From contig NZ_UGTM01000001.1 in the NCBI RefSeq assembly GCF_900454835.1, forward strand, positions 868,501 to 932,500: DNA of 64,000 nt, read 5' to 3'. This DNA comes from Prevotella denticola (GTDB lineage: Bacteria; Bacteroidota; Bacteroidia; Bacteroidales; Bacteroidaceae). A program made the translations under genes and the position numbers. Below are positions 1-64,000 of the stretch, piece by piece. The notes beneath the pieces were generated by a model. The model had not been told where the DNA came from, ran no database searches, and saw only the letters and a program-made list of their open reading frames with translations. Numbering within the stretch: the first letter of the stretch is position 1; every line of letters begins with the position of its first letter.

Positions 1-30
1 TTTTGTCAGGTAAATTTGCTTATCTCGTAT

Positions 31-38
31 TATTTTTG
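31..38 (+). promoter_or_regulatory. Putative -7 promoter element for the LysE-type gene
   Basis: TATTTTTG followed by CA matches the Bacteroidota -7 consensus TAnnTTTG. It lies about 25 nt before the ATG at 64. That argues against the in-frame TTG at 16 as the start. No convincing -33 TTG at the usual spacing was seen. Confidence 0.5.
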
Positions 39-63
39 CAATTTTGCACTCAAAATAACAAGC

Positions 64-738
64 ATGCAATTTCCTATTCAATTAGATATTCTGGATTTCA
101 TTTTCAAAGGCTTGCTGATTGGTATTATTGCGTCAGCACCGATGGGACCTGTCGGAATATTATGCATCCAGCGCACCTTGAACAAAGGACGCTGGTATGG
201 CTTCATAACGGGTATCGGAGCTGCCGTCAGCGACACGCTTTATGCGCTTGTTGTCGCTCTGGGCATGGGATTTATCGTCAGCTTCCTGAAGAACCCCACT
301 TACCAGCTTGTTCTCCAGATTTCAGGCAGCGTTATTCTTCTGCTCTTCGGCATCTACTGCTTCAAGTCCAACCCGATGAAAAAGATGCACCAGAGCGGGA
401 AGACCAAGGGAACGATTTTCCAGAATGGACTGACAGCATTCCTTGTAACCTTCTCAAACCCGTTGATTATCTTTCTTTTCATGGCGACTTTTGCCCAGTT
501 CGCCTTCATACAGCCCCACCGGATGTTTGAGACAATCCTTGGATTTACCTGTATACCCATTGGAGCATTGCTGTGGTGGTATGGACTGACCTGGCTGGTA
601 GACAAGATCCGGGGAAAATTTGATGTCAATGGGATTCTTATTATCAATAAGGTAATTGGAGCCATCGTGATTATATTTTCAATTATCATTCTGTTGGGAA
701 CAATATTCAATCTGTACCATCTCCCTTCATATTATTAG
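64..738 (+). CDS. LysE/RhtB-family amino-acid exporter
   Basis: Predicted inner-membrane exporter of 224 residues, the usual length of LysE/RhtB proteins, which pump out amino acids or derivatives using ion gradients. About six hydrophobic segments are visible. The family's N-terminal proline-glycine signature appears as SAPMGPVG at residues 24-31, inside the first helix. A longer reading from the TTG at 16 would add 16 residues, but a -7 promoter element overlaps that stretch, so the ATG at 64 is preferred. The gene stands alone, about 50 nt before the DUF4924 gene, with no hint of substrate from its neighbours. The family call is firm from topology and motif; the substrate is unknown. Confidence 0.8.
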   Translation: MQFPIQLDILDFIFKGLLIGIIASAPMGPVGILCIQRTLNKGRWYGFITGIGAAVSDTLYALVVALGMGFIVSFLKNPTYQLVLQISGSVILLLFGIYCFKSNPMKKMHQSGKTKGTIFQNGLTAFLVTFSNPLIIFLFMATFAQFAFIQPHRMFETILGFTCIPIGALLWWYGLTWLVDKIRGKFDVNGILIINKVIGAIVIIFSIIILLGTIFNLYHLPSYY

Positions 739-786
739 CAGGCGAGTTCACCGGATCGGATACGTTTTTAAAAATTAATTCACAAA

Positions 787-1395
787 ATGTTTGTTGCTAA
801 GGAATTAAGGAAAAAGAGCATAGCAGAATACCTGCTTTATATGTGGCAGATTGAAGATACCATCCGTGCCTACGGCTGTTCGCTGACACGAATTCGCAAA
901 GAGTACATCGAACAGTTCCAGTACACGGACGAACAGAAGGATGAGGAAGAGGACTGGTTCGGTGACCTTGTCCGCATGATGAACCAGGAAGGATGTCGGG
1001 AAAACGGACATCTGCAGATAAACAAGGTGCTCATGCAGGACCTGACGGAACTGCACACACAGCTGCTGCAATCGCCGAAGTTTCCGTTTTATTCTGCTGA
1101 ATACTACCGTGTGTTGCCTTTCATAGTTGAACTCAGAGGCAAGGCGAAACGTACGGCAGACAAGATGGCACGCACAAATGACGAACGTCTGAAGAGTGTC
1201 GCTTCACAACTGGGAGAAAGCGAGGTGGAAACCTGTTTCGACCTGCTTTATGGCGTGATGATGCTCCGCTTGCAAAAGAAAGAGATAACATCAGAGACGA
1301 CACGTGCCCTGAAAGAGATAACGACTTTCATCGGGATGCTGTCAGACTACTATATAAAAGACAAGGCAGAAGGACTGGACTTCGGCCAGGAATAA
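787..1395 (+). CDS. DUF4924 family protein
   Basis: A 202-residue soluble protein, rich in charged residues and predicted mostly helical, with no signal peptide or membrane span. The opening MFVAKELRKKSIAEYLLYMW and overall length match the Bacteroidota-specific DUF4924 family, whose role is not known. The central part (residues 50-60) is acidic. The stop codon is followed 12 nt later by the rfbD start, so the two are probably co-transcribed; this says little about function because DUF4924 genes sit next to varied housekeeping genes. I infer a cytoplasmic protein and assign no activity. Confidence 0.75.
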   Translation: MFVAKELRKKSIAEYLLYMWQIEDTIRAYGCSLTRIRKEYIEQFQYTDEQKDEEEDWFGDLVRMMNQEGCRENGHLQINKVLMQDLTELHTQLLQSPKFPFYSAEYYRVLPFIVELRGKAKRTADKMARTNDERLKSVASQLGESEVETCFDLLYGVMMLRLQKKEITSETTRALKEITTFIGMLSDYYIKDKAEGLDFGQE

Positions 1396-1407
1396 GGAAG
1401 AGAAACT

Positions 1408-2289
1408 ATGAACATTTTAGTAACAGGTGCCAATGGGCAGCTTGGCAATGAGATACAGCTTGTCTCCAGGCACAGCAAAGACCGCTATATCTTCACGGAT
1501 GTATGCGAGGGATATGCGAAGCTGGACATCACCAATCTGGAAGACATCCGCAGGATGGTGCATGAAAATAATGTTGAATGTATCATCAACTGTGCTGCAT
1601 GGACGAATGTCGACAAGGCCGAGACTGCCGGTGCAATTGTAGAGACACTCAATGCTATTGCGCCGGAGAATCTTGCAAGAGCTATGAAAGAAGTGAATGG
1701 GCTGCTTGTCCACATCAGTACGGACTACGTCTTCGGCGGCGACCCCTACAACACGCCCTGCAAAGAGGATATGAGAGGAACGCCGACCGGTGTCTACGGC
1801 CTTACCAAACTGCATGGCGAGGAGAAGATACGGGCGACCGGCGTAAAACATATCATCCTTCGCACAGCATGGCTTTACAGCGAGTTCGGGCATAACTTCG
1901 TCAAGACAATGATGAATCTGACCGCAACCAGGCCACAGTTGAAGGTTGTCTTCGACCAATGCGGTACACCGACCTATGCAGGCGACCTGGCTGAGGCAAT
2001 CTACGACATCGTTGAGAACCGCAAGTATGAAGGCAACAGCGGTATCTATCACTTCTCTAACGAAGGAGTATGCAGCTGGTACGACTTCACCATCAAGATT
2101 GCAGAACTTGCTGGTAATACAGCGTGTGACATACAACCTTGTCACAGCGACGAGTTCCCATCGCCTGTAAAGCGTCCGGCCTATTCGGTGCTTGACAAGA
2201 CAAAAATTAAAGAGACCTTCGGTATTAAGATTCCTTATTGGGTTGACTCACTGAAGAAATGCATGAAATCCTTGCAGGAACAAGGCTGA
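1408..2289 (+). CDS. rfbD: dTDP-4-dehydrorhamnose reductase
   Basis: Reduces dTDP-4-dehydro-L-rhamnose to dTDP-L-rhamnose with NAD(P)H, the last step of the activated rhamnose pathway that feeds O-antigen and capsule synthesis. The 293-residue protein starts with a Rossmann dinucleotide motif (GANGQLG, residues 7-13). It carries the short-chain dehydrogenase/reductase pair Y130 and K134 in VYGLTKLHGE, and the STDYVF block just before it. Length and motifs fit RmlD rather than an epimerase. The rmlA, rmlB and rmlC genes are not next to it, so the pathway must be scattered. It follows the DUF4924 gene by 12 nt. Confidence 0.9.
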   Translation: MNILVTGANGQLGNEIQLVSRHSKDRYIFTDVCEGYAKLDITNLEDIRRMVHENNVECIINCAAWTNVDKAETAGAIVETLNAIAPENLARAMKEVNGLLVHISTDYVFGGDPYNTPCKEDMRGTPTGVYGLTKLHGEEKIRATGVKHIILRTAWLYSEFGHNFVKTMMNLTATRPQLKVVFDQCGTPTYAGDLAEAIYDIVENRKYEGNSGIYHFSNEGVCSWYDFTIKIAELAGNTACDIQPCHSDEFPSPVKRPAYSVLDKTKIKETFGIKIPYWVDSLKKCMKSLQEQG

Positions 2290-2433
2290 CAAAAGAAGGT
2301 AAAAGATAATAGGAGGCAAGATATAGCCTGAAGTTCTGGAGGGGGGAGTCATCGCTTTCGCCTCCCAATACATTATAGAAGAGAAACTGCCGGCTTAATT
2401 TTTTTACTCCATTAACTCCCCAAATAAAAGCAA

Positions 2434-4002
2434 ATGAATGAAATAGAACGCAGGCGAACGTTCGCCATTATCTCTCACCCAGATGCCGGTAAGACTACAC
2501 TGACAGAGAAATTCCTTCTCTTCGGCGGTCAGATACAGGTTGCCGGTGCGGTCAAGAGCAATAAAATACGCAAGACAGCCACATCCGACTGGATGGATAT
2601 TGAAAAACAGCGCGGTATCTCCGTATCAACTTCCGTGATGGAGTTCGATTACGAGGGCTACAAGGTGAATATTCTTGACACCCCCGGTCACCAGGACTTT
2701 GCCGAAGATACTTACCGCACGTTGACTGCTGTAGACTCCGCCATCATCGTCGTAGACTCTGCCAAAGGTGTCGAGGCACAGACACGTAAGCTGATGGAGG
2801 TATGCCGTATGCGTAATACGCCCGTCATCATCTTCATCAACAAGATGGACCGCGAGGGCCGCGACCCATTCGATGTGCTGGATGAACTGGAAGAAGAACT
2901 CCAGATCAGCGTGCGTCCACTGTCATGGCCTATCGGACAGGGACAGCGTTTCAAGGGTGTATACAACATCTATGAACAGCAGCTGAACCTCTTCACGCCC
3001 AACAAACAGCGTGTGACTGAGAAGGTGGAGGTAGACATCAACTCAAAGGAACTGGATGCACAGGTCGGTGCAGACTTTGCCGGACAGCTTCGCAACGACC
3101 TCGAACTGGTCAACGGTGTCTATTCCGACTTTGATGTAGAAGCCTATCGACGTGCGGAGGTTGCACCGGTATTCTTCGGCTCTGCACTGAACAACTTCGG
3201 TGTACAGGAACTGCTCAACTGTTTCGTAGAAATCGCTCCCAGTCCACGTCCGACAAAAGCGGAAGAACGCATGGTAGAACCGACAGAGCCTAAGTTCACT
3301 GGCTTCATCTTCAAGATCACGGCTAATATCGACCCCAACCACCGCAGTTGCATCGCTTTCTGCAAGGTGTGCTCTGGAAAGTTCCAGCGTAACCAGCCTT
3401 ACCTGCACGTCCGCAACGGAAAGACAATGCGTTTCTCCTCCCCTACCCAGTTCATGGCACAGCGTAAGAGTACGGTCGAGGAGGCTTACCCAGGCGACAT
3501 CGTAGGTCTGCCGGACAATGGCGGTGTCTTCAAGATCGGCGATACACTGACCGAGGGAGAACAGATTCATTTCCGCGGTCTGCCGAGCTTCTCCCCTGAA
3601 CTGTTCAAGTATATTGAGAATGACGACCCCATGAAGTCCAAGCAGTTCCTCAAGGGTATCGAGCAGCTGATGAACGAGGGTGTAGCACAGTCGTTTGTCA
3701 ACCAGTTCAACAACCGCCGCATCGTCGGTACTGTCGGACAGCTTCAGTTCGAGGTTATCCAGTACCGGTTGGAACATGAGTACAATGCCAAATGCCGCTG
3801 GGAACCGGTACATCTCTACAAAGCCTGCTGGATAGAAGCGGATGACGAAACAGAGCTTGAGAACTTCAAAAAGCGCAAGTATCAGTATATGGCAAAGGAC
3901 AATGAAGGGCGTGATGTCTTCCTTGCCGACTCCGGCTATGTGCTAAGTATGGCACAGCAGGACTTTGAACACATCCGCTTCCACTTCACAAGTGAATTCT
4001 AA
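2434..4002 (+). CDS. prfC: Peptide chain release factor 3
   Basis: Translational GTPase that removes release factors 1 and 2 from the ribosome after peptide release. The 522-residue length is typical of RF3. The G1 loop (HPDAGKTT, residues 15-22), the switch II DTPGH and the NKMD specificity motif are all intact. The family-specific [15 protein letters not shown] block is present. EF-G-like domains II and III follow, ending near FHFTSEF. It is convergent with groEL and shares a strong bidirectional terminator with it. The ATG at 2434 is the only start that keeps the N-terminal [19 protein letters not shown] of the family. Confidence 0.95.
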
Positions 4003-4042
4003 GATACTTCCAGGAAATACATAAAAGGAAACATAAAAATCG

Positions 4043-4079
4043 AAAAAGGGAAGACACCAATCTGATGTCTTCCCTTTTT
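4043..4079. terminator. Bidirectional terminator between prfC and groEL
   Basis: A 14-bp perfect stem (arms 4043-4056 and 4066-4079) with a 9-nt loop. Each arm ends in a five-base A or T run, so the hairpin can terminate transcripts arriving from either convergent gene. Confidence 0.85.
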
Positions 4080-4102
4080 ATATGTCATGTTTGAAATGCC
4101 GA

Positions 4103-5746
<1,644 letters not shown>

Positions 5747-5853
5747 TTATTAAACTTTATGATATGTTTCTTTCTGATTGTACTGAAAGCCCGGGAGAGT
5801 CAGTAGTCTTTCCGTATCCTCCTCTTTCAGAGGGCAGAAAAGGACATCTATTC

Positions 5854-6123
5854 CTATTCTACTACTGCCAATACGTCGCTCTGACGCATCATCAGGTATT
5901 TCTCTCCTTCACTTTCCAATTCTGTGCCGGCATACTTCCCATAGAGGACTTCATCGCCAACCTTGAGAATCATTTCCTCATCCTTGGTACCGTTGCCGAC
6001 GGCAACAATCTTGCCACGCTGTGGCTTTTCCTTGGCCGTATCCGGAATGATAATGCCACCAACTTTTTCTTCTGCCTGTGCCGGAAGCACGAGGACTCTG
6101 TCTGCTAAAGGTTTAATTGTCAT
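5854..6123 (-). CDS. groS: Co-chaperonin GroES (10 kDa subunit)
   Basis: Heptameric lid of the GroEL cage. The 89-residue protein starts [12 protein letters not shown] and has the mobile loop region with [17 protein letters not shown] and the roof loop around YAGTE. An upstream in-frame TTG at 6129 would add two residues; the ATG at 6123 gives the standard family N-terminus. It is the first gene of the groES-groEL pair. Its upstream region runs to 6561 and is shared with the divergent AlkD-like gene. I found no CIRCE inverted repeat there, so heat-shock control, if any, must use another mechanism. Confidence 0.95.
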
Positions 6124-6373
6124 AATCAATCTATTTTTAGTTCTAATCTGTCTTTTTTGTCCTACTGATGATGTAGTTTCGCCTTACCTTATACGAAAAG
6201 CGTGCCAAAGCGCCGTACTGGTATGTTCCGGAAACGCTTCTGCCAAACTGTCAGTCTGCTTTGATGTACGGGTATAGGCCTTCTACAAATTCCACATTGA
6301 ACTTTTGTTATATGAATATTGGGACCAGTAGATAATTAATGGGGATTATCATTTACCTCACTTTACTGTCAGT

Positions 6374-6461
6374 GTGCCGAGGGTAAACACGAATAGTGTT
6401 GAGGGTGTACACCCATGGTGTCAAGGCTTAGTACGGATCATGTTAAGCATTATAAGAATCG
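6374..6461. repeat. Degenerate tandem array, 22-bp period (four units)
   Basis: Units start at 6374, 6396, 6418 and 6440. The first two are the clearest: both begin GTG, then (C/T)YGAGGGT, and carry an ACAC at the same place. Units three and four keep GTGT(C/T)AAGG and ATGTTAAG. The period is not a multiple of three and no reading frame spans it. It lies in the groES/AlkD intergenic region. A second array with the same period follows the AlkD-like gene at 7337. Confidence 0.5.
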
Positions 6462-6524
6462 GATAGAAGTAGTTTGAAATACTACAACGGTGACTTTTGA
6501 AACCTGCTTATAAAGAAAAAACAT

Positions 6525-6532
6525 TATCTTTG
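6525..6532 (+). promoter_or_regulatory. Putative -7 element for the AlkD-like gene
   Basis: TATCTTTG followed by CA matches the Bacteroidota -7 consensus and lies 29 nt before the ATG at 6562. A TTTTG at 6495-6499 is somewhat far for a -33 box. Confidence 0.6.
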
Positions 6533-6561
6533 CAACCAGAAGAATTAAATGGAACTGGAAT

Positions 6562-7269
6562 ATGAAACCTACGATAGAAATGATTACCGCTGAGCTCCGG
6601 AAACTGTCCACTGCAGAGAAAAGGGAGGTTTTTCCGAGATTCTTCAAGGCCGGGAAAGGTGAGTATGGCGAAGGCGACCGATTCTTGGGCGTTACCGTAC
6701 CGAATGTCCGCTCTGTTGCCCGGCTGCACAAAGATATTGCTTTTGCTGACATCCGGGAGCTGATGCTGTCTGAATGGCATGAGGCAAGGCTTTGCGCCTT
6801 GCTGATCATGGTGGAGAAAAGCAAGAAGAAAGACGAAGTCTTACGCCGGCAGCTTTTTGAGCTTTACCTCTCTCTGACCGCACGAATCAACAACTGGGAC
6901 CTCGTTGACCTGTCCTGTCGTTTCATCGTAGGCGAATACCTGCTTGATAAGCCGCATGACATTCTTTACAGGTTAGCCCGCAGCCCCCTGCTATGGGACA
7001 ATCGCATCGCCATAGTTTCCACCTATGCCTTCATACGCAAGGGGCAACTGGAGGACACATACGCTCTGGGGGACCTGATGATGCACCACACGCACGACCT
7101 CATGCACAAAGCTATCGGGTGGATGCTCCGTGAGGCAGGCAAAAGGGATCCGGAACGTCTCTATGACTATGTCTTGAGTCACCGTGCAGAGATGCCGCGC
7201 ACCATGTTGCGCTATGCCATCGAAAAGTTTTCCCCACAAGAACGGTCTATACTTATGCGGCGTACGTAA
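6562..7269 (+). CDS. AlkD-like DNA alkylation repair protein
   Basis: A 235-residue all-helical HEAT-like protein of the AlkD/DNA alkylation repair family, which includes glycosylases that remove bulky or cationic alkylated bases without base flipping. Family features visible are FPRFFKAGKGEYGEGDRFLG near residues 22-41 and VPNVRSVAR just after. NNWDLVDLSCRFIVGEYL in the middle matches the NWDLVD hallmark, and WMLREAGKRDPERLYDYV lies near the C-terminus. Length is typical. It stands alone between two 22-bp-period repeat arrays and is convergent with htpG. The family call is firm; substrate range cannot be read from sequence. Confidence 0.88.
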   Translation: MKPTIEMITAELRKLSTAEKREVFPRFFKAGKGEYGEGDRFLGVTVPNVRSVARLHKDIAFADIRELMLSEWHEARLCALLIMVEKSKKKDEVLRRQLFELYLSLTARINNWDLVDLSCRFIVGEYLLDKPHDILYRLARSPLLWDNRIAIVSTYAFIRKGQLEDTYALGDLMMHHTHDLMHKAIGWMLREAGKRDPERLYDYVLSHRAEMPRTMLRYAIEKFSPQERSILMRRT

Positions 7270-7336
7270 CCTAATAAAGGACGGATTCGCACAAATCATA
7301 CGTACAGACTCTACTCTACACCACCTTGGCAATAAA

Positions 7337-7424
7337 TTGGCGACACTGTACCAAAAGATTGGAAGTACACGCTCAAAAGATTGCTAATACAGTACCAAAA
7401 GATTGGCAACACCATGCCGAAGGC
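7337..7424. repeat. Tandem array, 22-bp period (four units)
   Basis: Units begin at 7337, 7359, 7381 and 7403. All begin TTG(G/C). Units one to three end in CAAAAGA, and units one and three have GTAC at unit positions 12-15. The pattern is TTGG-N7-GTAC-CAAAAGA. An imperfect extra half unit (TTGGCAATAAA) precedes it at 7326. It lies after the AlkD-like gene and before the htpG terminator. The same TTGG/GTAC spacing recurs at 37982. Confidence 0.75.
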
Positions 7425-7468
7425 TGACAATTCAGATGACAATGTCTCTTCCAGCTGCTGCATAAACG

Positions 7469-7512
7469 AAAGAGCCACAGGGCTGTTGGACATAACAGGC
7501 CTGTGGCTCTTT
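7469..7512. terminator. Terminator between the AlkD-like gene and htpG
   Basis: A 12-bp perfect stem (AAAGAGCCACAG at 7469-7480 with its complement at 7501-7512), 20-nt loop, A/T at both bases. It sits about 57 nt beyond the htpG stop codon and can serve both convergent genes. Confidence 0.75.
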
Positions 7513-7568
7513 ACCGCATTGATTCTCATTAAAATTTCCAGTATGGAAGATGCTTCTCTGCCAACGGA

Positions 7569-9623
7569 CTACTTGATCATGCTGACCGAACGTTTGAGAA
7601 ATCCGTCGAGAGCCTCTCCTTGCAGCATACCGTTCTGCAGCAGTGCCAGATCGATAAGCTGGTGGATAACCTCGTTACCCTTGGCATATGCGGCCACAAT
7701 GGCTTTTTGCTTATCCTTAAGTTCAGAGACTGACTTCTGCGTATTCTGCATATCGTCTTTCTCCTCCTGGGTGAGTTCCTCCGACTTCTTCTTGTCCTGC
7801 GACTGATGCAGGGCTGCAAGACGTGCTTCCTGTCCTTTCAGTTCACTTGCAACCGGCTTCAGTTCGTCTTCTGTATTGGCGGTCATGTCGTCGAGTACCT
7901 TCTTGACTAATGGATGGTCGGCATTCAGGACAAGATTGTAAGAGTCTGGGAGCTGCGCATAGAACCCCATTCCCTGCTGGAACCGGCTCATTTCCTTCAT
8001 ACGCCGCATATATTCGTTCTGCGTGATGAGAACCGGCTGGAAGCCCTCCCCAAGCGACTGGACATCAACTGTGAACTCGGCTTTTTCTATCTTTGGCATC
8101 TGGGATCTGAATGCCTCTGACAGATTGGCAGTCTCGTTCGCAGACAGGTTGTTCTTCGGTGCGTCTTCTTTCTGGATGATACGGTCTACAACGTCAGAAT
8201 CAACACGTACATAACGTGTCTTTTCCTGTTTCTGTTCGAGCATGGAAAGTGTCGGCACATCCAGCTGTCCGCTTGCATCGATGACACTGTACCCCTTCTG
8301 TCTGGCAGCCTCGATGTAGCTGTACTGTTCCTCCTTGTTGGTTGTATAAAGGTTGACGAGGAATCCTTCCTTGTCGGTCTGATTATCTTTCACGAGGGTC
8401 TTGTACTCCTCAAAGGTGAAATACTTTCCTTCGGTATCTTTCAGAAGTGCGAAGTCTTTGGCACGGTCGTAGAAGTCAGATTCGGAGAGCATTCCATAAT
8501 TGATGAAAAGTTTCAGGTCATCCCATTTTTCTTCATACTCCTTACGGTTCTCCTTGAAAATACTCTGCAGACGGTCTGCCACTTTCTTGGTAATGTAAGT
8601 TGCAATCTTCTTTACATTGGCATCACTCTGCAAATAACTTCGGCTGACATTCAGCGGTATGTCAGGTGAGTCGATGACACCATGCAGCAGGGTAAGGAAC
8701 TCAGGAACGATGCCTTCAACCTGATCGGTTACAAACACCTGGTTGCAATAGAGTTGAATCTTATTACGCTGCAGTTCGATGTTATTCTTCACACGAGGGA
8801 AGTAAAGGATACCCGTGAGGTTGAAGGGATAGTCAACATTCAGATGAATCCAGAACAGCGGTTCGTCGTTCATTGGGAAAAGCGTGCGATAGAAGCTCTT
8901 GTAGTCTTCGTCCTTCAGGCTGGACGGGGCCTTTACCCACAGTGGCTCGACGGCGTTGATTACATTGTCCTCGTCTGTCTCAACATTTTTTCCATCCTTC
9001 CACTCTGTCTTCTTGCCAAAGACAACAGGTACAGCCATGAACTTGCAGTATTTGTTCAGCAGCTCCTCAATCTTCGATTTCTGCAGAAACTCCTTGCAGT
9101 CATCATCGATGTAAAGCACGATGTCGCTGCCCCGGTCTGCCTTTTCTGCATCCTCTATCGAATATTCGGGACTTCCGTCACAGCTCCATTTAACAGCCTT
9201 GCTGCCTTCTTTGTAGCTTTTTGTGATGATTTCGACCTTCTTTGAAACCATGAAGGAAGAATAGAAGCCAAGACCGAAATGTCCGATGATGGCCTCAGCC
9301 TTGTCCTGATACTTTTCAAGGAAATCATTGACACCGGAGAAAGCTATCTGGTTGATATACTTGTCAATCTCCTCTGCTGTCATACCGATGCCACGGTCAC
9401 TGATGGTCAGTGTGCCGGCTTTCTCATCCAGGCTGATGCGGACACTCAGGTCACCCAGTTCACCCTTGAAGTCGCCGGTTGCAGCAAGTGTCTTCAGTTT
9501 CTGCGTGGCATCGACGGCGTTTGACACCATCTCACGAAGGAAGATGTCATGGTCGGAATACAAAAACTTTTTGATGACGGGGAAGATGTTCTCTGTCGTA
9601 ACCCCGATATTTCCTTTTTGCAT
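7569..9623 (-). CDS. htpG: Molecular chaperone HtpG (Hsp90)
   Basis: Cytoplasmic ATP-dependent Hsp90 homologue. From the chosen ATG it has 684 residues. The N-terminal GHKL ATPase domain shows the E-N pair in FLREMVSNAVDATQKL, DRGIGM, and GHFGLGFYSSFMVS (the ATP lid). Middle and C-terminal dimerisation domains follow. The frame stays open 33 nt further upstream to an earlier ATG, but MQKGNIGVTTENIFPVIKKF is the family start, so 9623 is preferred. It is convergent with the AlkD-like gene. A charged segment near the C-terminus (residues about 610-640) is unremarkable for the family. Confidence 0.95.
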   Translation of the reverse strand: MQKGNIGVTTENIFPVIKKFLYSDHDIFLREMVSNAVDATQKLKTLAATGDFKGELGDLSVRISLDEKAGTLTISDRGIGMTAEEIDKYINQIAFSGVNDFLEKYQDKAEAIIGHFGLGFYSSFMVSKKVEIITKSYKEGSKAVKWSCDGSPEYSIEDAEKADRGSDIVLYIDDDCKEFLQKSKIEELLNKYCKFMAVPVVFGKKTEWKDGKNVETDEDNVINAVEPLWVKAPSSLKDEDYKSFYRTLFPMNDEPLFWIHLNVDYPFNLTGILYFPRVKNNIELQRNKIQLYCNQVFVTDQVEGIVPEFLTLLHGVIDSPDIPLNVSRSYLQSDANVKKIATYITKKVADRLQSIFKENRKEYEEKWDDLKLFINYGMLSESDFYDRAKDFALLKDTEGKYFTFEEYKTLVKDNQTDKEGFLVNLYTTNKEEQYSYIEAARQKGYSVIDASGQLDVPTLSMLEQKQEKTRYVRVDSDVVDRIIQKEDAPKNNLSANETANLSEAFRSQMPKIEKAEFTVDVQSLGEGFQPVLITQNEYMRRMKEMSRFQQGMGFYAQLPDSYNLVLNADHPLVKKVLDDMTANTEDELKPVASELKGQEARLAALHQSQDKKKSEELTQEEKDDMQNTQKSVSELKDKQKAIVAAYAKGNEVIHQLIDLALLQNGMLQGEALDGFLKRSVSMIK

Positions 9624-9738
9624 AGCAATGTTGTTTGTTTTTTCTATTTTCATCATTGCTTATTGCAAACTTCGTGCCATGATAGGACATGAGGAGCAAA
9701 ACGGTATAGAGCCCCCCTTTGCTTTCAGGTCTTCCACG

Positions 9739-10737
9739 TCATTTGTCATGGCGGAGTATCGCATCGCGGCACTCTTCCATCAGCCATTTCGGAGTACTTG
9801 TCGCACCACAGATTCCTACAGTCTGAACACCGTCAAACCAACTCATGTCGATTTCGTCTGCACTCTCTACCTGATGGGAATTTGGATTTACTCCTAAACA
9901 TTCATGGAAAAGCACCTTGCCATTCGAACTCTTGCGGCCAGCCACAAAGAGAATCAGATCGTGACGAGCAGCGAAAGCCGAAATATTCGGCATACGGTTA
10001 GCCACCTGCCGGCAGATGGTATCGAAGCTCTGGAACCTGGCATCGGGTGAGATGTGGTCTTGGATATACTGGATGATCCTATGGAACTCGTCCAGGCTCT
10101 TCGTCGTCTGTGAATAAAGAAAGATGTCATGGTTGAAGTCCAAGTTCTTCACATCCTCAAACTTTTCTATCACAATAGCATGGCTATGCGTCTGCCCTAC
10201 GAGGCCCAGTACTTCCGCATGACCGTTCTTGCCGAAGATGACAATGGAGGATGCAGCCCCCACCTGATTCTTGGAAATGGAAGTAGAGCCTAAATAAGCT
10301 GGACTATCTTCCTGTTCTTTATTTGTTGATTGAGAATCTAAGCATTGAGCTGCAGCAGTCTTATTCTTTTCCGACGAACTATCAGAAGTCTGACGGCGTT
10401 TCTCATACTGTGTTTTGATGCGTCGCTGGAGAGCAAGTACCACCGGGCAGGTCGCATCGATGATTTCTATGTTGTTACGTCTGGCAAGTTCGTAGGTCTC
10501 CGGAGGCTCACCATGTGCGCGCAGCAAGACCTTCACATCATGAAGTTTATGCATCTGCTCATGATTGATAGTGATGAGGCCCTTCTTTGTAAGACGTTCC
10601 ACTTCCATGCTGTTATGTACAATGTCGCCTAAGCAATAGAGCTTCGTACCCTTTGCCAGTTCTTCTTCAGCTTTCTTGATGGCAGTGGTCACACCGAAGC
10701 AGAAACCGCTGCCATTGTCTATTTCTATTTGAAGCAT
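9739..10737 (-). CDS. ispH: 4-hydroxy-3-methylbut-2-enyl diphosphate reductase with an internal insertion
   Basis: Last enzyme of the MEP isoprenoid pathway, an iron-sulfur reductase making IPP and DMAPP. The three cluster cysteines are recognisable: in GFCFGV near residue 13, in DATCPVV near residue 98, and in FDTICRQVAN. LLRAHGEPP and CLGDIVHN are also intact. At 332 residues it is about 40 longer than usual. The excess is one low-complexity Ser/Thr/Gln/Lys-rich stretch at about residues 118-160, between the KTQYEK helix and SIVIFGKNGHAEV. No frameshift is evident. Function is probably kept, because all catalytic motifs lie outside the insertion. Confidence 0.92.
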   Translation of the reverse strand: MLQIEIDNGSGFCFGVTTAIKKAEEELAKGTKLYCLGDIVHNSMEVERLTKKGLITINHEQMHKLHDVKVLLRAHGEPPETYELARRNNIEIIDATCPVVLALQRRIKTQYEKRRQTSDSSSEKNKTAAAQCLDSQSTNKEQEDSPAYLGSTSISKNQVGAASSIVIFGKNGHAEVLGLVGQTHSHAIVIEKFEDVKNLDFNHDIFLYSQTTKSLDEFHRIIQYIQDHISPDARFQSFDTICRQVANRMPNISAFAARHDLILFVAGRKSSNGKVLFHECLGVNPNSHQVESADEIDMSWFDGVQTVGICGATSTPKWLMEECRDAILRHDK

Positions 10738-10860
10738 ATTTCAATTTTAGGAGTTAAAAGTGATAAGGAAGTTAAAGACAAACGATATGTCAACTGCTTT
10801 TGGAGATGAAGGAGTAAGAGGAGCCTGGACAACACCTCTTACTACTTTTCATTTTGACCA

Positions 10861-13800
10861 TCAATCTTCAACGCTTAACCGCATCGCTCCAGTACGTCCA
10901 CAGTACTCAGGTGCATAGGCACACTGCGCTGTGCAGACACCAGTCTGATATACACCGGCACGGTTGATATAGTATTCCGTCTCCACAACGTGTTTGCCCT
11001 TTGCCATACGGTCAAAGTAATAGTTAGTGGTGTAATCTTTCGGAGCAATGTAATATCCCCAATGATAACCACTCAGCTGACTGACAGGCTCAAGACAGGC
11101 TGCCCGTTTGTCGGTGACCTGTACGAAATCGTAATCACGGTCGGCAATGATGGTAAGGCGGATACGGACTTTGTCGCCGATCTTTAGGACTTTGGTATCA
11201 GCGAGTCGGGTACTGTCAACCCAAACCTCACGCTTGACCTTCAAGCCCATTGCAGCATCTGTTATTTCTGATGCCGGTTGGAAGAACTGCGCAAAGACAG
11301 CACCCCAGCTCGTTCCTTCACTTACCTTGCTGATAGTCAGTTCATGGTGCTCAGACGGCCTGTACTCTACAGACTCTGTCGTCTTTACATAACCCAGTCC
11401 GGCTGTCGGTTGCGGAGTCTGCAGAGGCTTGCCATCCAGCATTAATTGTGCTTTTTCACCATTCTGCATCAGCCAGTCTCCGTTATTCATGAATGCCCAG
11501 ATGGCATTCACCGAGTTCAAGGGTGTATCCCAAGCCTGCGTACGTTTTTCCTGCAAGAGCCAACGTTGCATCTCTGCAAGCGTCTTCCCGTCAGCAGGTG
11601 TAACTGTCTTTACGGCTTCAATTGCTGCCACCTCTGTCGGAATCTTATAGTCACGCCAGCTGTAATAAGCATGCTTCGTGTCGAAGTAGCGTCCCATTTC
11701 CTCCCTATAGACCGAATACTCCTTCAGGCTTTGGAGATATTCCCGTGCCTTCTCCCCCTTATTATATTGCTGAAGTATCACAGCTGTATTCGCCTTGCCA
11801 TAGATAGTCAGATCTGCCGGTTTCTTTGTCAGACGGTCAATGAGATAGTCTATATCACCAGTAGTCCTCCCATGGTATAACAAAGCATGTGTATAAATAT
11901 AATCGCACAGCTCATCCGTGGGGAACAATGTGGCCTTGTATTTTTTTTCATCACGTTTCATTGCAGCTACGCGCTTTGCCACTTCTTTGTCCATATAATG
12001 GAAGGAGGCATTGATGATTGCAGACACTTCGGCCGACTTGTCTGTAAGATTTTGTAAACGTGCAAGGGTCTTCGTGACGGCAACCGTCATATAAAGACTG
12101 CCATTCATGCCTGGCCACCAAGAAAAAGATCCGTCAGGATTCTGCAGCTTCTTTAGGTCTGCCAGCGTTGTGGAAAGATTATTCTGCAACTGGCTCTCGT
12201 CAAAGAAACGTATGAGCATCTGCTTTCTTTCACGTTCATTGGCGGCATCTATCATCCAGGGTGTCTCGTCCAGGGGCAATGACTTCAGTTCCTGATTCTT
12301 CTCCAGTGCCGACATCATTGAAGTTTCTTTACCCGCTTCTTTCTTCCATTGTTCAATGACCTGCCTGATATTGGGCGATGTCTCGATGATCTGCTTCCCC
12401 AGGCGGTTTGCATAGTAGGCTGACACCAGACTGATGGCATTTTTGTCATCGGTTTTTGCCACGTATGGCAGAGCCTGGATCATCAGCCAGTTAGGATTGT
12501 TTGTATATTCTACTGTAAGCTTCTGTTTCGTACTGTTTTCTGCAAACAGTCTGCTCACATCTACAGTCTTCATGCCAGCGTCATGCTGACTGAAAGCGTA
12601 TGTATTCGTTGCATATTCCTGATCCTGAAATACCGGGAGATAATGCTGTTCACCGTCCGAGAAACCATCTCCCTCAACCGTGAAACGGGTAACAAGCAGC
12701 GACTGATCTGCCGTCAGCAAGTCGGCATCCTTCGACAGTAAAGAAGCCAGACTATACGTTACAGAAGCACTGCCCTGAGCCTTCAACACGACAGCCCTGC
12801 TGTCTGTAAAGAGTACTTTGTCAGTCATCGGGTCAATAATTTCGACCTTTGCATTCGCATGAACCGGCTTCTCTGACTGGTTGAACAGGCGTGCGGAGAC
12901 CATTGCCTCGTCACCGATACGCACAAAACGGGGCATATTGGGCTGGACCATTAATGTTTTCTGTGCAACAATCTCATCGCTGAGCATGCCGTTGTTCATA
13001 TCAACATCATGTGCCAGTCCGAGGAAACGCCATGTGGTGAGGCTCTCCGGGAGCGTGAACTTAATGCTTACATTGCCCTTACCGTCTGTATGCAGTTGCG
13101 GATAGAAGAAGGCCGTTTCGTTCAGATTCTCACGCAGGGAGCCTTTCCCCTTCTTCGTTTCTTCATCTTTTTTAATGACCGGAGCTGTGTACTTGACAGT
13201 TGCCTTGCATTCTCTTTTGGCAGTAACCTGCTCAGCACAACTGAACATCTTGCTTTCAACAGCATCGCTGTCAGCCATAGCCATTGGTACGGCCGCTCGC
13301 GACAACACCATGTTCTTCCTGGGGGCGTATCCCATAGTTACCACCTCACAGAAATCAAAACCTGACAGGAAACTACTGTCAAAGCCCGAGAGGGAAAGCT
13401 CTGGTACAGTCTTGGTCTTCGCTCTTGCAGCGGCATGGAGACTCAATGGACTGCGGTAGCCTGCCGACCAGTAGGTGCTTGACAAATCACGACCGAACGA
13501 CAGATGCAGATTCAGATTATGGGAGACGAACTCGTCCAGACTCTTGTCATAGAGCGTTGCCATCAGTTGTGCATCTGCTGCCTTTCCGTCAGGCCGGCTG
13601 ATGGTAGCCGTCCATTCTTCTTTCTGTCCCGGGACGAGTTTGTTGCGGAATGACTTCCACTTCACGATCAGCCGCTTGTCTGGCAGCGGTCGTAAGATTC
13701 TCTCCGCATGGCTGTACAACACGCCATTCTTCACCCAGGCGTAAGTGAGGGTTATACCGTCCCCATATTCCTCCTTATAATATAGTTTGCGTGTCTGAAT

Positions 13801-16407
13801 ACTGTTGCTCTGGTCGAAGATACCTGACTCGATGATTTTATTGCCTGAATAGATGGAATAAACCACATGCTGCTTCTCATCACTTGTTCCTACTTGCAAA
13901 TAGACAGGCCCGCCATTGCGTGGAAATTCATGACTGCTCAGATAGAACCAGTCGTGTGTCTTAACGACAGGACGTTTGTCATCCATCGAGAAAACAATAA
14001 AATCGGTATTCACGGTATCCGTTCCGCAGATGGCATGCAGTCGGTAGGCTCCCGATACCATGCGCCCCACTGGAAAAGATTCATTGGCCTTGGCGGTCTT
14101 GTAATTATGATAGGTGTACTTGCTTTCATCTGACTGTTGCGGAACAATCACATATCTGACAGTCCCATCCACCGTATGGCCAGCTGCATTAAGATAATCA
14201 AACTTGATAGTCTTCAGACTGTCGCGCAGGTTCTTTTCAGGAATGTTACATATCAGTGTAGTCTCCTTAGTTCCCAAAGGTAACGAAACAGAAGCGTCCC
14301 TTGTTTCGCCGGCAGTATCCGTCACCGATGCTTCCACCTCGAAAGCATAGAAGCGGGCACGTCCCCAGTGGTCAGTTTTCATGTCCTTTATCACGCCCTC
14401 AGGAAGTGTGAGAGGAACGGTCACACGGAAGTTGCCTTGCTCGTCTGTCACGACATCATCTGCCTTAATCTCCTGGTTGATGTCATCGTTATCCCACCAC
14501 CAAAGGCGTGGACGGCGCATAACAGTGTAATGCACCTTTGCCCCTTGTACAGGCACTCCGGCAAAGCTCCTGGCGTGGCCTGTCAGCCTGATGGTGTCAC
14601 CAATGGCGTATTTGCTCTTGTAGTCATCCAACCGAACCTCGAATGTGGGACGCTTGTATTCTTCGATGCGGAAACTCTTTGATGCCCGAGATCCACAGTC
14701 GGCCACGATGGAGCAGAGACCTGTCAGCCCTGTTGCCGGAAGTTCAAAGTCTGCCGCAGCAGTACCGAACCGGTCAGTCGTCACCATCTTGCGGCCGACC
14801 TCCTTTCCATTGACATTCTGAAGGATGAGATTGAATGTCTTGCCCTCCTCGGCTTTCGTCTTGAGTCCGGCCTTGGTCATCTGATAGACAATTGCAGAGG
14901 CATGCAGCGTCTGCCCAGGACGATAGATGCTCCTGTCCGTGTATACTTCCGACTGCAGTCCGGCCTTGTCCGACTTATAGAAACTGAATTGGCTGTACAT
15001 ACCTGTCGAAGGATAGGCCTTGTCGTTGGCCGTACAGACATAGACATCCGGCTCGGAGTTTTCCGATACGATCAATGCCTCGCCATTCTTATCGGTTGTC
15101 AGAGTCTTTGTTACCGGCTTCCTGCCATAACGTCCCCCATACGTCAGCTGAAGCGTCGCACCAGCTACCGGCTGCCCATCCTGGGCATCCACCACGACAT
15201 AGCGCGACTTCTTTCCCGGTTGCCGTTCGGTCATCACGTAGAGATTGGTCACATAGTAAAGGGCATATTCCGGGGCAAAACACTTGTCCTGACTCTCTAT
15301 CTTCAGGAGATAGACACCGAGCGGCAAGGCCGGCATCTGGAAAGAATCCTTGAACTCCTCGTAGTTCTTGTGTACATCGTAGGTGCGCTGAATTACCTGC
15401 CTCGTTGATGGTATCAGGCTGGGCTTCAGCCTGCCTGGATCAGCCAGATTATCCATGTCGAACTGGTGATTGCCTTTCAGTGTCGTTCGCGTGATAGTAA
15501 ATGTTATCCCCTTCAGGTTGCGGACTTCCAGCAATACGGTGTTGTCATGCGTCCCCGGCATAGTCCAGTTGCTCTTCATCCCAAAACTGTATTTGGGTGC
15601 AGTCAGTTCTTTGCGGGCATTGCGCAATGCTTCAATACCTTTCCATGTGCCCCACCGTACGAGAGCCTTGTCGATAAAAGCAACCTTCTCCTTCACCGGT
15701 ACATCATCATCCATGGCATTGTACCGTTCTACGGCGACCTGTCCGCAGATAGGCAAATCGCCATACAACTGGATGAGCGAGTCAAGTCGGGAGACAGCCT
15801 TTTCGTCATCCTCGTCAACAGCCAGCATTGCGGTGTAACACGCGGCCTCCCTGTTACCCTGTCCTGCATAGTAACGGCTTAGCTTCGTGTAGTCACCAGC
15901 TGCCATACCGATAACGTGCAGCAGGTCGCCATTGAAGAGGCTGTCATCCTTACCCATCGAGACAAGCGGCTGATAGTCGGCCGCTCTCTGGCGTGCCAGC
16001 AGAGACGGATTGGCAAGTGCCTTGCGAAAATACAGATCGGCTTTTCCATCATCTTCTCTTTTGGAAAGAACTCCGAGGATGCAGTTGTAGACGGCAGCCA
16101 GAACTTCATTCTTCCGCTCGGCTTCCTTTGCCCGTTCCTTCAGATTGTTTATTTCTACCTCCAATGAATCTGGCGAAATACTGGTTTTCAGCTGTAAAGA
16201 CAGAAGATTTGCTGCCAGCAACTGCCCGTATATTTTTTCCCTTCGTGCCTTTCGCTCAATCTTATCCAGCAGGTTGATCTGCGTCTTAGGCAGGTCTTTC
16301 TGCCGTGCCTGTTCCACCTGTTTCCATAAAGCATCGAAACTCTGTGCTGACATCGTCATAGGCAATAACAATCCTATCAATAATAAAACTATAAGCGATT
16401 TCTTCAT
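10861..16407 (-). CDS. Alpha-2-macroglobulin-like secreted protein, no thioester at the usual place
   Basis: A 1848-residue exported protein of the bacterial alpha-2-macroglobulin (MG2/YfaS-like) group. These are envelope proteins thought to trap proteases or take part in periplasmic defence. A signal peptide (residues 1-21, ending SAQ) is clear. MG-type domains follow, including YTDRSIYRPGQTLHASAIVYQ (MG2/MG3, near residue 490). ENLNETAFFYPQL near residue 1090 corresponds to the conserved block after the bait region. The TED-like helical domain starts near residue 1310. There the family's CxEQ thioester is replaced by KTDDKNAISLV. An SCAEQ near residue 1057 lies in the bait region and is probably chance. 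It is a single gene with its own promoter. Confidence 0.88.
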   Translation of the reverse strand: MKKSLIVLLLIGLLLPMTMSAQSFDALWKQVEQARQKDLPKTQINLLDKIERKARREKIYGQLLAANLLSLQLKTSISPDSLEVEINNLKERAKEAERKNEVLAAVYNCILGVLSKREDDGKADLYFRKALANPSLLARQRAADYQPLVSMGKDDSLFNGDLLHVIGMAAGDYTKLSRYYAGQGNREAACYTAMLAVDEDDEKAVSRLDSLIQLYGDLPICGQVAVERYNAMDDDVPVKEKVAFIDKALVRWGTWKGIEALRNARKELTAPKYSFGMKSNWTMPGTHDNTVLLEVRNLKGITFTITRTTLKGNHQFDMDNLADPGRLKPSLIPSTRQVIQRTYDVHKNYEEFKDSFQMPALPLGVYLLKIESQDKCFAPEYALYYVTNLYVMTERQPGKKSRYVVVDAQDGQPVAGATLQLTYGGRYGRKPVTKTLTTDKNGEALIVSENSEPDVYVCTANDKAYPSTGMYSQFSFYKSDKAGLQSEVYTDRSIYRPGQTLHASAIVYQMTKAGLKTKAEEGKTFNLILQNVNGKEVGRKMVTTDRFGTAAADFELPATGLTGLCSIVADCGSRASKSFRIEEYKRPTFEVRLDDYKSKYAIGDTIRLTGHARSFAGVPVQGAKVHYTVMRRPRLWWWDNDDINQEIKADDVVTDEQGNFRVTVPLTLPEGVIKDMKTDHWGRARFYAFEVEASVTDTAGETRDASVSLPLGTKETTLICNIPEKNLRDSLKTIKFDYLNAAGHTVDGTVRYVIVPQQSDESKYTYHNYKTAKANESFPVGRMVSGAYRLHAICGTDTVNTDFIVFSMDDKRPVVKTHDWFYLSSHEFPRNGGPVYLQVGTSDEKQHVVYSIYSGNKIIESGIFDQSNSIQTRKLYYKEEYGDGITLTYAWVKNGVLYSHAERILRPLPDKRLIVKWKSFRNKLVPGQKEEWTATISRPDGKAADAQLMATLYDKSLDEFVSHNLNLHLSFGRDLSSTYWSAGYRSPLSLHAAARAKTKTVPELSLSGFDSSFLSGFDFCEVVTMGYAPRKNMVLSRAAVPMAMADSDAVESKMFSCAEQVTAKRECKATVKYTAPVIKKDEETKKGKGSLRENLNETAFFYPQLHTDGKGNVSIKFTLPESLTTWRFLGLAHDVDMNNGMLSDEIVAQKTLMVQPNMPRFVRIGDEAMVSARLFNQSEKPVHANAKVEIIDPMTDKVLFTDSRAVVLKAQGSASVTYSLASLLSKDADLLTADQSLLVTRFTVEGDGFSDGEQHYLPVFQDQEYATNTYAFSQHDAGMKTVDVSRLFAENSTKQKLTVEYTNNPNWLMIQALPYVAKTDDKNAISLVSAYYANRLGKQIIETSPNIRQVIEQWKKEAGKETSMMSALEKNQELKSLPLDETPWMIDAANERERKQMLIRFFDESQLQNNLSTTLADLKKLQNPDGSFSWWPGMNGSLYMTVAVTKTLARLQNLTDKSAEVSAIINASFHYMDKEVAKRVAAMKRDEKKYKATLFPTDELCDYIYTHALLYHGRTTGDIDYLIDRLTKKPADLTIYGKANTAVILQQYNKGEKAREYLQSLKEYSVYREEMGRYFDTKHAYYSWRDYKIPTEVAAIEAVKTVTPADGKTLAEMQRWLLQEKRTQAWDTPLNSVNAIWAFMNNGDWLMQNGEKAQLMLDGKPLQTPQPTAGLGYVKTTESVEYRPSEHHELTISKVSEGTSWGAVFAQFFQPASEITDAAMGLKVKREVWVDSTRLADTKVLKIGDKVRIRLTIIADRDYDFVQVTDKRAACLEPVSQLSGYHWGYYIAPKDYTTNYYFDRMAKGKHVVETEYYINRAGVYQTGVCTAQCAYAPEYCGRTGAMRLSVED

Positions 16408-16429
16408 ACATTCTTTCTTTTAGTGATTG

Positions 16430-16437
16430 CAAAGATA
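16430..16437 (-). promoter_or_regulatory. Putative -7 element for the A2M-like gene
   Basis: On the minus strand TATCTTTG followed by CA, 22 nt before the ATG at 16407. Same octamer as upstream of several other genes in the window. Confidence 0.65.
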
Positions 16438-16605
16438 ATGTTTTTCAGGTAGATAACGAAGGGGAAACTCTATATATTGTACAGCCCGATCTTATTGTCA
16501 CGCAATTCTTTCTGTCAGGTAAGACTTTAACAGCATAAAACACCCTTTCAAACGGGCCATTTCTCGTTGTTTCGGGAGGAGCAGGTCTTCCCCTTTCATC
16601 CAACT

Positions 16606-16796
16606 GTTGGCGACACACTGCATCTTTCACGACAAGTCGTTTCTTGCAACAGACAGCAGTGTGCGCCGTCAACACGACTAGTGTATGCTGTCAGCACAAT
16701 CTGTGACGAGCATCAGCACGTCTGCAGGAAAGGCCTGTTCTGTGCTATAGTGTGTATGCGATGGATGACCTGCAAGGAAAGTTTTTTCCGGACAGC
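16606..16796. repeat. Dispersed repeat copy 3, with a 22-bp internal period
   Basis: Unit starts at 16646, 16668, 16690 and 16712 are 22 nt apart; most begin (G/A)TCA(A/G)CAC. A looser array extends left to 16606 with TTGGCGACAC, recalling the 7337 array. From about 16625 to 16796 the segment aligns by eye with the reverse complements of 29876-30098 and 38965-39131. The best match is around CATCAGCACGTCTGCAGG at 16711-16728. It lies directly after the radical SAM stop codon. Frames are open on the plus strand but differ between copies, so it is not called a gene. Confidence 0.65.
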
Positions 16797-16800
16797 AGTA

Positions 16801-17418
16801 TCACACAAGATACGTGAACTTATCAAAATGAGCAAAGCCCAAGGCCTCCAACCGCTGCTGACTCAACAGGCGATCCTCTTCCGTATTATAATCCGGTATC
16901 AAAGGCAGGCGGAGAATAACCTTGTCTGCATATCCGTTCGCCGCCAGCCACACAAGATTACGGATTACCTGTGTATTGTCCTTGCCCGTATAAGCGTTAT
17001 AGATTGTTGGACTAAAATCTTTGATGTCTATATACCACATCTGAACCAATGCGGCAATCATCTTAATATTTTCAAGCGGGACATTGATCGATGTCTCTAC
17101 CGTCAGCTTCCATTCCGGGTTCATGAGCTTGGAGAAAGTCCTGATGAAATCCGGATATAAAAGCGGCTCACCCCCTCCAAAACAGATGCCGCCACCTGTC
17201 GCTATAAAGTAAAGGTCGTCAATCTCCACCTCGCTGTACAGCTCGCCCGGGGTCAGCCTGCGCCACACGCCATCAACCTGTAAACATTGAGGGTTTAAAC
17301 AGTACCGGCAACGGAGCGGACATCCATGGAAGGCGACCAAGGTCGTCACCCCTTCTCCGTCAGTGGCAAGTCTGTGCCGGTTGACGGCTATAAACGGTGC
17401 GGTTATTTCTGGCTGCAT
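16801..17418 (-). CDS. Short radical SAM enzyme, activating-enzyme-like
   Basis: A 205-residue radical S-adenosylmethionine protein. The cluster-binding motif C33-x3-C37-x2-C40 is in FHGCPLRCRYC, with a further Cys at 45. The SAM-contacting GGGEP is at residues 81-85, and the DIK motif of glycyl-radical activating enzymes is in WYIDIKDFSP. The protein is shorter than pyruvate formate-lyase activases (about 245) and has no extra ferredoxin domain. Its start lies inside the 3' end of the preceding Cys-motif protein gene (16-nt overlap), implying translational coupling in a three-gene operon. No glycyl-radical enzyme is nearby, so the target is probably one of the two upstream proteins or an unlinked enzyme. 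Class firm, substrate unknown. Confidence 0.85.
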   Translation of the reverse strand: MQPEITAPFIAVNRHRLATDGEGVTTLVAFHGCPLRCRYCLNPQCLQVDGVWRRLTPGELYSEVEIDDLYFIATGGGICFGGGEPLLYPDFIRTFSKLMNPEWKLTVETSINVPLENIKMIAALVQMWYIDIKDFSPTIYNAYTGKDNTQVIRNLVWLAANGYADKVILRLPLIPDYNTEEDRLLSQQRLEALGFAHFDKFTYLV

Positions 17419-18095
17419 TTCTCTTTATGCGACCTGGGAGCCTTTTTATCAGTATCTTCTGAAATAAGCGAATCTGGTACAACCATCCCCAACTCATACC
17501 ATTTAGGTAATAGGTACACCATAACTTCATGGGATTTCTTTAGGGTACTGACGGGCAGTTCACTGTCCAAATAAGAAGCAGAACCGGAAAAGACAAGCGT
17601 ATCATTGCAGCCAACACGCAAAGAGAAGCGTCCATCTTCACCCAACACTATGCCCTTTGTACCTCCCAACCTACGGACGACGGCATGACTGATGGGTTTA
17701 TCCGAATTGCTATCCCTCACCTGACCATTAATCACAACTGAATGTTGCATATCTGTTGTAAGCGTTTTCACCACTTCAACTTTCTTTCCTTGAAGTGGCA
17801 CGTCTGTTTCTTTCTGTACTTTGTCAGATTTCGGCAGGTTACTGCATGAGGCAAAAGGAGCGATTGCGACACAAGCCCCTGCCGCCAGACCAGCTACTTT
17901 TATATTCCAACCTTTTTTTATCCGTTCTCTCAACTGCATCTCCAAATAACGGATTTCCTGTTCACAGGCTGGACAGGTACCTGTGCAGTCGCCTTCGAAA
18001 TGACACTCGGCCGGCTGGTACCTGATACCATTTGCATCTGCTATTTTCTGCCGGATATTCTTCAGAACCTTACAAGTAATCTTTCCTTTCCTCAT
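17403..18095 (-). CDS. Cys-motif, single-span, CarboxypepD_reg-like protein (paralogue B)
   Basis: A 230-residue protein with three parts. Residues 1-55 form a helical segment with a cysteine motif, C31-x5-C37-x3-C41-x2-C44, followed by QEIRYLEMQL. Residues about 62-82 are a hydrophobic span ending in a small-residue SC. Residues about 118-195 form a beta-rich domain like carboxypeptidase regulatory domains (INGQVRDSNSDKPISHAVVR). The tail carries SHKEK. The same order, cysteine spacing and SHKEK tail occur in the gene upstream, 16 nt away, so the pair arose by duplication. The Cys domain would be cytoplasmic and the beta domain periplasmic. The motif could bind an iron-sulfur cluster or zinc. 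I assign no function; it may be carrier, partner or substrate of the overlapping radical SAM enzyme. Confidence 0.75.
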   Translation of the reverse strand: MRKGKITCKVLKNIRQKIADANGIRYQPAECHFEGDCTGTCPACEQEIRYLEMQLRERIKKGWNIKVAGLAAGACVAIAPFASCSNLPKSDKVQKETDVPLQGKKVEVVKTLTTDMQHSVVINGQVRDSNSDKPISHAVVRRLGGTKGIVLGEDGRFSLRVGCNDTLVFSGSASYLDSELPVSTLKKSHEVMVYLLPKWYELGMVVPDSLISEDTDKKAPRSHKEKCSQK

Positions 18096-18111
18096 AACAT
18101 CAATATATCAT

Positions 18112-18825
18112 TTACTTATTTTCCTTGTTCTTTTCCTTGTGCGACTTCGGCTTGCAAGTATTACGACCATAAACATCATCGCAACTTGACTCTCCAGCTG
18201 CTCCGACTACTACAATACCCAGTATATCCTGATCTTCCTCAAGAGCAATAATATTATCTTGAGAATGTAAAAGAGTTCTTGCAAGAACCTTTTTCTTCTT
18301 ATAACCGACAAAAGAAATAATCAAGGAAGCATCAGGTGGAGTCTTTAAGGAAAACAGCCCCTCCATATTAGTTGCAGCACCACTATGGGTGCCATCAATC
18401 AATACTGAAGCACCAGCCAAAGGAGCCTTGTCAGCTTTATCTACGATCTTCCCGCAGATGAGTATTGAGTCCTTACAATCACTCGGATAGCTTTTTGTTT
18501 TTACAGTATCTTTCTTCGTTGTAATTACCCGTCCATTGGGTATTCCGTCAGAAGTAACTTTTTGTGCAGTAGCCATCATGGGTATAACCGTAGCACAGAT
18601 ACCTGCGGCGACACCTGCCACCTTCGTACTGAAACCTTTGTTCTTACGCACGTTCAACTGGTGTTCCAAGTAGCGTATTTCCTCTTCACAGACAGGACAA
18701 GTATCTGTACAGTCACCCTTGTGGTGACATTCGCAAGGCTGATAGCTGATGGCATTTGCATCTGCTATCTGCTGCCGAATATCCTTAAGTATCTTGCAAA
18801 TGTCTTTTCCTGTTTTCTTCTTCAT
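18112..18825 (-). CDS. Cys-motif, single-span, CarboxypepD_reg-like protein (paralogue A)
   Basis: A 237-residue paralogue of the next gene. The N-terminus MKKKTGKDICKILKDIRQQI is followed by C33-x5-C39-x3-C43-x2-C46 and EEEIRYLEHQL. A hydrophobic span lies near residues 62-84. A CarboxypepD_reg-like beta domain follows (ICGKIVDKADKAPLAGASVL, then SFVGYKKKKV). The C-terminus is Lys-rich with SHKEK, and extra cysteines occur near DSILIC and SSCDD. The frame is open 39 nt further up, but a -7 promoter element at 18862-18869 would overlap that start, so the ATG at 18825 is chosen. It is the first gene of the operon ending with the radical SAM enzyme. Confidence 0.75.
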   Translation of the reverse strand: MKKKTGKDICKILKDIRQQIADANAISYQPCECHHKGDCTDTCPVCEEEIRYLEHQLNVRKNKGFSTKVAGVAAGICATVIPMMATAQKVTSDGIPNGRVITTKKDTVKTKSYPSDCKDSILICGKIVDKADKAPLAGASVLIDGTHSGAATNMEGLFSLKTPPDASLIISFVGYKKKKVLARTLLHSQDNIIALEEDQDILGIVVVGAAGESSCDDVYGRNTCKPKSHKEKNKENK

Positions 18826-18861
18826 AATCAGAACCTCAAAAATTGACCTGATATCCTTTTG

Positions 18862-18869
18862 CAAAAATA
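18862..18869 (-). promoter_or_regulatory. Putative -7 element for the Cys-motif/radical SAM operon
   Basis: Minus-strand TATTTTTG followed by CA. It lies 37 nt before the ATG at 18825 and overlaps an upstream in-frame ATG at 18864, which excludes that ATG as the start. Confidence 0.6.
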
Positions 18870-18943
18870 CGAAATAAAAGTGGAATCGGTATTATGCAAA
18901 TCTTTATTTCTGCATATCATCATGTCTGGAAATTATATGAAAG

Positions 18944-18980
18944 CAGCCATGTCTCAGTATATAATGCTTCGACATGGCTG
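18944..18980 (-). terminator. Putative terminator after the DASS transporter gene
   Basis: A 10-bp perfect stem (CAGCCATGTC at 18944-18953, complement at 18971-18980) with a 17-nt loop, about 75 nt past the transporter stop. No clear T-run follows on the minus strand. Confidence 0.5.
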
Positions 18981-19056
18981 TTTCTGTAAAGATGCATACT
19001 CGGCGGAAAGAATGAGGTCCACAAGGGAACGACAAGTCCTCTTCTTTCTTAGATTT

Positions 19057-20523
19057 CTATCCGAGGAAATGAAGCTGTCCGATGAAATAAAGCAGGATGT
19101 ACCCAAGCACAAGAGAGATGATTCCGCAGGTAAGTCCCGCCTTGAGCATATCATTCTGCTTGACCAGTCCCGTTGAATAGGCAATGGCATTCGGCGGAGT
19201 AGAAATAGGAAGACACATGGCTGTAGATGCGGCAATGGCAATACCGATGAGGATGGTACTTGTACCGCCGATGCTGCCCAGCTTATCACCCATACCTCGG
19301 CATACCACAGCAAGGATAGGCACCAGAAGGGCCGCTGTTGCTGTATTTGAGATGAAGTTGGACAGGAAGTAACAGATCAGTCCTGATATGGCCAGGATGA
19401 CAATCGGACTCCATTCTCCGAACGGAATGCTCTCAATGGCGGCATCCGCCAGCCCGGAGCCGTTCATCCCCAGTCCGATGGCAAAACCTCCGGCTACCAT
19501 CCAGATGACACTCCAGTTGATTTCCTGCAGGTCCTTTGCTGTTATGACACCTGTAATGGCGAAGATTCCCATCGGAATCATAGAGACGGTATTGGTGTCT
19601 ATACCGGTGACACTTTTCGGGATGACCCATAACAGGATAGTGATGATAAAGGTAATAATGACCACCCACATACGCCATCCGCGATGTACTTCACCGTCTA
19701 TCTTCAGATGAATCGTCTTCTGTGTGAAAGGGAAGAAATGCAGGATAAGCCTCCAGGACAGCAGCAGCAGGATGATGACGAGTGGAAACATGAATGCCAT
19801 CCAGTGTATGAAGTCGATGTTCATATTCAATCCTTCTGGGTCGTTGAGATACTTCAGGGCTATGAGGTTCGGGGGTGTTCCGATAGGTGTTCCCATACCG
19901 CCGAGGTTGGCTGCAACAGGGATGGACATTGTCAGGGCGATACGTCCTTTCCCATTGGCAGGCAATGCAGCGAAGACAGGTGCGAGGAAAGTCAGCATAA
20001 GAGCCGCCGTTGCAGTGTTCGATATGAACATTGAGAACAGTCCTGTGATGAGCAGGAAGCCCAGCAGCACATTCTCACTTTTTTGTCCGAAAGGTTTGAT
20101 CAGATTACGTGCCAGAAGCGTGTCAAGGCCTGATTTGGATGCAGCTATTGCCAGAACGAACCCGGCAAGAAAGAGCATGATGATGGGGTCGGCAAAAGAT
20201 GCCATGATTTCCTTTGAATCAAGGAGGTCGCCAATGCCGTCACTTTTAAAGATGCCAAAGGCGTTCTTCGATACCGTGACACACATGATGGTCATGATAC
20301 TCAGAGAGGTCGCCCAGGCGGGGATGCACTCTGTCAGCCACGACAAGGTGGCGAACACAAAGATTGCGATAATGCGTTGTTGTACTACGGTCAGCCCATC
20401 AATGCCGAAACTGCCTGTGGGTAGATTCCATACGATGGCCGTCACCACGAGGATTGCCAGAAGTTCCCAGACTTTCTTCATCTCGACGTGGCTGCTAAGA
20501 GCGTTAGACTTTTCTTCTGCCAT
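19057..20523 (-). CDS. DASS (SLC13-type) sodium:anion symporter
   Basis: A 488-residue inner-membrane transporter of the divalent anion:sodium symporter family, which takes up di- and tricarboxylates or sulfate. About a dozen hydrophobic segments are seen. The two family Ser-Asn-Thr motifs are present: MFISNTATAALMLTFLAPV (residues about 165-183) and LSNFISNTATAALLVPILA in the second half. Each is followed by a Pro-rich segment (GTPIGTPPNLIAL and LPISTPPNAIAY). These pseudo-symmetric repeats bind sodium and the carboxylate. It is a single gene; the partner sequence gives no substrate. The second motif set and length favour a dicarboxylate transporter, but that is inference. Confidence 0.88.
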   Translation of the reverse strand: MAEEKSNALSSHVEMKKVWELLAILVVTAIVWNLPTGSFGIDGLTVVQQRIIAIFVFATLSWLTECIPAWATSLSIMTIMCVTVSKNAFGIFKSDGIGDLLDSKEIMASFADPIIMLFLAGFVLAIAASKSGLDTLLARNLIKPFGQKSENVLLGFLLITGLFSMFISNTATAALMLTFLAPVFAALPANGKGRIALTMSIPVAANLGGMGTPIGTPPNLIALKYLNDPEGLNMNIDFIHWMAFMFPLVIILLLLSWRLILHFFPFTQKTIHLKIDGEVHRGWRMWVVIITFIITILLWVIPKSVTGIDTNTVSMIPMGIFAITGVITAKDLQEINWSVIWMVAGGFAIGLGMNGSGLADAAIESIPFGEWSPIVILAISGLICYFLSNFISNTATAALLVPILAVVCRGMGDKLGSIGGTSTILIGIAIAASTAMCLPISTPPNAIAYSTGLVKQNDMLKAGLTCGIISLVLGYILLYFIGQLHFLG

Positions 20524-20624
20524 GGCGTTAGTTATTTAGTTTAATAATTTTAGGTTGATTAGAAAATATGCCGGCTAAAGTATAAAAAATAATTTTAACA
20601 GGCAAGTGAATGGCTCTTTTTTTG

Positions 20625-20632
20625 TAAATTTG
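20625..20632 (+). promoter_or_regulatory. Putative -7 element for the binding-protein gene
   Basis: TAAATTTG followed by CA, 19 nt before the ATG at 20651. It supports that start over an open frame beginning at 20606. Confidence 0.5.
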
Positions 20633-20650
20633 CACATTATTTTTTCTGTT

Positions 20651-21772
20651 ATGCGCCAATTATCAGTATTCATCCTCGGGCTTTTGTTGTTTGTTTCTTG
20701 TGGCAGTCGCCGTAAGGAGACAATCTGGAAGAATGGGCCTGGAACACGAACCGAACTGCGGTATGCCCGGAATATCACCATAGAACGAGCAAATGGTTAT
20801 ACTGTCGTCCGGCTGATTAATCCTTGGAAGCAGAATGCCATTCTGCATACATACTATTTGGTTGACCGTGACTCGCGGGTAGACATTCCTGATGATGGAA
20901 CGATAGTAACCGTTCCACTCCGCAGGAGCGTAGTATTCACGACAGCCCATGCCAGTCTGCTGGAGATGTTGCATGCGCAGAAAGCTATTGCCGGTGTAGC
21001 CGATCTGAAGTATATGGTCATCCCCGACATTCAGAAACGTACACGCCTGAAAGATGGAATTGCGGATTGCGGTAATGCTATGCAGCCTGATGTTGAACGG
21101 GTCATTGATCTGCATGCCGATGCCATTCTGCTTTCGCCCTTTGAGAACAGCGGAGGATATGGGCGTCTGGAGGAGACGGGCATACCGATTATCGAATGTG
21201 CCGACTATATGGAACGTTCTGCTCTGGGACGTGCAGAATGGATGAAATTCTATGGTCTGCTCTATGGAAAGAAACGGGAAGCCGACTCGCTGTTTTCCGT
21301 CGTCGAACAGAACTATATGGCTTTGAGTAAAAAAGCAAGGAAGAGCAAGGCTGCACGCAGCATCCTGCCCGACAGGAAAGTGGGGGCTGTATGGTATCTG
21401 CCTGGTGGTGAAAGCAGCGTGGCCCTATTATATAAGGATGCACACGGTCTTTATGCGTATGCAAAAGACGAACACAGCGGAAGCCTGTCAATGCCTTTTG
21501 AAACAATCCTGGATAAATTCGGGCAGAGCGATTTCTGGGTACTGTGCTATAATGGAAATTTCAACCGCAGGAAGCTGCTGGCCGAATACCAGGGGTATGC
21601 GAGACTGAAACCTTACCAGACAAAAGAGATCTATGGCTGCAAAGTGGACAGCACGCCCTACTTTGAGGAAGTAAGCTGGCGTCCCGACTGGCTGTTGAGC
21701 GACCTGATACAGCTTTTTCATCCAGACTTGCATATTGCACCTATGCGGTACTACAAGAAGTTGAGGGATTGA
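20651..21772 (+). CDS. ABC transporter substrate-binding lipoprotein, iron-siderophore/cobalamin type
   Basis: A 373-residue periplasmic binding protein. Its signal sequence ends in LLLFVSCGS, a lipobox with Cys17, so it is probably anchored to a membrane. The fold is that of the PeripBP_2 (FepB/BtuF) family: two lobes joined by a long helix. HADAILLSPFENSG and the later DRKVGAVWYLPGGESS mark the lobes, and ECADYMERSALGRAEWMKFYG lies at the linking helix. The frame is open from 20606, but a promoter element lies inside that extension. A matching permease starts 34 nt downstream. The ligand could be haem, a siderophore or a corrinoid. Confidence 0.82.
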   Translation: MRQLSVFILGLLLFVSCGSRRKETIWKNGPGTRTELRYARNITIERANGYTVVRLINPWKQNAILHTYYLVDRDSRVDIPDDGTIVTVPLRRSVVFTTAHASLLEMLHAQKAIAGVADLKYMVIPDIQKRTRLKDGIADCGNAMQPDVERVIDLHADAILLSPFENSGGYGRLEETGIPIIECADYMERSALGRAEWMKFYGLLYGKKREADSLFSVVEQNYMALSKKARKSKAARSILPDRKVGAVWYLPGGESSVALLYKDAHGLYAYAKDEHSGSLSMPFETILDKFGQSDFWVLCYNGNFNRRKLLAEYQGYARLKPYQTKEIYGCKVDSTPYFEEVSWRPDWLLSDLIQLFHPDLHIAPMRYYKKLRD

Positions 21773-21806
21773 GTGAGAATAGGAAAGCAGCAGACAGATT
21801 AGTGTG

Positions 21807-22817
21807 ATGAAACAGAATACCTGCATTTTCATGGTTTTGGCGATATCCATTGCCCTGTTATTTGTACTGAACCTGGCGACGGGTTCTGTCCGAATACCGT
21901 TTGCCGATATAATCGGCATTCTCTCCGGCCGTTATGTAGGAAAAGAAAGCTGGCAGTATATCGTCATGGAGACCCGCTTTCCTCAGGCCTTGACGGCCGT
22001 ACTGTGCGGGGCCTCACTGTCTGTCTGCGGACTAATGCTGCAGACGGCGTTCCGTAATCCTCTGGCCGGACCTGATGTGTTCGGCATCAGTTCCGGGGCA
22101 GGTCTGGGTGTGGCATTGGTGATGCTGCTGATGGGTGGAACGCTGTCGACATCGATGTTCTCTCTTTACGGTTTCCTCGCTGTCCTTATGGCGGCTTTTG
22201 CCGGATCTGTCAGTGTGACTGCGCTCATTCTGTTTCTCTCCACGCTGGTGCGAAGCAGTGTCCTGTTGCTGATAGTCGGTCTGATGGTAGGATATGTTGC
22301 TTCATCCGCTGTCTCCCTCCTGAATTTCTTTGCATCAGAAGACGGCGTAAAGAGTTACATGGTATGGGGTATGGGGAACTTCGGCGGTGTTTCCATGAAC
22401 CACATGTTGCTTTTTGCTTTACTGTGCCTGACGGGAGTCCTTCTGTCTCTCCTTTTGACAAAGCCGTTGAACATTCTGCTCCTGGGACCGCAGTATGCCG
22501 AGAGTTTAGGAATCAATATTCGCCGGACACGCAATATATTGCTGGCCGTTGTCGGCCTGCTGACCGCCGTGACGACGGCCTTCTGCGGTCCCGTGTCCTT
22601 TATCGGACTGGCGATGCCGCACGTTGCACGTCTGCTGTTTCGTACAGAGAACCATAAGGTACTTCTTCCAGGAACTGCACTTTGCGGGGCCGTGATAGCC
22701 TTGTTGTGCAACTTCATCTGTTTTATTCCAGGTGAACTGGGAGTCATTCCGCTCAATGCCGTGACACCGTTCCTTGGTGCTCCTGTTATTCTATATGTGA
22801 TTCTGCGACGGAAGTGA
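21807..22817 (+). CDS. FecCD-family ABC transporter permease
   Basis: A 336-residue inner-membrane permease of the FecCD/BtuC family with about ten hydrophobic segments. Typical family blocks are MLQTAFRNPLAGPDVFGISSGAG (residues about 77-99), LLLGPQYAESLGI in the cytoplasmic coupling region, and GPVSFIGLAMPHVARLLF near the C-terminus. A GTG three bases upstream is an alternative start. It follows the binding-protein gene directly. In most such operons an ATP-binding subunit comes next, but none is present before the next gene at 23486. The ATPase must be encoded elsewhere or shared. Confidence 0.9.
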   Translation: MKQNTCIFMVLAISIALLFVLNLATGSVRIPFADIIGILSGRYVGKESWQYIVMETRFPQALTAVLCGASLSVCGLMLQTAFRNPLAGPDVFGISSGAGLGVALVMLLMGGTLSTSMFSLYGFLAVLMAAFAGSVSVTALILFLSTLVRSSVLLLIVGLMVGYVASSAVSLLNFFASEDGVKSYMVWGMGNFGGVSMNHMLLFALLCLTGVLLSLLLTKPLNILLLGPQYAESLGINIRRTRNILLAVVGLLTAVTTAFCGPVSFIGLAMPHVARLLFRTENHKVLLPGTALCGAVIALLCNFICFIPGELGVIPLNAVTPFLGAPVILYVILRRK

Positions 22818-22885
22818 TCGTGTCATCCTTGTCTCACAAAAATTTGGATAGCCTCCGGTCTTCGATGAAACTTCCAGAAGGCAAG

Positions 22886-23061
22886 TCTTTAATTTCCCGG
22901 ACATGGTGTTCTGCACTTTTATTGTAAAGAAAGTTCATAGGAGCAAATCCATTGACGGTCTTTTGCACTCGAAACAGGCATTTATTGAGGTCCAATCAGT
23001 GCTTAGTTAGATGGCTGTAAGTGCTTATTTGAAGTCTTAACAGGCACAGTTGAAAATGCTA
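22886..23061. repeat. Degenerate tandem array, 22-bp period (about eight units)
   Basis: Units start every 22 nt at 22886, 22908, 22930, 22952, 22974, 22996, 23018 and 23040. The clearest neighbours are 22996 and 23018, which share AGTGCTTA(G/T)TT. Units at 22974 and 23040 share ACAGGCA. The unit at 22908 carries TGCACTTTTATTG. No open frame runs through it and the period is not a codon multiple. The rest of the 22818-23485 gap shows nothing I can name. Confidence 0.55.
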
Positions 23062-23485
23062 TATTATAATCTGTTGGGAAACAGTCTGTTGCTGCATACG
23101 ACAATTGTATGGTTCTGCACATTTCCAACCATCATAAAGCAGAAATTATGTCAAACAATTTCGATAAGACAAGTTCAGGGGTTTGGGGGAGGAGAGAGCA
23201 CGTAGAAAAGGATTTTTCTTCCAGCCGGCAAGGAAAAGTCCTCGGCCCTTTCCGTATGTTTTCTATCGGGCGAAAAAAACACATGGGAATACTGAGAAAC
23301 TCGAAACGAATGTTCTTTTTGTGGGAGCAGAAGGCAGTTGCAGGATGTCAGAACACGGTTTTCTCTCTATGAAACAAACATTTTTGTTAATCCATCCCCT
23401 AATGCACAATCTTTTTTATACATTTGCAGTTGGAATCGATCAGGTCTTTGTCGTTCCTGGAGTAAATGAATATAACAATCAATAC

Positions 23486-24706
23486 ATGGGTAATTTAAAT
23501 CTTTCACCAGCACGGAAGACTATTGTGGGAATACAATTCCTCTTTGTAGCTTTCGGCTCTACGGTTCTTGTCCCTTTGCTCGTCGGGCTTGATCCGGCGA
23601 CGGCTTTATTCACAGCAGGTTTAGGAACTTTTATCTTTCATTTGGTCACGAGAGGTAAGGTTCCTATTTTTTTAGGGTCGTCCTTCGCATTCATTGCACC
23701 CATCATGTCCGCTTCCAAGCAGTGGGGAATGTCGGGGACGCTGGCAGGCATAGCAGGTGTGGCACTTGTCTACTTCGTGATGTCGGCCTTGATAAAATGG
23801 CAGGGGAAGAAGCTGCTGGACAAACTCTTCCCGCCGGTCGTCATCGGTCCTGTCATCATCCTGATCGGTCTCTCGCTGTCGACATCGGCTGTAAATATGG
23901 CTAAAACCAACTGGCTTCTGGCTTTCGTCTCACTGGCTGTGGCAGTAATGGTTCTTTCGATGGGACGGGGACTGATGAAGCTGGTGCCGGTTATCTGCGG
24001 TATCATTGCAGGATACATTGTAGCAGCATGTATGGGAATCGTAGACTTCACGCAGGTAGAAGCAGCACCGTGGCTGTCGCTGCCACCAGCTCTGGCACAC
24101 TTCCATCTGCCGCAGTTCGCATGGGAGCCTTTCCTTTACATGATTCCTGTGGCAATCGCTCCTGTCATAGAGCATGTGGGCGATGTGTATGTTGTAAGTG
24201 CCGTTTCACAAGAGGATTTTACGAAGTCGCCCGGTCTGCACCGTACGATGTTAGGCGATGGTCTGGCCTGTCTTGCTGCCTGTCTGCTGGGCGGTCCTCC
24301 GGTAACGACTTACAGTGAAGTGACAGGAGCGATGAGCATTACGAAGGTGACCCATCCCCAGGTAATCCGCATTGCGGCTTTCACAGCGATCGTCTTCTCT
24401 GTGATAGGCAAGCTGAGTGCCCTGCTGCAGAGCATCCCTTCTGCCGTACTGGGCGGTATTATGCTGCTTCTTTTCGGTACGATTGCTTCTGTAGGCATTC
24501 AGAACCTTATCCAGCATAAAGTCGACTTCAACCGCACACGCAATATCATCATTATTTCGATAATGCTGACGATGGGTATCGGCGGGGCCGTACTGAAATG
24601 GGGCAGTTTCTCTATCAGCGGCATAGGCCTCTCGGCCGTTATCGGGGTCGTGCTGAACCTGTTTCTTCCTCCAGCGAAGGAAAAGGGCAAACGTAATGCT
24701 GAGTAA
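23486..24706 (+). CDS. uraA: Uracil/xanthine permease (NCS2 family)
   Basis: A 406-residue inner-membrane nucleobase:proton symporter of the NCS2 family. Landmarks are QFLFVAFGSTVLVPLL in the first helix, LGSSFAFIAPIM (helix 3), the substrate-site IAPVIEHVGDVY with its conserved Glu, and the helix 10 region GGPPVTTYSEVTGAMSITK. The frame is open for 300 nt upstream, but the upstream residues do not resemble a transporter, and MGNLNLSPARKTIVGIQ gives the expected N-terminus, so the ATG at 23486 is used. The uracil assignment rests on overall likeness to UraA; xanthine or urate cannot be excluded. Confidence 0.88.
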   Translation: MGNLNLSPARKTIVGIQFLFVAFGSTVLVPLLVGLDPATALFTAGLGTFIFHLVTRGKVPIFLGSSFAFIAPIMSASKQWGMSGTLAGIAGVALVYFVMSALIKWQGKKLLDKLFPPVVIGPVIILIGLSLSTSAVNMAKTNWLLAFVSLAVAVMVLSMGRGLMKLVPVICGIIAGYIVAACMGIVDFTQVEAAPWLSLPPALAHFHLPQFAWEPFLYMIPVAIAPVIEHVGDVYVVSAVSQEDFTKSPGLHRTMLGDGLACLAACLLGGPPVTTYSEVTGAMSITKVTHPQVIRIAAFTAIVFSVIGKLSALLQSIPSAVLGGIMLLLFGTIASVGIQNLIQHKVDFNRTRNIIIISIMLTMGIGGAVLKWGSFSISGIGLSAVIGVVLNLFLPPAKEKGKRNAE

Positions 24707-24887
24707 GCGGTTCAATCTCTGCAAGAGACGAGAGTGCAGCAGCTTTGCAAGATGCGTTCAATCAGTAAGAACATGGAAAAACGCATTCGTTTACTGATAA
24801 ATTTATTTTGTAATCCAGCATATACGCATAGCCTTCTGTTCTCTGCACAGTTTCAGGATTCAGCTATATGAAATCTTCTTTAAACCT

Positions 24888-24947
24888 ATTATGGGCAGGT
24901 TCTATAAATTCCACAGCATGGGATAATTTATAGAACCTGCCCATAAT
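24888..24947. terminator. Perfect 23-bp inverted repeat between convergent uraA and mnmE
   Basis: Arms 24888-24910 and 24925-24947 are perfect complements around a 14-nt loop. It lies between two converging genes and probably stops both transcripts. It lacks a long T-run and the stem is unusually long. The remaining sequence from 24707 to 24887 shows only an 8-bp ATCAGTAA inverted pair. Confidence 0.7.
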
Positions 24948-25004
24948 ATAATCGGATAAAGAGGGGTATCATAAGCCGCCGGTGTCACGATGTCCCCATG
25001 AGAT

Positions 25005-26426
25005 TTATTTACCGATGCAGAAATTTTTGAAGATATTGCCAAGAACTTCGTGAGTAGTAATCTGGCCACCCGTGATGTCAGCAAGCTGGTCGAGACAGAT
25101 CCGGAGGTCTTCACTGATGAGATCGCCGCTGAGTCCGTCATTGAGCGCATTGATGATGCGAAGTATGGACTCGTCTGCATGGCTAAGTGCATCGTAGTGG
25201 CGTGCAGAAGTAATGATGACACTGTTCTCATTAATCGTCTGGAGTCCAGCGGCTTCATAGATGGCTGTTTCCAATGCGGTAATATTCTGCTTCAACTTGG
25301 CCGAAATATAGATAACCTGCGGATTCACCTCTGGACACCTGGCTGCTGCAGGCATCGTGTCCATCTTGTTGAAGACGGTTATCAGCTTTTTCTCTTCTGT
25401 CAGATGCCGCATCTCCATTCGCTCTTCTGTCGTAGGTTGCCGGTCAACAACCCACAGGACAATAGATGCCTCATCCAGTTTCGCATAAGCACGTCTGATT
25501 CCCAGCTGTTCAATCTGGTCGTCGGTGTGACGGATGCCAGCCGTATCGATGAATCGAAAAGTAACACCCTGAATTTCCGTTGTGTCTTCAATGGTATCAC
25601 GTGTAGTCCCATGGATATTGGACACAATGGCTTTCTCTTCGTGCAGGAGACAGTTGAGGAGTGTCGACTTTCCTACATTCGTCTTGCCGATGATGGCGAC
25701 CGGGATACCTCTTTTCAATGCGTTACCGGTTTCAAAGGATTCTGTCAGGGTTATAATCCGATTGTGGATTTTCTCAGCCAGTACCTTCAGTTCAGAACGG
25801 TCAGCAAACTCAAGTTCCTCATGATCGGAGAAATCCAGTTCCAGCTCCAGCAGAGAAGTCATTTTCAAGAGCTGTTTCCGAAGCTGTGACAACTCGGAAC
25901 TGAAATGTCCCTTCAGCTGACTGAGAGCAATCTGATGCGATGCCCGGTTTGATGCGGCGATAAGATCGGCAACAGCTTCAGCCTGGCTGAGGTCCATCTT
26001 TCCATTCAGGTAGGCACGTTGGGTGTACTCGCCCGGCTGTGCCTGCCGGCAACCGGCCTTGATGAGTACCTGTACCACCTTATTGAGAATATATGCGGAG
26101 CCATGACAGGCTATCTCTGTACTGTCCTCACCGGTATAGCTGTGTGGAGTCCGGAACACGCTCACGAGAACATCATCTATGGTTTCACCGTCCTTGTCCA
26201 GGATTTCACCATAGTGCAAGGTGTAACCTCCAGCCTCAGTGAGATGTTTTCCTTTTTTACTTCGGAAGATTCTATCAGTAACTTCCAGAGCCCCTTCACC
26301 ACTCACACGAACAATACCGATAGCTCCTCCAGGCTGGGTGGCAAGAGCACAGATGGGAGCTTTTCCAGGTCCTCCTTGACTGGGAGAAAAAGTTGTAGGC
26401 TGCAATGTAACCGGCTGTCTAATCAT
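25005..26426 (-). CDS. mnmE: tRNA modification GTPase MnmE
   Basis: With MnmG it makes the 5-carboxymethylaminomethyl group on wobble U34 of certain tRNAs. From the ATG at 26426 it has 473 residues. The N-terminal tetrahydrofolate-binding domain shows ICALATQPGGAIGIVRVSG and REMTxRAF-type sequence. The inserted G domain has GKTNVGKST, DTAGIRHT and NKMD. The C-terminus is the required CIGK. An open frame extends 246 nt upstream, but its residues are unlike the family. Convergent with uraA; the nucleoside phosphorylase lies upstream on the same strand. Confidence 0.95.
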   Translation of the reverse strand: MIRQPVTLQPTTFSPSQGGPGKAPICALATQPGGAIGIVRVSGEGALEVTDRIFRSKKGKHLTEAGGYTLHYGEILDKDGETIDDVLVSVFRTPHSYTGEDSTEIACHGSAYILNKVVQVLIKAGCRQAQPGEYTQRAYLNGKMDLSQAEAVADLIAASNRASHQIALSQLKGHFSSELSQLRKQLLKMTSLLELELDFSDHEELEFADRSELKVLAEKIHNRIITLTESFETGNALKRGIPVAIIGKTNVGKSTLLNCLLHEEKAIVSNIHGTTRDTIEDTTEIQGVTFRFIDTAGIRHTDDQIEQLGIRRAYAKLDEASIVLWVVDRQPTTEERMEMRHLTEEKKLITVFNKMDTMPAAARCPEVNPQVIYISAKLKQNITALETAIYEAAGLQTINENSVIITSARHYDALSHADESILRIINALNDGLSGDLISEDLRICLDQLADITGGQITTHEVLGNIFKNFCIGK

Positions 26427-26540
26427 AGGCTGGATATGTGATGATAGGGAAACCTGCCCCAACCTCATCCGGAGGAGAGGAATGTGGCAGGCGGTGATAA
26501 ATGATGACAGGTGATAAGAAACAGATGCTGGAAGCATGGA

Positions 26541-26576
26541 AAATACACTTTTCCTATAAAGAAAGGTGCATTTTTT
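26541..26576. terminator. Putative terminator after the nucleoside phosphorylase
   Basis: Imperfect stem (AATACACTTTTC pairing with GAAAGGTGCATT, with G-U pairs) adjoining the phosphorylase stop codon; the T-run is on the plus strand side and a shorter one on the minus side. Confidence 0.4.
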
Positions 26577-27451
26577 CAGATTCTTTCCAGTACCTTTTCT
26601 ATCAGTCCGTCGATAGTGTTCTTGTAACCGGCATTCGCCTCTTTGGCAAGCCGGTTGGCAATAACCATACAAGCGGTTACGGCCTTATGCCCCATGAGCG
26701 AAGCAAGACCGGCCAAGGCTGATGATTCCATCTCGAAATTTGTCACTTTCATGTTGTTATAAGAGAACTTCTCTATCTTCTCGTTCAGCTTGGAGTCCAT
26801 CAGAGGCAGGCGGAGCTCACGTCCTTGTGGACCGAAGAAGCCACCGCAGGCGATAGTCACCCCACGCACCATGTCTTCACCGGCAATACGTTCTGCCAGT
26901 TCCCTGTCGGCACAGGCAACATAGGGATTCCCAAGTTGTGGATTCCAATCTACCTGTTTTTTGAACTGTGCTTCAAACTCCAGGTCGCAGACCTGGTTGC
27001 GTCCGGCATAGAAATTAAGCAGGCCATCAAAGCCTATGCTCTTGACAGATGCAATATAAGTCCCTACCGGTGTATATGGCTGCAGTCCGCCGCAGGTCCC
27101 AATACGTACCAGGGTCAGCTGGCGCATTGCTTCATGTTCATTGCGCGTCTTGAAGTCGATGTTCGCCAATGCATCCAATTCGTTAACGACAATGTCTATG
27201 TTGTCACATCCGATTCCTGTACTCAGTGCCGTTATTCTTTTTCCATGGAAAGTTCCGGTTATTGTACGGAACTCACGGTTGGACACTTCGCACTCCACAT
27301 CCTCAAAGTGGGAAGCAACGAGGGCGACTCGTCCGGGATCACCGACGAGGATTACTTTGTCAGCAAGATTTTCAGGTTTCAGATGCAGGTGGAAGATGCT
27401 TCCGTCTTCATTGATAATCAGCTCCGAAGGGGCGAAATATTTTTTCTCCAT
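26576..27451 (-). CDS. Nucleoside phosphorylase (uridine phosphorylase-like)
   Basis: A 291-residue enzyme of the PNP/UDP family, which splits nucleosides with phosphate to a base and ribose 1-phosphate. Phosphate-site residues lie in VGDPGRV (residues about 36-42) and in VRIGTCGG. The family's nucleoside-binding NFEMESSALAGLASLMGHK is present near residue 240. Uridine phosphorylases carry similar FEMESS motifs but are shorter (about 250), so the longer N-terminus is a Bacteroidota trait. Promoter element TATCTTTG-CA sits 50 nt upstream. Its preference for uridine rather than purines is inference. Confidence 0.85.
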   Translation of the reverse strand: MEKKYFAPSELIINEDGSIFHLHLKPENLADKVILVGDPGRVALVASHFEDVECEVSNREFRTITGTFHGKRITALSTGIGCDNIDIVVNELDALANIDFKTRNEHEAMRQLTLVRIGTCGGLQPYTPVGTYIASVKSIGFDGLLNFYAGRNQVCDLEFEAQFKKQVDWNPQLGNPYVACADRELAERIAGEDMVRGVTIACGGFFGPQGRELRLPLMDSKLNEKIEKFSYNNMKVTNFEMESSALAGLASLMGHKAVTACMVIANRLAKEANAGYKNTIDGLIEKVLERI

Positions 27452-27501
27452 AGTCTTGAATGATAATTTGGTGATATTGTGATTTGATTGAGTTCAGAAA
27501 G

Positions 27502-27509
27502 CAAAGATA
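27502..27509 (-). promoter_or_regulatory. Putative -7 element for the nucleoside phosphorylase gene
   Basis: Minus-strand TATCTTTG followed by C, 50 nt before the ATG at 27451; matches the Bacteroidota consensus. Confidence 0.6.
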
Positions 27510-27696
27510 GTAAATAATACAAGAAAATCCAAAGAGAAGTACGGAAAAATCATCATGCAAAGTAAAAGTTTCCGATACCATTCATATAAAACAACTTGAT
27601 ACCATAGTCCAAAGAACAGATAGATAGTCTAAAATGTATAAAGAAAACAGTGGTAATCTAAGAACTTTCCAAAGCACATACTCCCACGAGTGCCCC

Positions 27697-28125
27697 CTAC
27701 TCCACTGACGATTTCCACACCCAGACTTCCCCGACACTGAAACGCACAAAGGTTTTGTCGGGCGTATCAAGTTCCTTGACACCCTTTTCTCCGGGCTGCA
27801 GAAGGAAAACCTCTCCTGCATTCAACAGCCGAATGACCACAGAGTCCTTGTGTGTCGCCTCATCGGGACGAGGCAGCATATCAAGTGCGGAACTATCGCG
27901 AACCCCGAAACAAGGGACCGTAACCGTCACTTCCGTCTCTGTCACATCCCTGAAACCGGCATTTTCCTTATTGGCAGTTTCTATGGCTTTTGATGTCTGA
28001 CTCTTCTCCATTACCTGCACATTCGAGTCCGCACGATCAGTCGCTACCGCCGTTGTTTTATGATTTTCCATACAGCCACACAGCTGCAGACAGATTACCG
28101 GGAGCAATATCCTCATATTCATCAT
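27697..28125 (-). CDS. Small predicted lipoprotein
   Basis: A 142-residue protein not assigned to a family. The N-terminus MMNMRILLPVICLQLCGCMEN looks like a lipoprotein signal with Cys18 as the likely lipidated residue. The remainder is a Ser/Thr/Lys-rich linker (residues about 20-55) and a compact domain with TVTVPCFGVRDSS and VVIRLLNAGEVFLLQPGE. Either of two adjacent ATGs could start it. It diverges from the PepSY protein, and each gene has its own -7 element in the 200-nt space between. Sharing a regulatory region hints at related use, no more. Confidence 0.6.
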   Translation of the reverse strand: MMNMRILLPVICLQLCGCMENHKTTAVATDRADSNVQVMEKSQTSKAIETANKENAGFRDVTETEVTVTVPCFGVRDSSALDMLPRPDEATHKDSVVIRLLNAGEVFLLQPGEKGVKELDTPDKTFVRFSVGEVWVWKSSVE

Positions 28126-28201
28126 TGCATTCGCTTACATGTCAAGTAGAAGACTGAAAACCGAAGTCTGTATGCTTCGTCTACCATCTCATTTGCAAAT
28201 G

Positions 28202-28209
28202 CAAAAGTA
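28202..28209 (-). promoter_or_regulatory. Putative -7 element for the small lipoprotein
   Basis: Minus-strand TACTTTTG followed by CA, 77 nt before the ATG at 28125. Confidence 0.55.
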
Positions 28210-28274
28210 GTACTTTCCGTACAAACACCGAAAAGAAACCAACAGGAAATACTGCAGATCTCGTATTAATTTTA

Positions 28275-28282
28275 TAAATTTG
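28275..28282 (+). promoter_or_regulatory. Putative -7 element for the PepSY protein
   Basis: TAAATTTG followed by CA, 53 nt before the ATG at 28335. Confidence 0.55.
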
Positions 28283-28334
28283 CATTTCATTTTTATCCCT
28301 ATTCATTCGATAACAATCACAACATTTATCAATC

Positions 28335-29753
28335 ATGAAACGTAAGACATGGCGTAAATACCATAAATGGCTTGGAATCTTTACCAGCTTTTTCCTTGTA
28401 ATGTTTTGCCTTTCAGGAATAGTGCTCAATCATCGCAGGTTTTTCGCAGACGTTAATGTCAGTCGTTCTCTGCTGCCTGACCGGTACGCCTTCAAGCAAT
28501 GGAACAATGGACTGCTGCGAGGTACGCTTCGCTGCAAGGATGACCAAGGGCGTGGTGCGGTACTTATCTATGGAGCTGCCGGTATTATCCGGACTGATAC
28601 GACAGCCTCTCATTTTGCAGAATATAATAAGGGTCTTCCTGCAGGAGCCGACTACCGCCAGATAAGAGGTGTGGTACAGACACGGCAGGGTAAACTCTTT
28701 GCAGCCAGCACCATGGGCTTATACAGGCTGGATTCTCATACAGGCTGGCAGTCAGTTCCACTCCCCCAGACGGACGGGAACGAACTTCTTACAGATATAA
28801 CTACACGGGGAGACACGCTTGTCGTACTCGGCAGGTCCTGTCTGTATATTTCCAGACCACCTTACAAGCAGTTCGCCTGCCTGCAGCTGCAGGCACCTGA
28901 GGGCTACGAAGGAAAGGCCACCCTTTTCAGACAGATGTGGATGCTGCACAGTGGAGCTCTTTTCGGAGCAGCAGGAAAACTCATAGTCGACGGTATTGCA
29001 CTCATTCTCATAGTGCTCTGTGTAACAGGGGTCTGGTTCTGGCTGCGTCCACGAAACACGAAAGTACTTCACTGGCACAACAAAACAGGTATAACCACCC
29101 TCGTACTGACAATCTTCATTACATTTACAGGGTGGGCGTTGCGTCCACCTGTCATGATTGCACTTGCCACACACAGTATGCGCCCACTTCCTGGCACCAC
29201 ATTGGACAACGACAATCCCTGGTACGATCGGTTGCGTATGATACGCTATGATGAACAGGAACACGAATGGCTACTTTCGACCTCCGAAGGATTCTTCTCC
29301 CTGAGATCGTTCAACAGCCGGCCCGAACACATCACAGCCACACCGCCGGTCAGTGTGATGGGACAGACCGTATGGCAGCGCAATGCGCAGGGAGAATGGA
29401 TCATAGGATCTTTCGACGGACTTTACCGCTGGGATAGACAAACAGGAAAGGTGGCTTTGTACGATGGGACGGCATTTTCCAATCCGACAATACCCGGTAC
29501 GTCACCAGTTGGCCAGACTATTTCCGGATATAGTTCTGATTTCAAGGGACATGACTGTCAAGTTGACTATTTCAGTGGAACAGACTTTGCCGTTCAACCA
29601 TCCACTTTCAGACATCTTCCCATATCGTTATGGAATCTCGCCCTTGAAATCCATACCGGGCGTATCTATCTGGGGGCTATCGGCTCTTTTGTCTTCATCT
29701 TCATAGTGGGACTGTCTGTCATTGTCGTGTTGTGGTCGGGCAAGAAAATATAA
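28335..29753 (+). CDS. PepSY-associated inner-membrane protein
   Basis: A 472-residue membrane protein of the PepSY_TM group, often linked to iron uptake or membrane redox chemistry. It opens with MKRKTWRKYHKWLGIFTSFF and a helix containing FCLSGIVLNH, whose His may bind haem. A long periplasmic region of beta-propeller-like repeats follows (GVVQTRQGKLFAASTMGLYRL, later QWIIGSFDGLYRWD-type units). Helices recur at VDGIALILIVLCVTGVWFWL and TGITTLVLTIFITFTGWALR, and the last at FVFIFIVGLSVIVVLW. It stands alone, divergent from a small lipoprotein. I infer a haem-bearing ferric-reductase-like role, not shown by sequence alone. Confidence 0.78.
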   Translation: MKRKTWRKYHKWLGIFTSFFLVMFCLSGIVLNHRRFFADVNVSRSLLPDRYAFKQWNNGLLRGTLRCKDDQGRGAVLIYGAAGIIRTDTTASHFAEYNKGLPAGADYRQIRGVVQTRQGKLFAASTMGLYRLDSHTGWQSVPLPQTDGNELLTDITTRGDTLVVLGRSCLYISRPPYKQFACLQLQAPEGYEGKATLFRQMWMLHSGALFGAAGKLIVDGIALILIVLCVTGVWFWLRPRNTKVLHWHNKTGITTLVLTIFITFTGWALRPPVMIALATHSMRPLPGTTLDNDNPWYDRLRMIRYDEQEHEWLLSTSEGFFSLRSFNSRPEHITATPPVSVMGQTVWQRNAQGEWIIGSFDGLYRWDRQTGKVALYDGTAFSNPTIPGTSPVGQTISGYSSDFKGHDCQVDYFSGTDFAVQPSTFRHLPISLWNLALEIHTGRIYLGAIGSFVFIFIVGLSVIVVLWSGKKI

Positions 29754-29875
29754 GATATATTCCAAGAGTTCTTTTTCAGATTCTTCCGATAAGACATAGA
29801 GTATGTAGAGGCTTATGATGCCCGGCAAATACCGGCATTATATGTCTACAGTAACCGAATACCAATAGATGTCAG

Positions 29876-30098
29876 TGCTTTCCGATAAACACTTCCCGTA
29901 TAAGTCGGGCATCGGTGTCTTGCCGTATATGATGGCGACAGGAGTAAACGGGCCTTTCCTGCAGATGTGCTGAGGCCCGTCACCTATGGAGCTGTCGGCA
30001 GACACCGATCGTGTTGATGCCTCGCTCCATGTCATCTGTTGCCGGAACGAGAGCGGCTTGTTGCCGGAGGAAACGATCGGAATCGGATAGAATCTCAT
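29876..30098 (-). repeat. Dispersed intergenic repeat, copy 1
   Basis: Aligns by eye with 38965-39131 in the same orientation (roughly three bases in four agree, one 2-nt gap) and with 16625-16796 in the opposite one. The minus strand can be read as an 86-codon frame. The copy at 38965 has stop codons and a 2-nt deletion in that frame, so it is not called a gene. A conserved element can pair ACGGGCC with GGCCCGT around an 18-20-nt loop. It fills most of the gap between the PepSY and DKNYY genes. Confidence 0.7.
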
Positions 30099-30136
30099 TT
30101 TCCCAAGACCTGTTGCCTCGTTCTGAACTTATGTGT

Positions 30137-30703
30137 CTATTTCACCACCTTTCCCATATAATAGGTCTCAAAGGTATCCTCTGCGTATCCATTCTTCAGT
30201 ACCTTAAAGCTGGAAGTCATGGCACCCTCTATCTTCCGTCCCATATAATAGACTTCAAAGCTGTCTTTGGCATATCCCCAACCTAAGTCCTGGAAGTTCT
30301 GCGGATTGTCGCTGATTTTCCTGCCATTGAAGAGCACTGCATTGGAAGTCTTGACATATCCTTCCGGATGGAACGGAGCATAGCTTTCATCAGGATAAGA
30401 TGGGTAAATCTCCGGAAAAGTACTGCCAGGAACGTTCAGACGGAATGTCAGCGGGTCGACAAAAGGAAGGATGCGGCCTTCATAGTAGACGTTGTATCTG
30501 TCTTTGGCGTATCCGTAACCAAGGTCGACAAAGGTCTGCATATCAATTCCAGCAACAGGCTGATGCCCATAGAAGACACCACTCCTATTGAAAGAATAAG
30601 GCTGTACCCGATGCGGTGCCTGCGCTATTGCACTGAGCGAAAAGACAGTCATGAAGACGATGCAGCAACTGCAGAATAGGCTGTTGAGGTTTGCTTTTTC
30701 CAT
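30137..30703 (-). CDS. DKNYY-repeat exported protein
   Basis: A 188-residue protein with a probable signal peptide (residues 1-28, ending IAQA). It has three repeats of the DKNYY type: GYAKDRYNVYYEG, GYAKDSFEVYYMG and GYAEDTFETYYMG, spaced along the chain. Between them lie DPLTF/NPQNF/TSSF turns. DKNYY proteins are surface or periplasmic proteins of unknown role in Bacteroidota and others. An open frame extends 66 nt upstream, but the ATG at 30703 places the signal peptide properly and lies 35 nt from a -7 element. Single gene. Confidence 0.75.
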   Translation of the reverse strand: MEKANLNSLFCSCCIVFMTVFSLSAIAQAPHRVQPYSFNRSGVFYGHQPVAGIDMQTFVDLGYGYAKDRYNVYYEGRILPFVDPLTFRLNVPGSTFPEIYPSYPDESYAPFHPEGYVKTSNAVLFNGRKISDNPQNFQDLGWGYAKDSFEVYYMGRKIEGAMTSSFKVLKNGYAEDTFETYYMGKVVK

Positions 30704-30737
30704 AATTATTCTTTTTTCAATGTTAGTCTTATGACTG

Positions 30738-30745
30738 CAAAGATA
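30738..30745 (-). promoter_or_regulatory. Putative -7 element for the DKNYY gene
   Basis: Minus-strand TATCTTTG followed by CA, 35 nt before the ATG at 30703. Confidence 0.65.
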
Positions 30746-31185
30746 ATCAGAAAAACTGTCAATCAGCATGGAATAACCCTAAAATAGAAGAGGGAAAATC
30801 CTTTTTGTAATGAATAATCAAGATACTTTCATCACATCTGTTTTCAACATTTCAACAAAAGCCTATTTACATTCTCCAGACAATGCTTATTTGCACATCA
30901 GTTAACACCTGACGGCAGCGCAACCGAGCACCTTTTCTATATAGTTTATATATACTTGATTACAAATGTTTTAGAAGAAATACGTTGAAAATCTTCGGTA
31001 TCAGAAGATGACAGAGGAAGCAATCTCATAGTCAGGTCTGTTTGTTCCGTCCTGCCTGAATCCCCGTCTATGTTCCGCCTATGTAAAGCCACAAATGCAG
31101 TTTTACGTGAAAAAGTTTTGCGAAACGGAAACTAATTTGTAAATTAGCGCACGAAAACCTAAACTGTCTGAAAAATTAAATCTAC
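30746..31185. other. Intergenic region upstream of the hut cluster
   Basis: No gene is seen. At 30865-30920 two TATTT-containing stretches, GCCTATTTACATTC and GCTTATTTGCACATC, lie 24 nt apart. The second, with its following TTAACACCTG, resembles part of the 22-bp-period array at 23018. The promoter of ftcD should lie near 31125-31165 (TTTTGCG, then TAATTTG), but no clean consensus is present. Confidence 0.35.
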
Positions 31186-32898
31186 ATGAATTATATGGTA
31201 CGAGAAAAACAAATCATCGAATGTGTCCCCAACTTCAGCGAAGGGCGTAACAAGGAAGTAATCAAGCAGATTACCGATGTGGTGGAACAAATGGAAGGCG
31301 TGAAACTTCTGGATGTTGATCCCGGTGAAGCAACCAACCGTACAGTCGTCACCTTCGTTGGTGAACCGTCTGTTGTCGTGGAGACCACTTTTCGTTGCGT
31401 GCAGAAAGCAGCACAGCTTATTGATATGAGGCAGCATCATGGTGCGCATCCACGAATGGGCGCAACAGATGTCCTCCCTCTCATTCCTGTTTCGGGTATA
31501 ACTCTGGAAGAGTGTGCCGTACTTGCACGCCAGCTGGCAGAACGCATTGCCAAAGAGCTGAAAGTACCCTGCTATTGCTACGAAGCAGCTGCCAAAACGC
31601 CAGAGCGCAGGAATCTTGCCGTATGCCGCAAGGGAGAGTATGAAGCACTGCCCAAGCGCATGGATGTTACCTCTGAAGTTCCCGACTATGGAGCACGCAA
31701 ATGGGATGAGCAGATGGCACGGACCGGGTGTACAGCTGTCGGGGCACGTGACTTTCTGATTGCCACCAACTTCAACCTCAATACCACTTCAACACGCCGT
31801 GCAAACGCAATTGCCTTTGACGTAAGAGAAAAAGGACGGCCGAAGCGTGAAGGCGGGTCACCGGTAGGCAAGCCGATGAAGGATGAAAACGGTAAAGTCA
31901 TTATGCTGCCAGGCACATTGAAGGCGACGAAAGCCATCGGCTGGTACATTGATGAATACGGCATAGCACAGGTTTCCATGAACATCACCGACATCAACGT
32001 CACCCCACTCCACATTGCCTTTGACGAGGTCTGCCGGTGTGCACAGAACCGTGGAATCCGTGTGACAGGTACAGAAATTGTAGGCCTCATTCCGAAACGT
32101 ACGCTCATCGAGGCAGGTACATATTTCCTGCGGAAGCAGAACCGATCGACAGGTATTCCCGAGGAAGACATTGTAAAGATTGCCGTCAAATCCATGGGAC
32201 TGGACGACCTCAAACCATTCAATCCACGAGAGAAAGTGATTGAATATCTCCTGGAAGATGCCGACAGGGCTCCCAGGCTGGTCGATCTGACGGTAAAGGA
32301 GTTTGCAGACGAGACCTCACGGGAGTCGCCGGCTCCTGGTGGCGGCACCATCTCCGCCTATATGGGTGCTATGGGGGCAGCACTCGGAACCATGGTGGCC
32401 AACCTCTCCAGTCACAAGGCAGGATGGGATGCACGCTGGGAAGAGTTCAGCAACTGGGCAGAAAAGGGACAGGCTGTCCAGCAAGAACTCATGTTGCTTG
32501 TTGATGAAGATACTGAGGCTTTCAATCGCATCATGGCCGCCTTCGGTCTGCCCAAGGAGACCGAAGAGGAAAAGGCGGCTCGCTCTGCTGCCATACAGAA
32601 AGCAACCCTGTTTGCGACCGAAGTGCCTTTGCACACCATGCAGGCTTCTTTCAAAGTCTTCGGACTTTGCCGTGCCATGGCGGAAGAGGGCAATCCCAAC
32701 AGCGTATCAGATGCCGGAGTCGGCGTGCTGGCTGCCCGTGCGGCAGTGCTTGGTGCTGGACTGAACGTGAAAATCAATGCTTCTGGGCTGAAAGACAAGG
32801 CAACAGCGGAACGGCTGATTGCTGAAGCTGACACGTTGATAGCAAAAGCCAAGGAGGCTGAAACGGAAATAATGAAAATCGTCGAAGCCAAGCTGTGA
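31186..32898 (+). CDS. ftcD: Glutamate formimidoyltransferase / formimidoyltetrahydrofolate cyclodeaminase
   Basis: Bifunctional enzyme of 570 residues ending histidine breakdown. It moves the formimino group from formiminoglutamate to tetrahydrofolate, giving glutamate, and then releases ammonia to give methenyl-THF. The transferase part covers residues 1 to about 330 (ECVPNFSEGRN, HHGAHPRMGATDVLPL, NINITDINVTP-like block). The cyclodeaminase follows from about 370 (ETSRESPAPGGGTISAYMGAMG, NLSSHKAGWD). The fused arrangement resembles the animal enzyme; many bacteria have separate ftcD and fchA. First gene of the hut cluster. A second ATG at 31195 is an alternative start. Confidence 0.93.
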   Translation: MNYMVREKQIIECVPNFSEGRNKEVIKQITDVVEQMEGVKLLDVDPGEATNRTVVTFVGEPSVVVETTFRCVQKAAQLIDMRQHHGAHPRMGATDVLPLIPVSGITLEECAVLARQLAERIAKELKVPCYCYEAAAKTPERRNLAVCRKGEYEALPKRMDVTSEVPDYGARKWDEQMARTGCTAVGARDFLIATNFNLNTTSTRRANAIAFDVREKGRPKREGGSPVGKPMKDENGKVIMLPGTLKATKAIGWYIDEYGIAQVSMNITDINVTPLHIAFDEVCRCAQNRGIRVTGTEIVGLIPKRTLIEAGTYFLRKQNRSTGIPEEDIVKIAVKSMGLDDLKPFNPREKVIEYLLEDADRAPRLVDLTVKEFADETSRESPAPGGGTISAYMGAMGAALGTMVANLSSHKAGWDARWEEFSNWAEKGQAVQQELMLLVDEDTEAFNRIMAAFGLPKETEEEKAARSAAIQKATLFATEVPLHTMQASFKVFGLCRAMAEEGNPNSVSDAGVGVLAARAAVLGAGLNVKINASGLKDKATAERLIAEADTLIAKAKEAETEIMKIVEAKL

Positions 32899-32942
32899 AG
32901 AAGTTGAATCCTTTATATATAATAAGGTGAACTCGAACTCGA

Positions 32943-32977
32943 CAGACAGGACAGATATTCATTGGCTGTCCTGTCTG
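32943..32977 (+). terminator. Hairpin between ftcD and hutU
   Basis: A 12-bp perfect stem (arms 32943-32954 and 32966-32977) with an 11-nt loop and no T-run. It lies in the 150-nt spacer inside the hut cluster, so it may process or partly attenuate the transcript rather than end it. Confidence 0.5.
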
Positions 32978-33048
32978 GACAAGACATTTGAAAGATGCCA
33001 TAAAGATACAGTCTATATTAAAAACAAGTATAAAACACCTGAACAACT

Positions 33049-35058
33049 ATGACAAAAGAAGAGTTTATCAAGGATATTCGTACTGGTATACCGGATTGCT
33101 TACCAGATCCACAGCCATACGACAGCACCATCAACCATGCACCGAAACGCAAGGATATACTCACACCAGAAGAAAAGAAACTTGCCCTGCGCAATGCCTT
33201 GCGCTACTTTCCCAAAAAGTTCCATACTATACTGGCTCCTGAGTTTGCAAAGGAACTGCAGAATTACGGACGCATCTATATGTACCGCTTCCGTCCTTCC
33301 TACGAAATGTATGCACGTCCCATCGACGAATACCCGCATCGTTCGGAACAGGCGGCTGCCATCATGATGATGATACAGAACAATCTCGACAAGGCCGTCG
33401 CACAGCACCCACACGAACTTATTACATACGGTGGTAACGGTGCTGTCTTCCAGAACTGGGCGCAATACCGGCTGGTGATGAAGTATCTCAGCGAAATGAC
33501 AGATGAACAGACACTGGTTATGTACTCCGGTCACCCGCTTGGTCTTTTCCCATCACACAGAAATGCACCACGCGTAGTGGTGACGAATGGTATGGTCATA
33601 CCGAACTATTCCAAACCTGACGACTGGGAGCGTGACAATGCATTGGGAGTCAGCCAGTATGGACAGATGACAGCCGGCTCGTATATGTATATCGGTCCGC
33701 AGGGTATCGTCCATGGAACTACGATCACCGTTCTGAATGCGGCCCGGAAGCGACTGAAAGATGGGGAAACAAGCATCAAGGGGATGCTTTTCGTCACTTC
33801 TGGATTAGGCGGTATGTCTGGGGCACAGCCCAAGGCGGGCAACATTGCCGGCGTTGTCAGCATCACGGCAGAGATCAATCCGCTCGCAGCACAGAAACGG
33901 TATGACCAGGGATGGGTGGATGAACTGCACACTTCACTTGATGAATTGATTCCTGCTGCTTTAAAAGCTGTTGAAGAGAAACGCACTGTCTCCATGGCTT
34001 ATGTAGGAAATGCAGTCGACCTCTGGGAACGGTTGGCCGAGAAGGAGATACACGTTGATTTGGGGAGTGACCAGACATCACTGCACAATCCTTGGGCAGG
34101 CGGCTACTATCCTGTGGGACTTAGTCTGGAAGAATCGAAGCGCATGATGGCAGAAGAGCCGCAATTGTTCAAAGAAAAGGTTCAGGCTTCCTTGCGCCGT
34201 CAGGTAGCTGCCATCAACAAACTGACGGAAAAAGGAATGTATTTCTTCGATTACGGCAATGCTTTCCTACTAGAGTCAAGCCGTGCAGGAGCTGATATTC
34301 TAAAGGAAGATGGGAGGTTCCGTTATCCGTCTTATGTGCAGGATATCATGGGACCGATGTTCTTCGACTATGGCTTCGGACCGTTCCGCTGGGTTTGTTC
34401 GTCCTGTGACTCGAAAGACCTGGAAACATCCGACCGCATAGCGACAGCCGTGTTGGAAGAGATACGGAAGACGGCAACACCTGACATTCTGGGACAGCTG
34501 GACGACAACATCCACTGGATAAAGGAAGCCGGAAGAAACCATCTGGTTGTCGGCTCGCAGGCACGCATCCTCTATGCCGACTGTGAGGGGCGCACGAAGA
34601 TTGCTCTGGCATTCAATGAAGCAATACGCAGAGGAGAGATTTCACGTCCTATTGTTCTCGGCCGCGACCATCATGATGTGTCAGGCACAGATTCTCCTTT
34701 CCGTGAGACTTCCAACATTTACGACGGATCCCAGTTCTGTGCCGACATGGCTGTACAGAACGTCATTGGCGACTCTTTCCGTGGGGCAACATGGGTGTCA
34801 ATCCATAACGGTGGCGGTGTTGGTTGGGGAGAAGTCATCAACGGTGGCTTTGGTATGGTAATCGACGGTAGCGAAGAGGCCGAACGCCATATCCGTCAGA
34901 TGCTCCTTTGGGATGTCAACAACGGCATCGCACGACGCAGCTGGGCACGCAATACCGGTTCGATGGATGCCATCCGAAGAGAGATGGAACGTACCCCGGG
35001 ACTCTGCGTAACTCTGCCTAATCTTGTCGATGACGACACAATCAACACGGCATTCTAA
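33049..35058 (+). CDS. hutU: Urocanate hydratase
   Basis: Adds water to urocanate using tightly bound NAD+ to give imidazolonepropionate, the second step of histidine degradation. The 669-residue length matches the longer form found in Bacteroidota and eukaryotes rather than the proteobacterial enzyme of about 555. Family blocks include MYSGHPLGLFPSH, NAARKRLKDGETSIKGMLFVTSGLGGMSGAQPKAG, DQTSLHNPWAGGYYPVGL and SFRGATWVSIHNGGGVGWGEVINGG. The conserved active-site Cys is in FGPFRWVCSSCD. It begins 150 nt after ftcD and ends 35 nt before hutH. Confidence 0.95.
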   Translation: MTKEEFIKDIRTGIPDCLPDPQPYDSTINHAPKRKDILTPEEKKLALRNALRYFPKKFHTILAPEFAKELQNYGRIYMYRFRPSYEMYARPIDEYPHRSEQAAAIMMMIQNNLDKAVAQHPHELITYGGNGAVFQNWAQYRLVMKYLSEMTDEQTLVMYSGHPLGLFPSHRNAPRVVVTNGMVIPNYSKPDDWERDNALGVSQYGQMTAGSYMYIGPQGIVHGTTITVLNAARKRLKDGETSIKGMLFVTSGLGGMSGAQPKAGNIAGVVSITAEINPLAAQKRYDQGWVDELHTSLDELIPAALKAVEEKRTVSMAYVGNAVDLWERLAEKEIHVDLGSDQTSLHNPWAGGYYPVGLSLEESKRMMAEEPQLFKEKVQASLRRQVAAINKLTEKGMYFFDYGNAFLLESSRAGADILKEDGRFRYPSYVQDIMGPMFFDYGFGPFRWVCSSCDSKDLETSDRIATAVLEEIRKTATPDILGQLDDNIHWIKEAGRNHLVVGSQARILYADCEGRTKIALAFNEAIRRGEISRPIVLGRDHHDVSGTDSPFRETSNIYDGSQFCADMAVQNVIGDSFRGATWVSIHNGGGVGWGEVINGGFGMVIDGSEEAERHIRQMLLWDVNNGIARRSWARNTGSMDAIRREMERTPGLCVTLPNLVDDDTINTAF

Positions 35059-35093
35059 TCAACAGAATCTATTCTTCTAAACTATAAAAAACT

Positions 35094-36575
35094 ATGGACA
35101 AAATTCATCAAATCAGTGCCACTCATCTGGCAATAGAACAAATCGGTGAAATCATTAAAAAGGGTATCCGGCTTGAACTTTCAGAAGATGCCCGCCAGCG
35201 TATTATCCGTTGCAGAACATACCTCGACAAAAAGATAATGGAATCTGAAACACCTATCTATGGGGTGACAACAGGTTTCGGATCGCTCTGTAAGATTTCC
35301 ATCGACAAAGACAGTCTGTCTCAGCTACAAAAAAATCTTGTCATGTCTCATGCCTGTGGTGTGGGCGACCGTATTCCCAACGAGATTGTAAAAATCATGC
35401 TACTGCTCAAAATCCAGTCACTTAGCTATGGCTATTCCGGCTGTCAGCTACAGACTGTCGAGCGGCTGATAGACTTCTTCAATAATGACATTTGCCCCAT
35501 CGTGTATATGCAAGGCTCACTGGGTGCATCAGGCGATCTTGTCCCACTGGCACACCTCTCTTTGCCACTTATCGGGATGGGAGAAGTTGAATATAGAGGG
35601 GAAGTCCTTTCCGGAGCAGACATACTGAAGAGAATGGGCTGGGAACCCATCGAACTTGTGTCCAAAGAGGGACTTGCCCTGCTCAACGGAACACAGAACA
35701 TGAATGCTTTTGCCGTATGGTCACTGCTACAGAGTGAACGTCTGAGCAAATGGGCAGACATCATTGGTACAATGTCCCTCGAAGCCTATGACGGACGAAT
35801 AGAACCTTTCACACATGCCGTCCATGCTGTACGTCCACACAAGGGACAGATAGAAACTGCTGCACGGATACGAGAACTCCTTGAAGGCAGTGAACTCATC
35901 AGCCAGCCGAAAGTAAACGTGCAGGACCCCTATTCCTTCCGCTGTATGCCGCAGGTACATGGCGCATCGAAAGACACTATTGCTTATGTGAAATCGGTGA
36001 TTGACATAGAGGTGAATGCTGCTACGGACAATCCGACCGTCTGCCCGGATGATGACCTTGTCATCTCTGCCGGGAACTTCCACGGCGAACCTATCGCACA
36101 GCCGATGGACTTCCTCGCCATTGCCTTGTGTGAACTGAGCAATATCTCAGAAAGACGTATTTACAAGCTCGTATCAGGAACTCGCAATCTGCCGAGTTTC
36201 CTCGTGGCAAAGCCGGGTGTGAACAGCGGATTCATGATCCCGCAGTATACGGCAGCATCTATCGTCAGCCAGAGCAAGACCTATTGTACGCCTGCTTCTG
36301 TTGACAGCATTCCATCGTCACAGGGACAGGAAGATCATGTCAGCATGGGAGCCAATGCAGCTACAAAGCTCTATCAGGTCGTATTGAATACCGAGCGTGT
36401 GCTTGCCATAGAACTTTTCAATGCAGCCCAGGCACTTGAATTCCGCCGACCGCTGAAGTCTTCTCCTGCCATCGAGGCTGTCCATAAAGCCTATCGGGAA
36501 GATGTCCCCTTCATTGATACAGACGAATTTATGGCCCCCTACATTGCTAAGTCCATTGAATTCTTACGGAAATAA
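35094..36575 (+). CDS. hutH: Histidine ammonia-lyase
   Basis: Deaminates L-histidine to urocanate, the first step of the pathway. The 493-residue protein carries the autocatalytic MIO triad A145-S146-G147 within GSLGASGDLVPLAHLSL. It also has the family's YGVTTGFGSL loop with its catalytic Tyr, GTQNMNAF, DNPTVCPDDD and SSQGQEDHVSMGANA. All residues needed for activity appear present. It starts 35 nt after hutU and probably shares its transcript. A long hairpin follows the stop codon. Confidence 0.95.
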   Translation: MDKIHQISATHLAIEQIGEIIKKGIRLELSEDARQRIIRCRTYLDKKIMESETPIYGVTTGFGSLCKISIDKDSLSQLQKNLVMSHACGVGDRIPNEIVKIMLLLKIQSLSYGYSGCQLQTVERLIDFFNNDICPIVYMQGSLGASGDLVPLAHLSLPLIGMGEVEYRGEVLSGADILKRMGWEPIELVSKEGLALLNGTQNMNAFAVWSLLQSERLSKWADIIGTMSLEAYDGRIEPFTHAVHAVRPHKGQIETAARIRELLEGSELISQPKVNVQDPYSFRCMPQVHGASKDTIAYVKSVIDIEVNAATDNPTVCPDDDLVISAGNFHGEPIAQPMDFLAIALCELSNISERRIYKLVSGTRNLPSFLVAKPGVNSGFMIPQYTAASIVSQSKTYCTPASVDSIPSSQGQEDHVSMGANAATKLYQVVLNTERVLAIELFNAAQALEFRRPLKSSPAIEAVHKAYREDVPFIDTDEFMAPYIAKSIEFLRK

Positions 36576-36580
36576 AGAAA

Positions 36581-36624
36581 GGGACTGTATCAGAAGGAAA
36601 GGATAAGATTTCTGATACAGTCCC
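36581..36624 (+). terminator. Hairpin between hutH and hutI
   Basis: A perfect 15-bp stem (GGGACTGTATCAGAA at 36581-36595; complement at 36610-36624) with a 14-nt loop, six nt after the hutH stop. No T-run follows directly. It could end the main hut transcript or reduce hutI expression. Confidence 0.6.
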
Positions 36625-36681
36625 ATCCATCTGATATTCTCATATATCCATAACTAACATAGACCAGAGAAATCACATGAG

Positions 36682-37926
36682 ATGAAAAGGCGATTGATAA
36701 TAAACATCGGTTTGCTTGCCGGTATCGGGCATGACGGAAGAATATGTCTGAAAGGAAAGGAAATGGGCGCGCTGCATACACTCCTGAATGCCTATCTTGT
36801 TGTAGAAGACGGACACTTCACTGATTATGGGAAAATGGAAGACTGTCCGCTTTCAGACGACAATGTAGAAGTCATTGATGCGAAAGGCGGTGCAGTACTC
36901 CCCTCATGGTGCGACTCACATACACATATTGTCTACGCAGGAAGTCGTGAACAGGAATTTGTCGATAAAATCCGTGGACTAAGCTATGCGGAAATTGCCC
37001 GTCGGGGCGGCGGTATTCTCAATTCCGCCGACCGCTTACATGAGCTGGGTGAAGATGAATTGTATCTGCAGGCGATGAAACGTGTTAGCGAAATCATCCG
37101 GAAAGGAACAGGATGTGTAGAGATAAAAAGCGGCTATGGACTTAATACTGAAGACGAACTGAAGATGCTCCGTGTAATCCGCCGAATCAAGGCGACGACA
37201 CCGCTGAAGGTTGTTTCCACTTTCCTTGGCGCGCATGCTGTACCACGTTCTTATAAAGACCGACAGGAAGAATATGTAGACATGATAGTCAACGACATGA
37301 TACCGGCTGTAGGGACAGAGAAGCTGGCAGATTTCATTGATGTGTTCTGTGATACGGGATTCTTCACACCTGAAGAGACTGCACGGATTCTGGAGGCGGG
37401 GGCGGCTTATGGGATGCAACCGAAGATACATGCAGATGAGCTGGCCTCATCGGGAGGAGTGGAAGTCGGTGTAGAACACAATGCACTGTCAGTAGACCAT
37501 CTGGAGAGTATGGTGGAGGCGGAAATCCAGCTGTTAAAAGACAGCCATACCATCCCCACTGCACTTCCAGGAACATCTTTTTTCTTGAATATGCCTTTCG
37601 CACCAGGACGGAGGATGATAGACGAAGGACTGCCGCTTGCGGTCGCCAGTGATTATAATCCTGGCTCGACACCATCGGGAGACATGAAGTTCATAGTTTC
37701 CCTAAGCTGCATCAAGATGCGTCTGCTACCGGCCGAAGCCATCAATGCTGCAACGCTGAATGGGGCATGTGCCATGGGGTTGAGCAGGGAATATGGGACT
37801 ATAACAAGGGGGAAAGTTGCCAATTTCTTCATAACAGAACCTATTCCGTCCATCGACTACATCCCTTACGCATATACTACACCTATCATACAGCGCACAT
37901 TCCTGCAAGGTGAAGAATACGTATAG
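36682..37926 (+). CDS. hutI: Imidazolonepropionase
   Basis: Metal-dependent amidohydrolase that opens imidazolonepropionate to formiminoglutamate, the third step. It has 414 residues. Metal ligands lie in DSHTHIVYAGSR (residues about 77-88), and the other ligands in DELASSGGVEVGVEHNALSVDHLE and ASDYNPGSTPSGDMKF. EIKSGYGLNTEDELKMLRVIRR is a further family block. It is separated from hutH by 106 nt that contain a strong hairpin, so it may have separate or attenuated expression. Completes a four-gene pathway with ftcD, hutU and hutH. Confidence 0.94.
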   Translation: MKRRLIINIGLLAGIGHDGRICLKGKEMGALHTLLNAYLVVEDGHFTDYGKMEDCPLSDDNVEVIDAKGGAVLPSWCDSHTHIVYAGSREQEFVDKIRGLSYAEIARRGGGILNSADRLHELGEDELYLQAMKRVSEIIRKGTGCVEIKSGYGLNTEDELKMLRVIRRIKATTPLKVVSTFLGAHAVPRSYKDRQEEYVDMIVNDMIPAVGTEKLADFIDVFCDTGFFTPEETARILEAGAAYGMQPKIHADELASSGGVEVGVEHNALSVDHLESMVEAEIQLLKDSHTIPTALPGTSFFLNMPFAPGRRMIDEGLPLAVASDYNPGSTPSGDMKFIVSLSCIKMRLLPAEAINAATLNGACAMGLSREYGTITRGKVANFFITEPIPSIDYIPYAYTTPIIQRTFLQGEEYV

Positions 37927-37981
37927 GAGAACTTGTAGAATAACCGGACAAGGATAGCTCTACTGCACGCATATAAATTTG

Positions 37982-38052
37982 TTGGACAAACGTGTACGAC
38001 AGGTTGGAAATCTCCGTACAATTCTATTAATTGGCAATATCTGTGCAGTTGT
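37982..38052. repeat. Short degenerate array, 22-bp period (three units)
   Basis: Units at 37982, 38004 and 38031 begin TTGG. GTAC, GTAC and GTGC stand at the same unit positions (13-16). A 5-nt ATTAA interrupts the spacing between the second and third. The pattern resembles the array at 7337. Located between hutI and the rpsP terminator. The remainder of 37927-38160 shows only a small hairpin (GTGCAG-TTGT-CTGCAC) overlapping the end of unit three. Confidence 0.5.
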
Positions 38053-38163
38053 CTGCACGGGCGGCAGTCTTCACTTGTATAGGGAGTATTAGAAAGGACA
38101 TACGGATTGGATTACCTTAGTTTTCCACTGCATTAAATCTTTATAGGAAACTTTGAAAAAGTA

Positions 38164-38198
38164 AAGTCCACAGACTCTTTTTGGGAATCTGTGGACTT
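38164..38198 (-). terminator. Terminator after rpsP
   Basis: An 11-bp perfect stem (arms 38164-38174 and 38188-38198, 13-nt loop) about 20 nt past the rpsP stop, followed within a few bases on the minus strand by TTTTTC. Confidence 0.7.
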
Positions 38199-38219
38199 AT
38201 CTTTTGGTAACGAGGAAAA

Positions 38220-38771
38220 TTAAGCCTCAGCAGGGGTTTCCTCTGCAGGAGCTTCAGGAGCTGCGTTTTCAGCAGCCTGGGCAGCCTCGGCCTCGGCTTT
38301 TGCAGCAGCAGCGGCAGCTTTCTTCTCAGCTACTTTCTTGGCAATAGCCTCATTAACTTTCTTTTCTGCCTCAAGGTTCCGTGCAGCAGCAGCTTTCTTG
38401 TCGTCGGACACTTTCTTCTCAACTGCTTCGGTAGCTGCGACTTTCGTCTGCTTCCAAGCATCAAATTTCTGCTGACATGCAGCCTCATCAAATGCGCCCT
38501 TCTTAACTCCTCCACGGAGATGCTTCATCATGTAAACACCTTCACCCTTGAGGATGTTGCGGACAGTGTCAGTTGGCTGAGCACCGATTTCAACCCAGTA
38601 AAGAGCACGGTCAAAATTCAAATCTACTGTGGCCGGATTGGTATTAGGATTATAAGTACCAATCTTCTCAGTAAACTTACCATCACGTGGTGCACGAGCG
38701 TCAGCGATTACGATGCTGTAGAAAGCATAGTTCTTACGACCGCCACGCTGCAATCTGATTTTTGTTGCCAT
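38220..38771 (-). CDS. rpsP: 30S ribosomal protein S16 with long acidic/basic tail
   Basis: Small-subunit ribosomal protein. The first 80 or so residues are a normal S16 ([59 protein letters not shown]). A further hundred residues follow, rich in Ala, Lys and Glu, with [14 protein letters not shown] and a final [13 protein letters not shown]. Such extended S16 proteins are usual in Bacteroidota. The tail is probably helical and flexible; its job is unknown. A single gene with its own promoter and terminator; trmD and rimM are not adjacent. Confidence 0.95.
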
Positions 38772-38829
38772 AATTTTTTATAATATAAAAGGTTTGAATT
38801 TAAATGCCGCCATCTCGTGACAGCGGCTG

Positions 38830-38837
38830 CAAAGGTA
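38830..38837 (-). promoter_or_regulatory. Putative -7 element for rpsP
   Basis: Minus-strand TACCTTTG followed by CA, 59 nt before the ATG at 38771. Confidence 0.65.
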
Positions 38838-38964
38838 CTTCTTTTTTCCTTGATTTCCAAGCAATCTGATGATTATTATGGGAAGTCCTAATAAATTTAT
38901 ACCGTGTAAACTTATAAAAGGGGATGTACAAAAAGGACAAATCATGCTTATTTCACATTCCACA

Positions 38965-39131
38965 TTAGTCCGGTAAACATTTCCCGTGTAAGTGCGTCAT
39001 CAGCGTCTTACTATATGATGACGACAGGATTGAACAGGCCCTCTCTGCTGATGTGCTGATGCCCGTCACTTATGGAGTTGTCGGCAGACACCAGTCGTGT
39101 TGTCGCCCCGCTCCTCGTAATATATTGCCGG
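38965..39131 (-). repeat. Dispersed intergenic repeat, copy 2
   Basis: Matches copy 1 (29876-30048 part) in the same orientation. The most conserved stretch is around GTCGGCAGACACC at 39079. The frame open in copy 1 is broken here by two stop codons and a 2-nt deletion. The ACGGGC/GCCTGT pairing is kept by a wobble pair. The rest of the gap to 39521 holds no gene I can support. Confidence 0.7.
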
Positions 39132-39521
39132 GATGGAACCGGATTGCAGCTGAATAAGAATTGTGCCGGCAGAGCTTATTTGATCCGAGGGCTTATATTT
39201 CCGAAAGCAATGCAGAATTGTCAGTTCAAAAGATAGTACACATGGAGAACTATGCTGTCTAAGTTTTATCGGACAGCATTCAATAAATATATGTGCAGGA
39301 AAAGAAAATGTATGAATTCGGTAGACGGTCGTCCTCCGCGTTAAAGCTATATACGATACGAAAGATGTCTGCATATTTAACGGAAGAACCCAACGTTACG
39401 CCTTTCCGCAAGCAATCTGACTTTGCTCTTATTCCAGTAGAAAGGTTTCAAATCAAGCATCCCAGATTCTCATACATCCAGATAGGTTGCTTTCATCCCA
39501 TGCGAGAAAAACCGGTCTTCA

Positions 39522-40319
39522 TCACCTGACCGTAATATGGAAACACCCCTGATGCTTTTCATGCTTGATAAAACAGCGTCCTTGTGATCGCAAATCGTTC
39601 AGGACTTCGCTCAACACCCATTTCAGCGTATCATTTCTTACCGGACGAGTGACAGAAGCATACTTGTTGTAAGCTATATCAAACGTCGTTCCATACAGAT
39701 GACAGCTGTTCTCCGTTGCATTATGATTGTGCCGGCGCAGTTTTTCCACATCTTCTTTCGTTCTCAGCACACTCGATATCAAAAGTTTGTTTATGGGAAC
39801 TCCCTTCGTCTGCAGACTGTCCATGAAGTTACGGGCAATATCCTGAAGCAGAATAGCCGCACGTGGAACAAGGTAAGGAACACTGCTGCTCAGCCTCTTC
39901 ATGTTATAATAAGGATTGCTCCCTATGTAAACCAGTTCGCTCATACGCTTCTCCGCATCGGAACGGTCTGCAACCGGTTTTACTCCATAACGCAGTGCAG
40001 CATCCAACTGCTGAGGCTGGGAATCCGGAAAACTCTCATCATAATCCCTCACACCTATTATCCTGTTCTTCTTTAGGCTTCCATCTGCATTGAAGAAATG
40101 GGACAGTTGCGTATTTCCCGCTATCGACTGTGATGCTATCTTGACCGAGTCAGATTTCTCCCGACTGCATACTCCGTTTCCTTCCCTATCATACGGCTTC
40201 TCTATCCTGCGGTCACTGGCAACCGACGGAAACAACAGCCTTACGGCTGCCAGGAAAAGAGTCGTTGCGATAAATCCTAATAAAAAGCGTTTCTTTGTTA
40301 TCTTTGATGTTCGTTTCAT
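39522..40319 (-). CDS. DUF5715 family protein, peptidase M15-like
   Basis: A 265-residue protein with an N-terminal anchor (residues about 12-30, FLLGFIATTLFLAAVRLLF) and an exported domain. The domain resembles zinc D-Ala-D-Ala peptidases. NSCHLYGTTFDIAYNKY recalls the SxHxxGxAxD metal motif, and CFHITVR near the end recalls the second HxH-type site, though with one His. SSVLRTKEDVEKLRRHN precedes the first motif. I recognise this as the DUF5715 type, so a peptidoglycan-related hydrolase or a non-catalytic relative is likely. The open frame begins 24 nt earlier; the ATG at 40319 gives a basic N-terminus before the anchor. Confidence 0.65.
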   Translation of the reverse strand: MKRTSKITKKRFLLGFIATTLFLAAVRLLFPSVASDRRIEKPYDREGNGVCSREKSDSVKIASQSIAGNTQLSHFFNADGSLKKNRIIGVRDYDESFPDSQPQQLDAALRYGVKPVADRSDAEKRMSELVYIGSNPYYNMKRLSSSVPYLVPRAAILLQDIARNFMDSLQTKGVPINKLLISSVLRTKEDVEKLRRHNHNATENSCHLYGTTFDIAYNKYASVTRPVRNDTLKWVLSEVLNDLRSQGRCFIKHEKHQGCFHITVR

Positions 40320-40494
40320 TGACAAAAAATAAACTGTAAACAACGGTACACACCGGTAAATAAAAGAATGTAAAATCCTGAAACTAATATGATTGACAGA
40401 CTCGCTCCATAACCATTATAGGAAAAAGGAGACGGAAGTCCACATCCCTTGGATAAATCTACAAAACTATCGTTCCACTGGAGCTGGTCGGCAT

Positions 40495-41451
40495 CTACTC
40501 TGCATAATAATAAGCAGCATAACTACCCGGTTTATAGGGCGGCTTGAGTTTCAGCCCTTTCTGCCGGAGGGAGAATATATGGCAGGCTTCCCGATAATAA
40601 TCCGGACGAAGGCTGTCAACCGGATAATACTGTGGAAGATACCTGACAAAGTCGTGAAGATTCCGATCCAACAGGAAACCAACCAGCTGATAATTGGCCG
40701 AATTACGTGTAACCTTAAACAACACACTGTCTGGCTGTAACCATGAATGGACTTTTCCTGGACGCAGTGTTCGTGAACCGCCCATTAATGGGTAGTAAAA
40801 AAGGCTGTCAGCCAGATGCCCTCTTCGTGCTACAGCATAGACCGTAAGCATGGAAGTCACGGAATCCGTATGTGGCATTGTCCGTACGACGCTTAATGCG
40901 CCAGAATAATCCTTCCGGTCAATCATCGCTTCGACCTTGGCACGTTGATGGAAATACCTGTCGGTATTGCTGAAGAGACTGGTGAAAAGGAAGAAGGCCA
41001 GGAAGATAAGCAGACTGACCCAGGTCAGCTGGGAGAACGTCCCACGACTGCGCAATTCGGGTTCATAAGGCTCAAAACGCTTGACGGACACTACTACCAG
41101 TACATAGACGGCAAGCAGCAATGGAACACCCCACCCCCAGTTGCCTATTGTGACACCACAGGCAGAAGGACGTATGTCGGACAAGACTGTCAGAACAAGA
41201 AAAGAGGGGAAGTAAGTCAGTGCAAAGCCCCGTTTGGATAATCTCATCAGAGAACTGACTCCAGTCTGCAACAGCTTCAAAGTGAAAGTTATCAACAGAG
41301 CACCTGCAAGCGGACTGTAGAAAGTCTGCCCTCCGGAAGCAAGATGCTGCGTAACCGTCATCACATCTGCCTGAAAGAAGAACAGATAACAGAATGAAAA
41401 AGCACAGAACAGCACCGAGCAGACAATATGCACAAACTTACTTTCCATCAT
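40495..41451 (-). CDS. Polytopic membrane protein of unknown function
   Basis: A 318-residue protein with about five hydrophobic segments in the first 175 residues (FVHIVCSVLFCAFSFCYLFF, then LAGALLITFTLKLLQ, YFPSFLVLTVLSD, VPLLLAVYVLVVVSV and LTWVSLLIFLAFFLFTSL). A C-terminal soluble part follows, with TPR-like spacing (YSGALSVVRTMPHTDS, NYQLVGFLLDRNLHDFVRYL). It resembles the N-terminal part of DUF6057-type proteins, but I am not certain. It starts six nt after the glgB stop, so the two share a transcript. No function assigned. Confidence 0.6.
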   Translation of the reverse strand: MMESKFVHIVCSVLFCAFSFCYLFFFQADVMTVTQHLASGGQTFYSPLAGALLITFTLKLLQTGVSSLMRLSKRGFALTYFPSFLVLTVLSDIRPSACGVTIGNWGWGVPLLLAVYVLVVVSVKRFEPYEPELRSRGTFSQLTWVSLLIFLAFFLFTSLFSNTDRYFHQRAKVEAMIDRKDYSGALSVVRTMPHTDSVTSMLTVYAVARRGHLADSLFYYPLMGGSRTLRPGKVHSWLQPDSVLFKVTRNSANYQLVGFLLDRNLHDFVRYLPQYYPVDSLRPDYYREACHIFSLRQKGLKLKPPYKPGSYAAYYYAE

Positions 41452-41457
41452 TAGATA

Positions 41458-43551
41458 TTATTTCTTTCTCAGCACAACAGCACTGCGGGCCGGAATATAG
41501 AGTTTCAGCCAGCCTTTATGCTGGTCGGCATAGAGCGAATCGGCATTGGTCAGGTGCTCGACAGTATCATCGGCAAAACCATAGCCACCGAATTTTCTGG
41601 CGTCAGTATTCAGGACCACATGATAGGACCCTTCCGGAACCAGAAAGCCATAATCTGAATAAGAACGTGTCGGTGAGAAGTTGAATACGAAGACCAGCTC
41701 TCCTCTGCTGAAAGCCAGAATCTGGTCGCCATCATTATGCCATATCTCCTGGACAGGCGTATCGTTGAAGTTCTTTTCACTCTTGATGACCGTCAGCATT
41801 TCACGGTCGAAATCGCCAAGATAATGATAACAAAGCTCCTTGTTGTCCACCAGATTCCATTGTCTGCGGGCGTACTTATAGCTCCATCCATTGCCTTCAC
41901 GCGGGAAGTCGATCCACTCCGGATGTCCGAATTCATTGCCCATGAAATTCAGATAACCGCCGTTGATGGCTGCTGCCGTAGCAAGACGGATCATCTTGTG
42001 CAGGGCTATGCCACGGTGTACCATTTCTGTCTCGTCTCCCTTCCGGAAGTGCCAGTACATATCCGAGTCCACCAGACGGAAGATGATTGTCTTGTCGCCC
42101 ACCAGTGCCTGATCATGCGACTCGCAGTAAGAGATGGTCTTCTCGTCCACACGACGGTTTTTGATTTCCCAGAAGATGGACGACGGCTTCCATGCCTCAT
42201 CGGGCAGTTCCTTGATGGTCTTGATCCAGTAGTCAGGGATGTTCATGGCCATACGATAGTCGAAGCCATAACCGCCATCCTCAAACCGAGCAGCCAGACC
42301 GGGCATGCCCGATACCTCTTCTGCAATGGTAAGCGCATGCTTGTTGACTTCATGGATAAGGCAGTTGGCTAAGGTAAGGTAGCAGATGGCATTATCATCT
42401 TCATGTCCGTTGAAGTAATCACCATAGTTGCAGAAAGCCTCTCCCAGTCCATGGCTGTAATAAAGCATAGAAGTGACACCATCAAAGCGGAAACCGTCGA
42501 AATGATACTCTTCCAGCCAGTATTTGCAGTTGGAGAGGAGGAAGTGGAGAACCTCATCTTTTCCATAGTCAAAGCAGAGTGAATCCCAGGCCGGATGCTC
42601 ATGACGGTCGCCCGGATAGAAGTATTGGTTGGGGTCGCCGGCCAGATTGCCCAGTCCCTCGACCTCATTCTTAACCGCATGGGAGTGGACAATGTCCATG
42701 ATGACGGCAAGACCGTTTCTGTGCGCCTCGTCAATCAGGGCTTTCAGCTCTTCGGGGGTGCCGAAACGTGAACTGGCAGCAAAGAAGGAACTTACATGAT
42801 AGCCAAAACTTCCATAGTAGGGATGTTCCTGTATGGCCATAATCTGAATGGCATTGTAGCCATCCTTGATGATACGCGGCAATACTTTCTCCCGGAACTC
42901 GTTGTAAGAACCGACTTTTTCTGCATCCTGCGCCATGCCGATATGGCACTCGTAAATCAGCAGGGGCGAAGTCTGGGGTTTGAAGGTCTTTCTCTTCCAG
43001 ACGTATGGTTTCTCCGGTGTCCACACCTGTGCAGAGAAAATCTTGCTCGTTTCGTCCTGTACAACCCGCTGCGCCCAGGCAGGAATACGTTCCCCTTCTC
43101 CGCCGGCCCAATGAACCCGCATTTTGTAGAACTGACCGTGCTGCATTGCAGAGGGCGGAAGCACAAGCTCCCAGTTGCCTGTCCCTTCTATCTTATGGCA
43201 AAGATAGCTTTTCGTCTCCTTCCAGTCATTGAAGTCACCGACAAGATAGATGGCCGTTGCATTAGGCGCCCATTCACGGAACACCCATCCGTCGGCTGTA
43301 CGGTGCAACCCATAGTAGTTGTATCCATTTGCGAAGTCAGAGAGCGACTGTCTGCCATTCTGCGTGAGCTGGCTCATCTTCCAAAGTGCATGTTCATGAC
43401 GTCCACGGATTGCATCCTCATAAGGAGCCAGGTAGGCATCATTCTTTACGAGTCCGACATGGGTGTACTCTGCCGTATTCTCTACTTTCGTCTTTCTGGC
43501 AGAAGGCGTCCTGACAGGAGTCTTCTTGGTTGTAGTCTTCTTTGTTGCCAT
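41458..43551 (-). CDS. glgB: 1,4-alpha-glucan branching enzyme
   Basis: A GH13 enzyme that makes alpha-1,6 branches in glycogen. The 697-residue protein has a short Lys/Thr-rich N-terminal leader (residues 1-28) and a CBM48-like domain (GWVFREWAPNATAIYLVGDFNDW). The catalytic barrel has the nucleophile Asp in DGFRFDGVTSMLY, the acid/base Glu in LTIAEEVSGMPG and the third Asp in SYCESHDQALVGDKT. All are intact. It lies between a MORN-repeat gene (40 nt upstream) and a membrane protein gene (6 nt downstream). No other glycogen genes are beside it. Confidence 0.93.
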   Translation of the reverse strand: MATKKTTTKKTPVRTPSARKTKVENTAEYTHVGLVKNDAYLAPYEDAIRGRHEHALWKMSQLTQNGRQSLSDFANGYNYYGLHRTADGWVFREWAPNATAIYLVGDFNDWKETKSYLCHKIEGTGNWELVLPPSAMQHGQFYKMRVHWAGGEGERIPAWAQRVVQDETSKIFSAQVWTPEKPYVWKRKTFKPQTSPLLIYECHIGMAQDAEKVGSYNEFREKVLPRIIKDGYNAIQIMAIQEHPYYGSFGYHVSSFFAASSRFGTPEELKALIDEAHRNGLAVIMDIVHSHAVKNEVEGLGNLAGDPNQYFYPGDRHEHPAWDSLCFDYGKDEVLHFLLSNCKYWLEEYHFDGFRFDGVTSMLYYSHGLGEAFCNYGDYFNGHEDDNAICYLTLANCLIHEVNKHALTIAEEVSGMPGLAARFEDGGYGFDYRMAMNIPDYWIKTIKELPDEAWKPSSIFWEIKNRRVDEKTISYCESHDQALVGDKTIIFRLVDSDMYWHFRKGDETEMVHRGIALHKMIRLATAAAINGGYLNFMGNEFGHPEWIDFPREGNGWSYKYARRQWNLVDNKELCYHYLGDFDREMLTVIKSEKNFNDTPVQEIWHNDGDQILAFSRGELVFVFNFSPTRSYSDYGFLVPEGSYHVVLNTDARKFGGYGFADDTVEHLTNADSLYADQHKGWLKLYIPARSAVVLRKK

Positions 43552-43591
43552 GGTGAAAAAGCTTTATGTTTTTTGTTATATTTTATAAAGA

Positions 43592-44704
43592 CTAATTTGT
43601 ATAGCGTTTTCCATTCTCATAATGGCCGCTTGCTGTCACTTTCCCGTTCTTGTCCCGTTCTATGAATTTCCCATCACGACGGTCATCACGATAACTGCCT
43701 TCAAAGCGTATGCCCGTAGCAGATTCTTCGACAGCACTTCCGTTACGTTTCCCATTGTGGTAGCTGCCACGGAACTTACTGCCGTCGGCATAATGGATAA
43801 TAACAAGACCTTCAACGACACCGTTTCTGAACTGCCCTTCATAGATATCCATGTTCTTCTTTGTCAGCTTTCCTTGTCCGTTCTGTACGCCTTTTTCCCA
43901 ATATCCTGTATAAATGTCCCCATTGTGCCACGACATCGTACCGAACCCGGACTTGAGGCCTTTCAGGAAATGCCCGGAATACTGGTCACCGTTTTTATAG
44001 CGGAAAATCCCCTGCCCTGTGCGTTCCCCATCCACGTATTCTCCTTCATAGCTCTCACCGTCCTTGAATTTATAGATGCCTTTTCCGTTCTGCAGGTCAT
44101 TTTTCCACTCGCCGTTATACTCGTCACCATCTGCATAGATATAGATTCCCTTTCCCTCTTTCAGGTTATTCACCCAGTCTCCCGTGAACGAAGACCGGTC
44201 CGGCCAGCAGAATCGGCCGTGTCCGTTCTTCATGTCATTCTTCCATGAACCATCGTAGAAAGCGCCATTGGCGAAAATATATTTTCCTTCACCGCTGCGT
44301 TTGTCATGGTCCCAGTTCCCGACATATTTGTCACCATTGTAATAATACATCGTACCCTGCCCCTGCTGATAGTCCTTATACCACAGACCGTCATAACGGT
44401 TACCGTTGGAGAAGTAGTAGACCCCCTGTCCGTGCTGCTGGTCCTGGAACCACTGCCCGGTATATTTCTCACCATCGGAGAAGGTATAGGTTCCTTCTCC
44501 CTGCCGAAAGCCTTTCATATATTCCCCCTCGTAGACATTTCCTTTCTTGTAAACGGTCTTGCCTCTGCCGTTCGGTTTTCCACGGAACATCTGTCCATGG
44601 TAACGGCCTCCATCCCTTGTCGTGCAGTCTCCAATTTCTATCTTCTGCGCAAAGAGACAGGAAGGGATAAAAAACAACAATATGATAATATGCAGATTTC
44701 TCAC
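43592..44704 (-). CDS. Exported MORN-repeat protein
   Basis: A 370-residue protein with a probable signal peptide (MRNLHIIILLFFIPSCLFA) and at least twelve MORN repeats. Each runs about 23 residues (Y-x-G-x-W/F pattern), for example DKYVGNWDHDKRSGEGKYIF and DEYNGEWKNDLQNGKGIYKF. MORN repeats form extended beta-hairpin sheets that bind lipids or proteins. The initiating codon appears to be GTG at 44704, since the only nearby upstream ATG is in another frame that stops at once. A -7 promoter element lies 46 nt upstream. Likely transcribed into glgB; the reason for that pairing is not evident. Confidence 0.78.
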   Translation of the reverse strand: MRNLHIIILLFFIPSCLFAQKIEIGDCTTRDGGRYHGQMFRGKPNGRGKTVYKKGNVYEGEYMKGFRQGEGTYTFSDGEKYTGQWFQDQQHGQGVYYFSNGNRYDGLWYKDYQQGQGTMYYYNGDKYVGNWDHDKRSGEGKYIFANGAFYDGSWKNDMKNGHGRFCWPDRSSFTGDWVNNLKEGKGIYIYADGDEYNGEWKNDLQNGKGIYKFKDGESYEGEYVDGERTGQGIFRYKNGDQYSGHFLKGLKSGFGTMSWHNGDIYTGYWEKGVQNGQGKLTKKNMDIYEGQFRNGVVEGLVIIHYADGSKFRGSYHNGKRNGSAVEESATGIRFEGSYRDDRRDGKFIERDKNGKVTASGHYENGKRYTN

Positions 44705-44749
44705 GCCATTTCGGTTTTAAGTCCATTTAAATTGAATATAACCTTAATG

Positions 44750-44757
44750 CAAAGATA
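44750..44757 (-). promoter_or_regulatory. Putative -7 element for the MORN gene
   Basis: Minus-strand TATCTTTG followed by CA, 46 nt before the GTG at 44704. Confidence 0.65.
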
Positions 44758-45164
44758 CCCATTTCCATCGAAAATAGCAAATTTATAAATCTTTTTTAAG
44801 CAATAGTCGTTGGCAGATTCTTATGACAAATACACATATACCAGAGGTTGCTATCCCGTCTGTATTCCCGTCACATCATAAAAAGTGCGGCTTAATTGCC
44901 AACACTTTGTTATATTCCAATATTTTTATCTGCAGTTCCGCATAAGTTTCCGTCTACCGGTCGCAGCATTGCTGATATTTCCGTTGTACATCCGGCAAGT
45001 CGTTCATTGTCACCGTTCCTGCCTGATGGATGTTACTACAGGAAACAGAAGAGAAACATCATACGGTTGGTATTACGTTTCCCAGTTTTGTGTTTCCTCA
45101 AAGTATCTGACCGTTATCAGTAAAAAAATCCGGTAAGACGGCAAATGAGTGGATACAGGAATAT
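44758..45164. other. Gap between the MORN promoter and the insertion sequence
   Basis: About 400 nt with no supported gene. The frames open here have no recognisable family character. No copy of the dispersed repeat and no clear 22-bp period was found. Confidence 0.5.
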
Positions 45165-45195
45165 CCTTAATTCCGCAGCACAATTTCTTGTGAGA
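45165..45195 (+). repeat. Left terminal inverted repeat of the IS1380-type element
   Basis: Begins CCTTAATTCCGCAGCACAAT and pairs with 46737-46767 over nearly all of 31 positions. Confidence 0.85.
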
Positions 45196-45296
45196 ACTCC
45201 AAGTGCCTGAGAAACAAAGTTCTCAAAACACTTGGATATGTCAGAAATTTCACCTATCTTGGTGCTGCAAACATAACAAGTAAGCAAAAATCTGAC

Positions 45297-46598
45297 ATGA
45301 CAAAGGTAGCAATAAAAAACGAGAATATCGCTTCTTTCGGTGGAATTTATCACATCATGGACGTTTTTTCAAGGTTGGGCTTTGAAAAACTTACCGAATC
45401 CGTGTTGGGCAGACGCGGATGCAGCGGCAAGGCATTCAGCCATGGAAGCATTTTCGGCTCTCTCTTCTTCAGCTACCTTTGTGGTGGAGAATGCCTTGAG
45501 GACATCAATGTGCTTATAGGGCAGTTCAAGCAGAGACCTGACACGCAATTACCCGGTGCCGACACTGTGGGGCGCGGACTAAAGGAGCTTGCCGAAAAGA
45601 ATATTGTCTATAAGAGCGAGACCTCCGACAAGTCGTATAGTTTCAACACAGCAGAAAAGTTGAATACCTTACTTTTACGGATGATACGGAGAATGGGGAT
45701 TATAAAGGTAGGCAGTCATGTTGACTTAGACTTTGACCACCAGTTTATTCCAGCCCACAAGTTCGATGCAAAGTATTCTTACAAGCAGGATTCTGGCTAT
45801 TTCCCCGGTTGGGCTTCCATTGGGGGAATCATAGTCGGAGGTGAGAATCGTGACGGAAACACTAATGTGAGATTCCATCAAGAAGACACGCTCCGTCGCA
45901 TTATGGACCGTGTAACCTCAGAACTTGGGGTGGTAATAGAGCGTTTCCGTGCCGATTGTGGATCGTTCTCAAAGGAAATCATCCAAACCGTAGAGCAGCG
46001 TTGCAACACGTTCTACATACGTGCAGCCAACTGCGGCAGCCGACACGAGGACTTCGGCCAGCTGAAAGAATGGAAGAGTGTTGAGGTTGGTTATGAGAAA
46101 TGCGATGTCACCTCCGTCAGCATGGACAACTTAATAGAAGGAAAGTCATACAGGCTTGTCGTACAGCGTACTCCCTTGAAAGACAGGCACGGCAGGGAAC
46201 AGACGGATATGTTCGGGGTGATATACACATACCGCTGTATCCTTACCAACAACCAGACATCCACAGAGAAGGACATCATCACATTCTACAATGAACGCGG
46301 AGCGAGCGAAAAGAACTTCGATATACAGAACAATGACTTCGGATGGTCACATCTGCCATTTTCCTTCATGGCTGAGAACATGGTTTTCATGATGGTTACC
46401 GCCATGCTGAAGAACTTCTATCTCTATCTCGTCCGTCATATCAGCGAGAAGGTCAAGCCGTTGAAAAAGACAAGCAGGCTGAAAGCCTTTATCCTGCATT
46501 TCGTCAGCGTGCCAGCAAAATGGGTGCGCACTGGAAGACAGAACGTTCTGAACCTATATACAAATAAAACTTACTACGCTGAAGTCTTCATTGAATAA
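45297..46598 (+). CDS. IS1380-family transposase
   Basis: A 433-residue DDE transposase, the normal length for the family. Candidate catalytic residues are the Asp in GSHVDLDFDHQ (residues about 140-150), the Asp in ERFRADCGSF, and the Glu in NERGASEKNFDIQNNDFGW. The last is the IS1380 signature with an insertion before the Glu. LPFSFMAENMVFMMVTAM closes the catalytic fold. It is intact, with no frameshift, so the element may still move. The start ATG at 45297 lies 101 nt inside the left inverted repeat. Confidence 0.92.
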   Translation: MTKVAIKNENIASFGGIYHIMDVFSRLGFEKLTESVLGRRGCSGKAFSHGSIFGSLFFSYLCGGECLEDINVLIGQFKQRPDTQLPGADTVGRGLKELAEKNIVYKSETSDKSYSFNTAEKLNTLLLRMIRRMGIIKVGSHVDLDFDHQFIPAHKFDAKYSYKQDSGYFPGWASIGGIIVGGENRDGNTNVRFHQEDTLRRIMDRVTSELGVVIERFRADCGSFSKEIIQTVEQRCNTFYIRAANCGSRHEDFGQLKEWKSVEVGYEKCDVTSVSMDNLIEGKSYRLVVQRTPLKDRHGREQTDMFGVIYTYRCILTNNQTSTEKDIITFYNERGASEKNFDIQNNDFGWSHLPFSFMAENMVFMMVTAMLKNFYLYLVRHISEKVKPLKKTSRLKAFILHFVSVPAKWVRTGRQNVLNLYTNKTYYAEVFIE

Positions 46599-46736
46599 AC
46601 ACTATTTCTTTGTGGCTATCATACTTCCCCATTGGTTTGGGTGGGGGATTTTATGCTTAGAAAAGAACCAAGAAACACCGAAGCACCTCATATCAACATA
46701 TAGAACCCCAAAAAGACATCTCAACATATAAAATTT

Positions 46737-46767
46737 TCTCACAAGAAAAAATACTGCGGAATTAAGG
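46737..46767 (-). repeat. Right terminal inverted repeat of the IS1380-type element
   Basis: Complement of the left repeat with a few mismatches. Its last six bases supply the final codon and stop codon of the small secreted-protein gene on the minus strand. Confidence 0.85.
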
Positions 46768-46962
46768 CTTTATATAAATGGTATATGTACCATCTTCAAA
46801 GAAAAAGCCATAGCTTCCATCGCTAAAGGTAACCTCATCATAACCATCATGGTGCTTGATTTCTGTTACTTCAATTTTGGAACTACTTTTAGCAGCAACT
46901 GTTTGTGGTGCAACTACTCCTAAACTAAGAGCTAGTGCCAACGAAAATAAAATTTTTTTCAT
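46762..46962 (-). CDS. Small secreted protein, 3' end formed by the IS
   Basis: A 66-residue product with a clear signal peptide (MKKILFSLALALSLGVVA, cleavage near VAAK, residue 24). The mature part has about 42 residues and looks like one beta-sheet unit (KIEVTEIKHHDGYDEVTFSD, then SYGFFFEDGTYTIYIKP). The final Pro codon and the TAA lie inside the right inverted repeat of the neighbouring insertion sequence. The natural C-terminus may therefore be lost. It starts 49 nt after the outer-membrane protein stop and is probably the last gene of that operon. No family recognised. Confidence 0.6.
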   Translation of the reverse strand: MKKILFSLALALSLGVVAPQTVAAKSSSKIEVTEIKHHDGYDEVTFSDGSYGFFFEDGTYTIYIKP

Positions 46963-47011
46963 TTCTTTTTGATTTTAAATTATTTATAATAACAGGATGC
47001 CCTGTTTATCT

Positions 47012-49552
47012 TTACAATGATAGCATTATTTTCAGCAAAATATCTCTACTTCTTAATTGTGTAGCTGTATATATCTGTTGAGTGTCGGTTATTTGCTGTC
47101 GGATGTATTTATTCTTGCCTAGAAGATTATTGCAGACAAGTCCTATTTCGTAACGTTTACGACGATAATATACGGATATGTCGGCAAAGTATGTGAACGA
47201 GACTGAATGGTCGTTGCTATGGTACAACTCATTGTTCCACTCTATTTGGAATTTACCAGGCATAAGAAAGCATTTCAACTGATGACTGAAAGAACGCAAG
47301 GGTTCAATATTGAATGCTGCATTACCCTTTGATAGTTGCCTTATATAACTATAAACACTCTTCTCCTCTATGGAGAACCACTCAATAGGTTGCAACGAAA
47401 AGGAAAGAGAGATATTAGCAGATTGCGTTTGGAAAGGTACAAAACTATTTCCAATAAGCATCTTATAGTTGCTCCAATTGTAGGAACAGCCAAGGATAGT
47501 TGTCAAATGTGCAATGTTCCAACTTTCACTCATTCGTCCATCTATACCATGTGTGGTACTATTTGCTGTAAAATCTGTTGCAAACGTCTGATAAGAGTTG
47601 TTTATAACACGTTGCGAATACATACGTTGGTTTCGCATATTGGTAAAGCTATAGCCTATATTGACAAAGAAGCCCTTCAACACGTCTTTATATTCTACAG
47701 AGGTTCTAAGAAAATGCGACAGCGTATAGTCTAGTTTCCCGTAACCTTGTCGCATCGTTATATAGTCTGTAAACAAAGGAATGTCTATCATTGAGGAAAA
47801 CTCATTAGGTCGCCATGCATAGTTATAGATACCCATAAGAGTTAACGATGGTGTGGGCATGGCAGATATATATAAATGTGGTTCTATGGTAAGCGTGCTT
47901 TTATGCTGACTTCCGTAATATCGCTCCGTCCAGTAAAGCGGTGTACTGGCTGTGAGATGAATATTGTTCGACTTGTAACTGAATGTAGGACGAACGAAAC
48001 TCCTCCATTCCCTATATCTTCGTTTCGCACTTATGCTATCATATTCGATGTTCATTCGTTGTAATTTTGCATCTGTTCCAAAATCGTAGTTCAGATGAAA
48101 TTTGCCCACTTTATGTCCCCAATAAGTATTAAATCCGCCCAACATGCTATGTTTTTCCAATCGTTCGGTAGTTTCATTTGATAGCAACAGCAAATCTGGT
48201 GTATAATTTAATGAGAGATAGGCATTCGCTGAAATAAAATGTTTACCGTTAAGGTTTCGGATGAAGGAAAGTTTGTCGGTGAGATAGCGCTGACGTGGCT
48301 TTACATATTGGCGAGTATTTCTACCATTCAATAGCGATGTACCATCGCTTTGGTCGAAGTCTATATATCCTCGCAAATCATTGGTAAGGTATTGCTTATC
48401 CGTATTTTGCTTGTACAGCACCTCTGCATTGAGTGCGTTGTGATGGCTTTGTGCCGACACGTCTTCCATGATTGCCTTGCCACCTGCCATTGTATAGATG
48501 GTTGAAGTTGTTCGCCTTTGTATAGTCTTGTCTGCCATTGCATCCAACTGTATTCGCAAGTCGTTGTTGCCTTTTGTCTTGAAAAGCCAATTTGTAGCAA
48601 ACAGGTGTGTTTGGTTAAATCGGCTTCTAGCAGTTTCTATATCGGGTGCTGGCAATGAAATATTGGCGAGAATTCCGCCGTCTGTGGGAGCAGAGTCGTC
48701 TAAATAGGCAGCCATTGGCGACACTTCCTGTCCAATACTCTTACCTGTGTTGTTGTTTTTATACATGCTGATACTTTGCACTTTTCGCGAGAAGAACATA
48801 GAAAAAAGCCTATTGTTATAGAGGAAGTCAGACTTCCTGTCCATTGCCATACCAACAGCAAGGTCTATGGTATGTGTCCATACGTTCTTTGCGCCATCTC
48901 CCAAAACGATATTTAGTGCAGCTTGCTCACTGAAACTGGTGTTTTTCAATGCTTTGATTGGTTGATGACGCTCGAAGACTTGTATTTTCTTTACTTTTTC
49001 CACATCAATGTTTTCTGATGCTTGTGTATATTTTCCACCAAGTAAATCCATTCCCTCAATATAGAACTTATTGATTTTCTTGCCTTGATATTCTATGGAT
49101 CCATCTTCGTTAATGGCTATTCCTGGCATTTTTTTTAATACATCGGCAATGGTTCTGTCTTGCTTAGTTTTAAAAGAATTGACAAGGTAGTTAAGCGTAT
49201 CGCCTTCTTGGCGTACCTTCTGCGACTTCACTACCACCTCTTTCAGTTCGTTTGTTTTCTCTTGCAATACAATATGTTGCCCATTCTTGAAATCAGATAT
49301 GAACAAAGATATTGTTTCGTAGCCCATCTTTCTTACCTCTATTATGCGAAACTCTTTTCCTTTGGCATCAATGGAAAAGCTACCATTAGGGCTTGAAAAA
49401 GTGTAAGCTATGGTTTGTTTCTCGTTTTTCAAAAACACGGCAGCACGCTCAACAGATGTGTTTTGTGTAGATACAATCTGCCCTGTAAGTATTTGACCTT
49501 TTGCCGTGATGGCAGACAAGAGAATTAACCATATGAGAAATGCTTGCTTCAT
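47012..49552 (-). CDS. TonB-receptor-like outer-membrane protein paired with GLPGLI
   Basis: An 846-residue outer-membrane beta-barrel protein. After a signal peptide (residues 1-19) comes a CarboxypepD_reg-like domain (ILTGQIVSTQNTSVERAAVF, then GYETISLFIS). A plug-like domain follows (TIADVLKKMPGIAINEDGSI, KKINKFYIEGMDLLGGKYT). From about residue 210 a long barrel with alternating aromatic residues runs to the end. Proteins of this build are encoded next to GLPGLI proteins in many Bacteroidota. Its ATG overlaps the stop of the GLPGLI gene by four bases (ATGA). Cargo unknown. The operon is visibly A+T-richer than the flanking housekeeping genes. Confidence 0.82.
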   Translation of the reverse strand: MKQAFLIWLILLSAITAKGQILTGQIVSTQNTSVERAAVFLKNEKQTIAYTFSSPNGSFSIDAKGKEFRIIEVRKMGYETISLFISDFKNGQHIVLQEKTNELKEVVVKSQKVRQEGDTLNYLVNSFKTKQDRTIADVLKKMPGIAINEDGSIEYQGKKINKFYIEGMDLLGGKYTQASENIDVEKVKKIQVFERHQPIKALKNTSFSEQAALNIVLGDGAKNVWTHTIDLAVGMAMDRKSDFLYNNRLFSMFFSRKVQSISMYKNNNTGKSIGQEVSPMAAYLDDSAPTDGGILANISLPAPDIETARSRFNQTHLFATNWLFKTKGNNDLRIQLDAMADKTIQRRTTSTIYTMAGGKAIMEDVSAQSHHNALNAEVLYKQNTDKQYLTNDLRGYIDFDQSDGTSLLNGRNTRQYVKPRQRYLTDKLSFIRNLNGKHFISANAYLSLNYTPDLLLLSNETTERLEKHSMLGGFNTYWGHKVGKFHLNYDFGTDAKLQRMNIEYDSISAKRRYREWRSFVRPTFSYKSNNIHLTASTPLYWTERYYGSQHKSTLTIEPHLYISAMPTPSLTLMGIYNYAWRPNEFSSMIDIPLFTDYITMRQGYGKLDYTLSHFLRTSVEYKDVLKGFFVNIGYSFTNMRNQRMYSQRVINNSYQTFATDFTANSTTHGIDGRMSESWNIAHLTTILGCSYNWSNYKMLIGNSFVPFQTQSANISLSFSLQPIEWFSIEEKSVYSYIRQLSKGNAAFNIEPLRSFSHQLKCFLMPGKFQIEWNNELYHSNDHSVSFTYFADISVYYRRKRYEIGLVCNNLLGKNKYIRQQITDTQQIYTATQLRSRDILLKIMLSL

Positions 49553-50370
49553 TTCTTGCTCAAATCTTCTATCAACAAAGGAGTCAACTTTCTTTTCTTT
49601 GTGTTACCGCTGCCACGCACACCTTTGAGTCTGATGATAGTTTCCTGTGGGTCGGTAGCAGTAAGAACTTCGAGTTTCTGTAAGTCGGCTGCATTTGTAT
49701 TTATAAAGTTTTTCTTAGCAATAGCAATCTTTTCTCCATGTCCTTTTTGTATGCCTGTGCATTCAAAAGTATATTCGGCATTGTCAGAAACTGCTTTCAG
49801 TATCAGTCCTGGTAATCCACATAGTTTCCAAGGTCCTTCACTTATGGTGAGGTCGGGCGTATACCATACTGTCCATACTCTGCCACGAAAAGCCGTTCTT
49901 GCCTTGTTGCAACTATATTCGGCAATGATGCTGTCGCCATCTAAAAGTTCCCATTCTAACGTTGGCATATCCTCCTCATACTTAAAGGTTGTATTCCCCA
50001 CAAGTTCTGTGGTATAAGTAAGTTTGTTTGCTATGGGATAGTTCTTCAATACTACATAGTGTTGTCCTAATTTAGAACTTGCTCTCATCTTGGAACTTGC
50101 TGCTAGAACCTGAGAAAGATTTCCGCCCGTGGTTTGTACCACACTGTCTAATGTCTGCTGTTGTGTTATGTTAGTGGCAGAATAGAAACTGCTGCTGTGC
50201 TTTCCAACCAATAATATCATATCATCGAACAGCTGCGGACGTTCTACACAAGACTTAAATGCTGCTTTATAACTAATTTTTAGCGTAGCCGTGTCTGTTT
50301 GCCCACAAATAGAGCTTAGTTTAAACACGGCAGCTAAAAATATGAGTATTATTTTGTATCTATATTTCAT
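49549..50370 (-). CDS. GLPGLI family protein
   Basis: A 273-residue exported protein (signal peptide to about residue 23, LSSICGQTD). It carries the diagnostic KLCGLPGLILKAVSDN block near residue 188, after VWYTPDLTISEGPW. GLPGLI proteins are periplasmic or surface proteins of unknown function found only in Bacteroidota, usually beside a TonB-receptor-like protein, as here. It is the first gene of the three-gene operon. A -7 promoter element TATTTTTG-CA lies 42 nt upstream. The coupling to the next gene implies balanced synthesis. Confidence 0.85.
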   Translation of the reverse strand: MKYRYKIILIFLAAVFKLSSICGQTDTATLKISYKAAFKSCVERPQLFDDMILLVGKHSSSFYSATNITQQQTLDSVVQTTGGNLSQVLAASSKMRASSKLGQHYVVLKNYPIANKLTYTTELVGNTTFKYEEDMPTLEWELLDGDSIIAEYSCNKARTAFRGRVWTVWYTPDLTISEGPWKLCGLPGLILKAVSDNAEYTFECTGIQKGHGEKIAIAKKNFINTNAADLQKLEVLTATDPQETIIRLKGVRGSGNTKKRKLTPLLIEDLSKK

Positions 50371-50411
50371 AGGTGTTTTATTGTATGACGTAATTGTGTA
50401 CTATATGACTG

Positions 50412-50419
50412 CAAAAATA
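50412..50419 (-). promoter_or_regulatory. Putative -7 element for the GLPGLI operon
   Basis: Minus-strand TATTTTTG followed by CA, 42 nt before the ATG at 50370. Confidence 0.6.
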
Positions 50420-50832
50420 CATAATTTATTCCAACCCTACAAATTCTAGATTTAAATAATATGCAATAGTGTTGTTTAAAGCACTTCGATGACTTTTTGC
50501 AAAATATAAAGCAAGTAAATACATTTGTGTATGCAGTAATGTCTAAAAACAAAGCAATACTGAAAATCCTCTTTTTTATACTCTCATGTAAGTAGTATGT
50601 AGTCATATTTTAGCAACACCCATAAACACCTGTTTGATACAATGTAATTCTTTCTCTTTCAACTACATATCTTGTATTGTAGTAATATAGTAAGATAACA
50701 GTGAAAGAAAAAGGATTGGTACATATTCAGCTATTGACACCCCTGCCATATATGATAATTGGGGTGAGAGCATTCCGTAGACGTATTAACTCACTGCACA
50801 CATGCTTTCTGAACAGGTGGGTTTCTACACTG
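50420..50832. other. A+T-rich gap between the GLPGLI operon and the conjugative element
   Basis: No gene or clear signal in about 400 nt. The junction between host or other accessory DNA and the conjugative element probably lies here or between 51154 and 51523, but I could not fix it. Confidence 0.35.
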
Positions 50833-51153
50833 TCAAGTTGGAAGGATAGGGCAATGATGATTGGGAGCGGGTAAAAAGGGGGCATAACCTGCCAACTCTT
50901 TATCTCTGCCTATTACCCTCTCACCTGCACACCTTTCATCAGGGTACAGGTCGGGATTGTGGATTATATTTTGAAGCCTGCCATTGAACTTCCTCCATGT
51001 TACCCCGAAGAATCTCGCAAGTTCGCCCTCTGTCATGGCAATTTCTCCGTTTCCCTTGCAGACTACATGCATATTGCTGCCCCATTCAAGGCGGCTGCGC
51101 TCCTTGTTCTCATAAGATTTTATATCTGTCTGTGATTTGTTATTTGAATTCAT
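50833..51153 (-). CDS. Small protein with a possible helix-turn-helix, near the integrase
   Basis: A 106-residue protein, not assigned to a family. The charged N-terminus (KSYENKERSRLEWGSNMHVV) is followed by EIAMTEGELARFFGVTWRKFNGRL, which reads like a helix-turn-helix. DERCAGERVIGRDKELAGYA comes next. The last 20 residues (proline and histidine rich) are different in character, so the frame may be shifted or cut short. It is divergent from the integrase, a usual place for a regulator of excision or integration. That role is a guess from position. Confidence 0.5.
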   Translation of the reverse strand: MNSNNKSQTDIKSYENKERSRLEWGSNMHVVCKGNGEIAMTEGELARFFGVTWRKFNGRLQNIIHNPDLYPDERCAGERVIGRDKELAGYAPFLPAPNHHCPILPT

Positions 51154-51269
51154 ACCGTTTCCTCCATTTCATAGATTGAAATCTCCGAAGGGTCACAACC
51201 CTCTCTCTCCGCTAATAGGCTTCAAAAGGACTTCACAAGGGTTGTCAATTTAGCCTTCAAAAATTAGCT

Positions 51270-51301
51270 AATCGTTGTAAAATCAAGGTTTTACAACGAT
51301 T
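51270..51301. terminator. Inverted repeat upstream of the integrase
   Basis: A 13-bp perfect stem (AATCGTTGTAAAA at 51270-51282, complement at 51289-51301) with a 6-nt loop, followed by TTT. It could stop incoming transcription from flanking DNA or be part of the recombination site. Confidence 0.5.
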
Positions 51302-51372
51302 TTTCTTTGTATATACCTCCATAGCCTGACGGCATAACCCTATATTTTGACAGTCATCTTTCGGTCAATTTC

Positions 51373-51507
51373 TGCTACACTTACTGCTACACAAAAATTG
51401 CAGTAGCAAAAAATGTAGCAGTGACGGGATTTTGAATACCATATTGACGGCATCAACTCTTTCTTCTTCAAGGTATTAAGTATTAACTTTGCAGCCGAGT
51501 GCTACAC
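51373..51507. repeat. TGCTACAC repeats upstream of the integrase
   Basis: TGCTACAC occurs directly at 51373-51380, 51385-51392 and 51500-51507. Inverted GTAGCA lies at 51403-51408 and 51415-51420. Clusters of short direct and inverted repeats like this beside a tyrosine integrase often bind the integrase arm domain or an excision factor; here that is inference. Confidence 0.5.
51484..51491 (+). promoter_or_regulatory. Putative -7 element for the integrase gene
   Basis: TAACTTTG followed by CA, 32 nt before the ATG at 51524 and between two TGCTACAC repeats, so factors binding these could act on it. Confidence 0.55.
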
Positions 51508-51523
51508 AAAAGAATGATGCATT

Positions 51524-52756
51524 ATGAGAACAAATTTCAAGGTGTCCTTCTACCTACGCTCAAACTATGAGAACAAAGAAGGAAAGTCGCCTGTAATGCT
51601 CCGAGTATTCCTTAACGGAGAGATGGCTAATTTCGGATCTACGAAAATATTCGTGGACAAGTCGCTGTGGAATAACACTACCAGCAGGCTCAAAGGTCGG
51701 ACGGCAGAAGCCTTATCCGCTAATGCCGCATTGGACTCCATTTCCACAATGCTGAATAACATTTACCACAAATTCGAGGATGATGAATCCTTGTCATTGG
51801 ATAAAATCCGCTCATTCTTTGTCGGGAAAGACAGGGAGTACACGACCTTTCTCCCTATATTCGACAAGTTCAACGAAGGTGTCAGACAGCGTGTCGGACA
51901 TACCATCAGCAAGGACAGCCTGCAAAAGTACAGCGTTTTAAGAAGGCATTTCGCAGAATTCCTTATCTATAAGTATGGGAAGAAAGATATTGGACTGGCA
52001 GAGTTCACGCCATCCGTAGTACAGGATTTTGAGTTATATCTGAGTACGGCGGCTGGGTGTGCCTATAACACATCAGTCAAGAAATTGAAGGCACTGAAAA
52101 CCGTGACCATCTATGCGCAAAAGCGTGGCTATCTTCTTCACGACCCATTCCTCAATCATCGTTTCCACTTGGAGCCGGTAAACCGTGGCTTCCTTACGGA
52201 CGAGGAAATCATGAAGATTGCCAACAAAGAACTGGATATCCACCGCTTAGAACTAGTAAGGGACGTTTTCATCTTTTCATGTTTCACAGGTCTGGCATAT
52301 ATTGATGTTTCCAATCTCACACCGGACAATATCGTAACACTTGATGATAAGCAGTGGATTATGACCAAGAGACAGAAAACAAATGTGGAGACAAATGTTT
52401 TATTGCTTGACATTCCCAAGAGTATCATTGCCAAGTACAGTCATAAGACCTATCGGGACGGCAAACTATTTCCCATCCTAACGAATCAGAAAACCAACGC
52501 ATATTTAAAAGAAATTGCCGACCTTTGCGGTGTCAAGAAGAATCTGACCTTCCATCTTGCCCGGCATACATTTGCGACCATGTCGCTCAGCAAGGGCGTT
52601 CCTATGGAAAGTGTGTCGAAGATGCTGGGACACACCAATATTAAAACTACACAAATTTATGCCCGTATTACTAATAAGAAGATAGAACACGATATGGAAC
52701 AGTTGGCTGGCAAGTTAGACAAGTTCAATGTTGCTATGGGCATCAACTCTAAATAA
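51524..52756 (+). CDS. int: Tyrosine integrase, IntDOT-like
   Basis: A 410-residue tyrosine recombinase that inserts and excises the element. An arm-binding domain (residues 1 to about 95) and a SAM-like core-binding domain (about 100-205) precede the catalytic domain. Visible catalytic residues are HLAR (His, Arg) before HTFATMSL, the LGHTNIKTT box with its His, and the nucleophile Tyr in QIYARI. Box I reads CFTGLAYIDVSNL: the first conserved Arg is missing, as known for the IntDOT group of Bacteroidales conjugative transposons. No frameshift, so it is probably active. Confidence 0.92.
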   Translation: MRTNFKVSFYLRSNYENKEGKSPVMLRVFLNGEMANFGSTKIFVDKSLWNNTTSRLKGRTAEALSANAALDSISTMLNNIYHKFEDDESLSLDKIRSFFVGKDREYTTFLPIFDKFNEGVRQRVGHTISKDSLQKYSVLRRHFAEFLIYKYGKKDIGLAEFTPSVVQDFELYLSTAAGCAYNTSVKKLKALKTVTIYAQKRGYLLHDPFLNHRFHLEPVNRGFLTDEEIMKIANKELDIHRLELVRDVFIFSCFTGLAYIDVSNLTPDNIVTLDDKQWIMTKRQKTNVETNVLLLDIPKSIIAKYSHKTYRDGKLFPILTNQKTNAYLKEIADLCGVKKNLTFHLARHTFATMSLSKGVPMESVSKMLGHTNIKTTQIYARITNKKIEHDMEQLAGKLDKFNVAMGINSK

Positions 52757-52781
52757 TGTACAACTCTAAACCAAGAAGATT

Positions 52782-53249
52782 ATGACAACAACAAAGAAAG
52801 AGCTTTCTTACTTCCGTTTGAAGTTGGAAGCGTATCTCGGAGAGCATTATCCAGAGAGAGTGAATGAAAATACGTTTGTAACTGCTCGCGCAGACGAAGC
52901 ATTGACAGCTTACTGCGATGCTGTAGCACAAGGTTTTTCTCACCCGGAGGCGGAGGTAATGGCAAGCGAAGTTCTGTATCAAGGACTGCATTTCTCCAAG
53001 TACGACACGCTTGTGTCTGTCTTAGAGGATGAGTTCGAGAAAGAACTTCCTTCTCCTCTTCCTGAAAGACTAGCACCAATGCTTCTGAAGAATAAGGCTG
53101 TGCAAAGCGTTTTCGACAAGTATGAACTGACAGACGACTTTGGGGCGAGTCCTGAGTACGATAAACTCTACACCGAACTGACAGGAACAATCGTTCTGCT
53201 CATTGAGGTCAATGGTCTGCCAACTGTCGATAGTGAGAACATGACTTGA
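52782..53249 (+). CDS. DUF1896 family protein of conjugative elements
   Basis: A 155-residue cytoplasmic protein that begins 25 nt after the integrase stop. The pattern LSYFRLKLEAYLGEHYPERV, then ARADEALTAYCDAVAQGFSHPEAEVMASEVLYQGLHFSKYDTL, is that of DUF1896, small proteins restricted to Bacteroidota mobile elements. Their function is unknown. Acidic and helical overall, with no membrane segment. Its position with the integrase suggests co-transcription. Confidence 0.82.
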   Translation: MTTTKKELSYFRLKLEAYLGEHYPERVNENTFVTARADEALTAYCDAVAQGFSHPEAEVMASEVLYQGLHFSKYDTLVSVLEDEFEKELPSPLPERLAPMLLKNKAVQSVFDKYELTDDFGASPEYDKLYTELTGTIVLLIEVNGLPTVDSENMT

Positions 53250-53388
53250 TGTAATACCATCGGAAGCTTTTGTAGTGTCAAGAGCCAAGATAAACGCTCC
53301 GCTCCACATGCCAAGAGTTTATACTAACACTTGTCTTTGTGTAGCCTGCGCATCTTGTTATTGCTCTTGAACTATTAAAAGCTCCGAT

Positions 53389-53736
53389 ATGAATACAATC
53401 ATCATGAATCAAGACGTTCACACACCTGCCTTCATCAAGGCAGACGCATCGAACAAAACCGATAATATAAAGCAGCAGCCGACTTCTCCCAAGCAAGTCC
53501 GCCGTTTCAGTTGGACACGCTTCATCGAACTGGTCATCCTGCTCTCCATCGTTATCGGTGTCGTTTGGCTTATCTCAAAGATAGTAACGCCACAGGTCGT
53601 TACCGCCGTGTCAGTCATTGCAGGCTTTCTGATACTGCGCTTTATTGTCAGAGTCATTCTCCAAGTTACCTTTACGCTGCTGAGCTTTCTCTTCTGGCTG
53701 GCGATACTCTGTGCCATCCTGCTTTGCGTGCTTTGA
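53389..53736 (+). CDS. Small membrane protein of the conjugative element
   Basis: A 115-residue protein with a soluble N-terminus (about 40 residues, rich in Lys, Asn and Pro) and three close hydrophobic segments: FIELVILLSIVIGVVWLIS, VVTAVSVIAGFLILRFIV and LQVTFTLLSFLFWLAILCAI. Family not recognised; similar small membrane proteins are common beside integrases of these elements. A terminator follows 47 nt after the stop, so it ends the integrase operon. A second ATG at 53404 is an alternative start. Confidence 0.6.
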   Translation: MNTIIMNQDVHTPAFIKADASNKTDNIKQQPTSPKQVRRFSWTRFIELVILLSIVIGVVWLISKIVTPQVVTAVSVIAGFLILRFIVRVILQVTFTLLSFLFWLAILCAILLCVL

Positions 53737-53782
53737 GAAGCACGACGATGTAATCTGTAAACACTTTCATTTATCGTTCATC

Positions 53783-53815
53783 AGGTGGTTATCTCGCATT
53801 TTGAGATAGCCACCT
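53783..53815 (+). terminator. Terminator of the integrase operon
   Basis: A 13-bp stem with one G-U pair (AGGTGGTTATCTC at 53783-53795; partner 53803-53815), 7-nt loop, then TTTTCT. Confidence 0.75.
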
Positions 53816-53911
53816 TTTCTGTTTTCCACTATGGGCGTTGCACTTTCGCTTCCTTTCCAATGCTCCACAATATGCGAAATGAAGAAGACGGATGCTGTTC
53901 CCTTTTTATCC

Positions 53912-54043
53912 GCAAAGGTAGTACGGGGCTTGTGGCTTTCAAAAGGTCAGTGCCGCTGGGTTTGTCTGGAAAATCTCCACACCTATGGGTAGTATTTTCC
54001 GCCAAAACCTTGTGCAAGCCCCACCCCGCTACCTCTATTTTGC
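53912..54043 (+). ncRNA. Candidate structured RNA upstream of a conjugative-element operon
   Basis: Five pairings nest within 132 nt. From outside in: GCAAA (53912) with TTTGC (54039), AGGTAG (53916) with CTACCT (54029), GGGGCTTG (53925-53932) with CAAGCCCC (54015-54022), then GGAAAAT (53968-53974) with ATTTTCC (53994-54000). The first two share one base. It begins after the integrase-operon terminator and ends 55 nt before the ATG at 54098, so it could be a leader of that operon or a separate RNA. A 99-codon frame crosses it but has no family character. Structure drawn by eye only. Confidence 0.45.
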
Positions 54044-54097
54044 TACAAAAAGGAATCAGCATACTCCGATCTTTGGACGCATAAAAAAAATGTCGCT

Positions 54098-54529
54098 ATG
54101 GATAAGCAAAAAGTAAATACAACATCTTCGATGAACAGCAAAGGATATAGCTCCTCCTCTCATTACCGCATTAACCCTACGGCTGAAAAGAGTGAGCAAG
54201 TGTTGGCAATTAAGTTTGTACAATGGGACGTTCCTCCTTTGGAGAGCCTTTGTAATAGCAAAGTATATCTCCTACGTATGAAACTCAATCGTGGTGAGTG
54301 TATGAGCCGTGAAGAAAAGAATTGGCTATGTGAAGCGGTGAACTCTAACACCTATTTCCGCACAGCTGTTCCCCTGCAAGGCTATCGCTTTGACTTCTTT
54401 GATGTACTGAAGAAAGACCTTGTCAATCAGTACGGACAATGGACAGAGTATTACGCACCCGACAGAACAAGCCTAAGAGCCTACCTATATGGACGCATCA
54501 ATCAAATAGTAGAAATTCCCAAGTATTAA
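54098..54529 (+). CDS. Conserved-looking protein of the conjugative element
   Basis: A 143-residue protein that I do not recognise. A Ser-rich N-terminus (residues 5-25) leads into a compact mixed alpha/beta part with VQWDVPPLESLCNSKVYLLR and LNRGECMSREEKNWLCEAVN. YFRTAVPLQGYRFDFFDVLKK and a final YLYGRINQIVEIPKY follow. It has no membrane segment. It opens the run that continues with PcfK- and PcfJ-like genes 22 nt downstream, so a part in transfer DNA processing or its control is plausible but unproved. Confidence 0.65.
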   Translation: MDKQKVNTTSSMNSKGYSSSSHYRINPTAEKSEQVLAIKFVQWDVPPLESLCNSKVYLLRMKLNRGECMSREEKNWLCEAVNSNTYFRTAVPLQGYRFDFFDVLKKDLVNQYGQWTEYYAPDRTSLRAYLYGRINQIVEIPKY

Positions 54530-54551
54530 CAACATCAAAACATATACGACA

Positions 54552-54971
54552 ATGAAAGGAACAGAACATTTCACACGGACAATAGCCGAGTATCTCAATC
54601 AGCGTGCTATGACAGACCCCTTGTTTGCCCCCAACTTGATGAAACCTAACAAGAATATCGAGGAGTGCATCACCTACATTCTTAATGAAGTGCAGAAAAG
54701 CGGTTGTAACGGCTTTGATGATGATGAAATTTTCTCTATGGCTGTTCACTACTACGATGAGGACGATATAGAGGTGGGTAAGGCTGTTTCTTGCCGAGTA
54801 GCCGTTAATCACATTGTGGAACTCACAGAGGAAGAAAAAGCCGAAGCAAGACAGGAAGCCATTAAGCAATATCAGCGTGAGGAACTTGCAAAGATACAGA
54901 GCCGTAACGCACGAGTGAAGAAGACTGAGAGTGTAGTAACCCAAGTACAACCATCCTTATTTGATTTTTAA
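54552..54971 (+). CDS. PcfK-like protein
   Basis: A 139-residue acidic protein with the PcfK-like pattern: MKGTEHFTRTIAEYLNQRAMTDPLF, NIEECITYILNEVQKSG, and DDEIFSMAVHYYDEDDI. The tail is Lys/Arg-rich and ends QPSLFDF. PcfK-like proteins are named after a gene of the enterococcal pCF10 plasmid and are found in conjugative elements of Bacteroidota, nearly always before a PcfJ-like gene, as here (4-nt gap). Molecular function unknown. Confidence 0.82.
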   Translation: MKGTEHFTRTIAEYLNQRAMTDPLFAPNLMKPNKNIEECITYILNEVQKSGCNGFDDDEIFSMAVHYYDEDDIEVGKAVSCRVAVNHIVELTEEEKAEARQEAIKQYQREELAKIQSRNARVKKTESVVTQVQPSLFDF

Positions 54972-54975
54972 GCCT

Positions 54976-56250
54976 ATGAAACCGAGAAACAAATTTGAAA
55001 AGGCGGTTTTGGAACAAAGCAAGCATCTTCGCCCGATAACCAAGCAACAAAGCAAGTGGGCATTCCGTGAGTGCATAGACCACTTCGCCTACCGCTTGCC
55101 AAAAGGTCGCACCACTTGTATGGATTGTGGGCATAGTTGGGTAATGGACAAACATAGAGAAACTTGCACTTGCCCTCATTGCAGGGTTAAGTTGCTGGTC
55201 AGGGAAACCTTTGAGCGTAAATTGCAGCAGAAGCAGTATTTCACCCTACTTACCACTTGTGGAGAGTTTCAAGTATTACGTATGTTCCTACTTATTGTGG
55301 GTATGGAGAAAGGCAGTAAGGCACAATATCACGCACTTGAAATCGGTCAGTATTGGTGGAACGCAAAAGGACGGCAAGCCATTGTTGCCATTCCACGCAC
55401 ATTGGGCAGATATGTTGATACCTTTTCTTACTATACCCCTATGGCTATCCGTAACGACAATGAAGCCTATCAGCATATTGCCTACTCACCGATATATCCG
55501 AAGTTCAAGGTTACAGACATACTTCGTAGAAATGGTTTTAAGGATAATTTCTATGGTATCGTGCCTACCCAACTTATTCCTGCATTGCTTACAGACAGCC
55601 GTGTGGAAACATTACTAAAGGCAGGTAGCACAGACCATTTACGTTACTTTCTTGGCAACAGGAGGACTTTTGAGGAACTATGGCAGTCCTACAAAATTGC
55701 AGTTCGTAACGGCTATGAGATAGCAGACATTTCTCTTTGGAGTGATTATGTAGATACACTTAGAAGATTAGGAAAGGATATTCATAATCCAAAGTATTTA
55801 TGCCCCACAGACCTTAAAGGCGAACACGACCGCAGGCACGAGGAACTTCTCAAACTGCGTGAAAGGGAGGAGATAGAACAGAAGCAGCAGAAGGCAATCG
55901 AAGATGAGAAACGCTTCAAGGAACTCAAATCCAAGTTTTTCGGTATCTGTTTTACGGACGGCATAATCCAAGTCCACGTGTTGGAGAGCGTGCAGGAACA
56001 TTTGGAAGAAGGTGTATCAATGCACCATTGCGTATTTTCTAATGCATACTACCTTAAGGAAGACTCCCTTATCCTTTCGGCTACCATTGAAGGCAAGCGA
56101 ATAGAAACCATTGAAGTATCATTACGAACTTTGGAAGTGGTGCAAAGTCGTGGGGTATGCAACAAGAATACGGAATATCACGAGCAAATTGTAAACCTTG
56201 TCAATGCCAATCGAGGTCTTATAAGCCGAAGAATGAAAGCAACAGCATAA
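54976..56250 (+). CDS. PcfJ-like protein
   Basis: A 424-residue protein of the PcfJ-like family. Near the N-terminus is a zinc-ribbon pair, CMDCGHSW (residues about 45-52) and CTCPHCRVKL. The C-terminal half has a coiled coil (REREEIEQKQQKAIEDEKRF) and the family block VSMHHCVFSNAYYLKEDSLIL, then GKRIETIEVSLRTLEVVQSRGVCNK. The frame is open from a TTG at 54961, but the ATG at 54976 gives MKPRNKFEKAVLEQSK and a normal spacing after pcfK. The role in the element is unknown. Confidence 0.82.
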   Translation: MKPRNKFEKAVLEQSKHLRPITKQQSKWAFRECIDHFAYRLPKGRTTCMDCGHSWVMDKHRETCTCPHCRVKLLVRETFERKLQQKQYFTLLTTCGEFQVLRMFLLIVGMEKGSKAQYHALEIGQYWWNAKGRQAIVAIPRTLGRYVDTFSYYTPMAIRNDNEAYQHIAYSPIYPKFKVTDILRRNGFKDNFYGIVPTQLIPALLTDSRVETLLKAGSTDHLRYFLGNRRTFEELWQSYKIAVRNGYEIADISLWSDYVDTLRRLGKDIHNPKYLCPTDLKGEHDRRHEELLKLREREEIEQKQQKAIEDEKRFKELKSKFFGICFTDGIIQVHVLESVQEHLEEGVSMHHCVFSNAYYLKEDSLILSATIEGKRIETIEVSLRTLEVVQSRGVCNKNTEYHEQIVNLVNANRGLISRRMKATA

Positions 56251-56277
56251 AGTATGAACCATTAAATTATCAGAGAT

Positions 56278-56385
56278 ATGAAGACAGAGATTGAGGACAT
56301 CATCTACAACTATGCGGATGAATTGAAAATTGGCGGACAAGGTGAAAGCCAAATACTGCATATTCTCATTAGGGTTATTAATTAA
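56278..56385 (+). CDS. Possible 35-residue small protein
   Basis: A short frame 27 nt after the PcfJ-like gene reads MKTEIEDIIYNYADELKIGG and continues to an early stop. The composition is protein-like and the spacing fits an operon, but the length is too short to judge. It may be the start of a gene cut off by decay. No family recognised. Confidence 0.3.
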   Translation: MKTEIEDIIYNYADELKIGGQGESQILHILIRVIN

Positions 56386-56425
56386 CCATATCCAAATCTA
56401 CAGAAGAGGTTTGTCAGTTTCTTCA

Positions 56426-56570
56426 AAAAGGGTCTACCTTTTCGGCAAAAAAGGTAGACCTTTTTAATTGAAAAGGTAGACCCTTTTGACGAAAAAGGTA
56501 GACCCTTTTCTGATAATAGGTAGATAGTTTTACTCATTTAGGTGAACCCCTTTGCGAAAAAGGGTTGATA
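56426..56570. repeat. Array of AAAAGGTAGACCCTTTT-type palindromic units
   Basis: Units lie at 56426-56442 (inverted), 56447-56465, 56471-56487 and 56492-56509, each a near-palindrome with AAAAGG at one end and CCTTTT at the other. Decayed forms follow near 56515, 56540 and 56556. Unit one can pair with any of the next three to make a 17-bp hairpin. The array fills the 317-nt gap before the HU-like gene. Confidence 0.75.
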
Positions 56571-56702
56571 AGTGTCAAAAGAAATATGTGCTTTTCTTGG
56601 AGATAATCAAGAAATTTCTTACCTTTTTGATATAAATCTATTAACAAGTTGAGGAGGATAAAGCCCCAGCCTCCAAAGGCTTAACAATCGGGGGCAACAC
56701 TA

Positions 56703-57170
56703 ATGACTATGGCGAACAGACCCATTGCTTATACGCTAAAGGAGCGTAAAGGAACAGTTGGAAATTTGAAAGGGAAAATCGTTGTGCAGGCTCATCCTAC
56801 AGGACGAAAGAGAGTTGATCATCGTAGTTTCTGTGATGAAGTGGCACACGCTACAACGTTCACAGGTGCAGAAGTCGAGGCTGTTCTCAGACTTGCAGCT
56901 GAGATAGCAAAGAAGCACGTTGAGAACGGAGACATTGTAGACTTCGGAGACATCGGGACACTTACACCTTCTTTCCAGAGTAAATTGGTTGAGAAGGGAA
57001 AAACGGAGTTCAACCCAAAGGTTCATATTACGAAACCTGTGGTACATCTCACCCCTTCAAAGAAGTATTTTACACTTACTGGCGTGAGCTACGAACGTGT
57101 TTCAGCACCTGACAAGAAGTCTGGTGAGGAACATCCCAATCCAGGACCTCAGCCAGAACCGCATCCATAA
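56703..57170 (+). CDS. HU-like DNA-binding protein
   Basis: A 155-residue member of the Bacteroidota HU-like group (HU with an N-terminal extension). The beta-arm/body part shows FCDEVAHATTFTGAEVEAVLRLAAEIAKKHVENGDIVDFGDIGTL and FNPKVHITKPVVHLTPSKKYF. The tail is Pro-rich (EEHPNPGPQPEPHP). It probably bends or bridges DNA. A second ATG six nt in (56709) could be the start. It lies just after the palindromic repeat array and before a 17-bp bidirectional terminator. Confidence 0.85.
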   Translation: MTMANRPIAYTLKERKGTVGNLKGKIVVQAHPTGRKRVDHRSFCDEVAHATTFTGAEVEAVLRLAAEIAKKHVENGDIVDFGDIGTLTPSFQSKLVEKGKTEFNPKVHITKPVVHLTPSKKYFTLTGVSYERVSAPDKKSGEEHPNPGPQPEPHP

Positions 57171-57199
57171 AATAAGATGTATGTGTGATTGCTAACTAT

Positions 57200-57241
57200 A
57201 AAATTGATGCGTGGAGACGATGTACTCCACGCATCAATTTT
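57200..57241. terminator. Bidirectional terminator between the HU-like and DJ-1-like genes
   Basis: Perfect 17-bp stem (arms 57200-57216 and 57225-57241), 8-nt loop, with A- and T-runs at the ends; serves both converging genes. Confidence 0.85.
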
Positions 57242-57258
57242 ATTTAGTAGTATGACTA

Positions 57259-57861
57259 CTATTTTACAAATCCATTCTTATAAAAGTCATACCAAGCTGC
57301 AATCTTTTCCGAGGTATTGGCTTTCAGAAGTAAGAGCATTTCACGAGTGAACTCCAAGTGACCAGTAATATTTGCTGTAACGATGTTTTTATCACTTACA
57401 GCCTGTGCGTTCACATATCCTGTTTCGTTCGTGTATCTTTCACCACCCCATTGTTTAAGTTGGTCGAGACCATTACCCGTATGTTTTACGTTGTTCAAGA
57501 AGCCATGAGCACACAGAAACGATGCTCCGTTGCATATCGCTCCTACTATTTTACCCTTATCCAATGCTTCTTGTACCAATGGCGCAACAAGTTCTGCTTC
57601 AGGTGAATCCCATCGATTGCCACCGATAAGGACTAAGGCTGCATAGTCTTTGGGCATATTCTCAAAAGAATAATCAGGTAACGTTTTGAATCCACCAATG
57701 GAACAGACTGCATCTAATGTCGGAGCAACTGTATGCACTCTGTACTTGATTTCACTACCTGGTATTACGCCAACATGAAGGGCTGTAGAGAGAAAAGCAC
57801 CTTCCCAATCTGTGTACTCATTCAATAAGACGAAGAGTACCTTTTTTGTTTCTTTATTCAT
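57259..57861 (-). CDS. DJ-1/PfpI family protein
   Basis: A 200-residue protein of the DJ-1/PfpI (class I glutamine amidotransferase-like) superfamily, which includes proteases, deglycases and stress proteins. The nucleophile elbow Cys is in VGAICNGASFLCAHG (residue about 110), with the Gly-Gly block VLIGGNRWDSPE upstream. The usual Glu near the start may be in DWEGAFLS. It lies inside the conjugative element between the HU-like gene and the transfer genes but has its own promoter, so it is more likely cargo than transfer machinery. Substrate unknown. Confidence 0.82.
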   Translation of the reverse strand: MNKETKKVLFVLLNEYTDWEGAFLSTALHVGVIPGSEIKYRVHTVAPTLDAVCSIGGFKTLPDYSFENMPKDYAALVLIGGNRWDSPEAELVAPLVQEALDKGKIVGAICNGASFLCAHGFLNNVKHTGNGLDQLKQWGGERYTNETGYVNAQAVSDKNIVTANITGHLEFTREMLLLLKANTSEKIAAWYDFYKNGFVK

Positions 57862-57885
57862 TGCTTATCCTATTTAATCGTAATA

Positions 57886-57893
57886 CAAAGTTA
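57886..57893 (-). promoter_or_regulatory. Putative -7 element for the DJ-1-like gene
   Basis: Minus-strand TAACTTTG, 25 nt before the ATG at 57861. Lacks the following CA seen elsewhere. Confidence 0.5.
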
Positions 57894-57949
57894 CAATTTT
57901 TCAGCAAAATAGAAACAACATCATAGGAATAATTCTTGGTTTAATATAG

Positions 57950-58456
57950 TCAGATGATAAAGAACAACGCAAACTCAACCTTTCGGCGTTTGACTAACCC
58001 ATTCAAAACTTTACCCTTATATCGGCAAAACGAAACATACTCCCAATAGAAGTTTCTATCTCCAGCCTCTATCTTTCGCAGTAGCTTACTCTTTGGGTGC
58101 TTACCATATCCAAGCAATCGCCCTACACCCACATTGTAGGCAAGCAAGGTCAGCAGCAGGGCATCCTTACCATACCCTTTGAAGTGTTCAAAGCATTTCC
58201 AAAGGTCGGCACGGAGCAGGGAGTCTGCCTGCCGTTCCGTCATATCCGCTGTGAAACGCTCTCCTGGTTGCAGCTGATGCCCATATCCAACATACGGATA
58301 ATTCTTCCAGCCGTGCATACCCTCAAAGTATTTCACTACGACAACTGCACGCTCAAAAGGTGGCAAGTCTGCCAGCCGCACCCTGCGCTGGGCAAGGGTC
58401 GGCTGACAGAACAGGCAGAATACACAAAGTAAAATGAAAGCATTTATCGTTCGCAT
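57950..58456 (-). CDS. Lysozyme-like muramidase of the transfer region
   Basis: A 168-residue exported enzyme (signal peptide to about residue 23, ending LAQ) with a GH24-type lysozyme fold. The catalytic Glu is in VVKYFEGMHGWKNYPYVGYGH (residue about 47). The following GYGH and LLTLLAYNVGVGRLLGYGK fit the family. Such enzymes open a local gap in peptidoglycan so the mating channel can be built. The frame runs to a TTG three nt upstream, but ATG 58456 is preferred. It ends the tra operon, 11 nt after traQ. Confidence 0.85.
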   Translation of the reverse strand: MRTINAFILLCVFCLFCQPTLAQRRVRLADLPPFERAVVVVKYFEGMHGWKNYPYVGYGHQLQPGERFTADMTERQADSLLRADLWKCFEHFKGYGKDALLLTLLAYNVGVGRLLGYGKHPKSKLLRKIEAGDRNFYWEYVSFCRYKGKVLNGLVKRRKVEFALFFII

Positions 58457-58467
58457 CAATTATGGTC

Positions 58468-58926
58468 TTAGTGGCGAGAAGATGCAGGCTTATCCTTGCC
58501 CTCTTCCCGCTCGTTGTTAAAACTAAAGGTCAGCTGCTGAACCCTGCCGAAATTATCCTCCACATATACATCAATCGTCTGACGGTCAGATGACAACGAA
58601 GTGTAGTACAAGCGGAACACATCCTTCGTCAGCGGATAGCGGTCGTTAGGCTTGAACACCATACCGTTATCATTTCTTAGCAAACCTTTGCCATCAGACT
58701 GGAAATAACGTATCGTATAGCGAGTGTCGGCAAACTCACCGCCTCGCTTCAGCGTGCAGCGTATCTCAGCCGTCTGCCCCCTTATAATGTCCTTCTGAAC
58801 CGGCATTGTCTCCACCGTAAACGGATAAGACTGCTGAACATCCAAATCCCTATCACAAGCAGATAGGCAAAACACAGCAAGGGTCAGCACACCCATTACC
58901 CAAATCGTATTCAATATCTTCTTCAT
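58468..58926 (-). CDS. traQ: Conjugal transfer protein TraQ (DUF3872)
   Basis: A 152-residue lipoprotein-like protein; the signal sequence ends in FCLSACDRD, with Cys24 the likely lipidated residue. The rest is one beta-sandwich, matching DUF3872, the TraQ family of CTnDOT-type elements. Visible blocks are FTVETMPVQKDIIRGQTAEIRCTLKRGG and TRYTIRYFQSDGKG. It is likely periplasmic, part of or helper to the transfer channel. Between traO (12-nt gap) and the lysozyme. Confidence 0.85.
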   Translation of the reverse strand: MKKILNTIWVMGVLTLAVFCLSACDRDLDVQQSYPFTVETMPVQKDIIRGQTAEIRCTLKRGGEFADTRYTIRYFQSDGKGLLRNDNGMVFKPNDRYPLTKDVFRLYYTSLSSDRQTIDVYVEDNFGRVQQLTFSFNNEREEGKDKPASSRH

Positions 58927-58938
58927 CTTTTCTTCTAC

Positions 58939-59520
58939 TTAAAAGTTAAACCTTAGTCCAGCAGAAACAGCCGGACGAAAACGATGCACGTCCGTTCCAA
59001 AGAGGAAACGGCCCTGCGCTTTGACAAGAAAGAGAACCCTGTCTGTTAGGAACACTTCCGCCGAGCCATGCACGGCACCGCCATAGACAAAGCGGGAGCG
59101 GTCGAGCAGTGTCGCCCCATCGGGCAGCAGCCTTTTATCCTTGTTGAGTTCCTCATAGCCACCCAAGGCGGATATGCCACCATAGAGAAATACGTTCTTA
59201 CCTCTGTCGGAGAGAACAGGGAGCATATAGCCCACCTGTAAGAGTGCATCCTTGAGTTTTACGTTATAATCTCTGTACGGCATATTCTGCTGTTCATACT
59301 CAACTCCCACAAAGGTGTAGTTCTCCTTTTTGAGATAACGGGTTAGCGATATGCCTACACCGAAATTATCACCTGTAAAGAGTTTCTCACCCTTGATAAG
59401 TGGAACACTCCCTACGACCTCTATTCCCCTTTGCTTGGGTATCAGTCGCTGTGCCTGCGATGGCAGACTGAAAGCCATTGCCACCGCTGCACAAACCGAT
59501 AAAATGATTTTCTTCTTCAT
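58939..59520 (-). CDS. traO: Conjugal transfer protein TraO
   Basis: A 193-residue outer-membrane protein of the TraO family. The signal peptide (MKKKIILSVCAAVAMAFSLP, cut after QAQ) is followed by an eight-stranded-barrel-like pattern with alternating hydrophobic residues, ending in a terminal aromatic (SAGLRFNF), typical of outer-membrane insertion. The frame opens four codons earlier; the ATG at 59520 places the signal peptide correctly and gives a 5-nt gap after traN. Part of the outer-membrane portion of the mating apparatus. Confidence 0.88.
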   Translation of the reverse strand: MKKKIILSVCAAVAMAFSLPSQAQRLIPKQRGIEVVGSVPLIKGEKLFTGDNFGVGISLTRYLKKENYTFVGVEYEQQNMPYRDYNVKLKDALLQVGYMLPVLSDRGKNVFLYGGISALGGYEELNKDKRLLPDGATLLDRSRFVYGGAVHGSAEVFLTDRVLFLVKAQGRFLFGTDVHRFRPAVSAGLRFNF

Positions 59521-59525
59521 AATGT

Positions 59526-60476
59526 CTACCATTTCAGTTTGAGGTTATCAATCTTCTTTGCTATCTGCAGGTCTTCTGCTGTTACATAAAAGGTCAGTGT
59601 ACGCCCTCCGTTTCGCTCATAGAGTGTCACTTCAAGCTGCTTGTCTTCCGCCAAAGAAAACTGCTCGAGCGCAAACACAGTGTGTTCACTGCCCATGCCA
59701 CGCACCTGCATCACCTGATGATAGGCACGAAGTGGCTGAAGCACCTGCTCTTGTATAGCGGTGCGCTTTGCCATCTTCTTATCAACCACCTTAAATGTGA
59801 TAAAATCCACTGAGTACGGCATATTCGTACCGTTTTCCATACGGGTGTGGAAATACAGCAAGCCATTATGGGCATACAAGCCACGAAGCAGAAACTTCAT
59901 GCCAAACTGCTGTGTGCCGATGTGCTTAATGCAGCGTCTGTCATTCTGATAGATAGTTTGCATCATCAGTTTTACTAATACGGGCGACTCGTTGCCGAGT
60001 TCCTTAAAGTAAATATCAGAGCGATTGCTTGGCAGTCTACCTTCCGTCGTGGAAGGAAAGTCTTTCATCTCGATACTTAACTTCTCTGGCTCATCGGCAT
60101 ATTTTACGTTGAAAGCATAAAAAGAGCCGTCCTCGCAGATGACACTCATATTGGTTTCCGTCTCAAAGTCCTTCACCGAAGCCTTTACACGCAGTACGTT
60201 CTCTGCATCCTCTGCCTTTCCTGCAATGATATTCTGTGAACCTAAGTCTACATAACGAATAGCAGAAGGGAAGATAAGATGCACGGTCTTGTCAAAGGTA
60301 ACGTCCAGACCATACGGCAGTACGACACGTCCCGTTGGTATGGCACGGCTCATACCTTGAAACAGCTCTCCCGAAGTAAGTGGACGGTTTGGTGTCAGAC
60401 CATCATTGTTTTCCTGTGCTGTGGCTGTTGCTCCCACCATGGCAAGCATAGCCATTGATAAAATAATTTTCTTCAT
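59526..60476 (-). CDS. traN: Conjugal transfer protein TraN (DUF4138)
   Basis: A 316-residue exported protein (signal peptide to residue 20) of the DUF4138/TraN group. Visible blocks are VVLPYGLDVTFDKTVHLIFPSAIRYVDLGS, FYAFNVKYADEPEKLSIE and LLRGLYAHNGLLYFHTRMENG. The arrangement resembles VirB9-like channel proteins that bridge inner and outer membranes. It lies between traM and traO in the usual order. All blocks are intact. Confidence 0.9.
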   Translation of the reverse strand: MKKIILSMAMLAMVGATATAQENNDGLTPNRPLTSGELFQGMSRAIPTGRVVLPYGLDVTFDKTVHLIFPSAIRYVDLGSQNIIAGKAEDAENVLRVKASVKDFETETNMSVICEDGSFYAFNVKYADEPEKLSIEMKDFPSTTEGRLPSNRSDIYFKELGNESPVLVKLMMQTIYQNDRRCIKHIGTQQFGMKFLLRGLYAHNGLLYFHTRMENGTNMPYSVDFITFKVVDKKMAKRTAIQEQVLQPLRAYHQVMQVRGMGSEHTVFALEQFSLAEDKQLEVTLYERNGGRTLTFYVTAEDLQIAKKIDNLKLKW

Positions 60477-60524
60477 TGTTCCTTTTGATTTGATGTTATT
60501 TTTTACTTATCATTTTCGATTGTT

Positions 60525-61793
60525 TTATTTGGACTGAACCAAGAAAAGGCGGTAGCCACCCTTGAGCGTTACCTTGATAGTACGCAGTTTCTTTTGAAGC
60601 AGCTGACTTGCACCCTGCATCACCCCACGGGCAGCCTCTGAGATAATTTGGTCTTTGGCAGAGGAAGCGAAGGTAAAGGATGTGCCCATTGAACCGCCGA
60701 TGTTCGCCCCGACTTCCTTAAGCGCATTGATGTCCTCCGAACCTGGTATATACACACCCTCCTGTCCGTCCATGTCGTATGCCGAGAGTTTGACGGCTAT
60801 GATGTGGCCGGACACTTCTATGCTTTTGATAAGCAGGTGCATACGGTTACCCTCAATCTTGGCAACGGCTATTAGTCGGCTCTGACGTGGAATGTGCAGT
60901 CCCTGTACCTTGGCACTTTCCAGCAGACGGAGTACGACATTGTCACCCTCCTTAAGAACAGTAGTCCTGTCCACTACAACTTTAAGCGTATTGCGCATTG
61001 TAGGTACAGCTGTGCTTGCGAGCGAATGAAAGCCCATATTACGAGCCTTCTTGCCGTATTCCTCCATAAAGTACACATCGCTCATAGGTTGGTCAAGTGA
61101 GGATACTATCTGTCTGCGCTCCGGCAGAACTTCCATTGCAGGCTTCTCATTCTGCATGGTCTTGCCCTTAGTAGCGTCAGAGCCACCAGCAGCTCCTTCC
61201 GTCTTCTCCTTTCCTGCCGTCAGACCATTATTGAAGGTAGGTGGAGTTGATGCTTTAGGGAGATACCTCGCTGCCATCTGATAGCTCTTTTCCATCAAGG
61301 CAAGCTGTCGTTTCTCTTCATTGTCCTCCCTGCTGTCTTTGGCAGAGAGTTCCTTTTTAAGGTTATCTATCTCCGAACGCAGGGCTTCACGCTCCTGCTC
61401 GTGTGGGTCGGGAGCGTAAAAGGAGTTCAAGAGGCGATTATTCTCCTCATAGCGATGCATGGAGCTTTCTATCTTTGCCGTAGAAGCAGCCGTCTCTGCA
61501 CGCTGCGCCTCTGATGGAGCGGTGTTCTGTGCGAAATAGTCCGATAGTCTGCCCATCTCCTCACGGGTCTGTTCCTCCTCGTGTGCCTTGTCGCCTAATT
61601 CATAGGCTTTGAGCTTGTTTTCGGTGAGCTTTTCCGTCGTTGCCTGCGGGATGCTGTCATTGAGTCCCTGCTCCGCTGCAGTCTTATCCTTGCCCGAAGG
61701 CGCGAAGATAAACCACATCGAGAGGGCAAACAGCAGTCCCAGTCCTCCGAAGACCAAGCCTTTCTTCATTTGTTCTTTCTGTTTATTATCCAT
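60525..61793 (-). CDS. traM: Conjugal transfer protein TraM
   Basis: A 422-residue inner-membrane-anchored protein equivalent to VirB10. It has a short cytoplasmic start (MDNKQKEQMKKG), one membrane span (LVFGGLGLLFALSMWFIFA), a long Glu/Lys-rich coiled-coil region (residues about 30-165) and a C-terminal domain with GDNVVLRLLESAKVQGLHIPRQSRLIAVAKIEGNRMHL. This likely spans the periplasm. The frame is open for 51 nt upstream, but 61793 is the family start. It overlaps the end of traL by eight nt. Confidence 0.9.
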   Translation of the reverse strand: MDNKQKEQMKKGLVFGGLGLLFALSMWFIFAPSGKDKTAAEQGLNDSIPQATTEKLTENKLKAYELGDKAHEEEQTREEMGRLSDYFAQNTAPSEAQRAETAASTAKIESSMHRYEENNRLLNSFYAPDPHEQEREALRSEIDNLKKELSAKDSREDNEEKRQLALMEKSYQMAARYLPKASTPPTFNNGLTAGKEKTEGAAGGSDATKGKTMQNEKPAMEVLPERRQIVSSLDQPMSDVYFMEEYGKKARNMGFHSLASTAVPTMRNTLKVVVDRTTVLKEGDNVVLRLLESAKVQGLHIPRQSRLIAVAKIEGNRMHLLIKSIEVSGHIIAVKLSAYDMDGQEGVYIPGSEDINALKEVGANIGGSMGTSFTFASSAKDQIISEAARGVMQGASQLLQKKLRTIKVTLKGGYRLFLVQSK

Positions 61794-62088
61794 TTTCCTT
61801 GATTGTTTGATGATGTTGTAGGTAAAAATTGCCGTGTAACTCATGTAAAGTGCTGTCCGTCCGTATGGGACTGTCCGTCAGCTTTCCCGTGGGGATGGGT
61901 AGTTTCTCCTTCTTTGGAGGAAGGAAGAACTGCGCTATCATCCAAAGCGAGCAGAGCAGATAGATGAAACTCAGCCCATAGACGATTTCCTTTCTCTGCC
62001 TTATCGTGAGCCGTTCACACCGATGGCGGAGCCACAGGTGAAAGCGCAGATAGTGACGTGAGAGTAAAAAGTTTCTTTTCCTTGCCAT
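61786..62088 (-). CDS. traL: Conjugal transfer protein TraL (DUF3989)
   Basis: A 100-residue small membrane protein with a basic N-terminus (MARKRNFLLSRHYLRFHLWL), one membrane span (IVYGLSFIYLLCSLWMIAQFFL) and a short periplasmic tail with PIRTDST. It matches DUF3989, the TraL family. The order traK-traL-traM is standard, with a 4-nt gap before and an 8-nt overlap after, so the three are translationally coupled. Confidence 0.85.
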   Translation of the reverse strand: MARKRNFLLSRHYLRFHLWLRHRCERLTIRQRKEIVYGLSFIYLLCSLWMIAQFFLPPKKEKLPIPTGKLTDSPIRTDSTLHELHGNFYLQHHQTIKENG

Positions 62089-62092
62089 AGCC

Positions 62093-62716
62093 TTATCGTT
62101 TATAAGTCTGTATGTCCCTGTTCTCCTTGACGAGGAAGTTCTCCATCAGGAAGCCTTGCGGGTTGTTGTCCGAACGGACAGAGTTCTGCAGCGTGCAGGT
62201 CGTAACAAGACTGCGCTCTGTAACGTTGCTCTGACGGACGATAAACTCCCGTGCATAAGTCGTTACCGTATAAGGGTAAGTATTGAAGTTGCAGTGGATA
62301 GAGTCCACCTCTATGCGCTGATTGACATTGCCCGATATGGCACGGTTATAATAGCCCTTCTCTGCCAAGTCCTTGTAATAGTTGAAAGCCGACTTGTCAC
62401 ACAGTACGAAGGCACGTTCCATGTTCTTCTCAATGGCATCCTTGTCAGGCGCAATGGTGAAGAACAGCTCATGGAAGCGACGTACATGCTCCCTTGCCTC
62501 TACGGGACGATTACGACTTGCATCCTGACTGAGGGCAAGCATGAGCGACTTTCCCTGGTCAAGCACATAGATTTTCTCCCGCTGCTCCTTAGCGAAACTG
62601 TACGAGGCATAGAGGGCATAACCACTTACTGCCACGCAGACGATGGCAAAGACAAAGGCGTAGAGCCTTATCTGTCTGAATGAGGTCTCGATGTTGTTGA
62701 GTGATTTGAATTCCAT
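62093..62716 (-). CDS. traK: Conjugal transfer protein TraK
   Basis: A 207-residue VirB8-like inner-membrane protein. It starts MEFKSLNNIETSFRQIRLYA, with a membrane span (AFVFAIVCVAVSGYALYASY). Its periplasmic domain includes NRPVEAREHVRRFHELFFTIAPDKDAIEKN and GNVNQRIEVDSIHCNFNTYPYTVTTYA. The frame is open for another 324 nt, which runs into traJ in another frame, so the ATG at 62716 is the true start. It acts in assembly of the mating channel. Confidence 0.92.
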   Translation of the reverse strand: MEFKSLNNIETSFRQIRLYAFVFAIVCVAVSGYALYASYSFAKEQREKIYVLDQGKSLMLALSQDASRNRPVEAREHVRRFHELFFTIAPDKDAIEKNMERAFVLCDKSAFNYYKDLAEKGYYNRAISGNVNQRIEVDSIHCNFNTYPYTVTTYAREFIVRQSNVTERSLVTTCTLQNSVRSDNNPQGFLMENFLVKENRDIQTYKR

Positions 62717-62768
62717 TTTTTTCTTTCCTTTTATAGCTGTTGATGAATTAAGCATTATTGCTCCATTT

Positions 62769-63806
62769 CTATTTTCCTTTGAGCAGCGCACCCTTGATAC
62801 GTCCACCGACATTGCCGATAACCGACCCGGCACCTGCTGCGGCATATCGTCCGCCCGTGTAGGCACTTTGTGCACCGCGCTGTGCAGCTTGATTGACATT
62901 GCGACCATAAGAGCCGATACCGCCTCCTGCTTCGATAATCCAGCCTGCAACGGTGGGAACGCAGAAGTAACCCACGATACCGATAAGGAAGAAGACGATG
63001 TAGTACCACGTCCCCGAATCAGGCAGGTAGTTGGGGTCACTGAGCGCTTCGATGTCCTTCTGTACCATCAGCACCTGTATCTTCGTAAGCAGTGCCGTAA
63101 GGATAGAACTGACAGGCAGCCACAGGTATACAGAGATATAGCGTGAGAACCATGCTGTGAGCGAACCCGACAACCCGTCCCATACGGCAATGCCGAAGAC
63201 TATCGGACCGAGAATGGCAAGAACGATGAGTATGAAGGTGCGCAGTGTGTCGATGATAAGCCCTGCAGCATGGAATAGGAGTTCTAAAAGGTCGTGTACC
63301 ATCTTCATAATCCATTGCTTGGTCTGATAGGCAGCACGCTCGGCATACATACCCGCTATCGTCACGGCATCTTCAGGTCCGATGATGCCCATCTCCTCTA
63401 TCTTTTGGTCGAACTTCTCGTTGGATACCAAGTAGGCTGTTTCGGGATTGCGCAGGTAGGCTTCCTCCTGCAACTTATCCCGTTTGGCGGTAAGCTCCGC
63501 CAAGTTGGTCTCCTGTTGGTGCACCATGCTTTCCGTTCCCTGCACTACGGGCGAGAGAACGGCATTCATCGTACCCAGTACGACTGTCGGGAAGAACATG
63601 ATGCAGAAACCCAAGACAAAGGGACGGAGAAGGGGAAAGACGTCTATCGCCTCGGCACGGGCTATGGAAGCCCATACCCGAAGGGCAATATAAAAGAGCG
63701 CACCCAAGCCCGCAATACCCTTGGCAATACCCGTCATCTGGGCACAGAGGGGCATCATCTCGTCATAGGTCGAGTGTAGCAGCTCGTGTAAACTGGCAAA
63801 ATCCAT
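62769..63806 (-). CDS. traJ: Conjugal transfer protein TraJ
   Basis: A 345-residue polytopic inner-membrane protein like VirB6. Five or more hydrophobic segments are seen (GLGALFYIALRVW, LRPFVLGFCIMFFPTVVLGTMNAV, TFILIVLAILGPIVFGIAVW, VYLWLPVSSILTALLT, YYIVFFLIGIVGYFCVPTVAGWII). The C-terminus is Gly/Ala-rich (GSYGRNVNQAAQRGAQSAYT). The frame starts six nt upstream with TTG; ATG 63806 is preferred. Downstream of traI in the usual order. Confidence 0.92.
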   Translation of the reverse strand: MDFASLHELLHSTYDEMMPLCAQMTGIAKGIAGLGALFYIALRVWASIARAEAIDVFPLLRPFVLGFCIMFFPTVVLGTMNAVLSPVVQGTESMVHQQETNLAELTAKRDKLQEEAYLRNPETAYLVSNEKFDQKIEEMGIIGPEDAVTIAGMYAERAAYQTKQWIMKMVHDLLELLFHAAGLIIDTLRTFILIVLAILGPIVFGIAVWDGLSGSLTAWFSRYISVYLWLPVSSILTALLTKIQVLMVQKDIEALSDPNYLPDSGTWYYIVFFLIGIVGYFCVPTVAGWIIEAGGGIGSYGRNVNQAAQRGAQSAYTGGRYAAAGAGSVIGNVGGRIKGALLKGK

Positions 63807-63858
63807 AAGCAAGTGTGTTTTATGAAAGTTCTTTCAAGTTCTTTTTTAGTCTGTGGAT

Positions 63859-64000
63859 TTACCAATACCTGCTTGCCGTATTGCCGTAGAGTGCCTTGAC
63901 GGAGGCAAGGTTGTTCTTTTCTCTTGCACGCACGTAGCTTACGGAGATGTTCTTCCTTGTGTAATACGACACGAGCGAGCGGTTTTCCCTAAGCGTGGTA
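63859..64000 (-). CDS. traI: Conjugal transfer protein TraI, 3' end only
   Basis: The last 46 codons of a minus-strand gene that continues past the window. The end reads VSYYTRKNISVSYVRAREKN and stops after TASRYW. This is the C-terminal form of TraI (DUF4141), a periplasmic protein like VirB5 in these elements. It ends 53 nt before traJ. The call rests on the order and these residues. Confidence 0.75.
   Translation of the reverse strand, partial: TTLRENRSLVSYYTRKNISVSYVRAREKNNLASVKALYGNTASRYW

Follow-up and report, generated by a model that had tools for sequence, protein, structure and literature searches.

We describe an enzyme and a set of proteins with a five-cysteine (five-Cys) head that occur together in Bacteroidales, many of them gut bacteria, and that look like an undescribed protein-modification system acting before export. 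With moderate confidence we read the whole as a radical SAM system that, with the help of the Cys head, modifies glycine motifs in client proteins prior to their export. A more general reading, namely a glycine modifier of LxG[DE]V motifs that arose from a glycyl-radical-enzyme (GRE) activase, is widespread in Bacteroidales and phages, and works with a portable five-Cys domain that is either discarded or fused to the enzyme, seems to us plausible but a little short of probable. The evidence comes from sequences and structural models and consists of 1) the pairing of enzyme and head across genomes, 2) a signal-like stretch behind the head, 3) a recurring glycine motif in the C-terminal regions, 4) the head itself and 5) the fold of the enzyme.

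In the mechanism that we propose, the enzyme would be a trimmed relative of GRE activases that recognises the N-terminal five-Cys head while the client is still cytoplasmic, and it would abstract a hydrogen at the glycine of at least one [LIV]-x-G-[DE]-[VIP] motif in the flexible C-terminal region of the client, leading to modification. The head would act as a docking or electron-transfer domain, probably a metal-binding one. Most clients seen would then be exported via Sec, and signal peptidase I or II would remove head and signal to give a modified periplasmic protein or lipoprotein. In some lineages the head is fused to the enzyme, which would modify a separate small peptide. The glycine modification, its chemistry, the metal, the cleavage, the order of events and the purpose are what we infer.

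Results

Organization of the locus

The window, i.e., the whole stretch of 64,000 nucleotides of Prevotella denticola DNA that was analysed, contains a compact unit of three minus-strand genes with the following features (a slash within a site marks the predicted cut):

18112..18825, minus strand: Cys-head protein B (P0003, 237 aa), with five-Cys head, signal stretch with ATA/Q site, SusC-NTE/CarboxypepD_reg-like domain and flexible tail
18631..18825, minus strand: five-Cys head of P0003, aa 1-65, with C10, C33, C39, C43 and C46 (sequence comparison and AlphaFold2)
18565..18624, minus strand: signal-like hydrophobic stretch of P0003 at aa 68-87, with the cut predicted ahead of Q88 (site rule)
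18202..18225, minus strand: ILGIVVVG, aa 201-208 of P0003, immediately behind the beta domain; a variant of the LxG[DE]V motif without the acidic residue
17403..18095, minus strand: Cys-head protein A (P0002, 230 aa), with five-Cys head, signal stretch with lipobox-like FASC, CarboxypepD_reg-like domain below cut-off, and tail
17910..18095, minus strand: five-Cys head of P0002, aa 1-62 (sequence comparison)
17844..17900, minus strand: signal stretch of P0002, aa 66-84, with lipobox-like Cys 84 (site rule)
17469..17495, minus strand: ELGMVVPDS, aa 201-209 of P0002, a weak motif variant (sequence)
16801..17418, minus strand: radical SAM enzyme (P0001, 205 aa), with PFL-activase fold, CX3CX2C at aa 33-40 and DIKD at aa 131-134

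The coordinates agree with the 16-nt overlap that the original prediction had reported between the enzyme gene and that of the second paralogue; the P0003 and P0002 genes are separated by 16 bp. P0002 and P0003 are indeed paralogues, with 38% identity over 233 columns (E 5e-45) and 66% in the alignment of their heads (67 columns), and the SHKEK tail that had been noticed lies near the C-terminus of both, followed by 4-5 more residues. The CarboxypepD_reg-like domain assigned to both stands for P0003 (57.1 bits, Pfam cut-off 32.2) and falls below the cut-off for P0002 (24.2 bits). A single promoter shared by the three genes is not borne out, with only a TAnnTTTG box found, 44 nt upstream of the first start, and the TTTG box at an unusual distance; both boxes follow what we take to be the promoter consensus.

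Two other functions were considered for these proteins and rejected. Neither P0002 nor P0003 matches TonB_C, a receptor plug or a barrel, and against SusC/RagA (TIGR04056, cut-off 368.25) they score 14.3 and 65.8 bits and match profile positions 3-50 and 3-96 of 981, respectively; on these grounds they were rejected as a SusC-like receptor or TonB transducer. Some clients do resemble such proteins: seven of seven TonB-like clients tested match Pfam TonB_C above cut-off, others carry an NTE/CarboxypepD domain as in SusC NTE proteins, and two head clients on one record bear the NCBI name 'energy transducer TonB' despite starting with head and signal; the window proteins differ in having no TonB_C, plug or barrel. 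A defence system was discarded as well, with no match of P0002 or P0003 to PADLOC models and only a weak viperin model for P0001 (E 3.6e-4).

Pairing of enzyme and head

The original prediction was to be judged by whether the enzyme and the Cys-head genes occur together in other genomes, and it passed this check strongly. Enzyme and head are found in the same 15 of 393 Bacteroidales genomes, in a search that returned 24 genomes at E <= 0.01, nine of which (best E 1.7e-4 to 0.0094) were excluded, those of L042, L043 and L046 because the matches proved to be unrelated proteins and the rest by E-value alone. At the family level, a head is present in 46 of 46 enzyme-bearing genomes among 399. The enzyme lies in the flanks of 57 of 79 named loci, with the nearest head always on the same strand and a median gap of 2 bp. 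For 12 of the 22 loci without a flanking enzyme the rest of the genome was searched, and the enzyme was found elsewhere in 11 of the 12; the remaining genome is that of locus L155, where genome completeness may matter. The open reading frame listing missed the enzymes of L203 and L213, which are covered by longer antisense frames, and that of L207, which was shown by tblastn.

The arrangement is variable. One enzyme can have up to seven clients in tandem (L159), four natural enzyme-head fusions were found, stand-alone heads of 85-88 aa adjoin the enzyme, and phage-borne versions of the system exist. Neither the stand-alone heads (L085, L212) nor the L204 fusion has a recognisable client next to it, the neighbours of the latter being inspected by eye only; the neighbours of the stand-alone heads have the glycine motif at about chance level, except for two matches in a DUF1848 protein of L085.

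A signal-like stretch behind the head

P0002 and P0003 had been described as having one membrane span each, and hence as a possible lasting transmembrane link from a cytoplasmic radical reaction to a periplasmic beta domain. From its sequence, the span instead resembles an export signal that would be cleaved off: the hydrophobic stretch ends in ATA/Q in P0003 and in FASC in P0002, which is the pattern of Sec signal peptidase I and II substrates, i.e., a hydrophobic stretch followed by AxA/Q or a lipobox Cys. A site of either type stands at a fixed place in 124 of 139 testable relatives, compared with 55.5 ± 5.7 in shuffles, where the sites are predicted by a home-made rule rather than a dedicated predictor and the relatives are not nonredundant; another 11 of the 139 have a non-Gln site and 4 have no site. 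The 139 derive from 152 matches, which gave 149 rows upon removal of two without a readable motif and one duplicate tail, less three fused and seven truncated or tail-less proteins. No export signal is seen where the Cys head is phage-borne, stands alone or is fused to the enzyme. Since most relatives have what resembles a cleavable signal at this place, a transmembrane conduit is not supported, and the Cys head is better understood as a leader than as one end of a bridge.

A glycine motif in the C-terminal regions

The regions behind the head share the motif [LIV]-x-G-[DE]-[VIP], which was found de novo. The best unbiased residue pairs in these regions are L-x-G and G-x-V. An EM model estimated de novo from 58 clusters, drawn from 182 unique tails with a length of 60 residues or more, reads [LIV][EMQ]G[DE][VIP], with G at 0.94, and scores 168.8 compared with 85.5-91.8 in five shuffled sets at equal effort; shuffles model low-complexity acidic linkers incompletely, for which the exported proteins described below are a helpful control. 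The strict motif occurs in 40 of 58 nonredundant C-terminal regions, where 8.7 are expected. It reads LEGDV in a short client of lipoprotein type, 140 aa long, at L166:8930-9352. Just after the beta domain it is present in 22 of 45 headed proteins and in 0 of 22 head-less ones, i.e., other proteins of the window's genome with the same beta domain (Fisher p 1.8e-5), in a comparison that uses one rule for placing the search windows, includes three plainly misplaced windows among the 45 headed rows, and is not independent because the proteins are relatives. Part of the motif signal in beta-domain clients could be the domain's own edge. In three genomes with an enzyme-head fusion, which count as one independent case, the next gene encodes a peptide of 71-76 aa with a conserved start and an invariant G60-D61-I62.

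The clients have the conserved leader and the variable part with a recurring target motif that characterise RiPP precursors, with the strict motif absent from 58 of 182 unique clients, P0002 and P0003 included. The strict form is mostly absent from the window's close group of beta-domain clients, and two clients on a Segatella plasmid also lack it. At the place of ILGIVVVG in P0003, where the pLDDT block mean is 59, ordinary NTE proteins mostly have LxEVVV-like strings; at the place of ELGMVVPDS in P0002, the enzyme neighbours in close relatives have VGEID or VGGID. The earlier proposal that the enzyme acts on its partner proteins remains the best guess, with the likely target shifted from the cysteines to the glycine motif.

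It is unlikely that the motif is an unmodified interaction or sorting motif and that the enzyme acts on some other target. A short motif that lies mostly in acidic linkers, and whose strict form is missing from a third of the unique clients, would suit such a role. It is, however, present in exported, lipoprotein, signal-less and phage clients as well as in the free peptide beside the fused enzyme, and therefore it is difficult to point to anything but the enzyme, whether a location or a partner, that all of these would share. Moreover, it occurs at no more than chance level in the remaining exported proteins encoded at these loci (6 of 132 against 7.5 expected), in an analysis whose filter for beta-domain clients was a crude pattern that caught only 7 of 64.

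The five-Cys head

The C-x5-C-x3-C-x2-C motif is exact in P0002 and P0003, as originally reported. Of the family matches, 221 of 224 keep its spacing, and 223 of 223 counted have a fifth Cys, which lies in the first head helix; some genes are counted twice in both figures. In the AlphaFold2 model of the P0003 head, helices 6-23 and 44-62 lie around a Cys loop, which is modelled at moderate confidence. No curated family in Pfam or NCBIfam matches the head above cut-off, PHROGs gave no match to the one phage head protein used as query, matches to the PF08274 zinc ribbon are below cut-off only, and sequence matches in the PDB are weak. The head would probably bind metal, either Zn or an auxiliary Fe-S cluster; the CX3CX2C spacing common to head and enzyme, which had been taken as a hint of a cluster, is by itself no evidence of one.

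All forms seen, those with stand-alone heads among them, have just the head and the enzyme in common, and together with the constancy of the fifth Cys this could suggest that the Cys head is itself the substrate or an electron-transfer partner, the C-terminal motif serving a later step such as binding of a periplasmic partner. We regard this, too, as unlikely. In the fused enzymes the head is C-terminal to the barrel, where other radical SAM enzymes have auxiliary domains, and such a fusion is more what one would expect of an auxiliary domain than of a substrate. In addition, the motif follows the enzyme into phage clients that have no export signal, so that a purely periplasmic use is no explanation.

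The radical SAM enzyme

P0001 belongs to the radical SAM superfamily (Radical_SAM PF04055, 60.3 bits, cut-off 29.5) and has the fold of PFL activase (structure comparison: Z 23.4, 197 residues, 2.0 A). In an alignment of 44 enzymes, C33, C37 and C40 are invariant and no other Cys is; column 99 has a nearly invariant Cys that is Met in P0001. D131 and K133 are also invariant and align to D-L-K of PFL-AE, giving the DxK motif of GRE activases. The family scores stay below their cut-offs, with 84.4-85.8 bits for PFLA TIGR02493 (cut-off 231.75) and 123.2 bits for TIGR02494 (cut-off 174.35). P0001 thus shares with GRE activases (PFL activase, PDB 3cb8/3c8f/8fo0) the fold, CX3CX2C, the DxK motif and the expected action on Gly, and differs from them in its length, the alignment covering no more than residues 2-203 of the 244-residue PFL-AE chain, and in its partners, since it pairs with Cys-head proteins and, as had been noted, no GRE is encoded in the operon or adjoins its gene. 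Nor does it have the C-terminal auxiliary-cluster Cys set of SPASM/Twitch maturases, the protein being only 205 aa long and the invariant Cys being only the three of the cluster motif; the enzyme-head fusions carry the Cys head in place of that set.

We give only a slim chance to the idea that the clients are minimal glycyl-radical proteins, in which the motif Gly would carry a stable radical of the kind that PFL activase makes in PFL. GRE activases are closest to P0001 in fold and sequence, and the motif has a hydrophobic residue two before Gly, like the PFL loop V-S-G-Y. Yet most clients seen carry a signal, the motif tends to be found in linkers or tails (at low pLDDT in P0003) that could hardly shield a radical, and P0002 and P0003 have no Gly_radical match.

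The only PF01228 (Gly_radical) protein of the genome lies elsewhere, on contig C2, with its own PFL-type activase adjoining (287.7 bits), and a single NRDD lies some 36 kb away from the operon. No NRDD activase was found within a few kilobases around the NRDD, and no NrdG model scores above cut-off in the whole genome; a 155-aa protein at G000:C2:380500, presumably NrdG-like by its size and motif, scores only 24.7 bits. These gaps and the 84 bits of P0001 on the PFLA model are what could be said for P0001 serving simply as activase for the PFL or NRDD of this genome and standing beside the paralogues by chance, which is very unlikely given the PFL's own activase, the NrdG-like candidate, the way in which the enzyme tracks the Cys head across genomes, and the phage-borne members.

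Discussion

Modification of exported proteins by a radical SAM enzyme in the cytoplasm, ahead of the Sec step, as we propose here, has a parallel in the anaerobic sulfatase-maturating enzymes (anSME), which are also found in Bacteroides. The anSME enzymes read a CxPSR-type motif and have SPASM clusters, whereas in the present system a Cys head and an LxG[DE]V motif take their place. Radical SAM RiPP maturases (SPASM/Twitch or RRE), which include sactisynthases and epimerases (covered in part by PMC8326336), are similar in their leader-guided modification, adjacent precursor gene, recurring core motifs and several precursors per enzyme; they differ in that here the Cys domain is on the client, and the clients are mostly full proteins with Sec-type signals. 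According to the available part of PMC12452194, the bufferins and other MNIO-modified RiPPs have precursors with Sec or lipoprotein signals, which are rare among bacterial RiPPs, and include some long clients, in both respects like the present system. In contrast, their enzymes are of the MNIO class, Cys-containing motifs are the part that is modified, and no separate head before the signal is described in that part of the article. Among open-licence papers, including the available parts of PMC10352776, PMC8326336 and PMC12452194, no description of the enzyme-head pairing was found.

If the proposed radical SAM system is real, common gut bacteria would have an additional post-translational modification on many of their exported proteins and lipoproteins. 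A glycyl-radical activase would be able to work apart from its very large partner enzyme and be redeployed on short peptides, and modification in the cytoplasm could be timed with export by a metal domain that precedes a Sec signal and is discarded after use. With one enzyme, one head and a short motif the unit is small, and if it proved active on grafted motifs it might provide a glycine-modifying tool for chosen proteins.

The operon and its head domain

The operon consists of three consecutive genes on the minus strand, two of which encode clients, i.e., proteins beginning with a five-cysteine N-terminal domain of 62–65 aa (the head), and one a radical SAM enzyme.

18112-18825, minus strand: P0003, Cys-head client
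17403-18095, minus strand: P0002, Cys-head client
16801-17418, minus strand: P0001, radical SAM enzyme

The two client genes are separated by a 16-bp gap and are paralogues as the original prediction had it (38% identity over 233 columns, 66% within the head), and the gene coordinates bear out the predicted 16-nt overlap of P0002 with the enzyme gene. No third head copy was found by a head search of the genome (3.17 Mb on three contigs, with the window at C3:868501-932500). The operon is syntenic in four near relatives (G443, G479, G579 and G740; enzyme identity 74–78%), which carry Cys-head genes in tandem (4–5 readable, 4–6 search matches). Of 225 head matches, 46 have a SHKEK-like tail; all of these come from the window and the near relatives, several genes being counted twice. 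Directly downstream of the operon, an adjacency kept in the same relatives, lies an 1848-aa exported protein (10861-16407) that resembles a bacterial alpha-2-macroglobulin. Elsewhere in the window, positions 44000-58000 have a GC content of 0.39–0.45 (about 0.44–0.53 in the rest) and ORFs that by eye are transposase-, integrase- and mobilisation-like, perhaps an integrated mobile element.

A profile search with one genome per species found at least 581 relatives of the head. The C-x5-C-x3-C-x2-C motif noticed in the two paralogues holds across the family, with 5-3-2 spacing in 221 of 224 head matches; the 4-4-2 spacing of the other three belongs to three of the four enzyme-fused heads. A fifth cysteine, in the first helix, is present in all 223 heads counted and invariant in the head alignment. 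The AlphaFold2 model (pLDDT 71–91 by blocks) places helices 6-23 and 44-62 around the Cys loop. Searches of Pfam, NCBIfam and PDB sequences yielded no named family over threshold, zinc-ribbon matches being sub-threshold.

Pairing of enzyme and head

The Cys-motif protein and the radical SAM gene do co-occur elsewhere, a point that had been proposed as a check. Among 393 Bacteroidales genomes the head was found in 15 (E <1e-15, nine weak matches being left out of this count) and the enzyme in the same 15 (E <=1e-30); among 399 genomes of the family the head was found in 49 and the enzyme in 46, all 46 within the 49. The three family genomes with a head and no enzyme match are G398, where a fragment resembling by eye the enzyme start adjoins the head gene, G677, where the head is carried on an ADP-ribosylglycohydrolase, and G739, where it stands at a contig end. 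A phylum sample of 395 genomes gave matches only in the genome studied and G165.

The enzyme lies within the flanks at 57 of 79 named loci, in every case with the nearest head on its strand, at a median gap of 2 bp and within 50 bp at 43 of the 57. When 12 genomes with a solitary head were tested, 11 had the enzyme elsewhere. As many as seven head proteins in a row face one enzyme (L159). Four loci (L139, L160, L164 and L167) from MAGs labelled Bacillota, Clostridia or Oscillospiraceae have enzymes that group among Bacteroidales in the tree, and may be mis-binned. At L199:6087-6248 a short remnant resembling by eye the enzyme start, probably a recent enzyme loss, adjoins an intact head client in which motif-like strings persist. 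A 93-kb Segatella copri plasmid (L233, NZ_CP137558.1) also carries the operon; both its clients are annotated 'energy transducer TonB' despite the Cys-head start and lack the strict motif described below.

A probable export signal behind the head

The membrane span originally assigned to both paralogues looks instead like a cleavable signal sequence. Of 139 testable unfused members, 124 have either a signal peptidase I site with Gln (49) or a lipobox Cys (75) behind the hydrophobic stretch, compared with 55.5 +- 5.7 after shuffling of the stretch; 11 of the remaining members have a non-Gln site and four have none. The predicted cut falls 30–41 residues beyond the last head Cys (ATA|Q in P0003, FASC in P0002). 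Gln right after the cut is the known Q-rule of Bacteroidetes (PMC5837995). Most likely, then, the head serves as a preprotein leader on the cytoplasmic side, with cleavage predicted from sequence.

A glycine motif in the clients

Behind the head, clients carry TonB_C (7 of 7 tested), NTE/CarboxypepD, serpin, HIRAN or ADP-ribosylglycohydrolase domains, or short acidic tails only. Unbiased residue-pair counts over 64 nonredundant mature regions placed L-x-G (39 vs 13.8 expected) and G-x-V (44 vs 19.8) at the top. An EM motif search of 58 nonredundant C-terminal regions gave [LIV]-[EMQ]-G-[DE]-[VIP], with G at 0.94 and a log-likelihood of 168.8, as against 85.5–91.8 in five shuffled sets searched with equal effort. 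The strict pattern [LIVMF]xG[DE][LIVMPFY] occurs in 40 of the 58 regions (8.7 +- 2.6 expected) and in 15 of 23 tails of <=130 residues (1.7 expected). Among 132 further exported proteins encoded at these loci it stays at chance level (6 vs 7.5 expected). Copies per protein range from 0 to 4, with none in 58 of 182 unique proteins.

Right after the NTE/CarboxypepD domain the strict motif is found in 22 of 45 headed proteins vs 0 of 22 head-less proteins of the genome studied (one window rule; Fisher p 1.8e-5, which ignores kinship), and an LxEVVV-like string takes the same place in 3 of 45 and 17 of 22, respectively. Of the headed proteins that lack the motif, roughly half belong to the close group of the window itself. 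The window's own pair has a weaker form of the motif, without the acid: ILGIVVVG (P0003) and ELGMVVPDS (P0002). The gene adjoining the enzyme in close relatives reads VGEID (L194, L196, L197), VGGID (L195) or EMGKI (L198), other paralogues read MLGDL, IVGEI, IVGGI, LDGIV or TVGGI, and three have the Gly-less forms MNEIV or MNEII.

Phage, fused and stand-alone forms

Phage-borne enzyme-client pairs show no signal and retain the motif. The client of L171 (IMGVR_UViG_3300021399_005556), on a contig matching a head maturation protease and terminase, reads ILMGDVAPPDE, and those of L172–L174 have ILEGDVTPPEDD ahead of a HIRAN domain (HIRAN match in L173, whose contig also has a terminase match). 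AbiLi- and AbiLii-like genes adjoin the pair in L173 and, by eye, in L174; directly after the L171 client lies a 115-aa lipoprotein-like ORF (L171:8420-8767) with near-identical repeats C-x-GYGY-x-V-x-YT-x-R.

In three genomes the head is at the enzyme's own C-terminus and the next gene encodes a peptide of 71–76 aa in which the leader-like start is invariant, as are G32, G50 and G60-D61-I62; a TonB-receptor gene comes after it (by Pfam for L081, by likeness for the other two). In these loci the client's head has shifted onto the enzyme, leaving the motif in the free peptide; the three homologous loci amount to a single case. Stand-alone heads of 85–88 aa occur at L085:8443-15233 and L212:5073-10783 in a conserved cassette with the enzyme, a DUF1848 protein and an LRR and Sel1-repeat protein of ~1250 aa, to which L085 adds a DUF3800 protein (PADLOC PDC-S51); this may be a mobile conflict system using the same enzyme pair. 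A relaxase-like gene (by eye) adjoins the L085 cassette. No client was recognised among the locus neighbours of these stand-alone heads or of the L204 fusion. The family tree, which has many open forks and long branches, nests the signal-less, phage and fused forms among exported ones.

Enzyme and proposed mechanism

The enzyme is a radical SAM superfamily member that falls below the cut-off in the best 25 of 32 matched NCBIfam models. Its nearest structure is pyruvate formate-lyase (PFL) activase (Z 23.4 over 197 residues, 2.0 A, 20% identity; TM 0.87 on the query). It is shorter than PFL activase and has no glycyl-radical enzyme for itself: the PF01228 protein of the genome has its own activase beside it, and for NRDD there is a 155-aa protein encoded elsewhere in the genome (weak score), presumably NrdG-like by its features. 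The glycine on which PFL activase acts lies in a flexible loop and is preceded, two positions earlier, by V, an arrangement that resembles the [LIV]-x-G of the clients.

The pairing, head, signal and motif fit a mechanism in which the enzyme would dock on the client's Cys head and, before the client is exported, attack the glycine of the motif; the head would then be removed along with the signal. The product could be a crosslink, an oxidation, a cleavage or a stored radical. The open-licence papers searched contained no description of the enzyme-head system, and no such class was found in the portions consulted of a Bacteroidales RiPP mining study (PMC10352776) and of a review devoted to the radical SAM enzymes of RiPP pathways (PMC8326336). 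A further source (PMC12452194) describes Sec signals as rare in RiPP precursors. The enzyme-head system would be a new form of leader-guided radical SAM modification, and there is a fair chance that it makes up a class by itself.
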